DNA of 64,000 bases from Arthrobacter sp. V1I7 (lineage in GTDB: Bacteria; Actinomycetota; Actinomycetes; Actinomycetales; Micrococcaceae), in assembly GCF_030817015.1 (NCBI RefSeq), contig NZ_JAUSYS010000001.1:2542001-2606000 (forward strand), in the 5' to 3' direction. The translations under genes and the position numbers were made by a program. The notes below the pieces were generated by a model. That model ran no database searches. It was not told the origin of the DNA and saw only the letters and a list, made by a program, of their open reading frames with translations. Shown piece after piece: positions 1-64,000 of the stretch (the first letter of the stretch is position 1; every line of letters begins with the position of its first letter).

Positions 1-453
1 TTCGAATCGCTTCAGGAGCGGGCAGCGTCCCGCCTTTGATGCGGGTGGAGCCGTGCAGCCGAAGGACCTCCGATCGCGTAGCCGTGACTTTCTCCGTGGC
101 TGAGCACAGCGAGCGATGGATGCATGCGGAAGCGCGCGCCGGTCATTTCCTGGTCGAATTCGATGTCATTCACAGACAGATACTGTCTACCTAGATAGCC
201 AGGCAACCAAGGTCCAACAAGGGGCCAACGGTGGCCACAAAAGCGGCCAGCATTGGCCCTCATCAAGACACCGGGAGTGGTTTGGGAGTGGTTCCAGCCC
301 GCAAACGGCCCTTTCGTGGGCCGGTTGTGGGCGCATTCTGGCTCATCCTGGGGCCGCGGCCCGTCTGGTGCGGCGCAGAAGGCCGGCTGCGCGGACGTGT
401 CGCCACCTTCTGGACCTGCTGGCCCGTCGGCAACGACTCGCGGCCATGGGCTT
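1..453. other. Unassigned left edge
   Basis: No convincing gene is seen before the LysR gene. Short open frames exist on both strands, but none has a recognisable domain, a clear ribosome binding site or natural amino-acid composition. The stretch could be the eroded end of a neighbouring gene or mobile element cut by the window edge. Confidence 0.4.
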
Positions 454-1386
454 TCAGAGGTCGTCTTCGGGTCGGGCGGTGAGGATCCGATGGGCGTTAA
501 CCTGCAGGATGCGGAGCGACTCCTGGATCAGGGGTGAGGCGATGCTGCCCCTGCGCACCGCGGCGACGATGCGGCGCGTGGGTTTTGCCTTACCGGTGAT
601 ACGTAGCCGAACCACGTTCTCGGCACTATGCAGGGGCGCCAGCCGTGGCAGCAGGCCGACGCCCAGACCCGCACCCACGAACGCGATATGGGTTTCCCAT
701 TCAACGGCCTCATGGGCAATGCGCGGTGTCACCCCGACTGCCGTGAACGCCGCGGTAAAGAGGGAATGGTAGGTGGAACCAGCGGCCTCCGTGATCCACG
801 GTTCCGATGCCAGCTCTTCAAGCGTCGCTGTTTCCCGTGCTGCCAGCGGATGGTCACCGGGAATGATCACGTCCAGTGGATCGTCGAGCAGAACTGTCTG
901 CTCGAAGCGCGGATCGTCCTCAACATAAGTGTCGGACTGCATGGCGACAATAACCGCAAGGTCGATTCGTTCCGCGATCAACAAGTCGAAGCAACGGGCC
1001 GGGTTGGCCTCGAGTACCTGTACCTCCAGCAGGGGGCGTGTTGTGCGCAGGGTGGCGGCCAGCGGCGCGAGCAGCTGGGCGGCTGCAGTGGAGAATCCGC
1101 CGAGGCCAAAACGGGCCTGCACCTGGTCGCCGGCCTCCATGGCTGCGGCGCGCAGGCTCTCCCATTGTGCAATGAGGGGATCCGAGCCCGCCACGATAAA
1201 GCGGCCCGTGGCGGTAAGCCGCACGCCCCGGCCGTCTTTCGTCAGCAGCTGCATTCCAAGCACGCGCTGGAGCTCCCGCAATTGCGCGGAGACGGCAGAG
1301 GGAGAATAACCCGTGAGCTCCGCGGTCGCCCCTATGGTGCCGCACCGGGCGAACACGCGAAGTGTGATGAGCCTCGCATCGATCAT
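454..1386 (-). CDS. LysR-family transcriptional regulator
   Basis: A 310-residue protein of normal LysR length. Residues 1-60 form the winged helix-turn-helix (SPSAVSAQLRELQ is the recognition region), followed by a LysR effector-binding domain with a late GAGLGVGLLPRLA segment. The start at 1386 puts the HTH at the usual distance from the N-terminus; a further ATG at 1401 would add five residues. It is transcribed divergently from the Rieske oxygenase genes, the classical layout for a LysR protein controlling its neighbour in response to substrate or intermediate. Inverted repeats cover its start region and suggest autoregulation. The ligand cannot be read from sequence; a quaternary amine or demethylated product is the natural guess from the targets. 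Confidence 0.88.
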   Translation of the reverse strand: MIDARLITLRVFARCGTIGATAELTGYSPSAVSAQLRELQRVLGMQLLTKDGRGVRLTATGRFIVAGSDPLIAQWESLRAAAMEAGDQVQARFGLGGFSTAAAQLLAPLAATLRTTRPLLEVQVLEANPARCFDLLIAERIDLAVIVAMQSDTYVEDDPRFEQTVLLDDPLDVIIPGDHPLAARETATLEELASEPWITEAAGSTYHSLFTAAFTAVGVTPRIAHEAVEWETHIAFVGAGLGVGLLPRLAPLHSAENVVRLRITGKAKPTRRIVAAVRRGSIASPLIQESLRILQVNAHRILTARPEDDL

Positions 1387-1422
1387 GCACCTATTGTGCA
1401 TGGTAATCTTCGCAATCTTGCG
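1384..1422. promoter_or_regulatory. Candidate LysR operator in the divergent promoter
   Basis: Two inverted repeats lie side by side: CATGCAC at 1384-1390 with GTGCATG at 1396-1402 (5-bp spacer), and CGCAA/TTGCG at 1411-1422 (2-bp spacer). Their place over the regulator's start and upstream of the oxygenase fits LysR binding and autorepression. Assignment is inference from position and symmetry. Confidence 0.45.
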
Positions 1423-1547
1423 CTTTTATTGCAGAAGGTTTGTGACTAATCTCATGGCTACATCGTTTGCGACAACGCCGGTTGCACCTACCAACTCCGT
1501 GGTCTCCCCGAATCGCACACTTCCCCAGCCCTCCCGGGAGGAAACCC

Positions 1548-2852
1548 ATGACTGCTTCAGTGAACGTGCCCCTCAACTCACGCGGAAAACTCGCTGCCTC
1601 ATTGCCTGCCGAGCAGCTGGCAGAAATCACCGAGTTGTTTGAGTTCCGGCGCGCCGGCTTCTCCCTCGATGCCCCCTTCTACACCGACCCGACGATTTTC
1701 AACATCGACATGGAGGCCATTTTCGGCCAGCACTGGATCTTTGCCGCCAGCACCGCCGAACTGCCGGAACCGGGCGACTACGTCACCGTCGACTACGGGC
1801 CCTACTCCCTGATTGTGCTGCGCAACGACGACGGCGACGTGAACGTCCTGCACAACGTATGCCGCCACCGCGGCGCCCGCGTTCTGACCGAAGCTGCCGG
1901 GTCAACCGGAAACCTGGTCTGCGGCTACCACTCCTGGACCTACTCCCCAGAGGGCAATTTGATCCATGCCTCCGCGCCGGGGGAAACGAAGTTCGACAAG
2001 AGCTGCTTCGGCCTCAAGCGCGCCCACGGCCGCGAGGTCGCCGGACTCATCTTCGTCTGCATTGCGGATGAACCGCCAACGGACTTCGACGAAACCGCGA
2101 AGATCTTTGAGCCCTACCTCGCGCCCCATGATCTCTCGAAGACAAAAATCGCCTACCAGCAGAACATCATCGAAGAGGGCAACTGGAAGCTCGTCATGGA
2201 GAACAACCGTGAGTGCTACCACTGCGACGGCCACCCCGAGCTCGCCTGCTCCCTATTCCCCACTTGGGGCCTGACGGAGGGCCTGATCCCGACCCATCTT
2301 GAGGAAGTGTGGGACCGGAACAAGGAGGCCCAGTCCTCCCTCGAGGAGCGTTGCCGCCGCTATGGCCTTCCCTACGAGGTGGTCGAGCAGCTTGACACGC
2401 GCATCGCGGGAATCCGCATCTCACGGGAATCACTCGATGGAGAGGGTGAATCGTTCTCCGCCGACGGGCGCAGGCTTTCCAAGAAGCTGCTCGGCGACTT
2501 GCGCGACTTCCGCCTTGGCCGCTGCTCAATGCACCTGCAGCCCAACAGCTGGTTCCACTTCCTCGGCGACCACGTCATCACGTTCGGTGTTTTCCCCATA
2601 AACGAACACCAGAGCCTCGTACGCACCACTTGGCTGGTGGCTGACGACGCCGTGGAAGGCGTCGACTACGACCTGGAGAAGCTCACCTACACCTGGAAGC
2701 AGACGAACCTGCAGGACAAGGCGTTCGTGGAGCTGTGCCAGCAGGGTGCCGGCAGTCCCGCCTACGAGCCCGGCCCCTACATGAAGAGCGAATACCAGGT
2801 CGAGGCATTCATCAACTGGTACGTGCAGCGCGTGCAGGAGCACTTGGCATGA
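1548..2852 (+). CDS. Rieske non-heme iron oxygenase, quaternary-amine (GbcA/CntA-like) type
   Basis: This 434-residue protein is the oxygenase component of a two-component system. The Rieske 2Fe-2S ligands are C105, H107, C125 and H128. The mononuclear iron motif is ENNRECYHCDGHPEL near residues 218-232, with H225 and H229. The residue bridging the two metal centres is Glu222 instead of the Asp found in aromatic-ring dioxygenases. That substitution and the CYHC context are known from glycine-betaine and carnitine monooxygenases. Predicted reaction: oxidative N-demethylation or C-N cleavage of a quaternary ammonium compound, using electrons from the next gene. The start at 1548 follows GGGAGG with 6-nt spacing. 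The stop overlaps the reductase start by ATGA, so the two are translationally coupled. Glycine betaine, stachydrine and carnitine remain alternatives. Confidence 0.88.
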   Translation: MTASVNVPLNSRGKLAASLPAEQLAEITELFEFRRAGFSLDAPFYTDPTIFNIDMEAIFGQHWIFAASTAELPEPGDYVTVDYGPYSLIVLRNDDGDVNVLHNVCRHRGARVLTEAAGSTGNLVCGYHSWTYSPEGNLIHASAPGETKFDKSCFGLKRAHGREVAGLIFVCIADEPPTDFDETAKIFEPYLAPHDLSKTKIAYQQNIIEEGNWKLVMENNRECYHCDGHPELACSLFPTWGLTEGLIPTHLEEVWDRNKEAQSSLEERCRRYGLPYEVVEQLDTRIAGIRISRESLDGEGESFSADGRRLSKKLLGDLRDFRLGRCSMHLQPNSWFHFLGDHVITFGVFPINEHQSLVRTTWLVADDAVEGVDYDLEKLTYTWKQTNLQDKAFVELCQQGAGSPAYEPGPYMKSEYQVEAFINWYVQRVQEHLA

Positions 2853-4264
2853 TTGAACTCCTCACTGAAACGGCAATCCACGAACCACAGCGTATTCGCG
2901 GTCTTGAGATGCCGTGGAACAGGGTGATGGGAAGCACAGAGACACCTGCCCGGGCAGCCCGTGCATTGGGCCCGTGGCATCCGCAGGAGTTCATGGCCGA
3001 ATGCGTCGAGACCGTTCCCGAGGCCGGCGCCATGATGACCTTTGTGTTCCGCCGTTGCGACGGTGCGCCCCTGGCGTTCCGTGCGGGCCAGTACGTGAAC
3101 GTCGCATTCCCCGTGAATGGTGAGGACCAGGAACCGGTGGACCGCAGCTACTCGCTGTCCAGTTCGCCCACCGAGCCGTGGACCTTCAGCATCACCGTCA
3201 AGTGTGACCCCACGGGACTGGTCTCGCCATGGGTGCACGAGAAGGTCAAACCCGGCACCGTCCTAGAGATGCTGGGACCGGTGGGAGCATTCCACCTGCC
3301 CGACGCCGACCGGCGGGCACGGTACCTCTTGCTGGCCGCCGGCGCAGGCATCACCCCCATCATGTCCATGGTGCGGACCATCCACTCCCTGCCCGGACAC
3401 GCCGATGTTGTGGTGCTCTACCACGGCTCAGATACTGGAGGCTTTGCCTTCCACCGGGAATTGGCCTATATCGCCTCCGTGGACTCACGCGTCAAGGTTT
3501 ACTACTCCCTGGGCGACCGCAGTGTACCGGAAGGGTGGGAAGGACTCAGCGGAAGGCTGACGGCGGCGATGCTTGAGGAGGTGGCCCCGGACGCCAACGG
3601 CCGCCAGGTGTACGCATGTGGTCCTGAGGGGTACCTGAACACCGCCACCGAGCTCCTAAAGAAGGTTGGTGTCGATGACACTTCCATCTACATGGAGTTC
3701 TTCTCGGGAGACCGCCAGACGCTCCTTGAATACCAGGCGGAGCTGGCACTTGCAGCCGACTTCGCGGAGGAGATCGCCGAGGAGATCGCCGAATCCGCCG
3801 AGGACTACTTCGAAAGCCAACCCGCCGCGTTCGGCCTCTACGAGCCCGACTACGACGCCGACGGAACCCTGAAGGCCACGGGGCTGCCGCTGGAAACCGT
3901 CGACCCGGACGCGCCCTGTCCCGAAGCCCCCGACGGCAGTCCGGACGGGGAGCCGGAAGCCGGGTCCCCCGATGCCTCGAGCTTCGACACGGTCGGAACA
4001 GGCAGCCTCACCCTGTCCTTCATGCGCACCGGCATCAATGTGCGCATCGACCCCGCCGAACACATCCTCGAGGCGGCCCAGCGTGCGGGCGTCCGGATCG
4101 GCGCGAACTGCAAGGAAGGCATGTGCGGCTCCTGCAAGGTCGTCAAGCTTTCCGGGGAGGTCGAGATGAACCACCAGGGCGGGATCCGGGCACGGGAAAT
4201 CTCTGCCGGCAAGTTCCTGCCCTGCTGCTCCACCGCGCGGACGGACCTGGTGATCGATGCCTAG
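2849..4264 (+). CDS. Rieske oxygenase reductase (GbcB-like FAD/2Fe-2S ferredoxin reductase) with acidic linker
   Basis: A 471-residue electron-transfer partner of the oxygenase, starting inside the upstream stop codon. The order is: FAD-binding barrel with R99-S-Y-S, NAD-binding domain with GAGITP near residue 166 and YACGPEG, then a C-terminal plant-type 2Fe-2S ferredoxin with ligands C421, C426, C429 and C459. Relatives are usually about 330-370 residues. The extra length is a linker of roughly 80 residues, rich in Glu, Asp, Ala and Pro, between the flavin part and the ferredoxin. It begins with repeated AEEI units and looks disordered. Electrons should pass NAD(P)H to FAD to 2Fe-2S to the oxygenase Rieske centre. 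Confidence 0.88.
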   Translation: MIELLTETAIHEPQRIRGLEMPWNRVMGSTETPARAARALGPWHPQEFMAECVETVPEAGAMMTFVFRRCDGAPLAFRAGQYVNVAFPVNGEDQEPVDRSYSLSSSPTEPWTFSITVKCDPTGLVSPWVHEKVKPGTVLEMLGPVGAFHLPDADRRARYLLLAAGAGITPIMSMVRTIHSLPGHADVVVLYHGSDTGGFAFHRELAYIASVDSRVKVYYSLGDRSVPEGWEGLSGRLTAAMLEEVAPDANGRQVYACGPEGYLNTATELLKKVGVDDTSIYMEFFSGDRQTLLEYQAELALAADFAEEIAEEIAESAEDYFESQPAAFGLYEPDYDADGTLKATGLPLETVDPDAPCPEAPDGSPDGEPEAGSPDASSFDTVGTGSLTLSFMRTGINVRIDPAEHILEAAQRAGVRIGANCKEGMCGSCKVVKLSGEVEMNHQGGIRAREISAGKFLPCCSTARTDLVIDA

Positions 4265-4618
4265 CCGCTTCCAGCTGCTCTAGGCCGGACAGCATCAGGG
4301 ATTGTTTTCACGGCAAGAATACAAGAGCGAGAATGCCACGCGTGGCGTTTCGCCTGCCCCTGTGGATCCGCGGTCTCCCCCGACCCCGTCGTGCCTTCCC
4401 GGGATATAAACGCACCACCGGCTCGAGGGCATGTGCGACAAGATGCCGGCCACCAAACCACCCACCCATCACCAAACGCCTTCGTTGCCCCGTAGCGATA
4501 TGCGCTGCACGTATTAATTGACCCAACTCGCTTCACGAAAACTCACAACAACTACCTCACAGACAGTCTGACCAGCATCACCGTGAAGCTCATGATTCGC
4601 CGAGCAAAGGATTCGCTC
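4265..4618. other. Intergenic region with palindrome, upstream of the transporter
   Basis: No gene is seen in these 354 bases. A perfect 12-bp palindrome GCCACGCGTGGC lies at 4335-4346 and could be an operator. AT-richer sequence (for example TATTAATTGACCC near 4513) precedes the transporter and may hold its promoter. In-frame GTG at 4583 and ATG at 4592 offer earlier transporter starts. Confidence 0.4.
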
Positions 4619-6643
4619 ATGGCTACAAGCAATGACTTAAAACCCTCAACGCCCGAGGAGTTGCCTGCCGAGAAAAGCTTGGCAGCAGCTTTCCCCGCTG
4701 CAGAACCCGGAAGTACGCAGAACACTAAAGCAGTCTTCAGTGTCTCCGCGGAAAAAACCATGAACCCCGCAGTCCTCGATCCAGAAGACGGAGGCGCAGA
4801 GAGCCTGCCGGATTCAGAAGAATACGAACAGATCCTTGAAGAGCTGCGCCATGCCAAGACCGAGCAGGCCGTTTCGGCACGCCGGAACATCAGACTGAAC
4901 CTCGACAAAGTCACGTTCGGGATCACAGGCGCCATCGCCGTCGCCTTCGTGATCTGGGGATTCGTTGGCCGGGACAGTCTGTCCACGTCCTCCCAGGGTG
5001 CCCTGAGCTGGGTCATGGAGTACACCGGATGGCTCTTCATGCTCCTGGCATCGCTCTTCGTGATCTTCGTCCTGTGGCTGGCCCTGGGCAAGTTCGGCAA
5101 CATCCCGCTAGGCAAAGACGGCGAAAAGCCCGAATTCCGCACCGTTTCCTGGGTTGCGATGATGTTCGCCGCCGGCATGGGCATCGGGCTGATGTTCTAC
5201 GGCGTGGCCGAACCGCTCTACCACTACATCTCACCTCCGCCCGGCACAGTGGACGGCCGCACACCTGCAGCCATCCAGACCGCCATGGCCACCTCGATCT
5301 TCCACTGGACCCTGCACCCCTGGGCCATGTATGCAGTTGTCGGCATTGCAATGGCCTACGGGACCTACCGCTTGGGTCGCAGGCAACTGATCTCTGTCGC
5401 CTTCACGTCGCTTTTCGGCGTCAGGATGGTTGAAGGGCCGGTCGGGAAGTTCATTAACATCCTGGCCATCTTCGCCACTCTTTTCGGAACCGCCGCCTCC
5501 CTGGGCTTGGGCGCCCTGCAGATTGGCAGCGGCATGACCTCCAACGGCTGGTTCGGTGAAATCGGCACCCCCGTGCTCGTGGTGATCGTCGCGGTCCTGA
5601 CCGCCTGTTTCGTGGCTTCGGCCGTCTCTGGCATCAGCCGCGGAATTCAGTGGCTGTCCAACATCAACATGGTCCTGGCCGTCGTCCTTGCACTGATCAT
5701 CTTCATCGCCGGCCCCACCCTTTTCATCCTGAATCTGATCCCTTCCGCGGTCGGCGACTACGCCCGCGACCTGGCCGAGATGTCATCCCGGACTGAAGCG
5801 GTCGGCGACGAGTCACTGCGTAGCTGGATGACCAGCTGGACCATCTTTTACTGGGCCTGGTGGATCTCCTGGACGCCGTTCGTTGGCATGTTCATCGCCC
5901 GCATCAGCCGCGGCCGCACCATCCGCCAGTTCGTCACCGGCGTGCTGCTGGTGCCCAGCATCGTTAGCGTGATCTGGTTCGGCATCTTCGGTGGAGCTGC
6001 TTTCCATGTCCAGCAGGAGGCCGACAAGGCAAATACACCCGGCCTGGTAACCATGGTCAATGGGTCCCCGTCCGTCAACTTCGATGGTGCACTCTTCGAC
6101 CTGGTTAAGAACCTTGGCATGCCCGGCTGGCTCACCGCTGCCGTCATCGTGCTGGCCATGGTCCTGGTCGCTATCTTCTTTATCACTGGTGCCGACGCTG
6201 CTTCCATCGTGATGGGGTCGCTCAGCTCCAATGGCGCCGAGCACCCCCGCCGCGGTGTGGTCATCTTCTGGGGCTGCCTCACCGGTGCCGTGGCGGCGGT
6301 CATGTTGCTGGCTGGTGGCGACGAACCATCGGAAGCCTTGGCGGGCCTGCAACGAATCACCATTGTGGCCGCGCTGCCGTTCGTAGTTGTCATGCTGCTG
6401 CTCTGCTTTGCCCTCACCAAGGACCTCCGCCGGGATCCCCTTTCCTTGCGGCGCCGACTGGCCACCTCCGTTGTAGAGCGGGCCATACGCACTGGCGTGG
6501 AACAACACGGCGGCGTGCAGTTCGACCTCGTAACAAGGCACGACTGCGCCGACAAATGCTCCGACTCGGACTGTATAGGAGGGACTCCCACGGGGATCAT
6601 TCCAACCGTTGAGGCCCGCCGTCCGATCGCTGACAAGCAATAG
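4619..6643 (+). CDS. BCCT-family betaine/choline/carnitine transporter
   Basis: A membrane protein of 674 residues. It has the hallmark segments of the betaine-choline-carnitine transporter family: GMGIGLMFYGVAEPLYHY in the glycine-rich stretch and WTIFYWAWWISWTPFVGMF in the Trp-rich substrate and sodium region. About twelve hydrophobic helices follow a hydrophilic N-terminal tail of about 95 residues. The C-terminal tail is unusual, with HDCADKCSDSDC just before the end. The start at 4619 has AAAGGA 8 nt upstream. BCCT carriers take up quaternary amines with Na+ or H+. Placed next to the Rieske oxygenase pair, this one most likely imports the oxygenase substrate. Confidence 0.92.
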   Translation: MATSNDLKPSTPEELPAEKSLAAAFPAAEPGSTQNTKAVFSVSAEKTMNPAVLDPEDGGAESLPDSEEYEQILEELRHAKTEQAVSARRNIRLNLDKVTFGITGAIAVAFVIWGFVGRDSLSTSSQGALSWVMEYTGWLFMLLASLFVIFVLWLALGKFGNIPLGKDGEKPEFRTVSWVAMMFAAGMGIGLMFYGVAEPLYHYISPPPGTVDGRTPAAIQTAMATSIFHWTLHPWAMYAVVGIAMAYGTYRLGRRQLISVAFTSLFGVRMVEGPVGKFINILAIFATLFGTAASLGLGALQIGSGMTSNGWFGEIGTPVLVVIVAVLTACFVASAVSGISRGIQWLSNINMVLAVVLALIIFIAGPTLFILNLIPSAVGDYARDLAEMSSRTEAVGDESLRSWMTSWTIFYWAWWISWTPFVGMFIARISRGRTIRQFVTGVLLVPSIVSVIWFGIFGGAAFHVQQEADKANTPGLVTMVNGSPSVNFDGALFDLVKNLGMPGWLTAAVIVLAMVLVAIFFITGADAASIVMGSLSSNGAEHPRRGVVIFWGCLTGAVAAVMLLAGGDEPSEALAGLQRITIVAALPFVVVMLLLCFALTKDLRRDPLSLRRRLATSVVERAIRTGVEQHGGVQFDLVTRHDCADKCSDSDCIGGTPTGIIPTVEARRPIADKQ

Positions 6644-6669
6644 CTGCTCACCTGATGCACCAACCCGCA

Positions 6670-6704
6670 TTGGTGGCACGCGGCTTCGCGGCCCGTGCCA
6701 CCAA
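6670..6704 (+). terminator. Hairpin after the transporter gene
   Basis: An 11-bp perfect stem pairs TTGGTGGCACG (6670-6680) with CGTGCCACCAA (6694-6704). The loop can itself pair around TTCG. There is no T-run after it, so it may act as an attenuator or mRNA-stabilising hairpin instead of a full intrinsic terminator. Confidence 0.6.
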
Positions 6705-6737
6705 GGTACACCCCCAACTCCTTAAAAAGGTTTCTAC

Positions 6738-6926
6738 ATGGCCCCGCTCAACGACCAAAAACATACTCTTCGAGTTAGCAGCAACGGGAAGGAATCGGTG
6801 GATATCCAACTGGAGTCATCCAGTCCAGTGACCGTTCGGCTGCAGCTGGATGGTGGCTGCAATTGCCAGCACGACAACGGAAACCGCCCCGGTTCGTACA
6901 TTGACAGTGATCTTGGCATCCGCTGA
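6738..6926 (+). CDS. Small cysteine-containing protein, unknown function
   Basis: A 62-residue reading frame with ATG preceded by AAAAAGG at 7-nt spacing, lying between the transporter and moaA on the same strand. It is polar, with a run of alternating hydrophobic residues (VTVRLQL) and then a short GGCNCQHDNGN motif that could bind metal. No family is recognised. The nearby transporter also ends in a Cys-rich tail, so a metal- or redox-linked role in this locus is possible. It may still be a chance ORF. Confidence 0.45.
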   Translation: MAPLNDQKHTLRVSSNGKESVDIQLESSSPVTVRLQLDGGCNCQHDNGNRPGSYIDSDLGIR

Positions 6927-6963
6927 CGGCGGCTGCAACCAGCGCCCTGAATCAGCCTGAACC

Positions 6964-8091
6964 ATGACCGTTCAGCTAGGTATCCCAGCATTGCGCCCCG
7001 TCCTCACCAACTATCAGGGGACCGCTCCGGATCCGCGCCCGCCCGACCTTCCCTCGACACTACTGGACCGCTTTGGCCGCCAAGCAACGGACATGCGGCT
7101 GTCGGTCACGGACAAATGTAACCTTCGCTGCACATACTGCATGCCGGCAGAGGGCTTGCAATGGCTGCCGAAACAAGCCGTCATGACGGCAACCGAGATT
7201 GAGAGAATCGTCAGCCTCGGCGTCGAGCGTCTGGGTGTCAGGGAACTCCGAATCACCGGCGGAGAACCCCTGGTCCGGCCGGACCTCGTGGATATTATCG
7301 CCGCACTGCGGCAGCGCCACCCCCGCCTCCCCATCTCTATGACTACCAACGGCGTCGGGCTGGAGAAGAAGGCGAAGTCGCTCAAAGCGGCGGGGCTAAC
7401 CAGGGTCAATGTCTCCCTCGACTCCCTGCATGAGGAAATCTTTACGCAGTTGACCCGGCGCCCGTTCCTCGGCCAAGTTCTCGCCGGCGTCGAAGCCGCC
7501 CGCGCCGTGGGCCTCGGCCCAGTCAAGATCAATGCAGTGCTGATGCGGGGTATCAATGACCACGGAGCCCCGGGGCTCTTGGCATGGGCATTGGAGCGAA
7601 ACTTTGAACTGCGCTTCATCGAACAAATGCCGTTGGATGCCCAACGCGGATGGACCGAACGGGAGATGATTACCGCCCTCGAAATCCGCACCCTGCTGTC
7701 AGCAGACTTTGTCCTGGATCGGGATCGCCGTCAGCGGGACGGCGCACCAGCCGAACGGTTTGAAGTGCGACAGCGGAACGGTGCTACCGGTGAAGCATCC
7801 GGACCTGTTTTGGGAACCGTGGGGATTATCGCGTCCGTCAGCGAACCTTTCTGTGCCGATTGCCGACGAACCCGCATCACCGCTGAGGGAAAGGTCATGA
7901 GCTGCCTCTTCTCCCGGGACGAATTCGACCTCTTGGGGCCTTTGCGAACCGGTGCGCATGACGATGAACTGGTGCGGCGCTGGCAGGATGCCATGTGGAT
8001 GAAACCCCGCGCCCACGGCATGAACCAGACTGGCCTCGGAACAAAAGAGTTTGTGCAGCCAGACCGCAGTATGAGCGCCATCGGAGGCTAA
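6964..8091 (+). CDS. moaA: GTP 3',8-cyclase MoaA (molybdenum cofactor biosynthesis)
   Basis: This 375-residue radical-SAM enzyme carries out the first step of molybdenum cofactor synthesis, rearranging GTP to 3',8-cyclo-7,8-dihydro-GTP. The N-terminal cluster motif is C52-x3-C56-x2-C59 in KCNLRCTYC; TGGEPL marks the SAM-binding strand. The C-terminal second 4Fe-4S cluster has C297, C300 and C314 in the normal spacing, and the protein ends in the conserved GG needed for activity. All key residues are present and the length is typical. A moaD gene follows after 6 nt. No other moa or moe gene is visible in the window, so the pair may supplement a chromosomal pathway. Confidence 0.95.
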   Translation: MTVQLGIPALRPVLTNYQGTAPDPRPPDLPSTLLDRFGRQATDMRLSVTDKCNLRCTYCMPAEGLQWLPKQAVMTATEIERIVSLGVERLGVRELRITGGEPLVRPDLVDIIAALRQRHPRLPISMTTNGVGLEKKAKSLKAAGLTRVNVSLDSLHEEIFTQLTRRPFLGQVLAGVEAARAVGLGPVKINAVLMRGINDHGAPGLLAWALERNFELRFIEQMPLDAQRGWTEREMITALEIRTLLSADFVLDRDRRQRDGAPAERFEVRQRNGATGEASGPVLGTVGIIASVSEPFCADCRRTRITAEGKVMSCLFSRDEFDLLGPLRTGAHDDELVRRWQDAMWMKPRAHGMNQTGLGTKEFVQPDRSMSAIGG

Positions 8092-8097
8092 AGAACC

Positions 8098-8367
8098 ATG
8101 CTCGTACGATACTTCGCCGCCGCCTGCGCAGCGACCGGCGTTAACGAAGAACACTTCGATCTTCCCGAAGGCACCACCTTGGACGGTCTCCTCGCCGCCA
8201 TGTTGGCCGTGGAACGCAGCGTCGAGCGGTCAACAGGCACCCATTCCCTGGCCGGGGTCATCCCCCGGTGCAGCTTCCTGCGAAACCAGACCGCGCTACG
8301 AGACCGCTCTGCAGCCCTCAAACCGGGAGACGTCATCGACGTACTGCCGCCTTTCGCCGGGGGCTAA
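8098..8367 (+). CDS. moaD: MoaD-family molybdopterin synthase small subunit
   Basis: An 89-residue ubiquitin-fold sulfur carrier. It ends in PPFAGG; the C-terminal Gly-Gly is the site that is adenylated and thiocarboxylated before sulfur transfer to precursor Z with MoaE. The LPEGTTLDGLLAAML segment fits the ThiS/MoaD fold. It lies 6 nt after moaA and must be cotranscribed. No moaE is visible, so the large subunit has to come from elsewhere. Confidence 0.9.
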   Translation: MLVRYFAAACAATGVNEEHFDLPEGTTLDGLLAAMLAVERSVERSTGTHSLAGVIPRCSFLRNQTALRDRSAALKPGDVIDVLPPFAGG

Positions 8368-8405
8368 CTCCTGGGCGACGTGCTCACCTTTGGGGGAAGG
8401 CAACT

Positions 8406-8430
8406 CGGATCACCGCTTGGGTGTGATCCG
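8406..8430 (+). terminator. Hairpin downstream of moaD
   Basis: CGGATCAC (8406-8413) pairs with GTGATCCG (8423-8430) across a 9-nt loop. No T-run follows. It could end the moaAD transcript weakly or be a protein-binding inverted repeat. Confidence 0.4.
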
Positions 8431-8596
8431 ATACTGGTACACGTGCATATTCGATTTCGAACTATTCGTGCCTGCTGATGACGCTGCAGGACCAGGGCTG
8501 CTAAATGTTTCGCGTACACGGCCTCCGGCCTCCTGGGTAGCCGGACTCGTTACCTCCGGAGAACCGGGCTCACGGGCGGGGGTTCGTCCAGCTAGG

Positions 8597-9669
8597 TGTA
8601 TTACCCACGGAGGTTGGTGACACGGCTGGCGGGTGGTTGACCCTTGAGTGAGGTGTGGCCTCGGTTGTGATTGTAGTGGTGCAACCAGGCGGGGAAAGCG
8701 GCAACACGCTCGGCCTCTGATGCGTAGGGCTTCGCGTAGGCCCATTCGTCGAGCATGGTGCGGTTGAACCGCTCAACCTTTCCGTTGGTCTGGGGGCGAT
8801 AGGGGCGCGTGCGTTTGTGCTTGATGTCCGCACCGAGAGCCTGGGCGAAGACGCGGGAGCGGTAGCAGGAGCCGTTATCTGTCAAGACCCGGCTCACCGT
8901 GATCCCGGCGGCGTTGAAGGCAGCGTTTGCCCGTTCCCAGAAGCCGGCGGCGGTTTCTTTCTTCTCGTCAGAGAGGATCTCGGTGTAGGCAAAGCGGGAG
9001 TGGTCATCGACTGCGTTATGCAGGTAAGCGTAGCCGGGCCTGCGGTTGGCGTTTGTGCCGGTCTTGTTCCGGTTCCCCGCGGCCCGGCCGGTCACGCGGT
9101 GTCCGCCGCCGTCAGGAATCCGGCCGAGTTTCTTGATGTCCACGTGGACCATGTCCCCGGGGTTCTGGTGCTCGTAGCGGCGGATCACCCTGCCGGTGGC
9201 CCGGTCCAGCCACGACAGCCTGGCAAGCCGGTACCGGAGAGGACATTGTGCACGGTGGACGGGTGGATACCGAGCAGGTAACCGATCCTCGCCGGCCCCC
9301 AGCGGCGGTTGACCCGCAGCGCGATGATTCGTCGTTCCCGCCGGGCAGGAGTGCGGCGCGGGGACCGGGACGGCCGGCTGGAGAGGTCCTCCATGCCGTC
9401 TTCGCCCAGCTCCCGGTAGCGGCTGGCCCAGCGCGCCGCGGTCGGGACGGAGACCTGAAAACGTTCTGCAGCCCGACGTAACGGCCAGCCGTCCTCGACA
9501 ATGCACTTTGCCAGCTCGATCCGTCCCCTGCGGGCGAGAAAAGCATTAGGGTGGGACATTGAAGACCTCCGTTTGTGGAATTGGACTCTAGACAAGCCCC
9601 ACTCCACTCGGAGGTCTTCTTCATGTCACCACACCACGCCGATCGTCACTAACGTCTGTGATTAATACA
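8597..9669 (-). mobile_element. IS481-family insertion sequence, 1073 bp, with 6-bp target duplication
   Basis: Both ends carry imperfect inverted repeats of about 25 bp beginning TGTATTA and ending GTGAC (8597-8621 and 9645-9669). The outer flanks are GCTAGG at 8591-8596 and GCTAGG at 9670-9675, a direct target duplication that fixes the boundaries. The element holds one transposase gene on the minus strand, broken by a frameshift. Confidence 0.88.
8601..9559 (-). pseudogene. IS481 transposase with frameshift
   Basis: The N-terminal part, from the ATG at 9559, contains a helix-turn-helix (RRAAERFQVSVPTAARWASR). The C-terminal part carries the DDE catalytic core: Asp in VHVDIKKLG, Asp in VLTDNGSCY and Glu in NGKVERFNRTM. 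The two parts are in different frames. The join is near 9234, where one C appears to be missing in a CCC run; restoring it would give the usual family text HNVLSRYRLARLSWLDRATG. Programmed frameshifting is not expected for IS481, so this copy is probably inactive. Confidence 0.85.
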
Positions 9670-9756
9670 GCTAGGGCACACCCAACCTGACAGCGGAATG
9701 TTCGGGGTCTTGACTTCCTTGTAGGACGGCCCTAACTCAACCTCACAGGCGAAGGT

Positions 9757-9965
9757 TTGGAGGCAGCAGTGGCCGGACAAGTGAATTGGATTGTGTCCGC
9801 GAGAAGGATTGGTATCGCCCTTGCCAAGCAGCGATTCTCATGCAGAGGACGGAAAAGGACCCTCGCACCGGAACGGTGTTACCAAGGCCGTCCTCGCCCA
9901 ATGACTACGGGATCAGCCGCGAGACCGTTTACCAGTACCTGCGCCACGCTTCACCGGTGAGGAAG
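9757..9965 (+). pseudogene. Remnant of a serine recombinase (resolvase/invertase) C-terminus
   Basis: Two overlapping frames give pieces of the resolvase C-terminal region. One reads GIALAKQRFSCRGRKRTL, the basic hinge; the other reads DYGISRETVYQYLRHA, the DNA-binding helix-turn-helix. The catalytic N-terminal domain is absent and the frames do not join. It looks like debris of a plasmid or transposon resolvase next to the IS481 end. Confidence 0.65.
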
Positions 9966-10183
9966 CCTGCCCTTGTCACGGGGGAGATAAGCTGTGAGGT
10001 TTCCTACGTCCCTGGGAGTTGCAATGGAACTATCTTTCCGCCAGATCAAGAAAACCTCTCGGACCATCCAGAGTGACGCCTTTCCTCTTACCGAACATGG
10101 GCGTAGCGTCTATCCAGAAAGTTCGTGATGCCCGGGGATGTCCCGCATCGCGGCCGTTGCCTTGAACCGTAAGAGGAGCGGGG

Positions 10184-12343
10184 ATGGCTGGATGGAACAT
10201 GGACACCGCTGCCGGCCCTTTGGGGACAGACACGGTTACGTTGGTCGAGGGCTCTTCATTTTGTATCTCCTCGGCGAACGGAGACATCTTTCCTGAACAT
10301 CCGCACGGCGTCTTCCACGAAGACACCCGGATCCTCTCCCGCTGGAACCTGGCAGTGAACAATCTGCCCTTGGAGCCGTTGACCGCTTCCACCAAGGAGC
10401 CATACCGAGCCCTGTTTATAGGGCGCGTTCCCCGCTCGGATGGCTACGCGGACAGCCCCTTGATAGTGGAACGGCTGCGGGAAGTCGGAGCCGGGATCCT
10501 CAAGGAAGAAATAACCCTCCGGAACTACTCCTCCAGCGACGCTGAATGCCAGATCACAATCGACGTCGAAGCAGACTTTGCTGACCTCTTCGAAGTAAAA
10601 GAGGCCCGGGTTCAGCGGAGCTGGGAACAAAGGCACCACATAGACGGCAACTCCCTCACCATTAATGCTGACTGGCATGACGTCCAGAAGGCCGTGACCG
10701 TAACAGCCCCCGGCTTCGACGTTTCATCGAAGGCTTTGGGCTGCAAGGCCACGATCCCGCCGCACGGAACCTGGACAGGCCAACTGACCTTGGAGTCCAC
10801 CAGCTTCAGTGCAGGGCGGAGTGTTCCGCCCACTGGACCCGCCCGCAAGGAACCGTCCCCCAGCGACCGCCGCCGGCAGCAATGGGTTGAGAAGATTCCC
10901 AAACTTCACATGGGCAACCGATCGATGGAGCGCACCCTGCGGCGCAGCTACGACGATTTGGGCGCGCTGAGGATCGAAGACCCAGCACACCCCGAACGGA
11001 TTGTCGTCGCTGCGGGGGCGCCATGGTTCATGACACTCTTCGGCCGCGACTCGCTCTGGGCTTCGGAGATGGCGTTGCCCGTGGACCCCTCCCTGGCGCT
11101 GGGTACCCTGCAGACCCTGGCTGACCGCCAGGGCAGCGTCGTCGATCCTATGAGCGAAGAAGAGCCGGGGAAAATTCTGCATGAGGTCAGACTCGGCGTG
11201 TCCAGCGGCCTCTCCCTGGGCGGTAAATCCGTGTATTACGGCAGCATCGATGCCACCCCGCAGTTCGTTATGACCCTTGCCTCGGTGAGCCGGTGGGGCT
11301 TTGCCAAGGACACCATCTCGGCATTGCTTCCCCATGCTGACCGGGCTCTGGAATGGATCCGGAAATATGGGGACAAAGATGGAGACGGTTTCATCGAGTA
11401 CCAGCGACTCAACCCGGAAGGCCTGATCAACCAAGGCTGGAAAGACTCCTGGGACGGCATAAACTTCGCAGACGGACGTTTGGCAGAGCCGCCCATCGCC
11501 TTGTGCGAAGTTCAGGCGCTTGCCTACTCGGCTTTTCTATCCCGCGCCTGGATGGCCTATGACGCCGGTGATCGGGGCATGGCCTCCGCGCTTACGACTG
11601 AAGCGGCAAAGTTGAAGAGACAATTCAATGAACAGTTTTGGATGCCGGAGAGGGGCTATTTCGCCGTCGCTTTGGACGCGAACAAACGGCAGGTCGACGC
11701 CTGCGCCTCTAACATGGGGCAATGCCTGTGGCACGGCATCATCGATGATGACAAGGTTCCGCGGGTAGTGGACCGGCTAATGTCGCCGGATATGTTCAGC
11801 GGCTGGGGAGTCCGAACCCTCTCGACCGAGATGGGCGCGTACAACCCCGCCAGTTACCACAACGGATCGGTCTGGCCGCACGACAACGCCATCATCGCCG
11901 CCGGTCTAATCCGCTACGGCTATACGGAGGAGGCGCAGAGGATTTCAACCGCACTTTTCGAGGCCGCTGAATACAGTGAAGGCCGATTGCCGGAACTGTT
12001 CTGTGGCTTCAGCCGGGACCAGGTCCCGGAACCGGTACCCTATCCAACCGCGTGTTCCCCGCAGGCCTGGGCAGCGACTACTCCGATCATGCTGGTTACC
12101 AGCCTGATGCGGTATGACGCGCACATTTCCCGTGGAGGATTTTGGCTGGACCCCGCGCTTCCTGACTCATATGGAGACCTTCACATCACTAACGCCCCCA
12201 TGGCCGGAAGCCGGATAACGATCGATGTCATCGGCTCCGAACCTTCCGTCCACGGGCTGCCTGACGGCATAACATTCCACCGTGAACACCGGCCGTGGCT
12301 GACCGAACTCGTCGAGCAGGCACAAATGGAAAGCAGCGACTAG
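10184..12343 (+). CDS. Glycogen-debranching / amylo-alpha-1,6-glucosidase family protein
   Basis: A protein of 719 residues. The N-terminal beta-rich domain (about 1-210) matches the type seen in bacterial glycogen-debranching-like proteins (SSFCISSANGDI, GVFHEDTRILSRW). The C-terminal (alpha/alpha)6 barrel contains GAPWFMTLFGRDSLWASEM near residue 280 and NGSVWPHDNAIIAAG near 560, both typical of these glycosidases. Expected role: hydrolysis of alpha-glucosidic linkages in glycogen, trehalose-type or other oligosaccharides; the exact substrate is not fixed. AGGAG at 10173-10177 supports the start. The TAG stop coincides with the IS630 insertion point, but the original stop is restored, so the protein is intact. 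It appears monocistronic. Confidence 0.85.
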   Translation: MAGWNMDTAAGPLGTDTVTLVEGSSFCISSANGDIFPEHPHGVFHEDTRILSRWNLAVNNLPLEPLTASTKEPYRALFIGRVPRSDGYADSPLIVERLREVGAGILKEEITLRNYSSSDAECQITIDVEADFADLFEVKEARVQRSWEQRHHIDGNSLTINADWHDVQKAVTVTAPGFDVSSKALGCKATIPPHGTWTGQLTLESTSFSAGRSVPPTGPARKEPSPSDRRRQQWVEKIPKLHMGNRSMERTLRRSYDDLGALRIEDPAHPERIVVAAGAPWFMTLFGRDSLWASEMALPVDPSLALGTLQTLADRQGSVVDPMSEEEPGKILHEVRLGVSSGLSLGGKSVYYGSIDATPQFVMTLASVSRWGFAKDTISALLPHADRALEWIRKYGDKDGDGFIEYQRLNPEGLINQGWKDSWDGINFADGRLAEPPIALCEVQALAYSAFLSRAWMAYDAGDRGMASALTTEAAKLKRQFNEQFWMPERGYFAVALDANKRQVDACASNMGQCLWHGIIDDDKVPRVVDRLMSPDMFSGWGVRTLSTEMGAYNPASYHNGSVWPHDNAIIAAGLIRYGYTEEAQRISTALFEAAEYSEGRLPELFCGFSRDQVPEPVPYPTACSPQAWAATTPIMLVTSLMRYDAHISRGGFWLDPALPDSYGDLHITNAPMAGSRITIDVIGSEPSVHGLPDGITFHREHRPWLTELVEQAQMESSD

Positions 12344-13431
12344 TGTCCTGCGCCTGAAATTCGCTTCAGAAGTCGCCCGAGGGATTCGAGGATCTGTTCC
12401 GCGGTCTTTGTCCAGGTGAAGGGTATGGGGTTGGTGTTCCATTCGCTGACCCATTTGCGGATGTCCGCTTCGAGGGCCTGGACGCTGCGGTGGTCACTGC
12501 GGCGCAGCAGGTCCTCGGTGACGAATCCGAAGAACCGCTCGACCTGGTTGAGCCAGGAGGAGTAGGTCGGGGTGAAATGCATGTGGAAACGCGGGTGATT
12601 CTCAAGCCATGTCTTCACGGTCGGGGTCTTGTGGGTCTGGTAGTTGTCGCAGATGAGATGGACGTCCAGGCCCTCGGGGACCTGGGTGTCGATCTTGGCC
12701 AGGAACTTCCTGAACTCGGCGGCCCGGTGCCTGCGGTGCAGGCTGGAGATCACTGACCCGTCCGCGGTGTTCAGGGCGGCGAACAGGGTGGTGGTCCCGT
12801 GCCGGACATAGTCGTGGGTCCGCTTCTCCGGCATGCCGGGCATCATGGGGAACGCAGGCTGGGACCGGGCCAGCGCCTGGACCTGGGACTTCTCGTCCAC
12901 ACTGAGCACGACCGCCGATTCCGGGGGATTCAGATAGAGACCGACCACGTCGTAGACCTTCTCGACGAACAAGGGATCGTTGGAGAGCTTGAAGCCGTCG
13001 GCGCGGTGGGGCTTGAGTTCGAAGGTCCGCCAGATCCGTCCGATCGTGGACTTCGAGAGCCCGGAGCGTTCGGCCATCTTCGCCCTCGACCAGTGCGTGG
13101 CGTTCGCCGGCGTGGATTCGAGCGTCGCAACGACCACGTCCTCGACCTGGTCGGCGGTGATCGAGGCCGGCCGTCCGGGCCTGGGATCGTCGACCAGTCC
13201 GTCCAGCCGGTGCTCCAGGAACCGGCGCCGCCACTTCGCCACAGTATGCGGCTCGACACCGCACCGGGCTGCGACAGCCACGTTCGTCAGACCCTCGGCG
13301 CTGGCCAGCACGATCCTCGACCGTGTCGCCAACGCCTGGGATGAGTTCCGTCTCCGGGCCCACCGCTCCAGCGTCCCGCGTTCTTCAGCCGACAGATCCA
13401 GCAAGGCCTTCGGCCGCCCGACATTCGCCAT
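12340..13431 (-). CDS. IS630-family transposase
   Basis: A 363-residue DDE transposase. Residues 1-110 hold two HTH units (NVAVAARCGVEPHTVAKWRRRF and a homeodomain-like segment). The catalytic domain contains LSVDEKSQVQ, HLICDNYQTHK and SSWLNQVERFFG, which give the D, D and E of the IS630/Tc1 superfamily. No frameshift is present. Its stop codon is formed partly by the TA duplication and the flanking host base. Confidence 0.95.
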   Translation of the reverse strand: MANVGRPKALLDLSAEERGTLERWARRRNSSQALATRSRIVLASAEGLTNVAVAARCGVEPHTVAKWRRRFLEHRLDGLVDDPRPGRPASITADQVEDVVVATLESTPANATHWSRAKMAERSGLSKSTIGRIWRTFELKPHRADGFKLSNDPLFVEKVYDVVGLYLNPPESAVVLSVDEKSQVQALARSQPAFPMMPGMPEKRTHDYVRHGTTTLFAALNTADGSVISSLHRRHRAAEFRKFLAKIDTQVPEGLDVHLICDNYQTHKTPTVKTWLENHPRFHMHFTPTYSSWLNQVERFFGFVTEDLLRRSDHRSVQALEADIRKWVSEWNTNPIPFTWTKTAEQILESLGRLLKRISGAGH

Positions 13432-13475
13432 ATCCTGATTTTATAATTACGAAGCGAATTTCAGGCGCAGGACAC
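12343..13475 (-). mobile_element. IS630-family insertion sequence, 1133 bp, inserted in a CTAG stop-codon site
   Basis: The terminal inverted repeats are perfect over 25 bp (12343-12367 and 13451-13475), starting GTGTCCTGCGCC. They are flanked by the TA duplication expected of IS630 (12341-12342 and 13476-13477). The reconstructed target is CTAG, the preferred site for several IS630 members. Intact ends and an intact transposase suggest a recent, possibly active insertion. Confidence 0.93.
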
Positions 13476-13477
13476 TA

Positions 13478-14094
13478 GGAAGGCACTTCGTCGGCGCCGT
13501 CCGGGCCCGCGCCGGGTTTCGTGGACTAACCGCGAAGGCCATCATCGGGAGCATTGAGGCAGGCACTCTCCGACAATAAAGACGCAGTAATACAAAAGCG
13601 ACTGCCTGCCCCACATGGGCTACACCCCAACCTGACGTCAGGCAAGTTGCAAGGGGTGGTCAGAATAGAGTTCCATTCTTCTTTTCTAACAACGGCTTGC
13701 GAATCCTCTTAGATCGAAAACTGACAGTTCTGACTCGGCCCAACCGCTGAGGCAAGAGAAAGGCTCTATCGGGCACGATCGCTCGTTGGTACACATCGAT
13801 CCATAAGTAGTTCTGGCTCCTGCCACTAATCGTGCCGCTCCCCTACCCTGATCGCGAAAAGGCATCTGGGCTATCTTTCGTGCTGCCTAAGCGGCTCAAG
13901 TCGCCCTGCGCAAACCTGGTCCTACATGCAGCTCTTAACCCAGGATTCCCTTCGGCGCTTGCCACCACAGGCACTCCTATAAAAGCAGACGTAAGTGTGG
14001 ACAGTGTCCACACCCCCTTTGGCAGGACAAACACAGACCCGGCTCCATCTGACCACCAGAGGAAACTTTCCAAACAAGTTCCGCACCAAAGACG
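13478..14094. other. Non-coding mosaic region
   Basis: No gene is supported between the IS630 end and the repeat at 14095. Frames here have unnatural composition. The one notable object is the palindrome at 13995-14013, listed separately. The region looks like old mobile-element debris. Confidence 0.4.
13995..14013. repeat. Solo palindromic IS end
   Basis: GTGTGGACAGTGTCCACAC is a perfect 9+1+9 palindrome. The same core occurs at 14475-14493 and at the right end of the complete element at 19663-19680; here and at 14475 it is followed by the same CCCCCTTT. It is therefore probably another orphan end of the same IS group. Confidence 0.6.
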
Positions 14095-14493
14095 CCGCCG
14101 TCATGTTGTACCCCTAACTCCGAACCATGATCGGGTGTTGGTCACTCCCGACCAACCAGGCAGAACCGGAACGAGGAACCGCATAACCCCAGCCACAGCA
14201 GGCGGAGGGCCCACCAGCCAGGACCATGAACCCGCCACCCACACACCTCCATAGGCAACCGCGGCGGCCAGGCCACAGCCCGCACCTGCGTCAGAGGGAC
14301 GCGACCACAAGCTTTGTACACACGTTAAAGCAAAAACCCCCTCTGACGAGGGGATATGCCGTGCCCGAGGTGGGACTCGAACTGTATTGCAGGCCTTGAA
14401 AACACAGGGAACTCCAGAAAACATAAGCAATAGGGACCAGTCCGCCCGATGTACGGCCCAGTCCGAAGCTCAAAGTGTGGACATTGTCCACAC
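14095..14493 (+). repeat. Relic right end of an IS1202/ISNCY-like element (diverged copy of 19279-19680)
   Basis: About 400 bases align by eye, base for base with scattered changes, to 19279-19680. The shared block starts within the last transposase codons (HVVPLTPNHDRVLV here, HVVPITPDHELVLD there). It continues through a GC-rich spacer, a hairpin and a tRNA-3'-end-like sequence, and ends at the palindromic terminus (14475-14493). The left end and most of the transposase are missing. On the minus strand the arm pair CCCCTC/GAGGGG at 14338-14353 followed by TTTTT looks like an intrinsic terminator. Confidence 0.75.
14361..14384 (-). other. tRNA 3'-end-like sequence (T-loop to acceptor), no complete tRNA
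   Basis: On the minus strand this reads as a T-loop (TTCGAGTCC) followed by CACCTCGGGCAC, like the 3' end of a tRNA. The same 24 bases occur at 19548-19571 inside the homologous repeat. No 5' half, anticodon arm or pairing T-stem is present, so it is not a tRNA gene. It may be a captured attachment-site core or part of the IS. Confidence 0.5.
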
Positions 14494-14771
14494 CCCCTTT
14501 TCTGGTACACCGCGTGCCACTCCGAACGACTGCCGCGCTCCCCAAACAGGGGACGCGGCCAGTCCGGTGCCTGCAGCGGGCATCCCGGGACATGCGGGGC
14601 GGCGTGGCCCCGGATGTGTATACACCGTCATTCTGCGCCGGCGACGCCCGGCTTGTCCGAAATTCGGATCACGGCCGCCCTCCGAAGAAGAGACTGGAAG
14701 GAGCCTCGGGCTCCCCGGATATCCCGGCGGTACTGTAGTTTGTTTCTCCACCCCACAACGGAAGAACAGTG
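14494..14771. other. Region without a supported gene
   Basis: Short frames only. The last bases (CGGAAGAACAGTG) provide a possible ribosome binding site for the small membrane protein that follows. Confidence 0.35.
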
Positions 14772-14984
14772 ATGATACGGGGAATTGGCAGGCGCAGAAT
14801 GGGCGGGCGTACGGTTAGGCTGGTCGGAGTGGCGTATCTGGTCATCGGGGTAGTGGTCGCCGCAACTCACGGGTATCTTGTGGCGTGGAACGTTCCCGGC
14901 AACGTTATGGAAGGTCTGGCGGCGATCGTGCTTTGGCCGCTTGTGGCCTTCTTCGGAGTGAACCTGCATACGTTGATCGCATAG
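14772..14984 (+). CDS. Small two-helix membrane protein, unknown
   Basis: A 70-residue protein with a basic N-terminus (IRGIGRRRMGGR) and two hydrophobic helices (VGVAYLVIGVVVAA and GLAAIVLWPLVAFFGV). The composition is that of a genuine small membrane protein, with Arg-rich cytoplasmic start and Gly/Ala helices. No family is recognised. A GTG three bases earlier is an alternative start. It stands alone. Confidence 0.6.
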   Translation: MIRGIGRRRMGGRTVRLVGVAYLVIGVVVAATHGYLVAWNVPGNVMEGLAAIVLWPLVAFFGVNLHTLIA

Positions 14985-15030
14985 ACGTTTGAGTCCCGCT
15001 TTGGCGGGATAGGCGATCAGTGAGCGTCGC

Positions 15031-15081
15031 GGGTTGATCCGCCTGTCGGGTTGATCCGCCTGTCGGGTTGATCCGCTTGTT
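15031..15081 (+). repeat. Three tandem 17-bp repeats
   Basis: GGGTTGATCCGCCTGTC occurs twice without change (15031-15047, 15048-15064) and once with two changes (15065-15081). A weak hairpin TCCCGC/GCGGGA lies just before it. The array could be iteron-like or simply slippage-generated. No replication gene is adjacent. Confidence 0.8.
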
Positions 15082-15279
15082 GGATCAGATGCCCGCGGCG
15101 GGCCAGCTAGAGGCGGGCACCCGGGCCCGGCACGCTAACTGTGTGCAAGCACGGCAGGGTGTGCGCCGGACCGCTCCAGTTCGTGTCCTCCGAGACGTGC
15201 GAAGCTGCCCACGTCACACCGCCGTCGTCAGCAGCACACGACCAGATCATTACTACAACGGAAAGATGAAGGACACTTC

Positions 15280-15564
15280 ATGACACAGAATCCCGTCCCC
15301 GCCTCAGAAACCACCGATACAGCTGCCGGTGAAGAAGAAACCATTGGCAAGTCTGTAAATCCCGGCGCTGACACACCTGGAGCGTCCGAATCACGAACAA
15401 TGAATAAGGGAGCGGCACCGGAAAGTGGGGCTGCGGACAAGGACGCTGAGGGGAACGAACCTGGCGCCGTAGTGGAGGACATGGATCTTTCACCGCTGGG
15501 ACTCAAGGATGCCCCGGCGCAGGACGAGAACGAACAGAGCCTCGTCGATCCCGGAAACAGCTGA
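15280..15564 (+). CDS. Small acidic, probably disordered protein
   Basis: A 94-residue protein very rich in Glu, Asp, Ala, Gly, Pro, Ser and Thr, with no hydrophobic core. AAGGAC lies about 5 nt upstream of the ATG. A hairpin follows the stop. The composition resembles stress-related or secreted disordered proteins of actinobacteria. No family is recognised, and it could serve as a charge-rich linker or desiccation protectant; that is only a guess. Confidence 0.55.
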   Translation: MTQNPVPASETTDTAAGEEETIGKSVNPGADTPGASESRTMNKGAAPESGAADKDAEGNEPGAVVEDMDLSPLGLKDAPAQDENEQSLVDPGNS

Positions 15565-15575
15565 TCTGACCGCTC

Positions 15576-15604
15576 ACATCAGTGCCGGCACCCGGGACTG
15601 ATGT
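15576..15604 (+). terminator. Hairpin after the acidic small protein
   Basis: ACATCAGT (15576-15583) pairs perfectly with ACTGATGT (15597-15604) around a GC-rich 13-nt loop. It lies 12 nt past the stop codon. The T-run is poor. Confidence 0.55.
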
Positions 15605-15859
15605 GTCGTAAGGCACCGCTCCGGCATGCAAGCGTCCGCTGAATTCGGTCGTTTCCCGACCGCTGGTCGGTGCCGGCACTGCGGCGTCGCCGTGATTTCA
15701 TATGCTGCGAGGGCCGGCGCGCGGTTTCCTGGCCGAACAGGCTCCCGTGGATGCTGTCTTCGCTGGCTCCGACTAGCCCTGTCCGTGGGTGTACTCCCGT
15801 GACAAAATAGGCGTTACGCATCACAGTCTCTGCGTTTGTGCTGGCGCTAAGGATCGGAA

Positions 15860-16687
15860 ATGAAGCGAGAGCTGAAGGACGCCGCGAACGCGGTCGAGGA
15901 TGCATCGAACTCGAGGGCTCTCGTGATTGCCGCCAGGGCAGGTTTTGCCGTCAGCGGCCTGTTGCACCTTCTGGTCGGGTTCGTCGCCATCCAGTTGGCA
16001 CTAGGCAAGGCGGGACAGGCGGGACCGGCGGATCAGGCCGGTGCAGTCGCCCAACTCGCCGCTCAGCCGCAGGGTCTGCTGCTGCTGTGGGCCGGATTCG
16101 CCGCCTGCGTTGCTCTGGCTCTCTGGCAAACAAGCAACGCCGTGTTCGATTACGGTCAGCTGGAGCCCAGGAAGAAAGTGGGAAAGAAGCTTTCCGCAGC
16201 CGGCAAAGCGGTGGTATTCGCTGTCATCGCCCTGACGTTTGCTGCCTCCGCCAGCGGAAACAGCCAGACCAGTGGACAGTCCACCAGCGATTTCACGGTC
16301 TCCATCATCAAGGCGCCCGGGGGCGCGTTCCTGTTGATCGCCATCGGGGCCGCGATCGCCATCGCCGGCCTTGTCTTCGTTGTCCTCGGAGTCAAAGGAT
16401 CGTTCAAGAAGGAACTGCGGTTGCCACCCCCGGGCACCGCACGGTCCGTCGTGACGGGGCTGGGAGTGGTCGGCTATGTAGCCGAGGGCGTCGCACTGTT
16501 TCTGGTGGGATTGCTGTTCATCATTTCCACCGTTAACGCCAACCCCCGGGAGTCCACGGGTCTGGATGGCGGGCTGAAGGCGCTGCGCGAGCAGCCGTAC
16601 GGGGTTTACATGTTGACCGCCGTCGGCGCCGGTCTGATCTGTTACGGGCTCTACCTGATGGTGAAGGCCAAATTCGCGCGGATGTAA
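15860..16687 (+). CDS. DUF1206-family integral membrane protein
   Basis: A 275-residue protein with six hydrophobic helices arranged as three repeated helix pairs, as in the DUF1206 family. Each pair starts with an A-R-x-G-(F/Y)-x-x-x-G-x-x-(H/Y) type segment (AARAGFAVSGLLHLLVG, AGKAVVFAVIAL, VTGLGVVGYVAEGVALFLVG) and ends in a YG(L/V)Y-like turn (YGLYLMVKAKF at the C-terminus). AAGGATCGGAA precedes the ATG. The function of the family is unknown; it is common in actinobacteria and often near stress genes. It is not obviously in an operon. Confidence 0.85.
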   Translation: MKRELKDAANAVEDASNSRALVIAARAGFAVSGLLHLLVGFVAIQLALGKAGQAGPADQAGAVAQLAAQPQGLLLLWAGFAACVALALWQTSNAVFDYGQLEPRKKVGKKLSAAGKAVVFAVIALTFAASASGNSQTSGQSTSDFTVSIIKAPGGAFLLIAIGAAIAIAGLVFVVLGVKGSFKKELRLPPPGTARSVVTGLGVVGYVAEGVALFLVGLLFIISTVNANPRESTGLDGGLKALREQPYGVYMLTAVGAGLICYGLYLMVKAKFARM

Positions 16688-17212
16688 GCTCCCCTCCGAC
16701 GACGCGGCCAGCTGGCCAGCTCCTGCTCCAATGGCTAATGGAGCGCCCGCCTCTACCGCGACGACAGCCTCCAAGAGCGCGCTGTACTGGCCTGAGCCGT
16801 GCCGATTCTTTCGGAAAGCCTCTATTCACACCCGGATCCAGATCAATGCGCCAGCAGACGATTCCAGGACAAATCGGCCTTCCTGGACCCATTCCTGCAA
16901 ACCCTCACAAATAGTCAGGGCGTCCTCCTGACGTTCGCGGGCCTCCCTGCGGAGCCGGTCGGCATCCACTTCGGCCTGCTGTGCGTCCGCTTCCGCCCGC
17001 GCCGCCTTCGCTTCACCCTCCCGTGCGTCGAGTTCATCTGTCTCCGCCTCCTGGCCCATCTCGATCGGCGGTGCCGCTCCGCCTTCAGCCTGCGCTTGCG
17101 CTTGCGCTTGCGGCCGAGGAAAACCGCCAAGCCGCTCAGAGTCGTCTCCTCCTGGCGCTCAGCTGCCGATTTGGTGCACCCCTTTGCTCAAGGTGGTCTG
17201 AATCAGACCCTC
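16688..17212. other. Intergenic region with a possible remnant coding for a coiled coil on the minus strand
   Basis: No plus-strand gene is supported. On the minus strand an open frame ends at 16826 and runs back to about 17160 without a good start. It encodes a Q-A repeat followed by a strongly helical, charged stretch (EAKAARAEADAQQAEVDADR) and then EGLQEWVQEGRFVLES. This composition looks like natural coiled coil, so it may be the truncated end of a real gene, but an ATG exists only at 17059 and lacks a clear ribosome binding site. Confidence 0.35.
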
Positions 17213-17644
17213 ATGGTGATCCCGAATGAGATTGACATGGACACCACCGCCGGCCTCTTCGCCGTCTACACCTCCACCCTGGGACGCTGGCCAGCCGAAC
17301 CGCGGGGGGCGATCATCGCCGCACTGACCGGCGTGCTGGCCGAACGCGGCATCACCATCAGCGACGGGCTGCTCGTCGGGAACGAGACACTCGCACAATA
17401 CGACGGCTCCCAGAACAGCGCGGCGATCCCCCTGACCGCTACCCAGACCAGCGCAATCAACGCCGAATTCATCTACCGCGGCAGCAGTATCGAAGAAACC
17501 TACCGGGCACGCGGCCCGCCCCGACAAAAGAAGCAACCAAAGGTGCCGCCGTCGAGAACCAAATGGAGACGATCCGAACTATGTCCGCCGACAAGGCGAT
17601 CGACCAGGCCCGAAAGCTCTGGGCAGGCATGCTGGACGCCATAA
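17213..17644 (+). CDS. Hypothetical protein, possibly frameshifted at the end
   Basis: The first 100 residues after the ATG look natural (DTTAGLFAVYTSTLGRWPAEP, GVLAERGITISDGLLVG). The last 40 turn Arg/Pro/Ser-rich, as expected after a frameshift. A different frame (17563-17757) then carries natural-looking text (METIRTMSADKAIDQARKLW). The gene is therefore probably broken near 17510-17570. No domain is recognised. It lies just before the left end of the IS at 17871. Confidence 0.4.
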   Translation: MVIPNEIDMDTTAGLFAVYTSTLGRWPAEPRGAIIAALTGVLAERGITISDGLLVGNETLAQYDGSQNSAAIPLTATQTSAINAEFIYRGSSIEETYRARGPPRQKKQPKVPPSRTKWRRSELCPPTRRSTRPESSGQACWTP

Positions 17645-17870
17645 CCTACAGATCATCAGCCTCATCGCCAACTTCCAATTCGCAGGCATCCACGACCAAA
17701 CTCGTGGCAGAAATACCTGGTAGGCGAGAAGTCATACCGGCGTGCAACGCGAAATAGGTTGGGGTGTCACGCCACGCAGTCCGGGCCGCTGCGGGAAAAG
17801 GCGGCTCACGAACGGACATCCAAGAAGGTGACAAATGGGCCGAGCATCAGCCTGGAGCGGCCTCACGGCT

Positions 17871-19680
17871 GTGTTGACGATGTCAACACTCTATGAAGCT
17901 CCTCCGCCCCGGGCCAAATAAGTCGGCGCGTTGACTCAAAGATGCCCGCGCAGCGGTATTCGAAGAATCATTTGATAATGCCCGCGTAGCGGCGTGTCCG
18001 CCGGGGCGGTGTCTGCCGTTTCGGCATTGTGAGCCATGGAGCTTTCGATGAGTGAACGCAGGGCTGTCACGAAGGTCATCGCCACGCGGTACGCCCGGTC
18101 GGACCGGGCGGTGAAGAAGCAGATTCTGGATGAGCTGTGTGCAACGACCGGATGGCACCGCGACCATGCCCGCAAGGCGCTGCGGACTGCGCTGGTGCTG
18201 CGGCCTGCCCAGGCCAGGGCCCCCCGGCTGCCGCTCTACGGGGAGCCGGGGCCGAGGCGTTGCGGTTCTGCTGGGCGGTCCAGGGGACCCCGTGCGGCCG
18301 GCTCCTCGCGGCCGCGCTGCCGGACCTGGTGCCACGTCTGCGACGGTTCAAAGAGCTGCGCCTTGATGCCGGGACGGCCGCGCAGCTGCTGAAGATCGCG
18401 CCGGCGACCATTGACCGCTGGCTCAAGGCCGACCGGGCGAAGCTGGAGCCCCGGGGCCGGTCCCACACCAAGCCCGGAACTCTGCTGAAGGACTCGATTC
18501 CGATCCGGACCTGGGCCGAGTGGGACGATGCGGTGCCCGGGTTCGTCGAGATCGACTTGGTCGGCCACGAGGGCGGCAACAACCAGGGTGAGTTCTGCTG
18601 CACCCTTGATATCACTGACATCGCAACCGGTTGGACGGAAACCCGCTCGGTGATCAACAAGGCGCAGAAATGGGTCTTCGCGGCCATCAAGGACGCCACC
18701 GCCGCGTTCCCGTTCCCCGTCCTGGGCATCGACTCGGACAACGGCTCGGAGTTCATCAACTGGGAGCTCTTCCGCTGGTGCGAACAGGAAAAACTCACCT
18801 TCAACCGCTCCCGGTCCGGGAACAAGAACGACGGCGCCCACGTCGAACAGAAGAACTGGCACATCGTCCGCCAGGGCGTTGGCTATCACCGCTACGACAC
18901 CGCCGGCGAGCTGGAACTGCTGAACCGGATCTGGGCACTCCAGCGGCTGCTAACCAACCACTTCGGACCCCAGCAAAAACTCCTCGCGAAAGTCCGGACT
19001 GGCGCGAAGGTCAGCCTGACATACGATGCACCCGCCACCCCGTTCCTGCGCGTCCTGACCGACACCGGCACCGTCAGCAAGGAGACCAAAGCCCGCCTAA
19101 AACGCGAAAACAGGCCCCTGAACCCGGCCGCCATCCAGCGTCAGATCCAGGCTATCTGCACAGAGCTCCTGACCCTCACCACCGCTAAACAAAGTCCTAA
19201 AAAGCAGCATGCAAACAGCCCGGAAACTCTCCTGATCACCCGCGAGGAGCCGCGCGCGAAGATCCGAAGCCAAAGTCTTAGAGGTCATGTAGTACCCATA
19301 ACTCCAGACCATGAACTGGTGTTGGACACGCACGCCCAACCCGACAGCACCGGAAAGAGGAACCCGTATACCCCAGTACAGAGCAGGCGGAGGGCCCACG
19401 AGCCAGGGCACGGAGCCCGCCACCCACACACCTGAATAGGCCACCGCGGCGGCCAGGCCAAAGCCCGCGAACCAGCCGTCAGAGCGACGCGACCACGTGC
19501 TTTGTCAAAACGTCAAAGCAAAATCGTCTCTGACGAGGGAAAACACTGTGCCCGAGGTGGGACTCGAACTGGGTTCCAGCCCTTGCTAACACCGGTAGCC
19601 CGCGAAAACATACGGAATCCGGCCCGAACCGACCCCAGTACGACCCAGTCCGAAGCCAAAGATGTGGACATTGTCCACAC
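17871..19680 (+). mobile_element. IS1202/ISNCY-like element with palindromic inverted repeats
   Basis: The transposase gene is flanked by matching 18-bp ends: GTGTTGACGATGTCAACA at 17871-17888 and, read inward from the right, GTGTGGACAATGTCCACA at 19680-19663. They differ at 3 positions. Each end is itself a palindrome, which is unusual. No target duplication is evident; the right flank has been altered by the adjoining IS1380. Assignment to the IS1202-type group rests on recognising the transposase by eye. Confidence 0.7.
18036..19435 (+). pseudogene. Integrase-core (DDE) transposase with frameshift
   Basis: The N-terminal frame starts at 18036 (MSERRAVTKVIATRYARSDRA, an HTH-like region). 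Near 18240-18260 the sense passes to the second frame with EALRFCWAVQGTPCGRLL. The catalytic domain has FVEIDLVGHEGG, LGIDSDNGSEFIN and DGAHVEQKNW, giving D, D and E of an rve-type core. A short C-terminal tail follows. One base gained or lost near the join would restore a single protein of about 465 residues. Inactive unless the shift is programmed. Confidence 0.75.
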
Positions 19681-19693
19681 CACACCCCCTAAG

Positions 19694-21346
19694 CCTCGAT
19701 CCACCGGTCGGGTTGAGGTTGGAGCGGCGGTTTAAACGGAGAATGCCTGTCGGATCGGCAAAAATGGGGTTTGTCTAGAACTCCGTTTGGCCAATCCGAG
19801 AGGCATCTCGTAGGTGCAACTTTTCCATAGATCCACGCGCGTGTCAGCCGCGTTCGATGATTCCAATCTCGTGTCGGCCGCAGGGCTGGTCCCGGCGATG
19901 GCGCTGGCGATGAAAACCTGCCTGGGCGAACTCGCTGATCAGTGGCTGACGCTGCCCGGATACTTCGGCGCAAATGCGGGGTTGAAGGTCACTGCGATGG
20001 TCGCGGGCATGGTCGCCGGGGCCGATTCCATCGATGACATGGCCTTGCTGCGGCACGGCGGGATGAAGAAACTCTTCGCCGGCGCATATGCCCCGTCGAC
20101 TCTGGGATCGTTCCTGAGGGCGTTCACTTTCGGCCATGTCCGCCAGCTCGACGCCCTCGCGGCCCGGTGGCTGGTGAACGTCGCCGCCGTGGCCCCGATC
20201 GCCTCCGGTATCGATGATTACGCTTTGGTCGATATCGACGACACCATCAAGGAAGTCCACGGCTACCGGAAACAGGGTTCCGGATACGGTTACTCAGGGG
20301 TCCGGGGATTGAACGCGCTGATCGGGATCCTCTCGACCGCGACCGCGGCGCCGGTCATCATCGGCGCGAGGCTGCGCAAGGGAAGCTCCGGGTCCCCGCG
20401 CGGGGCGGGGAAGTTCATCGGTGACATCCTTGCCACCGTGAAACGGCTGCGTGGCAAGGACGCCACCGGGCTGGTGCTGCTGCGTGCCGACAGCGCGTTC
20501 TACGGCCACTCAGTTGTCGCCGCTGCCCACCGCGCAGGCGCAAAAGTGTCCATTACCGCCAGGATGGACCCGGCCGTCAAACGCTCCATCGCCACCATCA
20601 ACGAGCAGGCCTGGACCACAATCCAATACACCGACGCAGTCCGCGATGAAACCACCGGAGCCTGGATTTCCTCGGCGGAAGTCGCCGAAACCGCCTTCAC
20701 TGCCTTCGTGGGCCGAAAGAAAGCCGAACGCATCCACGGGCGCCTGGTCGTGCGCCGGATCCCGGAACTGAACGCCAAAGCCAGCGCGGGGCAACAGACC
20801 CTGTTCGACACCCACCGCTTCCACGCCTTCTTCACCACCAGCGCCCTAGACACCGTCACCGCAGACAAAACCCACCGCCAACACGCCATAATCGAGCAGG
20901 TCAACGCAGACCTCAAAGACAGTGCCCTGGCGCACCTGCCCTCGGGAAAATTCACCGCCAACGCAGCCTGGCTGGTCCTGGCGGCCATCGCCTTCAACCT
21001 CTCACGCGCCATCGGCACCCTCGCCAGCACCGACCTGGGCAAGGCACGCAGCGGAACCATCCGCCGAAAAATCATCACCGTCCCCGCCAGGATCGCGACC
21101 TCGGCACGGAGAATCATCCTGCACCTGCCCGCCAACTGGCCCTGGGAAACCAGCTGGTCAAATCTCTTCGAAGCGGCCTGCGGGCCACCACGGACCGCCA
21201 CCATCTGACCACCCAGCCGACTCGGCGCAACCAGGACCAAGGAACACCACCGGCAGCAAGGCCGGCAACCCCGTCATGCCCATCGACCGAACCCGGACCC
21301 AGATCAGAACGACCCTGCCCCATCAAACACAACCGGTGGATCGAGG
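19694..21346 (+). mobile_element. IS1380-family insertion sequence, 1653 bp, with 5-bp target duplication
   Basis: Perfect 15-bp terminal inverted repeats CCTCGATCCACCGGT lie at 19694-19708 and 21332-21346. They are flanked by direct repeats CTAAG at 19689-19693 and 21347-21351. It inserted only 8 bp past the right terminus of the IS1202-like element. Confidence 0.93.
19814..21208 (+). CDS. IS1380-family transposase
   Basis: A 464-residue DDE transposase of IS1380 type. Recognisable pieces are the N-terminal STRVSAAFDDSNLVSAAGL, the first acidic residue in YALVDIDDTIKEVHGY, the second in LLRADSAFYG, and the Glu-containing helix IIEQVNADLKDSALAHLPSG. The GTG start at 19814 gives the full family length. 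No frameshift; likely functional. Confidence 0.93.
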   Translation: MQLFHRSTRVSAAFDDSNLVSAAGLVPAMALAMKTCLGELADQWLTLPGYFGANAGLKVTAMVAGMVAGADSIDDMALLRHGGMKKLFAGAYAPSTLGSFLRAFTFGHVRQLDALAARWLVNVAAVAPIASGIDDYALVDIDDTIKEVHGYRKQGSGYGYSGVRGLNALIGILSTATAAPVIIGARLRKGSSGSPRGAGKFIGDILATVKRLRGKDATGLVLLRADSAFYGHSVVAAAHRAGAKVSITARMDPAVKRSIATINEQAWTTIQYTDAVRDETTGAWISSAEVAETAFTAFVGRKKAERIHGRLVVRRIPELNAKASAGQQTLFDTHRFHAFFTTSALDTVTADKTHRQHAIIEQVNADLKDSALAHLPSGKFTANAAWLVLAAIAFNLSRAIGTLASTDLGKARSGTIRRKIITVPARIATSARRIILHLPANWPWETSWSNLFEAACGPPRTATI

Positions 21347-21575
21347 CTAAGCGGTCCTCCTGCGCACGCCAAGAAAAAGAATCACTTTCCCCAGTGCGGG
21401 AATGCGGTTCTTCATTGCGCTGGCGAAAGTGGAACTGCGGACGGGTTCCCCGCACACGATTTCATTGGTGGCGCCGCCCGAACGGTACAGAATTTGCAAT
21501 GGCGGGAGGCCCGCCCAGCAAAGGAGCACGTTATGGCGGCGACATCAATTTCTCGAACGCCTGGGAAGGAGGAGG

Positions 21576-23252
21576 TCAGTGCCCTTGGAAGGCTTCGGCG
21601 AGCCACCAGGATCCGCCGTCAGAGGCGATCTTGGCGTCGATCACCAAGGGCCGATTCTGGGATCCCGCCTTGAACGATGCCACCCACTCTTGCACAGGCT
21701 GGAGATCCTCCGCGACACGCACCGTAACGCCTTCGGCACCAAAGCCCCGGGCAATCGCGGCAATGTCAGTGTCCGGGAATGTCACAGTGCGCAGGTCAAC
21801 TTTCTTGCCGCCCTCGGCGAAGTGGTGCACTTCGGCCCCGTAGGCGGCATCGTTGTATACGATGCACACGAGTGGGATCTCCAAGCGGACCGCTGTTTCC
21901 AGCTCGCTGATGCCCATGAGGAACCCGCCGTCGCCGGCGCCCAAAACAGGCAGTCGATCCGGCCGGGCCAGCGCCGCCCCGATGGCTGTGTAAAGTCCCA
22001 GACCGATGGCTTGGAACGCCTGCGTAAAACAGAAACCAAATTCGTCCGGCACGGACAAGTACTGGCTTGGATAGCCCATGAAGTTGCCGGAGTCTACAGA
22101 GACAATTCGGTTGGCAGGGAGGATGGAGTCGAGTTCGCGGCTCAAGATACGGGGATCGATTGTCGTAGCCGTCGACAGGTCGGGTGTTTCCACATCCCGC
22201 CACCGCGAAGCTTGCTTGATAAGAAGAGCATTCGACTCCGTGCGGTACTTTTCCTCTGCCTTCGGCTGGACGGTCTTCAAGACTGCCAGAGCGTCGTTGG
22301 CCGTGAGGGCGGAGTCGCCCAGAACGCCCAGCGCGATTGGCCTGTTGGCTCCGAGCGAGGAATCTTCGACGTCGACCTGGACGACTTTGGCATCCGGCGA
22401 TATCAGCCGGCCGTGCCTCATGGTCCACATATTCAGCGTGCAGCCCCACCCGATGATCAGGTCCGCCCCGGCTATGAGTTCAGCAGTCAGCGGGGACGAG
22501 AAGCCTCCGGAGATGCCCAGGTTGAAGGTCTCACCATTGAATAGACCGTTGGCTACCGCTGAGGTGGCAACGAGTGCACCGCTGTAGTCGGCAAGCGCAA
22601 GGATCGAGTCCCGGGCTCCCCGGCCGCCGCGTCCGGCGACGAAAACGGGGCGTTTTGCTTCCCTGAGGAGCTGGACTAGTTGGTCGACGGTTGCGGCGTC
22701 GGGACGCAGACGTGCGGGGGGCTGCAGGGCTACCTCGTCAAGAGAGCCTGTCGCCGGCGCATGCTGGACATCCAGCGGGAGGCTAAGGACAACCGTCCGC
22801 CGCTCATTGACCGCTGTACGGAAAGCGCGCACAGTGTCTGCCACGGCGGTTTCAGCGGAGTGGATCCTTTCGGCGACCGCTCCGATGCTGCGAGCAAGCC
22901 CATCCTGGTCGATCTTGAAATTCGATCGCACCGCCGCGGCCTGCGTGTCGGCTGTCAGCACGATCAGGGGCGTGCGGCTCTTTGCCGCCTCGCCGATCCC
23001 CGTGATGGCGTTGCTCAGGCCGCAGCCCTGATGCGTGCTCACGACGCCGACTTTGGCGGACATCCGGGCGTAAGCGTCCGCCATTGTTGCAGCACCGCCT
23101 TCATGCCGTGCCGCTGTGAAGGGGACCCCTTCACGGATCAGAGCGTTGGTGACGTCGAAGTTTCCGCTCCCAACAACGCCGAACACGTGGCCGACGCCCA
23201 GTTTCGCCAGCGTCTGCCCAACAAGATCAGATACCTGCACCGACTGGCTCAT
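21576..23252 (-). CDS. Thiamine-diphosphate-dependent enzyme (acetolactate-synthase-like / 2-oxoacid decarboxylase)
   Basis: A 558-residue member of the ThDP family with three domains. The Pyr domain carries the activating E51 in AARHEGGAATMADAYARM, the middle domain follows, and the PP domain has GDGGFLMGISELETAVRLEI near residue 439, the metal/ThDP motif ending in the usual Asn (VYNDAAYG). The enzyme should decarboxylate or carboligate a 2-oxoacid; sequence alone does not separate acetolactate-synthase-like, sulfopyruvate- or benzoylformate-like roles. Its start overlaps the stop of the cyclase-family gene by ATGA, so the two are coupled. Together with the 2-hydroxyacid dehydrogenase and aldolase upstream, it suggests processing of a hydroxy- or oxo-acid. 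Confidence 0.85.
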   Translation of the reverse strand: MSQSVQVSDLVGQTLAKLGVGHVFGVVGSGNFDVTNALIREGVPFTAARHEGGAATMADAYARMSAKVGVVSTHQGCGLSNAITGIGEAAKSRTPLIVLTADTQAAAVRSNFKIDQDGLARSIGAVAERIHSAETAVADTVRAFRTAVNERRTVVLSLPLDVQHAPATGSLDEVALQPPARLRPDAATVDQLVQLLREAKRPVFVAGRGGRGARDSILALADYSGALVATSAVANGLFNGETFNLGISGGFSSPLTAELIAGADLIIGWGCTLNMWTMRHGRLISPDAKVVQVDVEDSSLGANRPIALGVLGDSALTANDALAVLKTVQPKAEEKYRTESNALLIKQASRWRDVETPDLSTATTIDPRILSRELDSILPANRIVSVDSGNFMGYPSQYLSVPDEFGFCFTQAFQAIGLGLYTAIGAALARPDRLPVLGAGDGGFLMGISELETAVRLEIPLVCIVYNDAAYGAEVHHFAEGGKKVDLRTVTFPDTDIAAIARGFGAEGVTVRVAEDLQPVQEWVASFKAGSQNRPLVIDAKIASDGGSWWLAEAFQGH

Positions 23253-24025
23253 GACTTGTCCATCAGGGCATAAACGCGGGCGGGACTGCCGGTCCCCCCG
23301 ACAATCGGCAGAGGGGAAACAATCAGGGTGGCACCCAGCACGGGAAGCTTGTCGACCTGGCGAAGGGACGTCACGCCGTACTTGTCCGCACCAAGTAGGA
23401 AGGAATGGACCGGGAACATGGGGTCGAAGCCGCCAGCTTGCCCCGCATCAATGCCGACAGTCTCCACCCCAAAGCCGCTGATGCTGTCATTCTTGGCTAT
23501 CCATTCGGCCCCTGCAGCCGAGACACCCGGCGTATGAGGTCCGGCCTCGTCCGAGTTGACGAAGTCCGCGGCGTTCCCGCCCCGGGCAGACCAACCGGTT
23601 CGGAAAATGATCCAGCAGTTCTCCGGAAGCGCGCCGTGTTCCTCTTGAAACTGCTCGAAGTGCTCAGGTTCCAGGAGAAAGTCCGGATTCTGTGCCACCG
23701 CCGCCGATTTGTCGATGACCACGAGGGGACCGACGAGGCGGGACGGCTCGATTTGATCCACGGATTTGCCGTCCCGGCCCGAGATCCAATGGATGGGAGC
23801 ATCCAGATGGGTACCCGCGTGCTCCCCAACACTGACGTCATTCCATGCCCATGCCGGTCCGGCATCGTCGAAGTTGCTCACCGGCGCAAGGCTGAGGCCA
23901 ACCGTGTTCGCGAAAGGCTCCGGCAGATTCAGTATCGGCGTGTCCCTGCTCAGAGGAGTTGTGAGGTCCACGATTTCGACCGAACCATCTCGGAGGGCTG
24001 TGACTAGCCCAGCTATTACAGACAT
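23249..24025 (-). CDS. Cyclase-family (kynurenine-formamidase-like) metal hydrolase
   Basis: A 258-residue protein with the signature H69-A-G-T-H73-L-D75-A-P-I-H79 (EHAGTHLDAPIHW), the metal-binding motif of the cyclase / KynB-type formamidase family. A second conserved part is VETVGIDAGQ followed by HSFLLG. These enzymes hydrolyse amides, formamides or lactone/isatin-type bonds. AGGAG at 24028-24033 supports the start at 24025. It is translationally coupled to the ThDP enzyme. In this context it may open a ring or cleave an amide before the oxoacid step. Confidence 0.85.
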   Translation of the reverse strand: MSVIAGLVTALRDGSVEIVDLTTPLSRDTPILNLPEPFANTVGLSLAPVSNFDDAGPAWAWNDVSVGEHAGTHLDAPIHWISGRDGKSVDQIEPSRLVGPLVVIDKSAAVAQNPDFLLEPEHFEQFQEEHGALPENCWIIFRTGWSARGGNAADFVNSDEAGPHTPGVSAAGAEWIAKNDSISGFGVETVGIDAGQAGGFDPMFPVHSFLLGADKYGVTSLRQVDKLPVLGATLIVSPLPIVGGTGSPARVYALMDKS

Positions 24026-24231
24026 TGTTCTCCTATTCAGTGGGATGATTCTAACCACACGATTGACGTTTTGTATCGCTTTTTTTGCGATCGACAGTAA
24101 ATGAGTACAAAGGTAGGCGGCAGCGCGCGTGCTCAGGCGCGTTCAGCCACGCATCCGACAGCCTGGAGCCGCCAGCGCAATGCGCTGGGACCAGGACCCA
24201 GCAGGGCAGGCAAGGACGCGTCAGGATCACA

Positions 24232-25197
24232 TCAATTCACGGCGTTTACCGCATAGAACGGCGTCTTCCCACCGAGGACCCGGGCTACATCCCGGAAGGC
24301 CTTCAGTCGCGTCTCTGCGTACGATTCTGCCGAGTAATGTGCGGCGTGGGGCGAGAGAATGACGTTTTCAAGGTCTCGAAGTGGGTTGTTAGGTGCCAGT
24401 GGTTCGACGGCAAATGTATCCAGGCCGGCACCCGCAAGATGTCCACCGGCAACCGCCGCTGCCAGGGCGACTTCGTCAACTAGTCCGCCCCGGGAAACGT
24501 TAATAAGATTTGCGCCTGCCTTGAATTTGGCAAGTTCAGCGGCGCCGATGAGATTTCGTGTTGTTTCGATAAGTGGCACGTGGATTGAGACGACGTCGGC
24601 GCCGGCGATCAGATCGCTGAACGACGCAGGTCTTACCCCATGGGAGGAGATCGCGTCATCCGACATGAACGGATCGTGAGCCCAGACCTCGAATCCGATG
24701 GCCTTTGCACTGGCAGCTACCCGCTGACCGATCTTGCCGAAGCCGATTAGGCCGAACACCTGGGTGGAGACTCGCCGTACGCCGGCACCTGGGCCTTCGA
24801 AATCCCACTGACCTGACCGGATGCTGCGGTCATAGCGGTGCAATCGCCGAGTAAGCGCCAAGGCCAAGGCGACGGCGTGCGTGGCAACTTCAGTGATGTT
24901 GGAGTCGGGGACGTTGGTGACCACTATGCCCCGGTTTGTTGCGGCTTGGACGTCAATGGAGTCCAGACCCACGCCGAAGCGCCCGATGACGCGAAGCTGC
25001 GGCAGAGCATCAAGGACTCGCGCAGTGATTGGTTCGCGGAGAACCAGTAGCGCGCTGGCTCCTTCGCAGTTGGATATGAGTTCGGCCTCAGTCAGGCTGG
25101 TGATTTCGTCGAAGGTGATATCGAGTCCGGCGAACTCGGCGCGATCGGCGTCGTATGTCTCGAGGACTCCGTCGGTTTTGACAATGCGCATGCTCAA
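24232..25197 (-). CDS. D-2-hydroxyacid dehydrogenase (NAD-dependent)
   Basis: A 321-residue protein of the D-isomer-specific 2-hydroxyacid dehydrogenase family. The Rossmann motif is G152-F-G-K-I-G157. The catalytic triad is R236 (NVSRGGLVD), E265 and H284 (LSPHAAHYSAES). It interconverts a D-2-hydroxyacid and its 2-oxoacid with NAD(H). The substrate-binding loop does not identify the acid. It is coupled to the HpcH/HpaI aldolase gene upstream by a 4-bp overlap, so the aldolase product could be its substrate. A gap of about 200 bp, with no gene in it, separates it from the cyclase gene. Confidence 0.9.
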   Translation of the reverse strand: MSMRIVKTDGVLETYDADRAEFAGLDITFDEITSLTEAELISNCEGASALLVLREPITARVLDALPQLRVIGRFGVGLDSIDVQAATNRGIVVTNVPDSNITEVATHAVALALALTRRLHRYDRSIRSGQWDFEGPGAGVRRVSTQVFGLIGFGKIGQRVAASAKAIGFEVWAHDPFMSDDAISSHGVRPASFSDLIAGADVVSIHVPLIETTRNLIGAAELAKFKAGANLINVSRGGLVDEVALAAAVAGGHLAGAGLDTFAVEPLAPNNPLRDLENVILSPHAAHYSAESYAETRLKAFRDVARVLGGKTPFYAVNAVN

Positions 25198-25988
25198 TTG
25201 ACTCCCTTGGATGTTACGAGTGCCGCGGCGGCGATTGCTCCGCGCGCGGATTTCAGGGTCTGTCCCGCTGCCTCAGCGAGGAAAACTACGTCAGCACCGA
25301 TAAGGTATAGCCGGACGCCTTCGGCAGAATACTTCTCCACCTGGGCTGGGGAGGAGCAAAATATTCCGGTAGGAACGCCGCACTGGGCAGCAGCGTTCAG
25401 AATCCGGGTGACAGCGGCAGCGTGCTGGGCGGACCCGGGACTTGTCCCCAATGAAACGGCCAGGTCACCGGGTCCGACAAAAATGACATCGATGCCCTCG
25501 ACGGCAGCAATCTCCTCGACGTTGGCCACACCGGCAGCTGTCTCAATTTGCAGGACGAGAAGGACGTCATCATTGGCTGTGGCCACATACTGCCCCATAT
25601 TGGCGCCGTACCGTGTCGCGCGTCCGGGCCCGGCTCCCCGGCCTCCCTCGGAGGGGTATCTCACCCGGGACACGGCTTCCCTGGCCTGGTCCACTGTTTC
25701 AATCCGGGGCACGACCACTCCCGCGGCGCCCCAATCCAGGACGCGGCCGATATCCTGGCCAAGTTCGGGAACGCGGACCAAGGCCGGCGTGCCAGTCACA
25801 TCGGCCGCGCGAATGAGCCCTTGTAGGTCGGCGACACCGAAAGCCGAGTGTTCGGCGTCCAGGCACAGCACCTCGTAGCCGCTCCAGCCAAGGATCTCCA
25901 CAGCTGTAGGACTGGAGATGCCTACGAAAGTGCCGATAAGGGGCCCTGCGGCCAGGCGGCCCGTCAGGTTGAGGGTTGTAGTGGTCAT
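25194..25988 (-). CDS. HpcH/HpaI-family class II aldolase
   Basis: A 264-residue TIM-barrel protein like 4-hydroxy-2-oxoheptanedioate and 2-keto-3-deoxy-sugar-acid aldolases. Seen motifs are LDAEHSAFG with the catalytic H47, LVRVPE with the substrate-binding Arg, LQIETAAGVANVEEI with a metal-ligand Glu, and VGPGDLAVSLG with the metal-ligand Asp. It should cleave a 4-hydroxy-2-oxoacid to pyruvate (or a relative) plus an aldehyde. The ATG at 25988 follows GGAAC and gives the family N-terminus; an upstream in-frame start at 26126 would overlap the regulator's promoter and is unlikely. First gene of the leftward operon. Confidence 0.88.
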   Translation of the reverse strand: MTTTTLNLTGRLAAGPLIGTFVGISSPTAVEILGWSGYEVLCLDAEHSAFGVADLQGLIRAADVTGTPALVRVPELGQDIGRVLDWGAAGVVVPRIETVDQAREAVSRVRYPSEGGRGAGPGRATRYGANMGQYVATANDDVLLVLQIETAAGVANVEEIAAVEGIDVIFVGPGDLAVSLGTSPGSAQHAAAVTRILNAAAQCGVPTGIFCSSPAQVEKYSAEGVRLYLIGADVVFLAEAAGQTLKSARGAIAAAALVTSKGVN

Positions 25989-26037
25989 CAAATGTTCCGT
26001 ATCTCTGTCAGTGGCTATGCGAGGATGGATGAAGGGG

Positions 26038-26056
26038 AATTGTCCACAGTCGCCAC
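26038..26056. promoter_or_regulatory. Putative GntR operator, copy 1
   Basis: AATTGTCCACAGTCGCCAC lies between the divergent aldolase and GntR starts. The same 19 bases with a single change occur at 28320-28338, upstream of the MFS gene. The TTGTCNACA core fits the operator type of FCD-domain GntR regulators. Function is inferred from position and recurrence. Confidence 0.7.
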
Positions 26057-26115
26057 TACCGCGAACTGATGAGGTTCCTTTGAAGGACTCCCGGGTGGGC
26101 AAAGTTGAGGAGATC

Positions 26116-26793
26116 ATGACAACCACGCACGGCTTCGCGCCTATTCGTCCGGGACTTCTTGTGACGCAGATTCACCAAAAACTCAGGGAAGCTATCTTGG
26201 ACGGGACCCTGCGCCCCGGTGACGCGCTCCGCGATTCTGTTATCGCCGAGCAAATGAAGGTCAGCCGGTCCCCGGTCCGCGAAGCGCTGCGCCTGCTCGA
26301 GGCCGCGGGACTCACCACCAAGGATCCGAACCGGTCGTATGTGGTCCTTGAATTTGGTGAAGATGATCTGAGGGAACTTGCCGGCATGCGGCTGGCCTAC
26401 GAGACCCTGGCAGTGCGACTCATAGTCCACTCGGACAAAGCTGTGGGTGATTTCTCCCTTCAGCTCAAGGCCCTCCGCGCCGCACTTACGTCCGGGTCGC
26501 AGGCCGCTATCGCCGCTGCCGACAGGGTCTTTCATAGCTCCTTGGTTGCGCTTTCCGGGAACAGCAGGCTGATCGAGGGCTACGGGCGGATTCAGGATCA
26601 AGTGGAACTCACTCTCATCAGTACCGACGCCCCCAACCGGGGATCAGACGGGATGGTGGAACGGCACGAACTTCTGGTGCAATTGCTGACTGAGGCCGCG
26701 TCGAGGGGGCAGTCGGGAGACGTTGTGGCTGAGCTCGAATCTCACATCCTCCAAGGGATGGGCTGTCCTTCGCTCCTGCCTCCATTGCACTGA
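26116..26793 (+). CDS. GntR-family regulator, FCD (FadR/VanR-type) subgroup
   Basis: A 225-residue regulator. The N-terminal winged HTH reads LREAILDGTLRPGDALRDSVIAEQ then SRSPVREALRLLEAAGLT, the textbook GntR signature. The C-terminal all-helical FCD domain follows (LRELAGMRLAYETLAVRLI, AADRVFHSSLVALSGN, ERHELLVQLLTEAASRG), with Asp/His positions that bind a metal and a carboxylate effector. The start at 26116 follows AGGAG closely. It is divergent from the aldolase operon and faces the MFS gene convergently. A shared operator suggests that it controls both. The likely inducer is an organic acid. Confidence 0.9.
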   Translation: MTTTHGFAPIRPGLLVTQIHQKLREAILDGTLRPGDALRDSVIAEQMKVSRSPVREALRLLEAAGLTTKDPNRSYVVLEFGEDDLRELAGMRLAYETLAVRLIVHSDKAVGDFSLQLKALRAALTSGSQAAIAAADRVFHSSLVALSGNSRLIEGYGRIQDQVELTLISTDAPNRGSDGMVERHELLVQLLTEAASRGQSGDVVAELESHILQGMGCPSLLPPLH

Positions 26794-26810
26794 CGAACTG
26801 AGCGTGCGAT

Positions 26811-26833
26811 GCCGCGCTCGATGCCGGCGCGGC
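26811..26833. terminator. Hairpin between convergent GntR and MFS genes
   Basis: GCCGCGC (26811-26817) pairs with GCGCGGC (26827-26833). A short T-run follows after CCG. It sits in the 69-bp gap between two converging genes. Confidence 0.5.
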
Positions 26834-26862
26834 ACCGCGTACCGTCTTTTAGGCTGACGCTT

Positions 26863-28149
26863 TTAGGCTGACGTCTGTGCGGAAACTACCGCGGGGAGAC
26901 TCTCATCTGTCTGCTGGCTCTCAGTCTTCGGCGATGCCATGCGTGCGGTAATGAACGTCAGGAGGCCGCCCAGGAGGATGGGAATTCCAAGGAGGGCAAG
27001 CCCAAGCTCAAACCCTCCAGTAAGGTCGCGCATCCATCCGTTCAGATACGGCCCAACGAAGCCACCCAGGTTGCCGAAGGAGTTGGCGAGGGCGGTCGCG
27101 GTCGCAGCCACAGCGCCGCTGACGTATGTCCGGGGAAGGGACCAAAATGCACTGGGGGCAGCGTAAACAGCCGTTGCAGCCACGCTCAGGAGCGCAAGGG
27201 CCAGGACCGGTTCCTTGGTATAGGCGCCGACGGCGAAGGCGAGACAGGCCGCGATGCACGGAATTACGGTGTGCCAGATCCGTTCCCCGGTTTTGGAGGA
27301 GTGCCGGCCCCACAGGACCATGCCGACGGCAGCCGCCGCAAACGGAATGGCCGTTAGCCAGCCAGTGAGGCCAACGTCAGCGCCCAAGGACTTGATTACC
27401 TGCGGCAGCCACAGGACCAGGGCATAGCTGCTGGTCATGATCAGGAAATACTGGAGGCACATCAGCATGGTTTGCGGATCGCGAAGAGCTTTCACCCATG
27501 AAACGTGCTCGGTGGGCTTTGCAACTGCGGAACGAAGAGCAACTTTCTCCTCTGCCGTCAGCCATTTCGCATCCTCGATGCTGTCCGGAAGTATCCGCAG
27601 GACTACAAAGGCCAGAATGATTGCGGGAATACCTTCAACCACGAAGACCCACTGCCAACCCCAGGCAGACATGATGGCCGTGGCCAGGGGTGCGCCGACG
27701 GCGTTGGCCAGTGGGCCGAAAGCGAAGAAAGTGGCCAGGACCTTGGCAATATTTTTCTGGTCAAACCACTGGTAGAGGAAGAACACCACTCCAGGGAAGA
27801 AGCCTGCCTCGGCGGCCCCTAAAAGGAAACGGAAGATATAGAACGTCGTCTCGTTGCTGATGAAGTACATGGCCATCGAGATGACACCCCAGGTGATCAT
27901 GATCCGTGCGATCCAGCGGCGGGCACCATACTTTGCCAGTGCCAGGTTGCTGGGAACTTCGAACAAAAAGTACCCGATGAAGAAGATGCCTGCGCCGAAG
28001 CCGTACGCCGCAGCCGACATGCCGATATCTGCATTCATGGTCAGTGAAGCGACACTTACGTTGGTGCGGTCAATGATGCTGATGAAGAAACAGATACCCA
28101 GGAGCGGAATTAGCCTTTTGATGGCCTTCCGGGTGGCAATGGCTTGCAT
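26863..28149 (-). CDS. MFS transporter, ACS (anion:cation symporter) family
   Basis: A 428-residue, twelve-helix permease. Features are ISIIDRTNVSVASLTM in helix 1, the loop 2-3 motif LAKYGARRWIARIMITWG and GAAEAGFFPGVVFFLYQWF in helices 4-5, which are characteristic of the ACS family that imports tartrate, glucarate, phthalate and similar organic acids with H+. It most likely imports the acid degraded by the ThDP/aldolase/dehydrogenase genes. A copy of the putative GntR operator lies about 170-190 bp upstream. No ribosome binding site problem is seen. Confidence 0.9.
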   Translation of the reverse strand: MQAIATRKAIKRLIPLLGICFFISIIDRTNVSVASLTMNADIGMSAAAYGFGAGIFFIGYFLFEVPSNLALAKYGARRWIARIMITWGVISMAMYFISNETTFYIFRFLLGAAEAGFFPGVVFFLYQWFDQKNIAKVLATFFAFGPLANAVGAPLATAIMSAWGWQWVFVVEGIPAIILAFVVLRILPDSIEDAKWLTAEEKVALRSAVAKPTEHVSWVKALRDPQTMLMCLQYFLIMTSSYALVLWLPQVIKSLGADVGLTGWLTAIPFAAAAVGMVLWGRHSSKTGERIWHTVIPCIAACLAFAVGAYTKEPVLALALLSVAATAVYAAPSAFWSLPRTYVSGAVAATATALANSFGNLGGFVGPYLNGWMRDLTGGFELGLALLGIPILLGGLLTFITARMASPKTESQQTDESLPAVVSAQTSA

Positions 28150-28319
28150 GTTAGTCCTGCCCTTAATAGTGGGGGTCCGGTGGTTGGAAAAGGAACGGCT
28201 CGAGCTCGGCGCACATCGGGGACCGTGTGGTTAGGGCCGCCTGTGCTGAACAGAGGGTGAGCCGAAGGGGAGCTCCCGCGCTGCGTTGCCGTCCCCACCA
28301 GTGTGCAGGGTAAATTCGT

Positions 28320-28338
28320 AATTGTCGACAGTCGCCAC
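28320..28338. promoter_or_regulatory. Putative GntR operator, copy 2
   Basis: AATTGTCGACAGTCGCCAC differs from the copy at 26038-26056 by one base. It contains the palindrome TTGTCGACA(G). It lies upstream of the MFS gene (minus strand). Confidence 0.7.
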
Positions 28339-28681
28339 CTAGAATTTTACAAGGCTGAAATTTGTTACATTTGCGGGTCTCTGGAACACGTGGGCCCGAT
28401 GGAGGCTGCCCTGCGGCCGGCTACTCCACGTCGGGAACGGCTACTATCTCGACATGTCAGATTTGGAAGCCGTCCTTGAGCACGCCAACGTCACGGTTAT
28501 TGAAGGTGACCCCTAGGCGCCCAGGGCGCGGGTCACTTGCGCGTTGTCCACGCCTGCTTAATGGAGGAAGAGCGCGCTCCGGACGCTTATGCCAGAATCG
28601 GCGATGCCCTCCGACTCACGGCCACGGCCCACAACCCAGTGCCCGCTTAGAAGGGACGGAGCCCCGCGGCGCGGAGTTGTT
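28339..28681. other. Intergenic region with a small coding remnant
   Basis: No complete gene is seen. One plus-strand frame ending at the TAG near 28515 reads YYLDMSDLEAVLEHANVTV, which looks natural but has no start or domain. It may be the tail of a lost gene. The rest shows nothing recognisable. Confidence 0.35.
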
Positions 28682-29542
28682 TCACGCGCCCAGAACGGAA
28701 CGTGCGTACCGCTGTGCCTTTGGGCCCAACAAGGAGTGCACTTTGGCAAAAAGCGCCTCGGCGGCCAGTCCCGACCAGCCCTCGGGAAGATATTCCTCCG
28801 GCAGTCCCGGGTCCAAATACGGAAGCCGGCGCCATTGGGTCACGGTGGGCACGTAGTCGCTGAACGCCTGCCTCAGCTGCTCAGGGGTTTCTGGTTCCTC
28901 GGCCCGGCCACCGGCCCATCGCACCAGGACATCCTGGTGGCGGACCAGAAAGTCCGAGTAGAGGGCGTCGAGAGCGGGCAAGTCCCACCACTGGCCCACC
29001 TTTGCCCGGATGTTCCCCTCGCCCATGCGGGCTGCCCTGAAGAGATCCACGTATTCCATCAGCCCGGCACGATCCAACTGTTGGGCGATCTCGCTGCCAA
29101 GACTGCCGGGCGCTATCCACAAGCCCGGGGATACCTGTCCGCAGCCCATCCGCGTCAAAATGGTGCGCAGTTTGTGGCGCAGGTGCCGCTGTGACTCCGG
29201 CACCGAGAATGAGGTCAGAATCCAGTCGTCACCTTTGATGGCCCGCCGAGGAGAAAAAATGCGCTCGTCCCCGGCTTTGAATACTTCTTCGAGTCCGGGG
29301 GCGAGACTGTACGCGGCAGAGCCTCCCTGCTTCAGGCTGACCAGGACGCCGCGTTTCTTGAGCCTGGAGACCGAGGACCGTACGCCGGCTGACTCGACAC
29401 CCAGATCGCTGAGCAGGCGGATCAGGTCCGAGACGGCGAGGACGCCGCCGTGTTCCCTGGCGTAGAGCCCATAGACGGTCACGATCAGGTGCTGGTGCCG
29501 CGGCATCGGGGCCAAATCGGGAACGGTATCTGTGGAAGCCAT
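28682..29542 (-). CDS. PaaX-family transcriptional regulator
   Basis: A 286-residue protein of PaaX type. The N-terminal winged HTH is LIRLLSDLGVESAGVRSSVSRLKKRGVLVSL. The middle domain contains GQVSPGLWIAPGSLG, the family hallmark, and the C-terminal domain includes LPEEYLPEGWSGLAAEALF. PaaX represses phenylacetate genes and is released by phenylacetyl-CoA; relatives answer to other aryl-CoA thioesters. Here the next genes make and use an aryl-CoA, so an aryl-CoA ligand is likely. It is divergent from the thioesterase gene, and a candidate operator lies between them. Confidence 0.88.
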   Translation of the reverse strand: MASTDTVPDLAPMPRHQHLIVTVYGLYAREHGGVLAVSDLIRLLSDLGVESAGVRSSVSRLKKRGVLVSLKQGGSAAYSLAPGLEEVFKAGDERIFSPRRAIKGDDWILTSFSVPESQRHLRHKLRTILTRMGCGQVSPGLWIAPGSLGSEIAQQLDRAGLMEYVDLFRAARMGEGNIRAKVGQWWDLPALDALYSDFLVRHQDVLVRWAGGRAEEPETPEQLRQAFSDYVPTVTQWRRLPYLDPGLPEEYLPEGWSGLAAEALFAKVHSLLGPKAQRYARSVLGA

Positions 29543-29639
29543 TCAGCACCTCGGGTCGGTCGGAGTTGGGCGGCCGGCGCCTCCCAATTCCAGACGCTGC
29601 GGGCTTTCGTTTCAGCTGATGACACGGCTGTGGCACCAT

Positions 29640-29655
29640 GGAAACGGTCGTCACA
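29640..29655 (-). promoter_or_regulatory. Putative PaaX operator, site 1
   Basis: On the minus strand the site reads TGTGACGACCGTTTCC. The core TGTGACGNYCGT recurs at 30693 and 37235, each in a promoter region of this catabolic cluster. It lies between the divergent regulator and thioesterase genes. Confidence 0.6.
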
Positions 29656-29706
29656 CACTTTACATAATAACCGGAGGGTCCACACCTCCACAGGTCTGGG
29701 AGCGCC

Positions 29707-30153
29707 ATGACAGCACGAACTCCATCGGTGGCAAACGCCAGCATCGACCGCACGGTTGAGTGGGTAGACACTGATGCCTCGGGGCATCAGCATAATTCTG
29801 CGGTTATGCGGTGGGTTGAGGCGGCCGAGGCTGAGCTCATGCGGAATCTCGGCCTGCCTGACTACTTTCCCAGCGCGCCCCGAGTCCACCAGGAGATCTC
29901 CTACAGGTCAAAACTCTGGTTCGGTCAGCTGATCACGGCGTCCATTGAAGTACAAAAGCTCGGCCGGACATCCCTGACGTATGCCTTCGAAGTCCGGGGC
30001 CACACCCACCCGAAGTCGAACGCGGGCATCGCCGCCTTCGGTACAGTCACGGTGGCCCATGTGCCGCCTGGATTCGAAAAATCGCAGCCGTGGCCGCACG
30101 ACCTCGTTGAAGCCGTCAATGCTCTGATGGCAGCCGCCGCCCCCGCGTCCTAG
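29707..30153 (+). CDS. Hotdog-fold acyl-CoA thioesterase (4HBT family)
   Basis: A 148-residue single-hotdog protein. The segment VEWVDTDASGHQHNSAVMRWVEAAEAELM matches the 4-hydroxybenzoyl-CoA thioesterase family, where Asp of the DxxGHxxN-type motif is catalytic. It should hydrolyse an aromatic or ring-derived CoA thioester. In the Streptomyces salicylate route via gentisyl-CoA a thioesterase releases the free hydroxylated acid; this gene could play that part. It is the first gene rightward of the putative PaaX site. Confidence 0.85.
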   Translation: MTARTPSVANASIDRTVEWVDTDASGHQHNSAVMRWVEAAEAELMRNLGLPDYFPSAPRVHQEISYRSKLWFGQLITASIEVQKLGRTSLTYAFEVRGHTHPKSNAGIAAFGTVTVAHVPPGFEKSQPWPHDLVEAVNALMAAAAPAS

Positions 30154-30217
30154 AGGCAGGAAAGCCCGGCGCCGGAGCCCGACGCCGGCACGCCCGGCTC
30201 CTGTATACCGGAAGGGA

Positions 30218-30613
30218 TCAGCGTTCCGCTATTACCGCGATGCCCTGGATTTCGATCAGTGCTTCCTTCTGCCAGAGCCTGGTAACTCCGATGCCAGCCA
30301 TGGCGGGGTACTCAGACCCGGCCATTTCCCGCCAGATCCGGCCTATCTCGCGGCCGTTGGCCATGTAGTCCTCGACGTCGGTGAGGTAGATCGTGACGCT
30401 GACTAGGTCCTGTGACTGCCCTCCCGCCGCGGCCAGCGTGGTCAGCACATTGGAAAACGCCTGCCGGAACTGCTCCACAATGCCGCCCTCAACAATCTTC
30501 ATGTCCTTGTCGAGCGCTGTCTGCCCGCCGAGGAAAACCGTGTTTCCGGACAGGATGCCGTGGGCATATCCGGACGGCTTGGGCAGCGAATCGGGGTTGA
30601 TGGTCCTGTTCAC
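30218..30613 (-). CDS. RidA/YjgF/Rid-family protein
   Basis: A 131-residue trimer-forming Rid protein (NTVFLGGQTALDKDMKIVEGG, FSNVLTTLAAAGGQSQDLVSVTIYLTD, GVTRLWQKEALIEIQGIAVI). An Arg in the late GVTRL segment is near the position used by RidA for carboxylate binding. Rid proteins hydrolyse reactive enamines and imines to ketones plus ammonia, and some act as aminomuconate deaminases. It is divergent from the FAH-family gene across a putative PaaX site. In this cluster it may remove the amino group from a dearomatised 2-amino compound. Confidence 0.87.
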   Translation of the reverse strand: MNRTINPDSLPKPSGYAHGILSGNTVFLGGQTALDKDMKIVEGGIVEQFRQAFSNVLTTLAAAGGQSQDLVSVTIYLTDVEDYMANGREIGRIWREMAGSEYPAMAGIGVTRLWQKEALIEIQGIAVIAER

Positions 30614-30692
30614 AGTGTTCTCCTGAATCGGCTTGTTACTGGCGTCAAAAAAGCACTATTCAGATCTTCTCTGCCGTGCTACCTTGAGCATA

Positions 30693-30708
30693 TGTGACGA
30701 TCGTAATA
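30693..30708 (+). promoter_or_regulatory. Putative PaaX operator, site 2
   Basis: TGTGACGATCGTAATA contains the 8-bp palindrome ACGATCGT. It lies 32 bp upstream of the FAH-family start and in the divergent promoter of the RidA gene. Confidence 0.62.
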
Positions 30709-30739
30709 AAGTCGATATATAGATTAGAGGAACTGGCAG

Positions 30740-31633
30740 ATGAAACTGGCCACACTGAGAACCAGTGAAAACGGCACGACGGCGGCCCTTGCCGTGGGCG
30801 TAGAGTCCTACTTGCCCCTGCCGTATCCGAACGTTGGAACGCTCCTCGAGGACCCCGACTGGCGGAATACCGTGAAGGCAACGGCAGATGCAGGGCCGGA
30901 CGACGCGGGCTTCATTGAGGCCTCCGCGGCTTCACTTGCTCCGCTTCTGCCTACGGCCAGGAAGGTCATCTGCTGCGGGCTGAACTACGGCGACCACATC
31001 CGGGAAATGGGGCGTGACCTCCCCGAATACCCGACGCTATTCGCCAAATACGCGGACACGCTGACGGGCGCATCCGACACCATCACCGTCCACGGCAGCG
31101 ACCGCGTCGACTGGGAAGCCGAGCTGGCCGTAGTCGTCGGCGCCCAGCTCTTTCGCGCGGACGAGACGGAGGCCCGGGCCGCGATCGCGGGCTATACCGT
31201 TGCCAACGATGTCTCCATGCGGGACTGGCAAAACCGGACCCTCCAGTGGTTCCAAGGCAAGGCCTTCGACGCCACAACCCCCGTGGGCCCGGTAATGATT
31301 ACCCCAGACGAGGCCGGCACTTCGTTTGACGTAAAGGGCTACGTCAACGGCGAACTGGTCCAGAGCGGCAATACCTCAACACTGGTCTTCGGGCCCGCGC
31401 AGCTGCTCTCCTACATTTCCCGGTTCACTTTGCTCCGGCCCGGGGACCTGGTCCTCACCGGGACGCCAGGCGGGGTGGGAATGGGCATGAAGCCCCCACG
31501 ATTCCTGCGCGACGGTGATGTCCTCACCACGGAGATCGCCGGCATCGGAACCTTGCAGAACACCGTCCGCATCCATCAGCCCACCGGCACCGAAGCCCGC
31601 ATGCCGGTCGCAGCCACCAGCACCAAGGAATGA
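30740..31633 (+). CDS. Fumarylacetoacetate hydrolase (FAH) family protein
   Basis: A 297-residue enzyme. The catalytic domain starts with KVICCGLNYGDHIREMG and contains VDWEAELAVVVG (metal-ligand Glu residues), NDVSMRDWQNRTLQWFQGKAF and LLRPGDLVLTGTPGGVGMG, the standard FAH motifs. These Mg2+ enzymes cleave C-C bonds of acylpyruvates (fumarylpyruvate, maleylpyruvate) or isomerise and decarboxylate hydroxymuconic products. It heads the rightward operon ending with the fused monooxygenase, so it should act on the ring-opened product. GAGGAAC precedes the ATG. Confidence 0.92.
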   Translation: MKLATLRTSENGTTAALAVGVESYLPLPYPNVGTLLEDPDWRNTVKATADAGPDDAGFIEASAASLAPLLPTARKVICCGLNYGDHIREMGRDLPEYPTLFAKYADTLTGASDTITVHGSDRVDWEAELAVVVGAQLFRADETEARAAIAGYTVANDVSMRDWQNRTLQWFQGKAFDATTPVGPVMITPDEAGTSFDVKGYVNGELVQSGNTSTLVFGPAQLLSYISRFTLLRPGDLVLTGTPGGVGMGMKPPRFLRDGDVLTTEIAGIGTLQNTVRIHQPTGTEARMPVAATSTKE

Positions 31634-31638
31634 AGATC

Positions 31639-32121
31639 ATGACCGATACCATCACCGAATACCTGACCGATGGCGACAACTCGATCTACGCCGGCGCCGA
31701 TGGGCGCGTTGTCCCCGTGGTCACGAAGGCCGGACAGGAAGACACCAATACAGCCCAATCCGGGGACTGCGTCCGCATTTCAGGGGTCTCCATCCAGCAC
31801 ACTCCGGCTACGAAGATCTGGTTCGGCCAGGTGTCCAATGTTCCCGGCTACCGTTCCCTGCCCCACCACCATGGGGAGGCAGAGACCGGCGGTTACGTCC
31901 TGCGCGGCCACGGCCGAATCTATTACGGTGAAAACTACTCCGAATACCAGGACATGAAAGCCGGTGACTGGGTTTTCGTGCCCCCCTTCATGCCGCACGT
32001 TGAGGCGAACATGTCCGTGACCGAGGAATTGGTGTGGCTCACCGCCCGCACTCCGGAGAACATTGTCGTCAACCTGGTCGACGTCGCCGACGACTCCCTC
32101 GTCGATTACCGCAGGGCATAA
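31639..32121 (+). CDS. Cupin-domain protein, possible ring-cleavage or isomerase enzyme
   Basis: A 160-residue single-cupin protein. Motif 1 is PHHHGEAETGGYVLRGHGRIYYG (three consecutive His and two Glu available as metal ligands); motif 2 is AGDWVFVPPFMPHVEANM. A divalent metal is therefore likely bound. At this size it resembles 3-hydroxyanthranilate-type or small extradiol cupin dioxygenases, not the two-cupin gentisate dioxygenase of about 350 residues. Its place between the FAH-family and thioesterase genes fits ring cleavage of the hydroxylated product, but a sensor or isomerase role is possible. AAGGA 9 nt upstream favours 31639 over the ATG at 31630. Confidence 0.8.
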   Translation: MTDTITEYLTDGDNSIYAGADGRVVPVVTKAGQEDTNTAQSGDCVRISGVSIQHTPATKIWFGQVSNVPGYRSLPHHHGEAETGGYVLRGHGRIYYGENYSEYQDMKAGDWVFVPPFMPHVEANMSVTEELVWLTARTPENIVVNLVDVADDSLVDYRRA

Positions 32122-32127
32122 ACGACG

Positions 32128-33033
32128 ATGATTCCTGCATCCCCGGCAGTCAAAGCACCGACCTCCGAGAACTTCCTGCGGGCCATCGAACTCACGCCTG
32201 TCCCGGCACAGCATGCGGACGAGGCCTACGAGGCAGTGACGCAATACGTGCCATGGCCCAAGTCATACGGCGGCGACATGGTGGCCCAGTCCACCGCTGC
32301 CATGATGCGCTCCGTCCAGTCGGACCGCAGCCTGCATTCGATGCACAGCTACTTCATGAGGCCCGTGGACATTGAGTCGAGCGTCAGGTACGAGGTGGAG
32401 CGCCTGCGGGACGGCCGCGGGTATTCCACCCGCAGCGTCCGCGGCTACCAGAACGGAAAAATTGTCTTCGCGGCGATGGGCTCTTTCCACGTGCGGGAAG
32501 ATGGCCCGGACTTCCAAACCGCCTCCCCAGCCGTTGTTGAACCCGGGTCCCTCCGTTCAGCCGCCGATGCCCTCGAGGATACAGCCGGTGCAGCCGCTGA
32601 CTACTGGTCTGCCGGCCGGAGCTTCGACATGCGCCACGTTCCGGGTCCCCTCTACGTGCAGGTCGAAGGCGAAAGCCAGCCACACCAGGCCGTCTGGGTG
32701 AAAGCTTTTGACCGCTTGCCCGACGGCGACGACGCCTACGCAACAGCTAACCTGCACCGCACCGCCCTGGCGTACGTTTGCGATTACACCATCCTGGAAC
32801 CGCTGCTGCGGGTCAATGACCTGCACTGGTCCTCTCCGGGACTGAGCACGGCCAGCTTGGACCATTCCATGTGGTTCCACCGTGATGGCCGCGCGGACGA
32901 ATGGATCCTCTACGTGCAAGAAGCCGTTTCGGTCCAAAACAACCGCGGGTTGGCGCTGGGCCGTTTTTTCTCCAAGGACGGCAGCCTGCTCGCCACGGTG
33001 GCCCAAGAAGGCATGATTCGTCAGGCTTCCTGA
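32128..33033 (+). CDS. TesB-type acyl-CoA thioesterase II
   Basis: A 301-residue double-hotdog thioesterase. It shows YGGDMVAQSTAAMMRSVQSDRSLHSMHSYFMRP near the N-terminus (strand and helix of the first hotdog) and SLDHSMWFHR with NNRGLALGRFFSKDGSLLATVAQEG in the second hotdog, as in TesB. It should hydrolyse CoA esters. Why the cluster carries two unrelated thioesterases is unclear; they may act at different steps or recover CoA from dead-end thioesters. It follows the cupin gene by 6 nt. Confidence 0.88.
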   Translation: MIPASPAVKAPTSENFLRAIELTPVPAQHADEAYEAVTQYVPWPKSYGGDMVAQSTAAMMRSVQSDRSLHSMHSYFMRPVDIESSVRYEVERLRDGRGYSTRSVRGYQNGKIVFAAMGSFHVREDGPDFQTASPAVVEPGSLRSAADALEDTAGAAADYWSAGRSFDMRHVPGPLYVQVEGESQPHQAVWVKAFDRLPDGDDAYATANLHRTALAYVCDYTILEPLLRVNDLHWSSPGLSTASLDHSMWFHRDGRADEWILYVQEAVSVQNNRGLALGRFFSKDGSLLATVAQEGMIRQAS

Positions 33034-33072
33034 CACCAACCCAACTCATCAGACGCACTGAAAGGAGTGGCC

Positions 33073-34731
33073 ATGACACCAGCATCCTCAGCCCACGTGG
33101 ACACCTTTACCCGTGACCACCTGCCGCCCACCGAATTGTGGCCGACCCTCGAGTTCACGTTGCCGGAACTCCAGTACCCCGAGGTGCTCAACGCCGGGGC
33201 TGTGCTAATCGATGACGCAGTAACAGAACACGGGCCGGACCGTCCCGCGCTCCACACCCCCTACGGAACAACCTGGACCTACGGCGAGCTCCAAAAGCGG
33301 GCTAACCAGGCAGCCCAGGTCCTCACTGAAGACTTCGGAGTGGTGCCCGGAAACCGGGTCCTTCTCCGCGGACCCAACAACCCGTGGATCGTAGCGGCCT
33401 GGCTGGGCGTGCTGAAAACCGGCGCCGTGGTTGTCACCACCATGCCCATACTCCGGTCCTCCGAGGTAGCCACCCTGATTGGGCTCACCAGGCCTGTCCT
33501 GGCGATTTCTGACCATCGTTTTATGGATGAACTGGTACTGGCAGCAGTCGACGGCGTGACTGTTGTACCGTACGGCGGGCCCGGTGAAGATGACTTCATC
33601 GCCCGCTGCGCGGCCAAGAGCGGAAAGTTCACCAATGTGGAAACAGCGGCCGACGACGTCGCGCTCCTGGGCCCCACGTCAGGGACCACGGGCGCGCCGA
33701 AGGTCACCATGCACTTCCACCGTGACATCCTCGCCAATGCTGATACATTTGCCCGCCACATTCTCCAGCCCACCGCCGAGGATGTCTTTGCGGGTTCACC
33801 TCCCATCTCGTTCACTTTCGGGCTCGGGGGACTTGTAGTTTTCCCGTTGCGGTTCGGAGCCTCCTCACTCCTTACCGAACGCGCCGCCCCCGTGGAGCTC
33901 GCTGAACACGCGGCCGCAGCTGGTGTCACCATCCTCTTCACTGCACCCACCGCCTACCGCGCGATTCTCAAAGCCGGCCGGGGGGAGCTCCTTTCCCGCC
34001 TCAGGGTTGCGGTCTCCGCCGGCGAACATCTGCCGAAGGAAACATGGGAGGCCGTATACAATGCCACCGGCGTCCGTCTGGTCAATGGCATCGGGTCCAC
34101 TGAGCTGCTCCATGTCTTCATTTCCGCAGCGGGAGATGACATCCGGCCAGGTACCACGGGTGTGCCCATCCCCGGCTACCGTGCCACGATCCTGGACGAT
34201 GACGGCAACGAGGCTGGCCCCAACGAGGCCGGCAGGCTGGCGGTTGTTGGCCCCACCGGGTGCCGTTACCTTGCCGACGAACGGCAGTCCAAATATGTGG
34301 TCAATGGCTGGAACGTCACCGGTGACACTTTCACCCAGGATGAAGAAGGCTACTTCACGTATCAGGCCCGGTCCGACAACATGATCATCTCCTCCGGGTA
34401 CAACATCGGCGCCCCCGAGGTTGAAGCCGCGATCGACCAGCACCCTGACGTCGTCGAAAGCGCCGTGGTTGCCCGGCCGGACCAGGAACGCGGCAGCGTG
34501 GTTTGCGCCTTCATCGTGCTGCGCGAGGGCGTGGATGCAGATGATGCCAAACGCAAGGAAATCCAGGACTTCGTCAAAGCGACCATAGCTCCCTACAAAT
34601 ACCCGCGGGATGTCCGGTTCACGTCTGAACTTCCCCGCAACCCCAGCGGCAAGCTGCAGCACTTCAAGCTGCGTGACTGCCTCGAACTCGAAAACGACCA
34701 GCTGGCCGGCGTCGCCGCCAACCGGCCCTAG
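33073..34731 (+). CDS. Aryl-CoA ligase (2-aminobenzoate/benzoate/salicylate-CoA ligase type)
   Basis: A 552-residue ANL-superfamily adenylating enzyme. The P-loop TSGTTGAPKVTMHFHRD lies near residue 200. GIGSTELLHVFIS is the aromatic-binding A5 region, GDTFTQDEEGYFTYQARSDNMIISSGYNI the A7-A8 hinge, and NPSGKLQHFKLRD supplies the catalytic C-terminal Lys. The HFHRD and GSTELLH segments are typical of benzoate/2-aminobenzoate-CoA ligases. It activates an aromatic acid with ATP and CoA to start the pathway. AAAGGAG 6 nt upstream selects the ATG at 33073. The fused monooxygenase follows after 13 nt. Confidence 0.9.
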   Translation: MTPASSAHVDTFTRDHLPPTELWPTLEFTLPELQYPEVLNAGAVLIDDAVTEHGPDRPALHTPYGTTWTYGELQKRANQAAQVLTEDFGVVPGNRVLLRGPNNPWIVAAWLGVLKTGAVVVTTMPILRSSEVATLIGLTRPVLAISDHRFMDELVLAAVDGVTVVPYGGPGEDDFIARCAAKSGKFTNVETAADDVALLGPTSGTTGAPKVTMHFHRDILANADTFARHILQPTAEDVFAGSPPISFTFGLGGLVVFPLRFGASSLLTERAAPVELAEHAAAAGVTILFTAPTAYRAILKAGRGELLSRLRVAVSAGEHLPKETWEAVYNATGVRLVNGIGSTELLHVFISAAGDDIRPGTTGVPIPGYRATILDDDGNEAGPNEAGRLAVVGPTGCRYLADERQSKYVVNGWNVTGDTFTQDEEGYFTYQARSDNMIISSGYNIGAPEVEAAIDQHPDVVESAVVARPDQERGSVVCAFIVLREGVDADDAKRKEIQDFVKATIAPYKYPRDVRFTSELPRNPSGKLQHFKLRDCLELENDQLAGVAANRP

Positions 34732-34744
34732 TAAGGAGCAGACC

Positions 34745-37138
34745 GTGAAGATCGCAATCGTCGGAGGCGGCCCCGGAGGCCTGTACTTCGCAGCACTGAT
34801 GAAACAGCTGGACCGCTCCCACGACATCACTCTCTGGGAGCGCAACGCTGCCTCGGACACCTTTGGATTCGGCGTCGTCTTTTCCGACGAAACCCTCGGC
34901 GGCATCGGCAATGCAGACCCGGTGGTTGCCGAGTACATGAGCCGAAGGTTTGCCCGGTGGTCCGACATCGACATCCACTTCCGCGATGAAATCCTGACTG
35001 TCGGCGGCCAGGGGTTCGCCGCGATGAGCCGCAAGGAGCTGCTGGAACTGCTGCAGCGCCGGTGCGCCGAACTGGGCGTGGACGTCCGCTTCAGCACGCC
35101 TGCACCGCCCATCGCCGACCTCGAGGCTGGCTATGACCTGGTGCTCGCCTCAGACGGCATCAACTCGCAGATCCGGGCAACCTATGCGGAGTCGTTCGGC
35201 CCCAGCCTGGACCCCCGGCCCAACAAATTCATGTGGCTCGGCACCGACCAGGTGTTCGAAGCGTTCAAGTTCTTCGTCAAGGACACCGAATACGGCACCA
35301 TGCAGATCCACGGCTATCCCTACTCCGACGAAGGCTCAACCTTCATCGTGGAAATGTCGCCTGACGTTTGGGAGGCCGCCGGCTTCGACGAGACCGCGGC
35401 GGACGTGTTCGCCCCCGGGGTGTCGGACGAGAAGGCCATCAGCAAAATCCGCGCCATTTTCGCTGACGAACTCGCAGGCCACGAAGTACTGGCCAACAAC
35501 TCCAAGTGGCTGAACTTCACAACGGTCAAGAACCGCAGCTGGCGTCACGGGAATATCGTGCTGCTGGGCGATGCCGCGCACACAGCCCACTTCTCCATCG
35601 GATCCGGCACAAAGCTCGCCATGGAAGATTCCCTTGCCTTGGCCGCCTGCCTCCACGAGCACCAGGACCTCGAAGCCGCCCTTGCGGCCTACGAGACCGA
35701 GCGACGTCCCGTCGTCGAATCCACCCAACGTGCCGCCCAGGCGTCGCTGGAGTGGTTCGAACGGATCGGACAGTACAAAGGCCAGGAGCCCACGCAGTTT
35801 GCGTTCAACCTGCTCACCCGCTCGCGCCGGATCACCCAGGAAAACTTGCGCCTGCGCGACCCGGAATTCGCAGAAACGGTGGACCGCAAATTCGCCGAAG
35901 CCCAGGGGTTGCCGGACATCGCCCCGGCGATGTTCCAGCCTCTCCGCATTGGCGGGCTGGAGCTCAAGAACCGTGTGGTTGTCTCCCCCATGGACATGTA
36001 CTCCGCCGTCGACGGCATGCCCGGGGACTTCCACATGGTCCACCTCGGCTCCAAGGCACTCGGCGGCGCCGGCCTGGTGATGACCGAAATGGTCTGCGTG
36101 TCAGCCGAAGGGCGCATCACCCCCGGCTGCTCGGGCATCTACACCGACGAACAGCGCGACAACTGGAAATCCATCGTTGAGTTTGTCCACGTCCGCTCAA
36201 CGGCGAAAATCGGCGTGCAGCTCGGCCACTCCGGCCGTAAAGGCTCCACCCGGCTCATGTGGGAAGGTATCGACCAACCCCTGGAGAGCGGCAACTGGGA
36301 GACCGTCGGTCCGTCGGCACTGCCCTACGGCCCGGGTAACCACGTCCCCCGTGAAATCAGCCAGGCCGAAATGGAGAGCGTCAAGGCTGACTTCGTCGCT
36401 TCCGCGCAACGGGCAGACGAGGCCGGCTTCGACCTGCTTGAGGTCCATGCGGCCCACGGATACCTGCTCTCGTCCTTCCTCTCCCCCATCTCCAACCAGC
36501 GCACCGACGAGTACGGCGGCAGCCTCGAGAACAGGCTGCGCTTTCCCCTCGAAGTCTTCGACGCCGTGCGCGCAGCATGGCCCGCGCACAAGCCGCTGAC
36601 AGTGCGCATCTCGGCAACAGACTGGATCGAGGGCGGAAACTCCTCGGACGACGCAATCGTGATTGCCCAGGCATTCGTCGATCACGGCGCCGCGGCCATC
36701 GATGTCTCCACGGGGCAGGTGGCCAAAGAGGAAAAGCCCGCCTTCGGCAGGAGCTATCAGACCCCGTTCGCCGACCGGATCCGGCAGGAGGTGGCCGCCC
36801 CCGCCGGAGTTGCCGTCATTGCCGTCGGAGCCATCTCCACCTACGACGACGTCAACTCAGTCCTGCTCGCAGGCAGGGCCGATCTCGTGGCACTGGGCCG
36901 CACACACCTGTACGACCCGCATTGGACCCTTCACGCCGCGGCAGAGCAGGAATATCAGGGCTCAGGCTCGCAGTGGATCCCCCAGTTCGGGGCGGGCCGC
37001 CGCAAGCCACCGAGCGCCCGGACCGATGCCGTGCGCCCGCGGCTGTCCCTGCTCAGGGAACCAGAGTCCATCGCACCGGACGGCCACCTGCGCTGGACGC
37101 GGGGCATCACCGCTACTGAGCCGGTACTTGCCCAATAG
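34745..37138 (+). CDS. Fused FAD monooxygenase / old-yellow-enzyme reductase (2-aminobenzoyl-CoA monooxygenase-reductase or salicylyl-CoA 5-hydroxylase type)
   Basis: A 797-residue two-domain flavoprotein. Residues 1-390 are a class A flavin monooxygenase: IVGGGPGGLYFAALMKQL, LASDGINSQIR and LGDAAHTAHFSIGSGTKLAMED. Residues from about 395 are an old-yellow-enzyme domain: FQPLRIGGLELKNRVVVSP, GVQLGHSGRKGS, DLLEVHAAHGYLLSSFLSP and RTDEYGGSLENR. This fusion is known from 2-aminobenzoyl-CoA monooxygenase/reductase, which hydroxylates and then dearomatises the ring; salicylyl-CoA 5-hydroxylase is a close relative. The aryl-CoA ligase just upstream supplies the thioester. The GTG start at 34745 has AAGGAG 6 nt upstream. 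RidA in the cluster favours an amino substrate; the cupin and FAH favour ring cleavage. Confidence 0.9.
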   Translation: MKIAIVGGGPGGLYFAALMKQLDRSHDITLWERNAASDTFGFGVVFSDETLGGIGNADPVVAEYMSRRFARWSDIDIHFRDEILTVGGQGFAAMSRKELLELLQRRCAELGVDVRFSTPAPPIADLEAGYDLVLASDGINSQIRATYAESFGPSLDPRPNKFMWLGTDQVFEAFKFFVKDTEYGTMQIHGYPYSDEGSTFIVEMSPDVWEAAGFDETAADVFAPGVSDEKAISKIRAIFADELAGHEVLANNSKWLNFTTVKNRSWRHGNIVLLGDAAHTAHFSIGSGTKLAMEDSLALAACLHEHQDLEAALAAYETERRPVVESTQRAAQASLEWFERIGQYKGQEPTQFAFNLLTRSRRITQENLRLRDPEFAETVDRKFAEAQGLPDIAPAMFQPLRIGGLELKNRVVVSPMDMYSAVDGMPGDFHMVHLGSKALGGAGLVMTEMVCVSAEGRITPGCSGIYTDEQRDNWKSIVEFVHVRSTAKIGVQLGHSGRKGSTRLMWEGIDQPLESGNWETVGPSALPYGPGNHVPREISQAEMESVKADFVASAQRADEAGFDLLEVHAAHGYLLSSFLSPISNQRTDEYGGSLENRLRFPLEVFDAVRAAWPAHKPLTVRISATDWIEGGNSSDDAIVIAQAFVDHGAAAIDVSTGQVAKEEKPAFGRSYQTPFADRIRQEVAAPAGVAVIAVGAISTYDDVNSVLLAGRADLVALGRTHLYDPHWTLHAAAEQEYQGSGSQWIPQFGAGRRKPPSARTDAVRPRLSLLREPESIAPDGHLRWTRGITATEPVLAQ

Positions 37139-37234
37139 AGCGCCGAGCCAGCTGCTGCGCGGCGAGCCCTTGTTTCAGCATGATTACCGCTGCGGAAACT
37201 CTGCAATTCGTCGTCGCGAGGCCTATTGCATTTC

Positions 37235-37250
37235 TGTGACGCCCGTTATG
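37235..37250 (+). promoter_or_regulatory. Putative PaaX operator, site 3
   Basis: TGTGACGCCCGTTATG shares the TGTGACGNYCGT core with sites at 29640 and 30693. It lies about 100 bp upstream of the aromatic-acid transporter gene. Confidence 0.55.
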
Positions 37251-37352
37251 TTCAATACATAGCGGACGTCACCTCCAAGGGTTTGCAAGGTTTCAGACCT
37301 ACGTCCACTCCCCGGCGCTTCAGTCACCATTCACAACCACCGAAGGACTTTC

Positions 37353-38723
37353 ATGGCTGCGTTGAACCACACCCAATGGCCCGTTCCACCGAAAACCACC
37401 AACCGCGTTTTGCTCGCCTGCTGGCTAGCCATCCTTGCGGAGGGCTACGACGTCGGCGTCCTGGGCGCCATCATTCCTGCCCTCGCCGAGTACAAGGAAT
37501 GGGACCTCAGCCCGCTCGAGCTCGGCGGACTGGGTTCCTACGCCCTGGTTGGGATGCTGATCGGTGCCATGACAATCGGCACCCTCTCAGACCGCGTCGG
37601 CCGTAAAAACATGCTGCTGCTGTCCGTGCTGATCTTCACCTCCACACAGCTGGGCGCGGCTTTGGCGACCACCCCGGAAATCTTCGGCTTGTTCCGCTTC
37701 GTGGGCGGCCTGGGCATGGGTGGCATCATTCCTGTTGCCGCCGCACTCACCATCGAATATTCAGCCCCCAAACGCCGGTCCTTCAACTACGGCATCATGT
37801 ACTCCGGCTACTCGTTCGGAATTCTCGCTGCCGCACTGGTCGCCCTCGCACTGCTGCCGACGCTCGGCTGGCGCTGGGTAATCGGCGTGGGGTTCATTCC
37901 CATCCTGCTCATCCCGGTCCTGGCCTGGATACTTCCGGAGTCCCTTGAGTTCCTGATGAGCAAGGGCCGCCGCGCTGAGGCGCAGCGCCTTGCGGGCAAG
38001 CTGGGCGTCACACCGTTCGTCGACAACGACTGGGCACCGGTACCGGTTGCCGGCGCAGCTCTAAAGCCCGTGGGTTGGAAGCAGTCCCTGATGGCTCTCT
38101 TTTCCCGCGACTACATCCGGCCCACCGTCTTCTTCTGGGTTTCCCTGTTTTGCGGCATGGTCCTCGTCTACGGTCTCAACACATGGCTGCCGACCATCAT
38201 GCGGAAGGCCGGCTACGACCTTGGCTCATCCCTGACGTTCCTTGCAGTCTTCAGCCTCGCCTCGGCCATCGGTGGCATGGTCCTGGGCAAAGCCGCCGAT
38301 GTCTACGGCAAGAAGCTCATCCTCGTCCTCTTCTACGCCATTGGCGGCGTGGGCATCCTGCTGCTGATGTTCCCGAACAACATCTTCATCAACTACGTTT
38401 TCGTCGCACTCGCTGGCGTGGGCTCGATCTCGACGTCCCTCGTCCTCACAGGCTGGGTAGCCGATTACTATCCCTCCTACGCCCGGGCAACGGCCACCGG
38501 CTGGGCCCTGTCCTTCGCGCGCATCGGAGCGATTTCCGGACCCCTGATCGGCGGCTGGATCGGATCAGCACAACTTCCGTTCCAGTGGAACTTCATCGTC
38601 TTCGCATTCGTGGCGCTCCTGGCCGCCGGCGCCGTCGCGATAATCCCTCGAACACCCGGTTCAACGCCCGGCATCATCACACACGCGGCAGACGAGCTCG
38701 AACCCACCAGCGCAAAACAATGA
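37353..38723 (+). CDS. AAHS-family aromatic acid:H+ symporter (MFS)
   Basis: A 456-residue, twelve-helix MFS permease. WLAILAEGYDVGVLGAIIPAL in helix 1 carries the Asp used by AAHS carriers for aromatic acid uptake. GTLSDRVGRKNMLL is the loop 2-3 motif, and RFVGGLGMGGIIPVAAALTIEYSAPKRRSF follows in helix 4-5. PcaK, BenK and VanK belong to the same family. It most likely imports the aromatic acid that the nearby ligase activates. It starts a separate transcript with its own putative PaaX site and ends at a strong hairpin. Confidence 0.93.
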   Translation: MAALNHTQWPVPPKTTNRVLLACWLAILAEGYDVGVLGAIIPALAEYKEWDLSPLELGGLGSYALVGMLIGAMTIGTLSDRVGRKNMLLLSVLIFTSTQLGAALATTPEIFGLFRFVGGLGMGGIIPVAAALTIEYSAPKRRSFNYGIMYSGYSFGILAAALVALALLPTLGWRWVIGVGFIPILLIPVLAWILPESLEFLMSKGRRAEAQRLAGKLGVTPFVDNDWAPVPVAGAALKPVGWKQSLMALFSRDYIRPTVFFWVSLFCGMVLVYGLNTWLPTIMRKAGYDLGSSLTFLAVFSLASAIGGMVLGKAADVYGKKLILVLFYAIGGVGILLLMFPNNIFINYVFVALAGVGSISTSLVLTGWVADYYPSYARATATGWALSFARIGAISGPLIGGWIGSAQLPFQWNFIVFAFVALLAAGAVAIIPRTPGSTPGIITHAADELEPTSAKQ

Positions 38724-38751
38724 CGGACGCAGCCTGAAAAGCTGCCTGCAA

Positions 38752-38795
38752 CAGGATCGGACGGTGCGCCCAGGCGCTCCGTCCGATCCTGCTTT
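38752..38795 (+). terminator. Intrinsic terminator after the AAHS transporter
   Basis: CAGGATCGGACGG (38752-38764) pairs perfectly over 13 bp with CCGTCCGATCCTG (38779-38791), with a secondary stem in the loop. CTTTAA follows. It marks the right end of the aromatic cluster. Confidence 0.8.
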
Positions 38796-38994
38796 AACTG
38801 CCCAGTTCTGACGACCCGGCGCGGCCAATACAGCCTCTTCGGCCAACGGCCGGAGCCGACGATATTGCATCAGATGCAATAATCATAAGCTAGCCTTACA
38901 TAAGGTCCGTTATCGGCACTTAAAATTCCGGGGGTGGTTGCATCTGAAGCGACTTGTCCGTTCTCATTCCAAATGTCAGTTTTCGCATCCAACG

Positions 38995-39235
38995 TGTCAG
39001 TTGACGGATTCGGGGTGATGAAGAACCTGGCCCAGAGCCACGGAATAAGCATTAAAGCTGCGTCACTGCAGTTCTCACTGGCGCACCCCGCAATCGCCGC
39101 GGTCATCCCCGGCGCGACCAAACCGAGCCGCATTGCCGAAGACGTTGCCGCGCTGGGTGAACAAGTTCCTGCGGGCCTTCTGGTCAGCTCTTCGTGAAGA
39201 ACAGCTGATCTCGCCCTCGGCCACCGTGCCGGCCG
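38995..39235 (+). pseudogene. C-terminal remnant of an aldo/keto reductase
   Basis: One frame reads VMKNLAQSHGISIKAASLQF, then LAHPAIAAVIPGATKPSR, the end of an aldo/keto reductase of aldose-dehydrogenase type. Near 39170 the sense passes to another frame, FWSALREEQLISPSA, which is the usual C-terminus (a Trp followed by L-R-x-E-x-L). Everything before the last 80 residues is gone. It is plain decay debris. Confidence 0.75.
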
Positions 39236-40662
<1,427 letters not shown>

Positions 40663-40834
40663 GTGACCCGCTGTTAGCATCCCACGGCCACCGCCGCGCG
40701 CGATGCCAACCCATGAGGCTGTTCGAGACGTGGCGTGCCGTCCGCACTCGTGGGCGAAGCGTGGGTTCCAGGAGCGCTCTGGAGGAGGTTCCCGGAGCCA
40801 GCGTTACCTCCTGACGTGATTTCCGGGCCTTGGG

Positions 40835-40880
40835 GAGGGTTGTGAATTCGTTTGGATACTCGACGAATTCACAACCTCCC
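40835..40880. terminator. Long inverted repeat downstream of the hydrolase
   Basis: The arms are GGAGG(G)TTGTGAATTCGT (40835-40852, one extra G) and ACGAATTCACAACCTCC (40864-40880), separated by 11 nt. The stem is 17 bp and AT-rich in the middle. It lies 170 bp past the hydrolase stop and 140 bp past the end of the DUF1622 gene, which runs toward it. It could end both transcripts or be a protein-binding site. Confidence 0.55.
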
Positions 40881-41020
40881 ACTACGCCGGGCAATGACCC
40901 CTTAGTGCTATTTTCCGTCTCGTGGCCATCTCCGTTGGATGTCCGCTCCGCGGCGCGTTGGTGCGCCGCGGGGCGGTTCCGGTGACGACTACGTGGTCTT
41001 TTGCCGCGTCATTCGCCGCG

Positions 41021-41488
41021 TCATTCGCCGGCCGGTGCCTGAGATTTGCCCGGAGAAGTCTTGAAGCCGTCGTGATACAACGCTGCCGATTCTGGCTTCT
41101 GGCGTCTGCTTGGCGCCCCGTCTTCTGACAGGTCCTCTTTCTGCCAAGGCCATTTTCCGGTGATTTCGAGTTCGAGCGAGAAACTCAGAAAGGTACGGAT
41201 GAGGACAATGATGGCCAGCACGCCGACGCCTTCAAATGTTGGGGCAACCGCGACGGTCCGGATGATGTCGGCCGCCACGAGTAGTTCCAGCCCCAACAGA
41301 ATGGAACGTCCCAGCAATTGACGGTAGGAGCGGTAGACGGATTTGGTGTCAGTCCCGGGCTTGGGACGCCTCGGGTGGTAACCGCGCATGGCCATCGGAA
41401 TTGAGATGACCGCGCCCACAACCATTACGGCCACGCCAGCGAAATCCATGAACCGGCCCACTGCCTCGATGATCTGCTGGAATTCCAT
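41021..41488 (-). CDS. DUF1622-family membrane protein
   Basis: A 155-residue protein with three hydrophobic helices: FAGVAVMVVGAVISIPMAM, the helix containing SILLGLELLVAADIIRTVAV, and GVLAIIVLIRTFLSFSLELEI. The LGLELLVAADIIRT motif is the mark of DUF1622, a family of unknown function. The C-terminal 35 residues are polar. A decayed second copy lies at 57941-58304. Monocistronic. Confidence 0.85.
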   Translation of the reverse strand: MEFQQIIEAVGRFMDFAGVAVMVVGAVISIPMAMRGYHPRRPKPGTDTKSVYRSYRQLLGRSILLGLELLVAADIIRTVAVAPTFEGVGVLAIIVLIRTFLSFSLELEITGKWPWQKEDLSEDGAPSRRQKPESAALYHDGFKTSPGKSQAPAGE

Positions 41489-41721
41489 TCTGCCTTTCCT
41501 GTTCTGATGTCGTGCCCGGATCGGATACTGGCCACTAATAACCCATCGATGTTCACTTTTGAATTGTGCTGCATCGGACTACGGTCATTTCTGCGGCCGC
41601 GCCTTGTGCAGGTCTGGGCCGGGCCACCATCATGCTTAGGGCCCTGATGAGTTTGACCTCCGCAGCGAGGTATCTGGCTGCTTTGCCGGTCTCGAAGAGC
41701 ACCACGCTGGACGAGGTGTCC

Positions 41722-42072
41722 TTACGGCGTGTAGATGCGGTCGACGGCGGCCAGATGCTCCGGCCGGATCGGTGCGGCGTACCTCTGGTAGTCGGGATGC
41801 CGGCGTATGTAGCTCTTGATGTAGGGGCAGACGGGGATGATGGTCAGCCCGGCGGCGATGGTGTCGTCCAGGGCGTGCTTGGCCAGGACGGCGGCGAGGC
41901 CCTTCCCGGCGTGGGCGTCGCTGACTTCGGTGTGGTAGAAAATCCGTTCCTGGTCGGCCGGGCTGCTGGCGGGCACATATTCGGTCTTGCCGATAGCGGT
42001 TTGCCCGTCGAGGAGCTCATAGCAGTGGCTGTCGGGGACATGCCGGACGGTGATGGTTTTCTCCGGTTCCAT
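41722..42072 (-). CDS. GNAT-family N-acetyltransferase (YjdJ-like, short)
   Basis: A 116-residue protein of the short GNAT type. IFYHTEVSDAHAGKGLAAVLAKHALDD is the acetyl-CoA-binding strand, loop and helix (the G-K-G-L-A pyrophosphate loop), and IIPVCPYIKSYIRRHPDY is the conserved end. AGGAG upstream supports the start at 42072. The acceptor is unknown. It appears to be transcribed alone. Confidence 0.85.
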   Translation of the reverse strand: MEPEKTITVRHVPDSHCYELLDGQTAIGKTEYVPASSPADQERIFYHTEVSDAHAGKGLAAVLAKHALDDTIAAGLTIIPVCPYIKSYIRRHPDYQRYAAPIRPEHLAAVDRIYTP

Positions 42073-42416
42073 TGGGTCTCCTTGTGATCGTTCCGGCCGG
42101 TGACCGGATGTTAGCCTCGCTTGCTGACGGTCACGGCTCGTTCGTGGAGCTGTCGGCCGGTGTCTTCGTTTCTGAGCCGCCCTGGCACTGGTGTTGCCTC
42201 CGCCTCGGGAACGTTGTAGCGGGCGGAACAACTCGATCTGGGCGACGGTGTCCCGCCCTTGCTGGGGGCGTTCATCGATCCGTGCGGTGAGGACCTGCCG
42301 CCGCACGGCCAGCTCTTCCCGCCAGGTCTCGGGCAGTATGTGCTGGTTGCTGCCCGTGGCAGCGAATTTGGCGAGAGGAGCAGGTTCCATTATCCGTCCG
42401 GCGATTCCTCAGCAGG
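42073..42416. other. Intergenic region with an open but unrecognised minus-strand frame
   Basis: The frame upstream of the GNAT gene stays open back to 42390 and contains TWREELAVRRQVLTARIDERPQQGRD, but it reads Arg-rich and without a start signal, so it is probably not coding. No other object is seen. Confidence 0.35.
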
Positions 42417-42881
42417 CTAGCGAGGCAGTGAGGTGCGCAGCTTTTCCGTGAGCCTGAGCAGCTCGCGCTGTTCCGCGGCCGTCAGCGCCGGAGCGACCAG
42501 CTGGGCGATTTCCCGGACGTGTTCGCGGCCGATCTGCTTTTGCAGCTGTGCCCCTTCATCCGTGAGTTTCACCAGGACACCGCGGCGGTCGTCGGGTGCC
42601 GGCATCCGTTCCACCAGGCCACGCTTTTCCAGCCGTTCAACCAGCCTGCTGAGGCTCGACTGGCTCAGCAGCACGTTGTCGTTGAGCTCGTTCAGCCGCG
42701 CCCACCCTGAGGGGCAGCGGGACAGCGTGAACAGGACGTCGTACTCATTGAGGGCCAGGTCCCGGAACGCCGGCCCCCACTGTAGCCGGCGCATTACGGC
42801 AACCTGTGCACGGAACAGTGACTCCCAAGTCTCGGCAGCCAGCCGCACCGGTGAAGCGGCGGGGGCCGTTCCGGCGGACAT
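42417..42881 (-). CDS. MarR-family transcriptional regulator
   Basis: A 154-residue MarR protein. The winged HTH reads LNELNDNVLLSQSSLSRLVERLEKRGLVERMPAPDDRRGVLVKLTDEG, with the DDRR wing. It overlaps the stop of the LLM flavoprotein gene by one base and is cotranscribed downstream of it. MarR proteins often answer to phenolics or quinones. It is one candidate for binding the ATGCGTTTGCAT palindrome in front of the operon. Confidence 0.9.
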   Translation of the reverse strand: MSAGTAPAASPVRLAAETWESLFRAQVAVMRRLQWGPAFRDLALNEYDVLFTLSRCPSGWARLNELNDNVLLSQSSLSRLVERLEKRGLVERMPAPDDRRGVLVKLTDEGAQLQKQIGREHVREIAQLVAPALTAAEQRELLRLTEKLRTSLPR

Positions 42882-44038
42882 CACGCCTCCCGTGCGGCGG
42901 GGGCGGCAGGAGCGGCGGATGCGTCAGGCTTGCCGGCTGCAGTCTCAGCCGCCGCGTTCTCCGCGGCGGTCCTAGCAGCTACGCGCCCGGCGTGGGTGGG
43001 CGGGTCCGGAACATGGGCCGGCTTGAGGGCGGCGTACTCCTTGCGCAGCACCGGAAGCACCTCTTCGCCGAACAGGTCAAGCTGTTCCAGGACGGTTTTG
43101 AGCGGCAGTCCGGCGTGGTCGATCAGGAACAGCTGGCGCTGGTAGTCGCCGAAGTACTCACGGAAGGTGAGCGTCTTCTCGATGACCTCCTGCGGGCTGC
43201 CCACAGTCAGCGGGGTCTGCGACCTGAAGTCCTCCAGGGAGGGGCCGTGACCGTAGACCGGGGCGTTGTCGAAGTACGGCCGGAATTCCTTGACGGCGTC
43301 CTGCGAGTTCTTCCGCATGAAGAACTGGCCGCCGAGGCCCACGATCGCCTGGTCTGCCGTGCCGTGGCCGTAGTGCTCGTAGCGTTCGCGGTAGAGGCTG
43401 ATCAGCTGCTGGTAGTGCTCCTTGGGCCAGAAGATGTTGTTCGCGAAGAAGCCGTCACCGTAGTACGCCGCCACCTCCGCGATCTGCGGCGTGCGGATCG
43501 AGCCGTGCCACACGAAGGGGGCTACGCCGTCGAGCGGGCGCGGCGTCGAGGTGAAGTTCTGCAGCGGCGTCCGGAACTTGCCGGACCAGTTGACGGTGTC
43601 CTCGTCCCAGAGCCGGCGCAGCAGGTTGTAGTTCTCGATCGCGAGCTCGATTCCGTCCTCCATGTTCTTGCCGAACCAGGGGTAGACCGGCGCGGTGTTG
43701 CCCCGTCCGAGCACCAGGTCCACCCGCCCGTCGGCGAGGTGCTGGAGCATCGCGAAGTCCTCGGCGATTTTCACGGGATCGTTCGTGGTGATCAGCGTGG
43801 TGGCCGTGGAGAGCGTGATGCGTTCCGTCTGGGCGGCGATGTACGCAAGCGTGGTGGTGGGAGAGGAGGAGAAGAAGGGCCGGTTGTGGTGCTCGCCGAT
43901 GGCGTAGACGTCCATGCCGATTTCTTCGACCTTCCTGGCGATGGCCACCGAGGCCTTGATCCGCTCATTCTCGGTGGGAATCCGGCCCGTGGTGGGGTTC
44001 TGGGTGATGTCGCTGACGCTGAATACGCCGATCTGCAT
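42881..44038 (-). CDS. LLM-class flavin-dependent oxidoreductase
   Basis: A 385-residue luciferase-like monooxygenase with a TIM barrel. Seen are MQIGVFSVSDITQNPTTGR at the start, EEIGMDVYAIGEHHNRPF (the E-H-H motif of this subgroup), AEDFAMLQHLADGRVDLVLGRGN and PFVWHGSIRTPQIAEVAA. These enzymes use reduced FMN supplied by a separate reductase; substrates range from alkanes to aromatics. The last 35 residues are an Ala-rich tail. The operon continues into the MarR gene. A 12-bp palindrome lies about 60 bp upstream of the start. Confidence 0.88.
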   Translation of the reverse strand: MQIGVFSVSDITQNPTTGRIPTENERIKASVAIARKVEEIGMDVYAIGEHHNRPFFSSSPTTTLAYIAAQTERITLSTATTLITTNDPVKIAEDFAMLQHLADGRVDLVLGRGNTAPVYPWFGKNMEDGIELAIENYNLLRRLWDEDTVNWSGKFRTPLQNFTSTPRPLDGVAPFVWHGSIRTPQIAEVAAYYGDGFFANNIFWPKEHYQQLISLYRERYEHYGHGTADQAIVGLGGQFFMRKNSQDAVKEFRPYFDNAPVYGHGPSLEDFRSQTPLTVGSPQEVIEKTLTFREYFGDYQRQLFLIDHAGLPLKTVLEQLDLFGEEVLPVLRKEYAALKPAHVPDPPTHAGRVAARTAAENAAAETAAGKPDASAAPAAPAAREA

Positions 44039-44096
44039 GATGTGCCTTCCGTTGTCCGAGCTGTTTCCGGGCTTGCTTTAACTGTACCCGATTTAC

Positions 44097-44108
44097 ATGC
44101 GTTTGCAT
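44097..44108. promoter_or_regulatory. ATGCGTTTGCAT operator candidate, site 1
   Basis: ATGCGTTTGCAT lies 58 bp upstream of the LLM gene. The identical 12-mer occurs at 63468-63479 in front of the VOC gene, and ATGCGTATGCAT at 53586-53597 in front of yceI. The arms ATGC/GCAT are symmetric. Confidence 0.65.
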
Positions 44109-44495
44109 CTATCAGTGGATGTAACGTTCAGCGCGGCAGGTTATTCCCGGTTGGGCGAGGGGCGGCGTCGACGTGCGACGGTGCGGGCCGCTCGGGGCGC
44201 CGTGCGCGGCGCGCGATCCGGGTCAGGGGCCACTTTTCCCACGGAGCATACGGCCCTGAAGTGCCTCTACCTGGCCACTTGAGCACTGGCCCCCGCGAAC
44301 GAAGGCAGGGCACCATATTCCTCACCGCGAAGCCAGCCCTGATCTCCTTCGCCTTCACCTTCCAGGGAAGAGTCAACTAACGCAAAATCAAGGATTGACC
44401 GATATGCGGAATTCGCGATCTCGGTTCGGAATCTCCTTCACATTCCTGGAGCTCGCCTCACCGCATCAACGATCCACCTTTTCCCAGCCATCTAG
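44109..44495. other. Region without a supported gene
   Basis: Only frames antisense to other genes or of Arg-rich composition are present. Nothing else is recognised between the LLM promoter and the end of the small protein gene at 44496. Confidence 0.35.
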
Positions 44496-44786
44496 CTAGC
44501 CGTTCATCGGGCCTTCGGCATGCAGCTTGCCGGCTCCTGGACCTTCAACATGCAATGTGGCGCGGATCACCAGGCTGTCCGGTGCGGTGTCCAGCTCAAT
44601 CAGGGTTTCGTGGGCGTTCAGGATGGTGAAGACCTCGGAACCGGCCTCGACCGTCAGTCCCTTGGCTTCCGCCGTCTGCCGTGCATTGTCCAAGGCCTCG
44701 CGCTGAAGCTTCTCAACATACTTGCTGTCATCTTCTCGGGCGGCATCGCCGAATGCCCAGCCGAACAAAGTCCCTGTGTTGTCCAT
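44496..44786 (-). CDS. Small protein of unknown function
   Basis: A 96-residue protein with natural composition (REDDSKYVEKLQREALDNARQTAEAKG looks like a charged helix; LVIRATLHVEG a beta strand). No family is recognised. The frame stays open upstream to 44984, but an inverted repeat GTAAGT-GT-ACTTAC at 44824-44837 falls inside that extension and looks like an operator, which favours the ATG at 44786. A GTG at 44879 is an alternative. Confidence 0.5.
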   Translation of the reverse strand: MDNTGTLFGWAFGDAAREDDSKYVEKLQREALDNARQTAEAKGLTVEAGSEVFTILNAHETLIELDTAPDSLVIRATLHVEGPGAGKLHAEGPMNG

Positions 44787-44823
44787 GACAGCGATATTAC
44801 GCGCAACGGCTCCGGAAGCATTA

Positions 44824-44837
44824 GTAAGTGTACTTAC
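44824..44837. promoter_or_regulatory. Inverted repeat upstream of the small protein gene
   Basis: GTAAGT (44824-44829) and ACTTAC (44832-44837) are symmetric around GT. The site lies about 40 bp upstream of the ATG at 44786. HxlR- and MarR-type regulators use sites of this kind; the binder is unknown. Confidence 0.45.
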
Positions 44838-45105
44838 CGTAGGCTGACCATGACCTTGATGGGAAACGGCCAGTGACACATGCTCACCAACGGTGATGTC
44901 GATACCGCCACCGGAGCTGACTACTTCGCCAGGCGCCGACCAGCCAAAACACCGCGGCCCCGTGCAGCCCAGAAATCGAGGCATTCGGCTGCATCGTCAC
45001 CCTGCAACCCCACACCCAAACAGGCTGGCAGCCGAGTAGCCTATCGTTTCCTGGCGCATTCCCGGAAGACGTACACTTTGGACTACCGGTGCGCGCCCGC
45101 ACGGT

Positions 45106-46029
45106 TTGACCCGGTTCTCCACTGCGGGGCTGCCCGAGGCGCGGCGGATCGCACTGTGGGAGGAGCACAATGCCCGCGCCCTGGTCGGGCTTCAGGCCCG
45201 AACGTTGACAGGCGGCCCGCTGGAAGCTGCCGAGCTGAACCTGAACCTGCCCCAGCTGCAGTTGGCCCAGGTCTGGGGCAATCCGCACGTAGTGGAACGC
45301 TCACTCCGGGAGATCGCAGCGCACCCGGCCGAGGCCGTGGTCGCCTACTTCACGCTGGAGGGCGAGGGCTTCTTCTACCACCGGGACGGCTGCGAAATCC
45401 TCAGGCCCGGCGAGGCAATCCTCTATGACGCGGACCAGCCATTCATGCGCGGATTCTCGCACGGGCTGAAGGAACTGGCCCTGAAGATCCCCCGCGATAC
45501 CCTGAGCGAATTCACCGGCCAGTCCGGGCTGATTCGCCCGAAGATCTTCGGCTTCCGTGGCCCTCAGGCCGGCGCTGTGCACGCCGGAGCCCTGGCTTCG
45601 TCCCTGGGTGCGGCGTTGTCCGGACGGGCCACAGATTGGGACGAGCTGGAGAAAACGGCGCTGGAACTGCTCGCGGGTATCCTCGGCGCCGCGGGACCGG
45701 CTGGACACTTGGCCGCTGCGCAGGCCTTCATCGCAGCTCACTCAGCAGATCCGCGGCTGTCGGCCGGGCGAATTGCCGCCGCCGTCGGCATTTCCGAGCG
45801 TCAGCTCTCGCGTATCTTGGCCGAGGCAGGCACCAGCGTACCGGGCGCCGTCCTGGATGCGAGGCTGGCGGCGGTCCGACAGCAGTTACTCTCCCCCGAA
45901 GCCGCACGGATGTCGCTGGGCAGCCTGGCGCTGCAGCAGGGCTTTGCCTCTCAAGCGCACTTCTCCCGCAGTTACAAGGAGAAATTCGGCATCTCCCCGC
46001 TGCAGGATCGCCGTTCCGCCGGCGCCTGA
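45106..46029 (+). CDS. AraC-family regulator (AraC-binding-like N-domain)
   Basis: A 307-residue protein. The N-terminal 200 residues match the AraC-binding-like domain seen in regulators of aromatic catabolism (HPAEAVVAYFTLEGEGFFYHRDG, LRPGEAILYDADQPFMRGF). The C-terminal double HTH reads LSAGRIAAAVGISERQLSRILAEAG and LGSLALQQGFASQAHFSRSYKEKFGISP. It precedes the resorcinol/hydroxyquinol operon in the same direction, so it is the likely activator. The start is uncertain: TTG at 45106 is the first usable codon in frame and no strong ribosome binding site is visible. Confidence 0.85.
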   Translation: MTRFSTAGLPEARRIALWEEHNARALVGLQARTLTGGPLEAAELNLNLPQLQLAQVWGNPHVVERSLREIAAHPAEAVVAYFTLEGEGFFYHRDGCEILRPGEAILYDADQPFMRGFSHGLKELALKIPRDTLSEFTGQSGLIRPKIFGFRGPQAGAVHAGALASSLGAALSGRATDWDELEKTALELLAGILGAAGPAGHLAAAQAFIAAHSADPRLSAGRIAAAVGISERQLSRILAEAGTSVPGAVLDARLAAVRQQLLSPEAARMSLGSLALQQGFASQAHFSRSYKEKFGISPLQDRRSAGA

Positions 46030-46265
46030 TGGCCCTTGCCTTTGCGCCCCGGTCGCTCCGTCGGTGATGAAGCCAGCCGTTTATCGCCGTGTATAGCGCC
46101 GCAGGTCCTGACGGGGATGCGTGACGTGGAGTTTTTATCCGGATCCGCCGAGTTTTTTCCTGTTTCCGCCGTGATCGCCGCCACTCCACTCAGAAGCGGT
46201 GTGAACCGGGACACTCAGTAGCAGTCGTCCGGAACTAGACCGGCTGTTGAAGTGGAGTACATGCA

Positions 46266-48062
46266 ATGGTGATTTTCAATGACGGGGTCTCCGAGACCGA
46301 GACCCCGGATTCTGCCGTCGTCGAGACGGATGTCCTCGTCGTTGGCTCCGGCCCGGCCGGGTCCTCGGCCGCGCTGTTCCTGTCCTCGCTGGGCGTGCCG
46401 AACATCATGATCACCAAGTACCGCTGGACCGCGAACACTCCGCGGGCCCACATCACAAACCAGCGGACGATGGAGATCTTTCGGGACCTGGGCATCGAGG
46501 ATCAGGTGCTGGCTGACGCGACCCCGCACCATATGATCGGGGACACAGTTTTCTGTACCTCGATCGCCGGCGAGGAAATCGGCCGCGTCCTCACTTGGGG
46601 CAACCATCCGGCCCGCCATGCGGACTATGAGCTGGCCTCGCCTTCGCTGAACTGCGATATCCCGCAGACCTACTTGGAGCCGATCCTGGTCAGGAACGCC
46701 ACCATGCGCGGCACGCAGACGCAGTTCTCCACGGAGTACCTCTCGCACAGCCAGGACGACGACGGCGTGAGCGTGCGGGTGCTGAACCGGCTCACCGGCC
46801 ATGAGTACACCATCCGTGCCAAGTACCTGATCGGTGCCGACGGGGCCCGCTCCAAGGTCGCAGCCGACATCGAACTGCCCTACGAGGGGCGGATGGATAT
46901 CGCCGGCTCGATGAACATCACCTTCAAGGCGGACATCGCCGAGCTCGTGGGGCACCGCCCGTCGGTGCTGTACTGGGTGGTTCAGCCCGGCTCCAATATC
47001 GGCGGCATCGGCGCCGGCCTGGTGCGCATGGTCCGGCCGTGGAACGAATGGCTGATCGTCTGGGGCTTTGATATCAACGAAGGCACCCCCGCGGTCTCCG
47101 AGGACGACGCCCGGCAGATCGTGCGCAACCTGATCGGCGTACCTGACCTGGGCGTGGAGATCACCGGCATCTCGCTCTGGGGCAACAACGAGCAGTACGC
47201 CACACGGTTGCAGGCCGACCGGGTGTTCTGCGCCGGCGATGCCGTGCATAAGCATCCGCCGAGCAACGGGCTGGGCTCCAACACTTCCATCCAGGACTCC
47301 TATAACCTGGCCTGGAAACTCGCCGCCGTCCTCAAGGGTCAGGCCGGCCAGGAACTGCTGGAGGCCTACTCGGCCGAACGTGCCCCGGTCGCCGAGCAGA
47401 TCGTCACCCGGGCCAATAGGTCCGCCAGGGAGTTCGGCAAGCTGTTCGAGGCCCTGGGCATCGACACGGCCGAAACCGCGGAGGAAATGCTCGCGCTGAT
47501 CGAGTCCCGCAAGGACGCGACACCGGAGGGCGCCGCCAAGCGCGCTGCAGTGCAGGAGGCCATGGACCTGAAAAACTACGAATTCAACGCCCACGGAGTG
47601 GAGCTCGGTCAGCATTATGTCTCCACCGCCGTTGTTGGGGATGGCACGGCGAAGCCGGAACCGGGGCGGGACCCGGAGCTGTACTACCAGCCGACCACCC
47701 AGCCCGGCGGCCGGCTGCCGCATGCCTGGGTCGGCGACAACACGCACAAGTACTCCCCGCACGACCTGGCCCCGTACGGCCAGTTCACCCTTTTCACCGG
47801 AGTTACCGGCGAGGACTGGACGGGGGCGGCACAGAAGGTCGGTGACCAGCTCGGCATCACCATCAGCACGGTGGTCATCGGCCCCGGCAGGGAAGTCACC
47901 GATCTGTACTTCGACTGGGCAAGGCTGCGCGAGGTGGCCGAAGACGGCGCCCTCCTGGTCCGCCCGGACAAGCACATCGCCTGGCGCTGCCACACGCTGC
48001 CGGCCGACCCCGAAGCCGAGCTGCGCACCGCGGCGGCCGCCATCCTGAACAGGAGCAAGTGA
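46266..48062 (+). CDS. FAD-dependent phenol/resorcinol hydroxylase (TfdB-like)
   Basis: A 598-residue class A flavin monooxygenase, the same length as TfdB-type 2,4-dichlorophenol hydroxylases. Motifs: VVGSGPAGSSAALFL (dinucleotide fold), YLIGADGARSKVA (DG motif) and CAGDAVHKHPPSNGLGSNTSIQD (GD motif near residue 323). A C-terminal thioredoxin-like domain follows. It should ortho-hydroxylate a phenol with NAD(P)H and O2. The genes for maleylacetate reductase and hydroxyquinol dioxygenase follow directly, so the product is most likely hydroxyquinol and the substrate resorcinol; a chlorophenol is the alternative. GGAG lies 8 nt upstream of the ATG. Confidence 0.9.
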   Translation: MVIFNDGVSETETPDSAVVETDVLVVGSGPAGSSAALFLSSLGVPNIMITKYRWTANTPRAHITNQRTMEIFRDLGIEDQVLADATPHHMIGDTVFCTSIAGEEIGRVLTWGNHPARHADYELASPSLNCDIPQTYLEPILVRNATMRGTQTQFSTEYLSHSQDDDGVSVRVLNRLTGHEYTIRAKYLIGADGARSKVAADIELPYEGRMDIAGSMNITFKADIAELVGHRPSVLYWVVQPGSNIGGIGAGLVRMVRPWNEWLIVWGFDINEGTPAVSEDDARQIVRNLIGVPDLGVEITGISLWGNNEQYATRLQADRVFCAGDAVHKHPPSNGLGSNTSIQDSYNLAWKLAAVLKGQAGQELLEAYSAERAPVAEQIVTRANRSAREFGKLFEALGIDTAETAEEMLALIESRKDATPEGAAKRAAVQEAMDLKNYEFNAHGVELGQHYVSTAVVGDGTAKPEPGRDPELYYQPTTQPGGRLPHAWVGDNTHKYSPHDLAPYGQFTLFTGVTGEDWTGAAQKVGDQLGITISTVVIGPGREVTDLYFDWARLREVAEDGALLVRPDKHIAWRCHTLPADPEAELRTAAAAILNRSK

Positions 48063-48064
48063 AG

Positions 48065-49141
48065 ATGTCTTTGGTTTTTGAACATGTCGCACTGGGGCAG
48101 CGGGTGCTGTTCGGGACCGGGAAGGCCGCCGAAAACCTGGCCGCGGAGGTGGAGCGGCTCGGGGCACGGAAGGTGATGGTGATCGCCTCCGAGTTCGAGG
48201 CGACGATTGCGGATGTGGTCTGTGCCGGGATTTCCCCGGTGCTGCGCTGGGACGAGGTCGTCATGCACGTCCCGGTCGAGGTCGCGGAGAAAGCCCGGGC
48301 CGCGGCGGCCGAGCACGAAATCGACCTGCTGGTGTGTGTGGGCGGGGGCTCGACCACGGGTCTGGCCAAGGCCGTGGCCCTGACCTCGGGGATACCAATC
48401 GTGGCGGTGCCGACCACCTACGCGGGCTCCGAGGCGACCAACGTGTGGGGCCTGACCGAGGCCGCCCGGAAGACCACCGGGGTGGACGACCGCGTCCTGC
48501 CGGTGAGCGTGGTCTACGATGCGGGCCTGACCCTGTCCCTGCCGGTGGACATGTCCGTGGCCTCAGGGCTGAACGGGATGGCCCATTGCATCGACTCGCT
48601 CTGGGCCCCGCGGGCAGACCCGATCAACGCCGCGCTGGCCGCCGAGGGCATCCGCGCCCTGAACCAGTGCTTGCCGCTGATCAAGGCCGACCCGCAGGAC
48701 CTTCAGGGCCGGGAGCAGGCCCTGTATGGGGCCTACCTGTCGGCGGTAGCGTTCGCCAGCGCCGGATCCGGGATGCACCACAAGATCTGCCACGTGCTCG
48801 GCGGGACCTTCAACCTCCCCCACGCCCAGACCCACGCCACCGTGCTGCCCTACGTGCTGGCCTTCAACGCCCCCGCCGCGCCCGAGGCGGCCGCGCGGGC
48901 CGCCGCCGCGTTCAGCGCCGAAGACGCAGTGACCGGCCTGAACCGGCTCCGCGACATCCTCGACGCACCGAAGGCTCTGGCCGATTACGGCTTCAGGGAG
49001 GGAGACATCTCTGAAGCGGTCCAGGTTGCCCTGCCCGCCATCCCGGCCTCCAACCCGCGGAAGGTCACCGCAGAGAACCTGACCAGGCTGCTGGTCGCCG
49101 CCACAGCAGGCGATGACCCCAAGATCCTCACCGACCTCTAA
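48065..49141 (+). CDS. Maleylacetate reductase, copy 1
   Basis: A 358-residue iron-type alcohol dehydrogenase family enzyme. [20 protein letters not shown] with [17 protein letters not shown] forms the NAD-binding region. [15 protein letters not shown] and the His-rich [24 protein letters not shown] hold the metal-region residues. It reduces maleylacetate to 3-oxoadipate with NAD(P)H, feeding the TCA cycle. It begins 3 nt after the hydroxylase stop; the AGGAG at 48050 favours ATG 48065 over an upstream GTG. A paralogue lies at 51319-52404. Confidence 0.95.
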
Positions 49142-49151
49142 GGACACCCTC

Positions 49152-50078
49152 ATGACTGACACTACCGGCACCCCGGTGACTGCCGGCGCCGGCGCCGAAC
49201 AGATCGCCGTTGAAGAGACCCTAATCCAGAATGTTCTGCATTCCTTTGAGAACTGCACCGATCCGCGGCTGCAGCTCCTGATGCAGGCCCTGGTAAGGCA
49301 TTTGCACGCGTTCATCCGCGAGGTGCGCCTGACCGGGGACGAATGGAACGCCGCGATCGCGTTCCTGACCGAGGCCGGGCACATCACCGACGAGAAGCGC
49401 CAGGAGTTCATCCTGCTCTCCGACGTGCTGGGCGCCTCCATGCAGACGATCAACGTCAACAACCAGGCGTACAAGAACGCCACCGACGCCACGGTCTTCG
49501 GCCCTTTCTTCGCAGAGGACGCCCCGGAAATACCCAACGGCGGGGACATCGCCGGCGGCGCGCCCGGTCAGCCCTGCTGGCTCGAGGGCACCGTCGCCGA
49601 CACCGAGGGCGCCCCGGTGCCCGGGGCCCGCATCGAGGTCTGGGAGGCCGACGAGGACGGCTTCTACGACGTCCAGTACGGCGACAACCGGGTCGCCGGC
49701 CGGGCGCATCTGTTCGCCGACGATCAGGGACACTACAGCTTCTGGGGCCTGGCCCCGACGCCGTACCCGATCCCGCACGACGGGCCTGTCGGCAAACTGC
49801 TGGAGGCAACCGGGCGCTCCCCGATGCGCGCGTCGCACCTGCACTTCATGGTCACCGCGCCGGGTAAGCGGGTCCTGGTCACGCACATCTTCGTCGCCGG
49901 GGACGAACTACTCAAGTCCGACACCGTTTTCGGTGTCAAGGACTCCCTCATCAAGAACTTCGAGCAGCAGGCCCCCGGCACCCCCACCCCCGACGGCCGC
50001 GATCTGGACGGGAAAACCTGGGCCCGCAGCCGCTTCGACATCGTCCTCGCCCCCACCGAAGCAGGCGGCGGCAACTGA
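49152..50078 (+). CDS. Hydroxyquinol 1,2-dioxygenase
   Basis: A 308-residue intradiol dioxygenase. After a helical N-terminal dimerisation domain ([23 protein letters not shown]) the catalytic barrel contains the four Fe(III) ligands: Tyr in [10 protein letters not shown] (about 172), Tyr in [14 protein letters not shown] (about 203) and the two His of RASHLHFMV (about 228-230). It opens hydroxyquinol (1,2,4-trihydroxybenzene) between C1 and C2 to maleylacetate. The YPIPxDGPVG and position after maleylacetate reductase support hydroxyquinol specificity over catechol. Last gene of the intact operon. Confidence 0.93.
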
Positions 50079-50157
50079 GACACCGCAGGGGCCAAGCAAC
50101 AGGCAGCCCCTGAACAGCTCCACCGAACATGCCCGCCAGATCGGGCTACATCCAGAC

Positions 50158-50225
50158 GCGCCCGAGTGTGCCCGTGAATAGCGCCCAAGTGTGCCCACAA
50201 ATACCCAAGTGCGCCCATAAATAAA
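50158..50225 (+). repeat. Degenerate tandem repeat upstream of the SnoaL-like gene
   Basis: Three imperfect units of about 20-22 bp share CCCAAGTGYGCCCAYAAATA (the first is the most diverged, with CCCGAGTGTGCCCGTGAATA). They end about 10 bp before the first possible start. They may be a binding array or slippage product. Confidence 0.65.
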
Positions 50226-50320
50226 GGTTTGGGATGGTCATGACAGTTAACAGAACAGAGGCTGTGGAACGAGCCGAAACGAGACAGATTTCTGCAACGA
50301 CTACTTCCGAGGAGAAGACG

Positions 50321-50797
50321 ATGACACTGACTAAGCAAAGCATGACCGATGAACAGCGTAAGTCTGTCGCGCTGGAGTATCTGAAAGCCTTTGACCATGG
50401 CGGGGTGACTTCCGACGGCGGAAGCATCCTGGACCTCTTCAGCATCGACGCTCAGGTCTACTTCCCTAAATGGGGCATCGCGAACGGCAGGGAAGAAATT
50501 GGAAAGCTCTTTGGTGACGTGGGCGCCACCATCAGGAGCATCACGCACGACTACTCCACGTTTAATTGGATTTTCTCGGGTTCGGACACAATTGTGGCCG
50601 AGGGCACAAGCTTCGGAGTGCATCGGGATGGACCCTGGCGTGCCGGTGTTCCAGACTCTGGTGCGGGCCGCTGGTGCGACGTCTTTGAGATCCTGGACTG
50701 GCAGATCACGCGCGTATTCATCTACATGGATCCGGACTATGCCGGTAAAGATACCCGGCGCTATCCCTGGCTTCAGCCAGAGGGGACTGGTGAATGA
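50321..50797 (+). CDS. NTF2/SnoaL-like fold protein
   Basis: A 158-residue protein with the cone-shaped NTF2-like pattern: a long N-terminal helix (DEQRKSVALEYLKAFDHGG), then SILDLFSIDAQVYFPKWGIANGREEIGKLF and strands ending in WCDVFEILDWQITRVFIYMDPDY. Such proteins act as isomerases, dehydratases or small-ligand binders. AGGAG 6 nt before the ATG at 50321 selects this start over 50234. It sits between the intact hydroxyquinol operon and its decayed copy and may act on a pathway intermediate. Confidence 0.8.
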   Translation: MTLTKQSMTDEQRKSVALEYLKAFDHGGVTSDGGSILDLFSIDAQVYFPKWGIANGREEIGKLFGDVGATIRSITHDYSTFNWIFSGSDTIVAEGTSFGVHRDGPWRAGVPDSGAGRWCDVFEILDWQITRVFIYMDPDYAGKDTRRYPWLQPEGTGE

Positions 50798-50964
50798 GGG
50801 CAAGGATTGCGGCACCGATCAAACCTTCCAGGACTACCGAGATATGCCGACACACCGTCTTGTCGAGTGCGCCGATTCTCTCCGGTTTCCGCCCGCTTCG
50901 ATGCCTTGGAGCCGTTCCCAACCAAGATGCCCCACCGTAGAATGACTTCGACTATCAGGACGCC

Positions 50965-51260
50965 ATGGACATCAAGAACTACGAGTTCAACGCCCACGGC
51001 GTGGAGATCGGCCAGCATTACATCTCCTCTGCCGTGAGCTGGACCGGCCCGGTCAAACCGGGCTCCGGCCACGGACGCCGAGCTGTACTGCGAGCCTTCC
51101 ACCTACCCTGTGCTCCGCCTGCCCCCACGCCTGGGCGGGAAACAGCGCCGGGAAATATTCAACGCATGACCTCGGGCGAACCTCCGGGGCGTTGAGGAAG
51201 ACGGCGCCGTTCTTGTCTGGCCCTATAAGCACATCGGCTGCGGGTCGGAGCCAGCTGCCT
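50965..51260 (+). pseudogene. Remnant of a second TfdB-like hydroxylase
   Basis: The text MDIKNYEFNAHGVEIGQHYISSAV matches LKNYEFNAHGVELGQHYVSTAV of the intact hydroxylase (about residue 435). The next recognisable pieces, ELYCEPSTYPVLRLPP and EDGAVLVWPYKHIG, sit in other frames and match its C-terminus. The first 430 residues are missing and the rest is frameshifted and internally deleted. It precedes maleylacetate reductase copy 2, as in the intact operon. Confidence 0.87.
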
Positions 51261-51318
51261 GCAGATCCTGAGCGTCCCTGATGACCGCACCCACCGCCAC
51301 ACTGAGCAGGAGCAACTG

Positions 51319-52404
51319 ATGGGACTGACCTTTCAGCACACAACGCTGGGCCAGAGGGTGCTCTTCGGCTCCGGGAAGGCAGCGGAGCACCTTGCCGGCG
51401 AGGTCGGCCGCCTGAGCGCTCGGAACGTCATGGTGATCGCCTCCGGCCGGGAACGGCCCGAAGCCGAAAGGGTCACCGCAGGCATCAGCACGGCCTTGCT
51501 GTACGACGACGTTGCCCCGCACGTGCCCATCGATAAAGCGGAGAAAGCCCGGAAGGCAGCCACCGACAACGGCATCGACCTGCTGGTCTGCGTGGGCGGC
51601 GGATCAACCACCGGCATGGCCAAGGCCATTGCCATGACAACCGGGCTGCCCATTATCGCGGTGCCCACTACGTACGCAGGGTCTGAGGCGACCAACGTCT
51701 GGGGCCTAACGGAAGCATCCCGGAAGACCACGGGCGTCGATGACCAGGTGTTGCCCGTGACCGTGGTCTACGACGCTGAGCTGACGCTGTCCCTGCCGGC
51801 AGAACTGAGCATAGCTTCGGGACTGAATGCCTTGGCGCACTGCATAGATTCCATGTGGGCGCCGCGAGCGGATCCCATCAACCAGGCACTGGCCGGCGAA
51901 GGCATCCGAGCGCTCAACGGCGGCCTTCCGGCGATCCGCACCAACTCCAAGGATCTGCGGGGCCGGGAACTGGCGCTGTACGGGGCCTACCTCTCCGCGG
52001 TCGCGTTCGCCTCTGCAGGATCCGGCATGCACCATAAGATCTGCCATGTCCTCGGCGGCCGGTGGAACATGCCCCACGCTCAAACCCACGCCACCGTACT
52101 CCCCTATGTCCTTGCCTTCAACGCTCCAGCCGCGGACGCCGCCGCCCAGAGGATCGCGGCGGCCTTCGGGGCGGATACGTCCACCGCAGGATTGAACACG
52201 CTGCGGGAGACACTGGATGCGCCCCAGGCCCTTAGAGACTACGGATTTGTTGAGGGCAACATCACGGAGGCCGTCCAGCTCATCCTGCCCGTCATCCCGG
52301 AATCCAACCCCCGCCCCGTCACGGAAGATAACCTCACCGCGCTGCTCACGGCCGCCTACGCCGGAACCGCCCCCGATGCCGAGTGGGCGGAGTCACAGCC
52401 ATGA
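51319..52404 (+). CDS. Maleylacetate reductase, copy 2
   Basis: A 361-residue paralogue of the enzyme at 48065. [43 protein letters not shown] and [24 protein letters not shown] are conserved, so all functional residues seem intact. It differs from copy 1 at many positions spread over its length, so the duplication is not recent or the copy arrived separately. It is the only intact member of the second cluster. Its stop overlaps the truncated dioxygenase by ATGA. Confidence 0.94.
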   Translation: MGLTFQHTTLGQRVLFGSGKAAEHLAGEVGRLSARNVMVIASGRERPEAERVTAGISTALLYDDVAPHVPIDKAEKARKAATDNGIDLLVCVGGGSTTGMAKAIAMTTGLPIIAVPTTYAGSEATNVWGLTEASRKTTGVDDQVLPVTVVYDAELTLSLPAELSIASGLNALAHCIDSMWAPRADPINQALAGEGIRALNGGLPAIRTNSKDLRGRELALYGAYLSAVAFASAGSGMHHKICHVLGGRWNMPHAQTHATVLPYVLAFNAPAADAAAQRIAAAFGADTSTAGLNTLRETLDAPQALRDYGFVEGNITEAVQLILPVIPESNPRPVTEDNLTALLTAAYAGTAPDAEWAESQP

Positions 52405-53036
52405 CAAGCGCCCAGCACCAGGAGGCACCCATGACTGCAGGCCCAACCGCCGGCATCCCCCCGCAGCAGCAGGCACTCGAGGAAGACATCGTCAGAACAG
52501 TCCTCGCCTCGTTCGAAAACACCTCTGACCACCGCCTCAGGATTCTGGTACATTCACTCACTCCGCAGCTGCACGCCTTCATCCGCGAAATCGGCGGTGA
52601 CATCGCCGCTGGTGCCCCCGGGTCGCACTGCTGGATAGAAGGCCAGGTCACGGGAACCGACGGACGGCCGGTTCCGGGGGCCTGCATCGAGGGCTGGGAA
52701 GCCGATGAGGACGGCTTCTACGACGTCCGGTACGCGGACCGGAGAGTCTCATGCCGTGCCCGCCTGAACCCGGACGGGGAGGGAGGGCACGCGTTCTGGG
52801 GACTGGCCCCTTCCCCCTACCCGGTTCCCCATGACGGGGCGGTGGGCAGGATGTTCGATGCCATGGGACGGTCCCCGATGCGTCCGTCGCATCGGCACCG
52901 GTGCGTCCGGCAGGCGCGCAAGGGCGCGGGCACCCAATATCGGGTGCCCGCGCCCTTGGTTGTCGTTGCCCGGGGGTGGCAACGGTGCGGTGCTGGGGTC
53001 AGCTGGCTGAGAGCACGAATGCCGAATCGATGGTGA
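52401..53036 (+). pseudogene. Deleted and truncated hydroxyquinol 1,2-dioxygenase
   Basis: The N-terminus (HHRLRILVHSLTPQLHAFIRE, in the frame of the start at 52401) is joined in frame to IGGDIAAGAPGSHCW. That skips roughly 70-80 residues that are present in the intact enzyme, including most of the dimerisation domain. After MGRSPMRPSHRHR near 52905 the homology stops and unrelated codons run to 53036. The Fe-binding His pair survives only as HRH and the C-terminal barrel strands are gone. It cannot be active. Confidence 0.9.
52920..52957. terminator. Strong bidirectional terminator
   Basis: AAGGGCGCGGGCACCC (52920-52935) pairs without mismatch over 16 bp with GGGTGCCCGCGCCCTT (52942-52957), loop 6 nt. 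It lies between the converging decayed dioxygenase and yceI genes and probably serves yceI. Confidence 0.82.
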
Positions 53037-53544
53037 TGGTGACCTTGTCGCCGACGAGGACTCCGCCGGCCTCAAGGGCGGCGTTCCAGGTGATGCCGAA
53101 GGCCTTGCGGGAGATCTGGGCGGTGGCGGAGAACCCGGCGCGGGTGGCGCCGAAGGGGTCAACGGCCACGCCGCCGAACTCCACGTCGAAGGTCACCGGC
53201 TTGGAGGTTTCCTTGATGGTCAGGTCGCCGCTGAGCCGGAAACTCTCCGGGGTGCCTTGGACTTCGGTTGCCTTGAAGGTCATATGCGGGTACTGCTCAA
53301 CGTTGAAGAAGTCCGGGCCCTTGACGTGGGCATCGCGGTTGTTGTCGTTGGAATCGAACGATGCGGTCTGGACCGTTGCCTCGACGGATGAGGTGTCCGG
53401 TGTCGCACCGACGACGAGCGTCGCGTACGCCTCGGTGAAGGCACCGCGTACCTTGCTGATGCCGGCGTGGCGGACGGAGAAACCTACCTCGGTGTGTGCC
53501 TGGTCGAGTGTCCAAGTGCCGGGCGTGAGCTCAATCGTGGTCAT
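52999..53544 (-). CDS. YceI-family protein
   Basis: A 181-residue lipocalin-like beta-barrel of the YceI family, which binds polyisoprenoids or other amphiphiles in the barrel. Typical parts are GTWTLDQAHTEVGFSVRHAGISKVRGAF, DNNRDAHVKGPDFFNVEQYPHMTFKATEV and LTIKETSKPVTFDVEFGG. There is no signal peptide, so it should be cytoplasmic as in many actinobacteria. AGGAG 6 nt upstream selects 53544; the ATG at 53550 abuts the AGGAG and is unlikely. The ATGCGTATGCAT palindrome lies about 42 bp upstream. Relatives are often induced together with quinone- or phenol-stress genes. Confidence 0.92.
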   Translation of the reverse strand: MTTIELTPGTWTLDQAHTEVGFSVRHAGISKVRGAFTEAYATLVVGATPDTSSVEATVQTASFDSNDNNRDAHVKGPDFFNVEQYPHMTFKATEVQGTPESFRLSGDLTIKETSKPVTFDVEFGGVAVDPFGATRAGFSATAQISRKAFGITWNAALEAGGVLVGDKVTITIDSAFVLSAS

Positions 53545-53585
53545 ATCCATCTCCTGTGTCCGGTGTCTGCAAGCTTTCAACTTGC

Positions 53586-53597
53586 ATGCGTATGCAT
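53586..53597. promoter_or_regulatory. ATGCGTATGCAT operator candidate, site 2
   Basis: The site is upstream of yceI. It matches sites at 44097 and 63468 at 11 of 12 bases. Confidence 0.65.
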
Positions 53598-53660
53598 GTA
53601 ACCATGCCTGCTTTGGGAGGTGGGTGTCAACTAAGAAGATTCTTTACGCACGATAATCTC

Positions 53661-53682
53661 CTTGGAAATATCTTTCTAAGAA
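53661..53682. promoter_or_regulatory. Inverted repeat upstream of the amidohydrolase
   Basis: CTTGGAAA and TTTCTAAG are symmetric with one mismatch around TATC. The repeat lies just before the amidohydrolase start and may be an operator. A related palindrome TTTCCTAGGAAA occurs at 63441-63452. Confidence 0.4.
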
Positions 53683-53692
53683 GGTATGTTTC

Positions 53693-55690
53693 ATGTCAGT
53701 CCTCCAAGGGCTCCAAACCACAGGGCCGGGGCAGGAGGAAACGGACCAAAAGGGCCCAACGAGCGTCATCCCTAAATTGGAATGGAGGTGGGCCGACATG
53801 CCCACAATGCCTGTAGGCGGGATCGTTCCCCGCAATGATGCGGGACAGACCGCAGACACCATCGTTCGAAATGCCAAAGTCTTCACCGGTGACCCTGCCC
53901 GGCCGCACGCCTCGGCCGTGGCCATCAAAGACGGCAAGGTACTGGTCGTCGGCGACGATGCCGACATCGCCAAGGTCACCGGATCGGCCACGAAGATCGT
54001 CGATGCCCAGAACCGCCGGGTAATCCCGGGACTCAACGACTCGCACCTGCATGTCATCCGGGGCGGGCTGAACTACGTGATGGAACTGCGCTGGGACGGA
54101 GTGCCGACGCTCAAGCTCGCCATGCAGATGCTCCGCGAGCAGGCCGACCGTACTCCCAAGGGCCAGTGGGTCCGCGTCGTGGGCGGTTTCACCAAGGAAC
54201 AGTTTGCCGAAAAGCGGCTGCCCACCCTGGCGGAACTCAACGAAGCCGCCCCCGATACGCCGGTCTTCATCCTCAATCTGTATCAGTCGGCGCTGATGAA
54301 CCGCGCCGCCGTCAGGGCCGCCGGCTACACCAAGGACACCCCCGACTTCAAAGGCGGTCAGATCGTCCACGGCCGTAACGGGGAACCAACCGGTCTGCTC
54401 CTGGCCGCACCCAGTGCCCTGGTCCTGTACTCAACCCTGGCCAAGGCCCCGCTGCTGCCCGAAGACGAACGGAAGAACTCCACGCGCCAGTATCTGCGTG
54501 AACTGAACAGGTTCGGCCTCACCTCGGCCATTGATGCCGCCGGCGGCTTCCAAAACTTCCCGGACAACTACCGGACCGTTATGGATCTTGCCAACGAGGG
54601 CAATCTGTCCCTCCGGATTGCCTACCACCTGTTCCCCCAGGTTGCCGGCCAGGAACTCGATGACCTCAAGCGCTGGGTGGAGACCGTCAAACCCGGAGAT
54701 GGGGACGAATACCTGCGGCTCAACGGCGCCGGAGAAAACCTCACCTGGGCCGCCGGGGACTTCGAGAACTTCACGGAACCGCGCCCGGAACTGTCCGCAG
54801 ACTACGAAGTCGAGTTCGAAAAGGCCGTCCGCCTGCTGATGGAAAACGGCTGGGGCTTCCGGCTCCACGCAACCTACAACGAAACCATCGAACGCGACCT
54901 GGCCGTGTTCGAAAAACTCGCCGCCGACGGTCTGTTCCCGGGCGGGAACCGGTGGATCTTCGACCACGCCGAAACCATCAGCAGCTCCAGCATGGACCGG
55001 GTCGCAGCACTGGGCGGGTCACTGTCGGTCCAGAACCGCATGTCCTTCCAGGGCGAAGCCTTCGTCCAGCGCTACGGCGCCGGCGCTGCCGCCCAGGCCC
55101 CGCCGATCCGCAAGATGCTCGACCGCGGCCTGGTGGTCGGCGCAGGAACGGACGCGACCCGCGTCTCCTCCTACAACCCCTGGGTCGCACTACACTGGCT
55201 GGTCTCCGGGCGCACCATCGGCAACACCCTCATCTACCCGCCGGAGAACCGGGTCAGCCGGGAACAGGCGCTGCAGATGTACACGGTCGCCGGAGCGAAA
55301 CTCACCGGCGAAGAGAACATCAAAGGCGTCCTGCGTGAAGGTTTCTACGGTGACCTGAGCATCCTCTCCGATGACTTCTTCGCCGTCGAGGAGCAGGACA
55401 TTCCGCACATCGAGGCACTGGCCACCATCGTTGGAGGGCGCATCGTCTACGCCGCCGGCGACTACGAAGGCCAGGACGAGGAAATCCCGGCCATCAGCCC
55501 GCTCTGGAGCCCAGTGGCCCACTACGGCGGCTACCAGGCCACCGCAAAGCCCTCGAGCACCGGCGGACGCCAGGCCGAACTGCTCGCCCAGGCCGCCGCC
55601 GAAGCCGAACAGCAGCGGCAGTGGCGTTCAGCGCGCCACGGGGCACCTGCAGTCATCGCCGACACCGCCTTCGAAACCCACGCCCACTAG
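53693..55690 (+). CDS. YtcJ-like metal-dependent amidohydrolase
   Basis: A 665-residue protein of the amidohydrolase superfamily, YtcJ/exoenzyme-regulatory group. VIPGLNDSHLHVIRGGLNY carries the HxH metal motif after a beta-sandwich start (TIVRNAKVFTGD, AIKDGKVLVVGDDADI). WIFDHAETISSSSMDRVAALGGSLSVQNRM, GAGTDATRVSSYNPW (the catalytic Asp) and the closing sandwich HIEALATIVGGRIVYAAGDYEGQ follow. It should hydrolyse an amide, carbamate or cyclic amide; the substrate is unknown. A second start at 53798 with GGAGG 9 nt upstream is possible. The YcaC-like hydrolase gene follows in the same direction. Confidence 0.88.
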   Translation: MSVLQGLQTTGPGQEETDQKGPTSVIPKLEWRWADMPTMPVGGIVPRNDAGQTADTIVRNAKVFTGDPARPHASAVAIKDGKVLVVGDDADIAKVTGSATKIVDAQNRRVIPGLNDSHLHVIRGGLNYVMELRWDGVPTLKLAMQMLREQADRTPKGQWVRVVGGFTKEQFAEKRLPTLAELNEAAPDTPVFILNLYQSALMNRAAVRAAGYTKDTPDFKGGQIVHGRNGEPTGLLLAAPSALVLYSTLAKAPLLPEDERKNSTRQYLRELNRFGLTSAIDAAGGFQNFPDNYRTVMDLANEGNLSLRIAYHLFPQVAGQELDDLKRWVETVKPGDGDEYLRLNGAGENLTWAAGDFENFTEPRPELSADYEVEFEKAVRLLMENGWGFRLHATYNETIERDLAVFEKLAADGLFPGGNRWIFDHAETISSSSMDRVAALGGSLSVQNRMSFQGEAFVQRYGAGAAAQAPPIRKMLDRGLVVGAGTDATRVSSYNPWVALHWLVSGRTIGNTLIYPPENRVSREQALQMYTVAGAKLTGEENIKGVLREGFYGDLSILSDDFFAVEEQDIPHIEALATIVGGRIVYAAGDYEGQDEEIPAISPLWSPVAHYGGYQATAKPSSTGGRQAELLAQAAAEAEQQRQWRSARHGAPAVIADTAFETHAH

Positions 55691-55784
55691 CCAGCAATAG
55701 AACCCGATGAAAAAGAGACGTCTGTACGACATCATCCGTACAGCACTAAGAAGAACCCCCAACAACAGAGAAGGAAGCAAAACC

Positions 55785-56453
55785 ATGACAACCGTAAACT
55801 TCGACAACGTCCAGGCAGTCCCCAGCGAGAACCTCATCACCCCCGAGAACAGCGTCTTCCTCTTCGTGGACCACCAGCCCCAGATGTTCTTCGGCGTCGG
55901 CAGCACCGGCGACCGCGGCGCCATCATCAACGCCGCCGTCGGACTGGGCAAGACTGCCAAGGCCTTCAACGTCCCCACCGTATTGACAACCGTCGCCGCG
56001 AAGACCTTCTCCGGCAACCTCCTGCCTTCCCTTGCCGAGGTGTTCCCGGGCGCCGACATCATCGACCGCACCACGATGAACGCGTGGGAGGACCCGGCTG
56101 TGGTCGACGCGATCAAGGCCACGGGCCGGACCAAGATCGTCCTGTCCGGCCTCTGGACCGAAGTCTGCCTGGTCCTGCCCGCCCTCTCAGCACTCGCCCA
56201 GGGCTATGAAATCTACGTCGTGGCCGACGCCTCCGGCGGCGTCAGCGCCGAGGCCCACGACCTCGCCATCCAGCGCATGGCCGCCGCAGGAGCAGTCCCG
56301 GTCACCTGGGTCCAGGTCCTGCTCGAGCTCCAGCGCGACTGGGCACGGGGCGAGACCTACGTACCAGTGTCCGAGATCGTCAAGGCCCACGGCGGCGCCT
56401 ATGGCCTGGGTATGTACTACGCAGGGGACTTCCTCGGCGGAAACGCCGGCTGA
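55785..56453 (+). CDS. Isochorismatase-like cysteine hydrolase (YcaC type)
   Basis: A 222-residue protein. The family triad is present: D29 (LFVDHQPQMFFG), a Lys near residue 73 (AAKTFSGNLL) and C128 (GLWTEVCLVLPALSAL). The VVADASGGVSAEAHDLAIQRMAAAGAVPVTW end is typical of YcaC. The group hydrolyses amides and related bonds; real substrates are mostly unknown. AGAAGGAAG precedes the ATG at 55785. It shares direction with the amidohydrolase and DoxX genes. Confidence 0.9.
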   Translation: MTTVNFDNVQAVPSENLITPENSVFLFVDHQPQMFFGVGSTGDRGAIINAAVGLGKTAKAFNVPTVLTTVAAKTFSGNLLPSLAEVFPGADIIDRTTMNAWEDPAVVDAIKATGRTKIVLSGLWTEVCLVLPALSALAQGYEIYVVADASGGVSAEAHDLAIQRMAAAGAVPVTWVQVLLELQRDWARGETYVPVSEIVKAHGGAYGLGMYYAGDFLGGNAG

Positions 56454-56499
56454 GCCCCCGAATGTCCTGACGTTATGGATTGAGTGAAGGGACCGGACC

Positions 56500-57024
56500 G
56501 TGAATGACGATGTGGGAATCCTGCTGCTGCGGGTGGTCATCGGGCTGCTGATCGCCGGCCACGGCGTGCAGAAAGTCTCCTTCCGCCTCGGCGGGAAGGG
56601 ACTGCAGGGCGGCACCGACGAATTCAAGGCCGACGGCTTCCGCGGCGGCGCCTTCACGGCGCTGGCCGCCGGTCTCGGTCAGATCGGATCCGGTCTCTTC
56701 CTCGCCCTCGGCGCCCTGACCCCGCTCGCGGCGATGGTCGCCATCGGGGTCATGACGGTCGCCGTGACCGTCAAAACCGGCAACGGGCTCTGGGTCCAGC
56801 ACGATGGGTACGAATTCCCACTGGTCCTGATTACCATCGCCACAGCCCTGGGCTTCACCGGCCCCGGCGCCTACTCCGTCGACGCACTCCTGGGCATTGA
56901 CAACCCCCCGCTGTGGGCCGGAACCGCGGCACTGGCAGTCGGCGTCCTCGCCGGACTCCTCATGCGGGTGGCGCTCCACCGCGGCACCCCATCTGCCCCT
57001 GACACACGTCAGGGGCAGGCCTGA
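56500..57024 (+). CDS. DoxX-family membrane protein
   Basis: A 174-residue protein with four helices (LLRVVIGLLIAGHGVQKVSF is the DoxX opening motif, then GLGQIGSGLFLALGALTPLAAMVAIGVM). DoxX-like proteins are thought to work with thiol/quinone redox systems at the membrane. GTG start at 56500 with GAAGGGAC upstream. It probably belongs to the same transcript as the YcaC-like gene, 46 nt upstream. Confidence 0.88.
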   Translation: MNDDVGILLLRVVIGLLIAGHGVQKVSFRLGGKGLQGGTDEFKADGFRGGAFTALAAGLGQIGSGLFLALGALTPLAAMVAIGVMTVAVTVKTGNGLWVQHDGYEFPLVLITIATALGFTGPGAYSVDALLGIDNPPLWAGTAALAVGVLAGLLMRVALHRGTPSAPDTRQGQA

Positions 57025-57140
57025 TCGGCCACGGAATCCTCCCGGCTCCGTGGACGGCCCGAGGCGCCTCGCCGAATAGCGCGCCGCATCCGGCCTTGCA
57101 GTACTACCCCATCCAGTCCACTCACATCCAAGGAGCTCTC

Positions 57141-57824
57141 ATGAGTTCTCCCCCTCGAGGGGTCTTCCTCTCGCTCAGTGCGCTCACCATCGCCACCGGC
57201 CTCGTGGACGCAGCAAGCGTTCTGGGCATGGGCGTCTTTGCAGCCAACATGACCGGCAACATCGTCTTCCTTGGTTTCTCCCTGGGCGGCGCCCCCGGGT
57301 ACTCCGTCATTGCCGCTCTGTTTGCTCTGGCCGGATTCTTGGTCGGCGCATTCGTCGCCGGACTGGTCGTCGTAGGCAAGTTCGAGTCCCGAAGAGCGGG
57401 ACAAGCTCTGGGTGTTGAGTCCGCTGTTCTTGTCGCCGCGGCATTGGCTGCTTGGCTCACTGGTGCCGATGGATTGGACGGATGGCCAGACTGGGTCGTG
57501 CTCGCGGTGCTGGGCGCAGCCATGGGGCTGCAGAACGCGATCTCGTTGAAGTCGGGTGTCACTGATATGAGGACCACGGTGCTCACCCTCACCCTGACCG
57601 CGTTGGCGTCCGACCTGGCCCGCGGAAAGAACGATCAGGCCGGCATTCGAATCTACTCCGTGGTCCTGCTGCTCGTGGGCGCTCTTGGCGGGACACTGCT
57701 GCTCTTCTGGGCCGGGCTGACCTGGACTATTGCCGCTGCGGCCCTGTTCGTGGGGATTGCCGCAATCCTTATAGCACGTACTCGCTCTGCCGCGCTGGGC
57801 GCGACCGCTGGCGGAGGCGGCTAA
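57141..57824 (+). CDS. DUF1275 (YoaK-like) membrane protein
   Basis: A 227-residue protein with about six helices. The N-terminal LSALTIATGLVDAASVLGMGVFAANMTGNIVFLG and AAMGLQNAISLKSGVTDMRTTVLTLTLTALASDL are the two conserved segments of the DUF1275 family. The role is unknown; transport or stress tolerance has been proposed. AAGGAG 5 nt before the ATG. Confidence 0.9.
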   Translation: MSSPPRGVFLSLSALTIATGLVDAASVLGMGVFAANMTGNIVFLGFSLGGAPGYSVIAALFALAGFLVGAFVAGLVVVGKFESRRAGQALGVESAVLVAAALAAWLTGADGLDGWPDWVVLAVLGAAMGLQNAISLKSGVTDMRTTVLTLTLTALASDLARGKNDQAGIRIYSVVLLLVGALGGTLLLFWAGLTWTIAAAALFVGIAAILIARTRSAALGATAGGGG

Positions 57825-57940
57825 AGGGAGCGCCAGCCCGCTTACGCCAAATAGAACCCACCGGCGCTCCGGCAGAACCGGGTGCCGGGACCGACCCCGG
57901 CGCCCGGCGCCGATAAGCGGGCAGACCACAGGGAAGGGCC

Positions 57941-58304
57941 ATGGAATTCCAATTCCAACCCATCATGGACAGCGTCGGCAGGGCCATGGATGCCGCCCGG
58001 CGTCGCGGCAATAGTCATAGGAGCCGTCGCCGCGACACTCTCAGCAGCCGGCCCTGCTGCGGCGGCAGCCGGGCAGCACCTACGAGACATACCGCGCCGG
58101 CTGGGCAGGTCCATCCTCTTGGGCCGGGAGCTGCTGGTGGCCGCCGATATCATCCGTTCAGTTGCCATCGACCCCGCCTTCGACCCCGTAGGCGTCCACG
58201 GGTGTCCTACGGAAATGCCAACTCGACAGCGACCGGATGCTCTCCCCGAGGGCCGAGGCGTGCGGACGGACCGACAGGAACTAGTCGAGACCAGTCATCG
58301 CTAA
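57941..58304 (+). pseudogene. Decayed DUF1622 paralogue
   Basis: It starts well (MEFQFQPIMDSVGRAMDA after GGAAGGGCC) and matches MEFQQIIEAVGRFMDF of the gene at 41021. Near 57990 the sense moves to a second frame with GVAAIVIGAV and later RRLGRSILLGRELLVAADII then RSVAIDPAFDPVGV, matching the middle of the family. The third helix is missing. At least one frameshift and one deletion are needed to explain it. Confidence 0.85.
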
Positions 58305-58363
58305 CAGGGAGCAGTGGTATTTTCAGCATATCGCTGTAACTAGCAAGAGCAGAGGGGAAATGG

Positions 58364-59071
58364 GTGGAACGCGACGACACTCACCCGGCGCCTGAGGGCC
58401 ATGGGGATGCACCGCTACTGCCCAACGCTGGGGATTCCTTTCACGCCTTGCCTGACCGGCCGCAGGCTTTCTTCAGTTCTCTACTTACCGAGCACTTCGT
58501 GCTGGAATCCGCCAGGGGAATAACGGTGGCCGAGTCCAGCAGCAGGGCGTCGCTTTACCTCATGACACTATCGAGCTCCCTAGTTGCGTATGGATTCCTC
58601 GCCCAGACTCCAATAGCCCTAAATTTCCTAGCAGTAGTGATTCCTGTGGTCGTTGTCCTGGGACTGTTCACGTACGAACGGCTCGTCCAGACATCACTGG
58701 AAGACGTCGCCGCATTGGACTCGATGCAGCGAATTCGCCGGTATTACGCTCGCCTTCTCCCGGGGGCTGAAGAATTCTTTTCAATGCCGCACGGGCAACA
58801 CGCGCTGAATGAACTGCTCGATATCGGAGGACGGGGATCGTGGCGCGGTGTCTTCTTCACCATGTCCACGGCTATCGCCGTCGTGAATTCCATCGTTGCG
58901 GGTGCGGGCGTGGCGCTTCTCAGTTACCCCACTCTCGGCAGTGACACTGCCGCCATCCTCCTAGGGGCAGCGCTAGGTGTTCTCTTCCTTGCGGTGCAGA
59001 CCGGATATCAAGTGCGTCGCTACCAGAAAGTGATCAGGATTATTCTGGCCAGGCACCGCCCACGCCAGTAG
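58364..59071 (+). CDS. Four-helix membrane protein, unknown
   Basis: A 235-residue protein. Two helix pairs are seen (ASLYLMTLSSSLVAYGFLAQ with LAVVIPVVVVLGLFTYERLV; GVFFTMSTAIAVVNSIVAGAGVALL with TAAILLGAALGVLFLAVQTGYQV), separated by a charged helix (SLEDVAALDSMQRIRRYYARLLPGAEEFF). Family not recognised; the layout resembles small two-plus-two-helix membrane sensors. GTG start with AGAGGGGAAA upstream. Apparently monocistronic. Confidence 0.65.
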   Translation: MERDDTHPAPEGHGDAPLLPNAGDSFHALPDRPQAFFSSLLTEHFVLESARGITVAESSSRASLYLMTLSSSLVAYGFLAQTPIALNFLAVVIPVVVVLGLFTYERLVQTSLEDVAALDSMQRIRRYYARLLPGAEEFFSMPHGQHALNELLDIGGRGSWRGVFFTMSTAIAVVNSIVAGAGVALLSYPTLGSDTAAILLGAALGVLFLAVQTGYQVRRYQKVIRIILARHRPRQ

Positions 59072-59252
59072 TCCCGGGGGTCACCGGCACGACAAGCCGT
59101 TGCGCAAAGTTCGACGGCACTGACCGCTGCTGGATTTGGTAGCCGGTGCCGTGATCGTCCATGCCGCGCCATCGGAGTTGCAGCCCTTCGCAGAGACCGG
59201 ATTCCTTCCTGTCCCGCTGAAGTTCGCGCGAAAAGTGGAGTAAGCCCCGCGT

Positions 59253-59365
59253 CTATGCCCGACGGATAGCGGCTTCTTCCTCTTCGAGCGAGGGGTAGTC
59301 AATATAGCCTTGTCCGTGCCGCCGTAGAAGTGGTCACGGTGGGTTCGGAGCTGCCGGAGATGGCT
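59253..59365 (-). pseudogene. C-terminal fragment of an old-yellow-enzyme alkene reductase
   Basis: The minus strand reads RQLRTHRDHFYGGTDK and, one frame over, GYIDYPSLEEEEAA ending in TAG. HFYGG followed by GY(T/I)DYP is the C-terminus of alkene-reductase-type old yellow enzymes. The body of the gene is lost; the IS1380 inserted about 95 bp away. Confidence 0.6.
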
Positions 59366-59461
59366 GCGGTGGTCTGTGCCCCCTCGGCCACGATCGCCAG
59401 CTGACACGCCAGGGAGACGGTGCCCCGATGTCCTTTGCGTCAGCGCGCCAAGGAACCCTAA

Positions 59462-61160
59462 CCTCGGTCTTTCATGAGGGCGTGGCTGGAACGCGTGGTT
59501 AAAGCCTGAAAGGTGCCCTGACGGGAAAATGTAGTTACCACACAACATTTTTCATGACACATCAGGAGCACCCTGCAGGTGAGTTACTTTACCGGCTTTA
59601 CCCGTCTGTCCGTGTTGATTCTTCCGGGGACGGAGTGGTGTCGCAGGCTGGCGGTGTGATCCTGACGTCGATGGTGAAGGGGGCTGGTCTTGGCGCTGGT
59701 TTGTCGGAGGCTTTGGAGCCGTGGCGCAAGCCCTTTGCCACGCACGACCCGGGCAAAATCCTCACCGACCTGGCCCTGTCGTTGGCCACGGGCGGCGACA
59801 GTGTGTCTGACATTGACCGGCTTCGCAACCAGCCTGAGGTGTACGGGCTCGTGGCCTCGGATCCGACGATCAGCCGGCTGTTCAAGATCCTGGCAACGGT
59901 AAAGCCTGCCAAGGCGCTGGCGGCCATCAACGGCGCCCGCGCGAAGGCTCGGGCCCATGTGTGGGCGCAGGCCGGGAAGGACTCACCCCTGCACGGGGTG
60001 AGCGCCGAGAATCCGCTGGTCATCGACCTCGACGCGTCCCTCCTGAATTCCCATTCAGAGAAGGAAGACGCCCGTCCAACGTGGAAGAAGGGCTTCGGAT
60101 TCCACCCGCTGTGTTCCTTCCTTGACCACGGGATTCTGGGCACCGGTGAGCCGCTGGTGACCCTGCTGCGGCCCGGCAATGCCGGCTCCAACACGGTCAG
60201 TGATCACATCCAGGTCGTGAAGGACTCTGTCAAACAACTCCCCAAGGGGTACCGGTCGGGGAGGAAGATCATGATCCGCACCGATTCCGCCGGCGGCACG
60301 CACGGGTTCCTGGACTGGCTGACTGCCAAGGGTCGCAACTTCTCCTACTCCGTGGGGTTCCCGATCCACGGTGCGGTGGCCGCTGTCCTGCCCCTGGTCC
60401 CCAAAGACGGGTGGACCAAGGCGCACGACAGCGACGGGGTTGAGCGTGACGGCGCCTGGGTCGCCGACATCACCGGCATGCTGGACCTGTCCTCATGGCC
60501 CGCCGGGATGCGGGTCATCGTCCGCAAGGAAATCCCGCACGTCGGCGCCCAGCTGCGGATCACCGACATCGACGGGCACCGGTACACGGCCATCGCGACG
60601 AACCAGGAAAAGGGCCAGCTGGCCACGTTGGAGGTCCGCCACCGGCTCCGGGCACGCTGCGAGGACAGGATCCGCAACGCCAAAGACACCGGCCTGGCCA
60701 ACCTGCCCTTCCACGCCTTTACCGGCAATGAACTCTGGTGCCACGTGGTCATGCTCGCCGCTGAGATCATGGCCTGGACCCAAATGATTGCCTTCACCGG
60801 CACAAAGGCCAGACGCTGGGAGCCCAAGAAACTCCGTGCCAGGCTGTTCGAAATCGGCGGCAAAATCGCCAGCCACGCCCGCCAAACCACCCTGCACCTG
60901 GCCGCGACAGCACCGGACGTGACGCTGCTGCTCAAGGGAATGAAACGCCTCGCAGTACTGAGCCCACCATAGCCGGGACCGCCAACCGCCCGCCGCTCAT
61001 CCAGAAAGCACCAGCATCACCGTGACCGGTGTGGAACCCGTCACCGACAACCGCCATCAGGCCAGCGGTCAAAATGTCACACCCAAATGCCACCATAGAA
61101 ACCGTCAGGCAGCCGGTAAGCCCAGACCCACTGGAAACCACGCCTCATGAAAGATCGAGG
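59462..61160 (+). mobile_element. Second IS1380-family insertion sequence, 1699 bp
   Basis: The inverted repeats start CCTCGGTCTTTCATGAGG (59462-59479) and CCTCGATCTTTCATGAGG (read inward from 61160), one mismatch in 18. The direct target duplication CTAA lies at 59458-59461 and 61161-61164. Its ends resemble those of the IS1380 at 19694 only in the first bases, so it is a distinct member. Confidence 0.9.
59554..60972 (+). CDS. IS1380-family transposase (second type)
   Basis: A 472-residue DDE transposase. Recognisable parts are GVILTSMVKGAGLGAGLSEAL, the first catalytic Asp in NPLVIDLDASLLNSHSEKE, the second in MIRTDSAGGTHGFLDWL, and ARCEDRIRNAKDTGLANLPFHAF, which holds the Glu. It is clearly a different IS1380 subgroup from the one at 19814. 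Intact. Confidence 0.93.
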   Translation: MTHQEHPAGELLYRLYPSVRVDSSGDGVVSQAGGVILTSMVKGAGLGAGLSEALEPWRKPFATHDPGKILTDLALSLATGGDSVSDIDRLRNQPEVYGLVASDPTISRLFKILATVKPAKALAAINGARAKARAHVWAQAGKDSPLHGVSAENPLVIDLDASLLNSHSEKEDARPTWKKGFGFHPLCSFLDHGILGTGEPLVTLLRPGNAGSNTVSDHIQVVKDSVKQLPKGYRSGRKIMIRTDSAGGTHGFLDWLTAKGRNFSYSVGFPIHGAVAAVLPLVPKDGWTKAHDSDGVERDGAWVADITGMLDLSSWPAGMRVIVRKEIPHVGAQLRITDIDGHRYTAIATNQEKGQLATLEVRHRLRARCEDRIRNAKDTGLANLPFHAFTGNELWCHVVMLAAEIMAWTQMIAFTGTKARRWEPKKLRARLFEIGGKIASHARQTTLHLAATAPDVTLLLKGMKRLAVLSPP

Positions 61161-61308
61161 CTAAGATCGGCTTCGCCTGGCACGCGGCCGTCACCGCCCA
61201 CGGCGACGGCTCAGGTCACCCGCGTTCGGCATCAAATACCGGAGTGCCTGACTCCCGGCATCTCTGTACGACGCACAGGTAGAGGCGCCGTCCCTGGGCG
61301 TAGGAGGG

Positions 61309-61896
61309 TTAGTCCTGGTATGCGCGGGTGACGAAGTCCTCAACGCGGCGATCCGGAACCAGCCAGATCAGCGCCACCGCGGTGTAGACCGCGACCCCCA
61401 GCAGCGGCTGCACGAGGCTCAGCGCAAGGCCGGTGAGGTAAATCAGCGGCGACGCCTTGCCTTTCCAGTCCCGGCCGACTGCTTGGGCCAGGGCACCATC
61501 CCGGCCCTGCTGGCGGATCAGGGCCTGTTGCAAGATGAAGTAGGCGATGGACGCGCAGAACAGGTTGATCCCGTAGACCACCACAGGGATCTGTACGAAG
61601 CCGGACTCGTCCATCCAGTGGGTGCTGAATGGGAAGAGCGAGAGCCAGAACAACAGGTGCAGATTCGCCCAGAGGATCCGGCCGTTGACGCGGTCGGCCA
61701 AGTGGATCATGTGGTGGTGGTTGTTCCAGTAGATTCCGACATAAACGAAGCTCAGCAGGTAGCTGAGGAAAGTAGGGAGGACATCGAGCAAACCTTGCCA
61801 AGTCGGCTCGTGCGGCACGCGCAGTTCGAGCACCATGATGGTGATGACTATAGCCAGCACGCCATCGCTGAAAGTCTCCAGGCGGTTCTTGTTCAT
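61309..61896 (-). CDS. TMEM175/DUF1211-family potassium channel-like protein
   Basis: A 195-residue protein with six helices. The opening RLETFSDGVLAIVITIMVLELRVP is the TMEM175 signature (FSDG plus the hydrophobic filter helix). LSYLLSFVYVGIYWNNHHHMIH follows as helix 3. Bacterial homologues form tetrameric, weakly selective K+ channels. Only one repeat is present, as usual in bacteria. It is transcribed alone. Confidence 0.93.
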   Translation of the reverse strand: MNKNRLETFSDGVLAIVITIMVLELRVPHEPTWQGLLDVLPTFLSYLLSFVYVGIYWNNHHHMIHLADRVNGRILWANLHLLFWLSLFPFSTHWMDESGFVQIPVVVYGINLFCASIAYFILQQALIRQQGRDGALAQAVGRDWKGKASPLIYLTGLALSLVQPLLGVAVYTAVALIWLVPDRRVEDFVTRAYQD

Positions 61897-62229
61897 CGGG
61901 TTTCTCCATCAGCGCATCTTCGTAATCCAAGCCTTCGCACCAAGGCCGCGGGGTGACATTTTCAAGGGCGTGGCGCAGTCCTCGGCAGTCCGGATTGCGC
62001 CGGTCCGCTGCGCCGGCACCTGCCAGCGCGCCGCCATCAGCCTAGCCGTTCCGCAGGATAGATGGGCCCTGGCTCGCCGCTTTGCGGAAGCAGGGCTGCA
62101 AGATGAGCCCACCTCGGCGACTTCGCTGGTTGGACGGTGGGGAGGCCTCGGGCAGGGTCGGTTCGAGCAGCTCGATGGGATTGGCCGAACGATCGTCGAG
62201 CAGGACCTGACGGCCGACGACGCCAGGAA
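61897..62229. other. Intergenic region, no intact gene
   Basis: Plus-strand frames here may be the first, badly eroded part of the broken FMN reductase (the frame through 62165-62200 reads GIGRTIVEQDLTADD). Nothing else is recognised. Confidence 0.35.
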
Positions 62230-62740
62230 CTTTTCCGTTCACCGAGTTCCTCATGAGGGACCTCCCCTCTACAGCTATGACTACGATGCTGATTTTCCCC
62301 CCGCAGGGCGGGGCGTTGCAGGATGCCATCGAAGCCTGCAACGGCATCCTTTTTGCCTCTCCCGAGTACAACCAGGTCCATTCCCGGGGTGCTGAAGAAC
62401 GCCATCGACTGGGGATCCCGGCCGTGAGGCACCAATTCTTTCGCCCGGAGACCTACCGGCATCATCGGCGCTCCCCCGGCCAGCATGGCACGGCCCTTGA
62501 TGTAAGTCATCCATCCGCACCGAGCTGAGCTTCCTCGATGCGCCGCAACTGAGCACTCCTGAAGCCTCCATGAAGTTCAGTGCCGGCGCGTTCGAGGACG
62601 ACGGTGCGGTAAAGGACGAATCCGCAGCAACCTTCCTGCGCCACTACAGGGACGAATACGGCGCCCTCGTCCAGCGCGTCGCCGCCCACGCCCTCGGCCA
62701 CATCGGCGATCTGGAGCCGGACACCCAAACCAGCTCTCCC
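62230..62740 (+). pseudogene. Broken NAD(P)H-dependent FMN reductase
   Basis: Three frames together give the family: LYSYDYDADFPPAG, then DAIEACNGILFASPEYN (the flavin-phosphate loop region), then frames resembling the family segments IPGVLKNAIDW and GASPGSMGTAL, and finally MKFSAGAFEDDGAVKDESAATFL near 62570-62640. At least three frameshifts are needed to join them. Such reductases supply FMNH2 or reduce quinones. The gene is dead. Confidence 0.75.
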
Positions 62741-62771
62741 GCTGACAAGCAGCCGCCAGGCTCCACGGGCG

Positions 62772-62812
62772 ACGGCGGCTCAGGCGGCATCGAGTGCCGC
62801 CTGAGCCGCCGT
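62772..62812. terminator. Strong hairpin between the broken reductase and the MarR gene
   Basis: ACGGCGGCTCAGGCGGCA (62772-62789) pairs over 18 bp with TGCCGCCTGAGCCGCCGT (62795-62812), loop TCGAG. It is placed to stop the leftward MarR transcript. Confidence 0.8.
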
Positions 62813-62853
62813 TTCCTGGGGGCAGGTTCCTGCCCGGTCGCGGTGTCCGGCTG

Positions 62854-63321
62854 CTACGCCGCGTTGGCTTCGCGCAGTTCTGCCATCGCTTCAGCTACCA
62901 TGACCGCCTTGTCCGGGCCGAGAACGTCGATATAGGTTTTCTGGACGATGTCTGCGACGAGGCAACGAAGCTCCTTGGCCTGCTCGGCGCCTGCATCGGT
63001 CAGCTCCAGGTAGATCACCCTGCGGTCGTCGGCGCAAGGATTGCGTACCGCGAGGTTTCGTTTTGCCAGCCGGTCCGCGATTTTGGTGACGCCGCCCGTG
63101 CTGAAGGCCGCCTCGCGGGCCAGCGCCGCCATTGGCATCCGGTGGCCCGGGGTTCGCATCAGCCGCAGCAGCGTCTCGGCTTCGGCAGGGTCCAAGGTGA
63201 ATGCGGCCGCCACCGCCTTGTGCAGCTTCTTGTTCGTGTTTTGGAAACCCTCGATAACAAGTCCCCACTGCGATACGGCATCGAGGTCGAGGCTGGCTTC
63301 TGCAGATGCTTGCTGGGGCAT
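62854..63321 (-). CDS. MarR-family transcriptional regulator
   Basis: A 155-residue MarR protein. The winged HTH is MPMAALAREAAFSTGGVTKIADRLAKRNLAVRNPCADDRRVIYLELTDAG, with a Cys in the wing (NPCADDRR) that could sense oxidants or quinones. It is divergent from the VOC-family dioxygenase gene, and operators lie between them. It differs clearly from the MarR at 42417. Confidence 0.92.
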   Translation of the reverse strand: MPQQASAEASLDLDAVSQWGLVIEGFQNTNKKLHKAVAAAFTLDPAEAETLLRLMRTPGHRMPMAALAREAAFSTGGVTKIADRLAKRNLAVRNPCADDRRVIYLELTDAGAEQAKELRCLVADIVQKTYIDVLGPDKAVMVAEAMAELREANAA

Positions 63322-63365
63322 GAGGTAGTCCTTTCCAAGCCCTATGGTACACGCGTCGGCATCTA

Positions 63366-63392
63366 CTTACTAGCAAATTGTTTGCCAGTAAG
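63366..63392. promoter_or_regulatory. Inverted repeat at the MarR promoter
   Basis: CTTACTAGCAAA (63366-63377) and TTTGCCAGTAAG (63381-63392) are symmetric with one mismatch around TTG. The site is 45 bp upstream of the MarR start, a typical autoregulatory position. Confidence 0.7.
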
Positions 63393-63440
63393 GTAATCTC
63401 TGGGGTTTTGCGGGAAGGGCGGTCCTGTCGACGTAATTAG

Positions 63441-63452
63441 TTTCCTAGGAAA
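63441..63452. promoter_or_regulatory. Palindrome TTTCCTAGGAAA upstream of the VOC gene
   Basis: A perfect 12-bp palindrome, 86 bp before the VOC start and 16 bp before the ATGCGTTTGCAT site. It may be a second operator or overlap the -35 region. Confidence 0.5.
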
Positions 63453-63467
63453 TAATATTCTGGAAAG

Positions 63468-63479
63468 ATGCGTTTGCAT
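63468..63479. promoter_or_regulatory. ATGCGTTTGCAT operator candidate, site 3
   Basis: Identical to the site at 44097-44108. It lies 58 bp upstream of the VOC start, the same distance as in front of the LLM gene. Confidence 0.68.
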
Positions 63480-63537
63480 GAACATCACCGGCCGGGGGCT
63501 TCCTGACCGCGTCAGTCCACAACCATGGAGGGTCAGC

Positions 63538-64000
63538 ATGACCGCGAATACTTCAGGTCTGCACCACGTCACAGCCATTGCCGGCGAGCCGCAGGCCAAC
63601 ATCGATTTCTACGTAAAGGGCTTGGGCCTGCGCCTGGTGAAGAAGACCGTCAACTTCGATGACCCTTCCACGTACCACCTGTACTACGGCGACGAGGCCG
63701 GCCAGCCGGGCTCGCTAATGACGTTCTTCCCCTGGCGCGGGGTGGCCCGTGGCCGCATCGGTGCAGGGCAGTCCACCTCCACCGCCTTCTCCGTCCCGGA
63801 GGGAACCCTGGGCTGGTGGCAGAACCACTTCCAGGCCCTGGGCGTCGAATCCAGCATCACCCGGGCCTCCGCCGAGGAAGAGCGCCTCTCCCTGCGCGAC
63901 CCGGACGGGCTGCAGCTGGACCTGGTCGCCTCCTCCACGATCGATCCCCGGAACCCCTGGGATTCGGCCTCTGTGCCTGCCGAGTACGCCGTGCGCGGCC
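63538..64000 (+). CDS. VOC-family ring-cleaving dioxygenase (MhqO-like), partial at window end
   Basis: The visible 154 residues start a vicinal-oxygen-chelate protein: GLHHVTAIAGEPQANIDFYVKGLGLRLVKKTVNFDDPSTYHLYYGDEAGQPGSLMTFFPW, with metal-ligand His in the first motif and the LRDPDGLQLDLVAS end of the first module. This matches the two-module glyoxalase/ring-cleaving dioxygenases related to MhqO, which act on hydroquinones and are induced by quinone stress. GGAGGG lies 5-6 nt before the ATG. The second module is cut by the window edge. Confidence 0.9.
   Translation, partial: MTANTSGLHHVTAIAGEPQANIDFYVKGLGLRLVKKTVNFDDPSTYHLYYGDEAGQPGSLMTFFPWRGVARGRIGAGQSTSTAFSVPEGTLGWWQNHFQALGVESSITRASAEEERLSLRDPDGLQLDLVASSTIDPRNPWDSASVPAEYAVRG

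Follow-up and report, generated by a model that had tools for sequence, protein, structure and literature searches.

In the 2-aminobenzoyl-CoA pathway of Azoarcus evansii, the product of the 2-aminobenzoyl-CoA monooxygenase/reductase (ABMR), a fusion of an FAD monooxygenase and an OYE-type reductase, passes after dearomatisation to beta-oxidation, the only fate that the accessible text of PMC4539516 gives for the ABMR product. A ligase encoded on the quinaldine plasmid pAL1/pARUE113 of Arthrobacter sp. Rue61a has measured activity on anthranilate and is reported to form anthraniloyl-CoA, and the available sections of the same study leave the steps after ABMR open (PMC3534580). Our literature search, which did not cover the pAL1 sequence or MeqR2 papers, found no description of an ABMR pathway ending in a cupin and an FAH-superfamily hydrolase. 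Here, we describe such a cluster in Arthrobacter sp. V1I7, at 28682-38723 of the window (the whole 64 kb stretch of DNA analysed), and suggest, with the chances about evenly balanced, that it takes in anthranilate and degrades it via a 'reduced gentisate' route.

Every gene that an earlier note on this DNA had named in the cluster lies where the note had placed it, and Pfam and NCBIfam matches confirm the fused monooxygenase-OYE protein, RidA, cupin, FAH hydrolase, two thioesterases and ligase:

28682-29542, minus strand: PaaX-family repressor (Pfam PaaX, PaaX_M and PaaX_C)
29644-29655, minus strand: candidate PaaX operator TGTGACGNNCGT, between paaX and the hotdog gene
29707-30153, plus strand: 4HBT hotdog thioesterase with an ATG start (PF03061, 31.6 bits; TIGR00051 below its cut-off)
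30218-30613, minus strand: RidA-family enamine/imine deaminase (PF01042, 84.5 bits)
30693-30704, plus strand: candidate PaaX operator, between ridA and the FAH gene
30740-31633, plus strand: FAH-superfamily hydrolase, a predicted acylpyruvase acting on succinylpyruvate (PF01557, 222.5 bits)
31639-32121, plus strand: 160-residue single-domain metal cupin, a predicted ring-cleaving dioxygenase (Cupin_2)
32128-33033, plus strand: TesB-type acyl-CoA thioesterase (PF02551/PF20789/PF13622)
33073-34731, plus strand: AMP-dependent ligase, by orthology an anthranilate-CoA ligase (83% identity to the pAL1 ligase)
34745-37138, plus strand: ABMR, FAD monooxygenase-OYE fusion (NF006101), with a GTG start and AAGGAG upstream
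36446-36463, plus strand: intact OYE catalytic motif His568-x-x-His571-x-Tyr573, from alignment with solved OYEs
37235-37246, plus strand: candidate PaaX operator, upstream of the transporter
37353-38723, plus strand: aromatic acid/H+ symport (AAHS)-like MFS transporter (PF07690; TIGR00895 298.1 bits, under its 418.55 cut-off)

The cluster is not unique. Plasmid pAL1 was already known to carry this gene set, and there ridA (on the minus strand), FAH, cupin, tesB, ligase and ABMR stand in the same order at 72-88% identity, or 66-88% for the whole set when PaaX and the hotdog enzyme (66%) are included. In V1I7, paaX and the hotdog gene are found upstream of ridA, whereas their counterparts lie downstream of ABMR in pAL1, which has a further PaaX gene upstream and lacks the AAHS-like transporter that follows ABMR in V1I7. 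What appears unassigned in the accessible literature is the part after ABMR.

MeqR2, the pAL1 repressor, reportedly responds to anthraniloyl-CoA, and the V1I7 PaaX repressor, 73% identical to the PaaX protein of the pAL1 cluster, probably senses the same compound; it would regulate the cluster in answer to this CoA thioester. The operator pattern has three matches in 64 kb against 0.16 expected, and one of 100 shuffles reaches three, a count to be read with the fact that the pattern was first spotted by eye in the very three sites later counted. A TGTGACGNNCGT site is also present between ridA and FAH in pAL1 (L001:13048).

Anthranilate is well supported as the substrate of the cluster, and the CoA-dependent anthranilate degradation that had been proposed is borne out by the pAL1 ligase orthologue and by the neighbours of other cluster copies. 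The published ligase primers match the pAL1 locus (L001) at 15430 and 17063, and this cluster adjoins the genes for conversion of quinaldine to anthranilate. Other copies adjoin aqd alkylquinolone genes, a tryptophan dioxygenase and kynureninase-like gene, or kynU; a kynureninase and/or tryptophan dioxygenase neighbours 4 of 44 cupin-type loci (the window left out), 2 of 90 beta-oxidation-type and 0 of 8 gentisate-type loci, numbers too small for statistics. No such upper pathway in the form of a quinaldine-oxidase cluster was found among the 20 proteins examined upstream and downstream in the window, where neither the genes at 1467-6643 (Rieske oxygenase, reductase and BCCT) nor MoaA (6964-8091) make up such a cluster. 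Salicylate, the other substrate considered earlier, is not supported, since the reductase half of ABMR is intact and Rue61a, in the available sections of the study, does not grow on salicylate (PMC3534580). When grown on anthranilate, and only then, Rue61a is described there as forming a C7H8O4-CoA ester, as would be expected of a ring that has been reduced and deaminated, and a hydroxyanthraniloyl-CoA-like ester was likewise detected (PMC3534580); these esters cannot be attributed to the plasmid cluster because the Rue61a chromosome encodes another route for anthranilate.

A key finding from our comparison of 160 non-redundant ABMR loci is that the same start leads to alternative endings, a conclusion that is well supported. 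The cupin is present in 45 loci, an acyl-CoA dehydrogenase (ACAD) and/or enoyl-CoA hydratase (ECH) in 90, a classical gentisate dioxygenase (GDO) in 8, and none of these in 17, and in none of the 160 does the cupin occur together with an ACAD/ECH or GDO ending. TesB accompanies the cupin in 41/45 loci, compared with 0/90 beta-oxidation-type, 0/8 gentisate-type and 1/17 unassigned loci. The thioesterase step foreseen in the earlier note is supported. FAH is found in 38/45 cupin-type and 8/8 gentisate-type loci and in 1/90 of the beta-oxidation type; the remaining seven cupin loci have no FAH nearby, and the six of their genomes that were searched encode FAH proteins at 42-51% identity elsewhere. 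RidA tracks the presence of the amino group (44/45 cupin-type, 77/90 beta-oxidation-type and 1/8 gentisate-type loci), and its suggested role as the pathway deaminase is probable. The cupin label has to change four times on the ABMR tree, so the endings have seemingly been exchanged more than once, which in turn suggests a common intermediate. In Alphaproteobacteria the copies have no TesB and include additional SDR genes for which the proposed scheme has no use, a point against it. A cupin in a beta-oxidation cluster of Ruegeria pomeroyi, considered as a counter-example, could not be recognised as a relative (29% over 52 residues, E 0.013, two-sequence comparison).

Measured against these endings, the V1I7 cluster shares with the Azoarcus form the ligase, RidA and an ABMR with an intact reductase half, and carries cupin, FAH and TesB in place of the acyl-CoA dehydrogenase and enoyl-CoA hydratase. 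As the earlier note had said, Pfam and NCBIfam profiles detect neither beta-oxidation genes nor a gentisate dioxygenase among the cluster's genes. The salicylyl-CoA/gentisate clusters (L065, L076, L098, L075, L172, L173 and L175), which we take to be of the sdg type, encode an ABMR-like protein, FAH (7/7) and a ligase (5/7), but have a bicupin GDO instead of the small cupin, no detected RidA, and a reductase half without the catalytic Tyr.

The V1I7 ABMR scores 1220.6 bits against NF006101, 'bifunctional salicylyl-CoA 5-hydroxylase/oxidoreductase' (cut-off 1078); the catalytic residues for ring reduction are present in it, and reductase activity is predicted from them. The OYE His-His-Tyr triad is kept in 45/45 cupin-type and 90/90 beta-oxidation-type loci, while the Tyr is gone in seven of the eight GDO loci, namely the seven clear gentisate-type ones, although these represent few lineages and the difference was first noticed in 16 sequences and counted afterwards. 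In the eighth (L038), the GDO is 35% identical and lies 8.2 kb from ABMR, and the two are probably separate loci. This contrast suggests that in cupin-type loci the cupin probably meets a ring that has already been dearomatised and deaminated.

The 'reduced gentisate' route would thus run as follows. The ligase would convert anthranilate to anthraniloyl-CoA, as published for its pAL1 orthologue, and ABMR would yield a hydroxylated, dearomatised ring, which would then be deaminated: RidA may hydrolyse the enamine, releasing ammonia and leaving 2,5-dioxocyclohexanecarboxyl-CoA. With O2, the cupin would cut this cyclic beta-dicarbonyl between C1 and C2 to give 2,4-dioxopimelyl-CoA, an acylpyruvate, a cut modelled on those by Dke1 of beta-diketones and by gentisate dioxygenase of gentisate. 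Removal of CoA by TesB, or by the hotdog enzyme before cleavage, would give succinylpyruvate, which FAH would split into pyruvate and succinate. Compared with the Azoarcus pathway, the same intermediate would be cut oxygenatively instead of entering beta-oxidation. The cupin reaction and the end products are inferred, as are the steps assigned to RidA, TesB and FAH.

The cupin is probably the ring-cleaving enzyme, with O2-dependent C-C cleavage predicted. Its residues His76/77/78, Glu82 and His120 are kept in 45/45 cupin-type loci, and a structure model built from a more diverse alignment (pLDDT 88.8) has the cupin fold; an earlier model from close relatives (pLDDT 47.3) was discarded. Dke1, a 153-residue cupin described in the accessible text as acting on beta-diketones (PMC4019311), shares with it the single small domain, the His-x-His...Glu...His motif and the proposed reaction type, although the substrate proposed for V1I7 is a cyclic beta-keto thioester and Dke1, like GDO, is absent among the 45 PDB sequences matching the cupin at E up to 0.1, an absence that excludes nothing. 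Fold matches include, among many others, the small cupin dioxygenases quercetinase and 2,4'-dihydroxyacetophenone dioxygenase, but many functionally unrelated cupins score similarly and no single function is picked out; nor does the lack of gentisate dioxygenase and Dke1 among the 50 matches listed per fold comparison show anything.

An alternative that we regard as unlikely, if worth serious attention, is hydrolytic ring opening, in which FAH or some other enzyme would act on the beta-diketone and the cupin would serve as a decarboxylase, an isomerase or a cyclase-like enzyme. The cupin's sequence profile is nearest to oxalate decarboxylase (1e-7) and to sugar-phosphate isomerase cupins, reaching 3-hydroxyanthranilate dioxygenase weakly, and RemF cyclase and hydroxynitrile lyase are among its fold matches; such matches, however, are generic for cupins. 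The V1I7 FAH protein has the metal-site carboxylates and the lid HxxE (NYGDHIREM), its PDB relatives include the acylpyruvase FAHD1 and maleylpyruvate hydrolase, and HxxE marks acylpyruvases. It also speaks against hydrolytic opening that characterised FAH enzymes mostly require an acylpyruvate-like head, which only an oxygenative C1-C2 cut would supply here.

It is rather improbable that the cupin cuts a ring that is still aromatic, with 5-hydroxyanthraniloyl-CoA deaminated to gentisyl-CoA or freed as the acid, and the resulting maleylpyruvate hydrolysed by FAH. FAH (8/8) and the hotdog thioesterase (5/8) are indeed common to gentisate-type loci, and the available sections of the Rue61a study describe 5-hydroxyanthraniloyl-CoA arising under limiting NADH and, for Rue61a, the hydroxyanthraniloyl-CoA-like ester and cometabolic conversion of 5-hydroxyanthranilate, but also no growth on gentisate or 5-hydroxyanthranilate (PMC3534580). 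On chemical grounds, an aromatic amine would not be an enamine that RidA readily hydrolyses, and the reductase half is intact in every cupin-type locus, with Tyr573 missing in the clear gentisate-type ones. Ring cleavage by the cupin, as the earlier note had it, is probable, whereas its cutting of aromatic 5-hydroxyanthranilate or gentisate is unlikely.

That beta-oxidation genes elsewhere finish the ABMR/RidA product, leaving cupin, FAH and TesB to detoxify dead-end products, is very improbable: cupin and FAH genes do occur paired at loci without ABMR, and Nocardioides L037 has RidA, FAH, TesB, ligase and ABMR with no cupin found in its genome, which also counts against the 'reduced gentisate' route, but cupin and ABMR-linked ACAD/ECH are mutually exclusive (0 of 160 loci), the V1I7 genome holds one full ABMR, and all five of the operator-like sites that lie beyond the cluster fall within ORFs (171-705 codons), a weak point as two in-cluster candidates overlap chance ORFs of 180-186 codons.

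Searches of the host genome (5.03 Mb, 2 contigs, completeness 100, the cluster on contig 1) gave a single NF006101 match over the cut-off, besides six partial ones, and a single cupin match. The best TIGR02272 (gentisate 1,2-dioxygenase) match in this genome reaches 22 bits, against 324 bits for the genuine enzyme of L065, in agreement with the earlier claim that a classical gentisate dioxygenase is missing. Cupins of this family (E up to 1e-45) occur in 11 of 394 genomes of the class, and their adjacency to ABMR is not chance, because 10 of these 11 genomes, among them that of the window, have an ABMR within 3 kb of the cupin.

It is tempting to generalise, though we do so tentatively and at somewhat less than even confidence, to a further arene-CoA ending in which the ring is hydroxylated, dearomatised and deaminated, after which a small single-domain cupin dioxygenase of a new class cuts the cyclic beta-ketoacyl-CoA; anthranilate would give pyruvate and succinate via succinylpyruvate as a dihydro mirror of the gentisate pathway, and in Actinomycetota and Alphaproteobacteria this module would have been swapped repeatedly with the one for beta-oxidation. 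'Salicylyl-CoA 5-hydroxylase', the name assigned automatically, spans at least three neighbourhood types, which the OYE motif and RidA help to separate. The cupin ending occurs in many Actinomycetota and also in some Alphaproteobacteria, frequently on plasmids, and our comparison names the genes of this different ending and leads to definite predictions of its intermediates and end products. If the proposal is true, a non-aromatic ring of the beta-keto thioester kind would be cut oxygenatively, a further ring-cleavage reaction, and RidA would gain a catabolic role.

Within the window lies a single, compact cluster of catabolic genes, comprising paaX (minus strand), a hotdog thioesterase gene (plus), ridA (minus), and six plus-strand genes for an FAH hydrolase, a 160-residue single-domain metal cupin, TesB, a CoA ligase, a 2-aminobenzoyl-CoA monooxygenase/reductase (ABMR), in which an FAD monooxygenase is fused to an Old Yellow Enzyme (OYE) reductase, and an AAHS-like transporter. 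Every gene named in the earlier note is present, confirming the content and place that it described. Only 5 bases separate the FAH stop from the cupin's likely start, and 6 bases the cupin stop from tesB, while the ligase and ABMR genes are each preceded by an AAGGAG-type ribosome site. A neighbouring minus-strand cluster (21576-28149) encodes a ThDP enzyme, a PF04199 cyclase, a D-2-hydroxyacid dehydrogenase, an HpcH/HpaI aldolase and an MFS protein, with a GntR regulator opposite. Integrase and transposase genes upstream of the catabolic cluster (8601-9506, 12340-13431, 18137-19435 and 19814-21208) suggest that this region is mobile or rearranged.

This cluster adds a member to an already known type, that of pAL1, the quinaldine plasmid of Arthrobacter sp. 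Rue61a, which carries the same gene set without the transporter and whose proteins are 72-88% identical to those of the window, the hotdog protein excepted (66%). The pAL1 cluster adjoins genes converting quinaldine to anthranilate, and other copies adjoin alkylquinolone (aqd) genes, tryptophan dioxygenase and a kynureninase-like gene, or kynU. Excerpts of one study report that the Rue61a ligase gene ARUE_113p00220, when expressed, formed anthraniloyl-CoA (PMC3534580), and both published primers for this gene match the pAL1 ligase gene. The same excerpts describe growth on anthranilate and none on gentisate, salicylate or 5-hydroxyanthranilate, cometabolic conversion of 5-hydroxyanthranilate, and, in anthranilate-grown cells only, two CoA esters, one of C7H7NO3 (presumed to be hydroxyanthraniloyl-CoA) and one of C7H8O4 (PMC3534580). 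Because a second anthranilate route is encoded on the Rue61a chromosome, the growth and CoA-ester results cannot be assigned specifically to the plasmid cluster. Taken together, the anthranilate-generating neighbours and the pAL1 ligase and growth data make anthranilate the most likely substrate. A kynureninase-like gene in the window's genome (G000:C1:3000529-3001482; 209 bits, under the 246 cut-off) is a possible internal source. The copy in Arthrobacter sp. ERGS1:01 (L012, 6600-14458) looks decayed; its PaaX, FAH and TesB match in pieces only, and a second cupin copy lies on another plasmid.

The pattern TGTGACGNNCGT, first spotted by eye and then counted, has three matches in the 64 kb against 0.16 expected (three were reached by 1 of 100 shuffles), all in promoter regions of the cluster (paaX/hotdog, ridA/FAH and transporter). 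As a partly independent check, the 28 kb fetched from pAL1 was scanned, and the pattern recurs there in the corresponding ridA/FAH gap and in three further positions (0.06 expected, 0/100 shuffles). Across the window's whole genome, a slightly extended version of the pattern matches eight times (the three in the cluster, five others) versus once for a reversed control. Each of those five falls within an ORF (171 to 705 codons), which says little because chance ORFs of 180-186 codons likewise enclose two of the three sites in the cluster.

To place the cluster among its relatives, 160 ABMR loci, window included, were kept after dropping three near-identical ABMRs. They came from plasmid records (14 loci, 10 found via the cupin and hence biased), from the best 80 of 590 in a scan that used aligned cupin-type ABMRs as the query (biased to that type), and from 68 ABMR copies in 394 genomes spread over the class and not chosen by cupin. 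The cupin was present at 45 loci, acyl-CoA dehydrogenase and/or enoyl-CoA hydratase (examples were assigned to these families by Pfam) at 90, a bicupin gentisate dioxygenase at 8 (the example at locus L065 scoring 324 bits with TIGR02272, under the 442 cut-off), and none of these at 17; at none of the 160 did the cupin occur with either other ending. The class-wide sample alone, duplicates still in, gave 9, 43, 3 and 13 of 68. ABMR was found in 66 of the 394 genomes and the cupin (E up to 1e-45) in 11, in 10 of which it lay within 3 kb of ABMR.

The accompanying genes differ by ending. FAH accompanies 38/45 cupin, 1/90 beta-oxidation and 8/8 gentisate loci, TesB 41/45, 0/90 and 0/8, and RidA 44/45, 77/90 and 1/8. 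The single cupin-type RidA miss is a truncated 8-kb contig, and 9 of the 13 beta-oxidation-type misses are stretches under 14 kb. The sole gentisate-ending locus with RidA, L038, is probably not truly of that type, its dioxygenase being 35% identical and 8.2 kb from ABMR. The 17 loci with no recognised ending (L108 and L109 among them) have RidA in 10, FAH in 2 and TesB in 1, and may use a fourth ending, have their genes scattered, or be truncated. A different 150-residue cupin, within a beta-oxidation-type ABMR operon of Ruegeria pomeroyi DSS-3 (L105:13538-13990) near tryptophan dioxygenase, had no recognisable kinship to the window cupin on comparison. In a FastTree phylogeny of the 160 ABMRs, four changes of the cupin label are needed and starred branches force four (the 17 no-ending rows uncounted; the tool warns that long branches make such stars less reliable), so exchange of the pathway ending has probably happened more than once.

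Across the His-x-x-His-x-Tyr motif, whose Tyr is the proton donor in OYEs, the reductase half of ABMR can be aligned with Old Yellow Enzymes of solved structure. His568, His571 and Tyr573 are kept in every cupin-type (45/45) and beta-oxidation-type (90/90) locus, and in 16 of the 17 no-ending loci, L174 instead having Gln and Phe. In the seven clear gentisate-type loci, which represent few lineages, Tyr573 is replaced by His, Gln or Phe and His568 by Gln in five, a difference seen first in 16 sequences and counted afterwards. This is the pattern expected if the gentisate type keeps the ring aromatic and the cupin type reduces it, as the Azoarcus (beta-oxidation) type does. The earlier interpretation is partly supported: a CoA-dependent anthranilate pathway is likely, but the intact OYE motif speaks against a cut of the still-aromatic ring by the cupin.

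We postulate a "reduced gentisate" route, which would give every catalytic gene of the cluster a task. The ABMR product would be an enamine, the kind of compound hydrolysed by RidA enzymes, and RidA would turn it into 2,5-dioxocyclohexanecarboxyl-CoA, a cyclic beta-dicarbonyl and the CoA ester of a C7H8O4 acid. According to excerpts of PMC4019311, the 153-residue cupin Dke1 uses O2 to split beta-diketones, and the bond that gentisate dioxygenase breaks in gentisate is the one joining C1 to C2. The same C1-C2 cut by the cupin would yield 2,4-dioxopimelyl-CoA, thioester hydrolysis would give succinylpyruvate, and FAH would split this acylpyruvate, a kind of substrate of FAH-superfamily hydrolases, into pyruvate and succinate. 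The sharing of FAH by both ring-cutting cupin types, and its near absence from beta-oxidation loci, counts for this route. That TesB is nearly restricted to cupin-type loci agrees with a CoA ester of open-chain form, although the four Alphaproteobacterial cupin loci, which have no TesB, are at odds with this.

The cupin is likely an active metalloenzyme, since its metal ligands are conserved in 45/45 cupin-type loci; its reaction we infer from pathway logic. Among its PDB sequence matches, its profile is nearest oxalate decarboxylase, and neither Dke1 nor gentisate dioxygenase appears; the fold predicted for it (pLDDT 88.8) resembles those of cupins with many different functions. In Nocardioides sp. 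SLBN-35 (L037, 6090-12349), RidA, FAH, TesB, ligase and ABMR occur, but no cupin was found at the locus or elsewhere in the genome, implying either a broken pathway or another enzyme for the cupin step. Seven cupin loci have no nearby FAH, and FAH proteins 42-51% identical occur elsewhere in all six genomes searched of these.

Cupin and FAH genes are also paired in the absence of ABMR, in two cases alongside a separate alkene reductase. At L002:8875-10423, L008:8992-13089, L010:5762-13085 and L011:7241-9411, cupin-family and FAH genes, variously with an SDR or alkene reductase, stand in stretches lacking ABMR and CoA ligase, perhaps as a free-standing module for other reduced rings. Such pairs suggest that members of the cupin family may act on related substrates with reduced rings. 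Taken as a whole, the pAL1 type represents a 2-aminobenzoyl-CoA pathway variant whose ending is different and testable.
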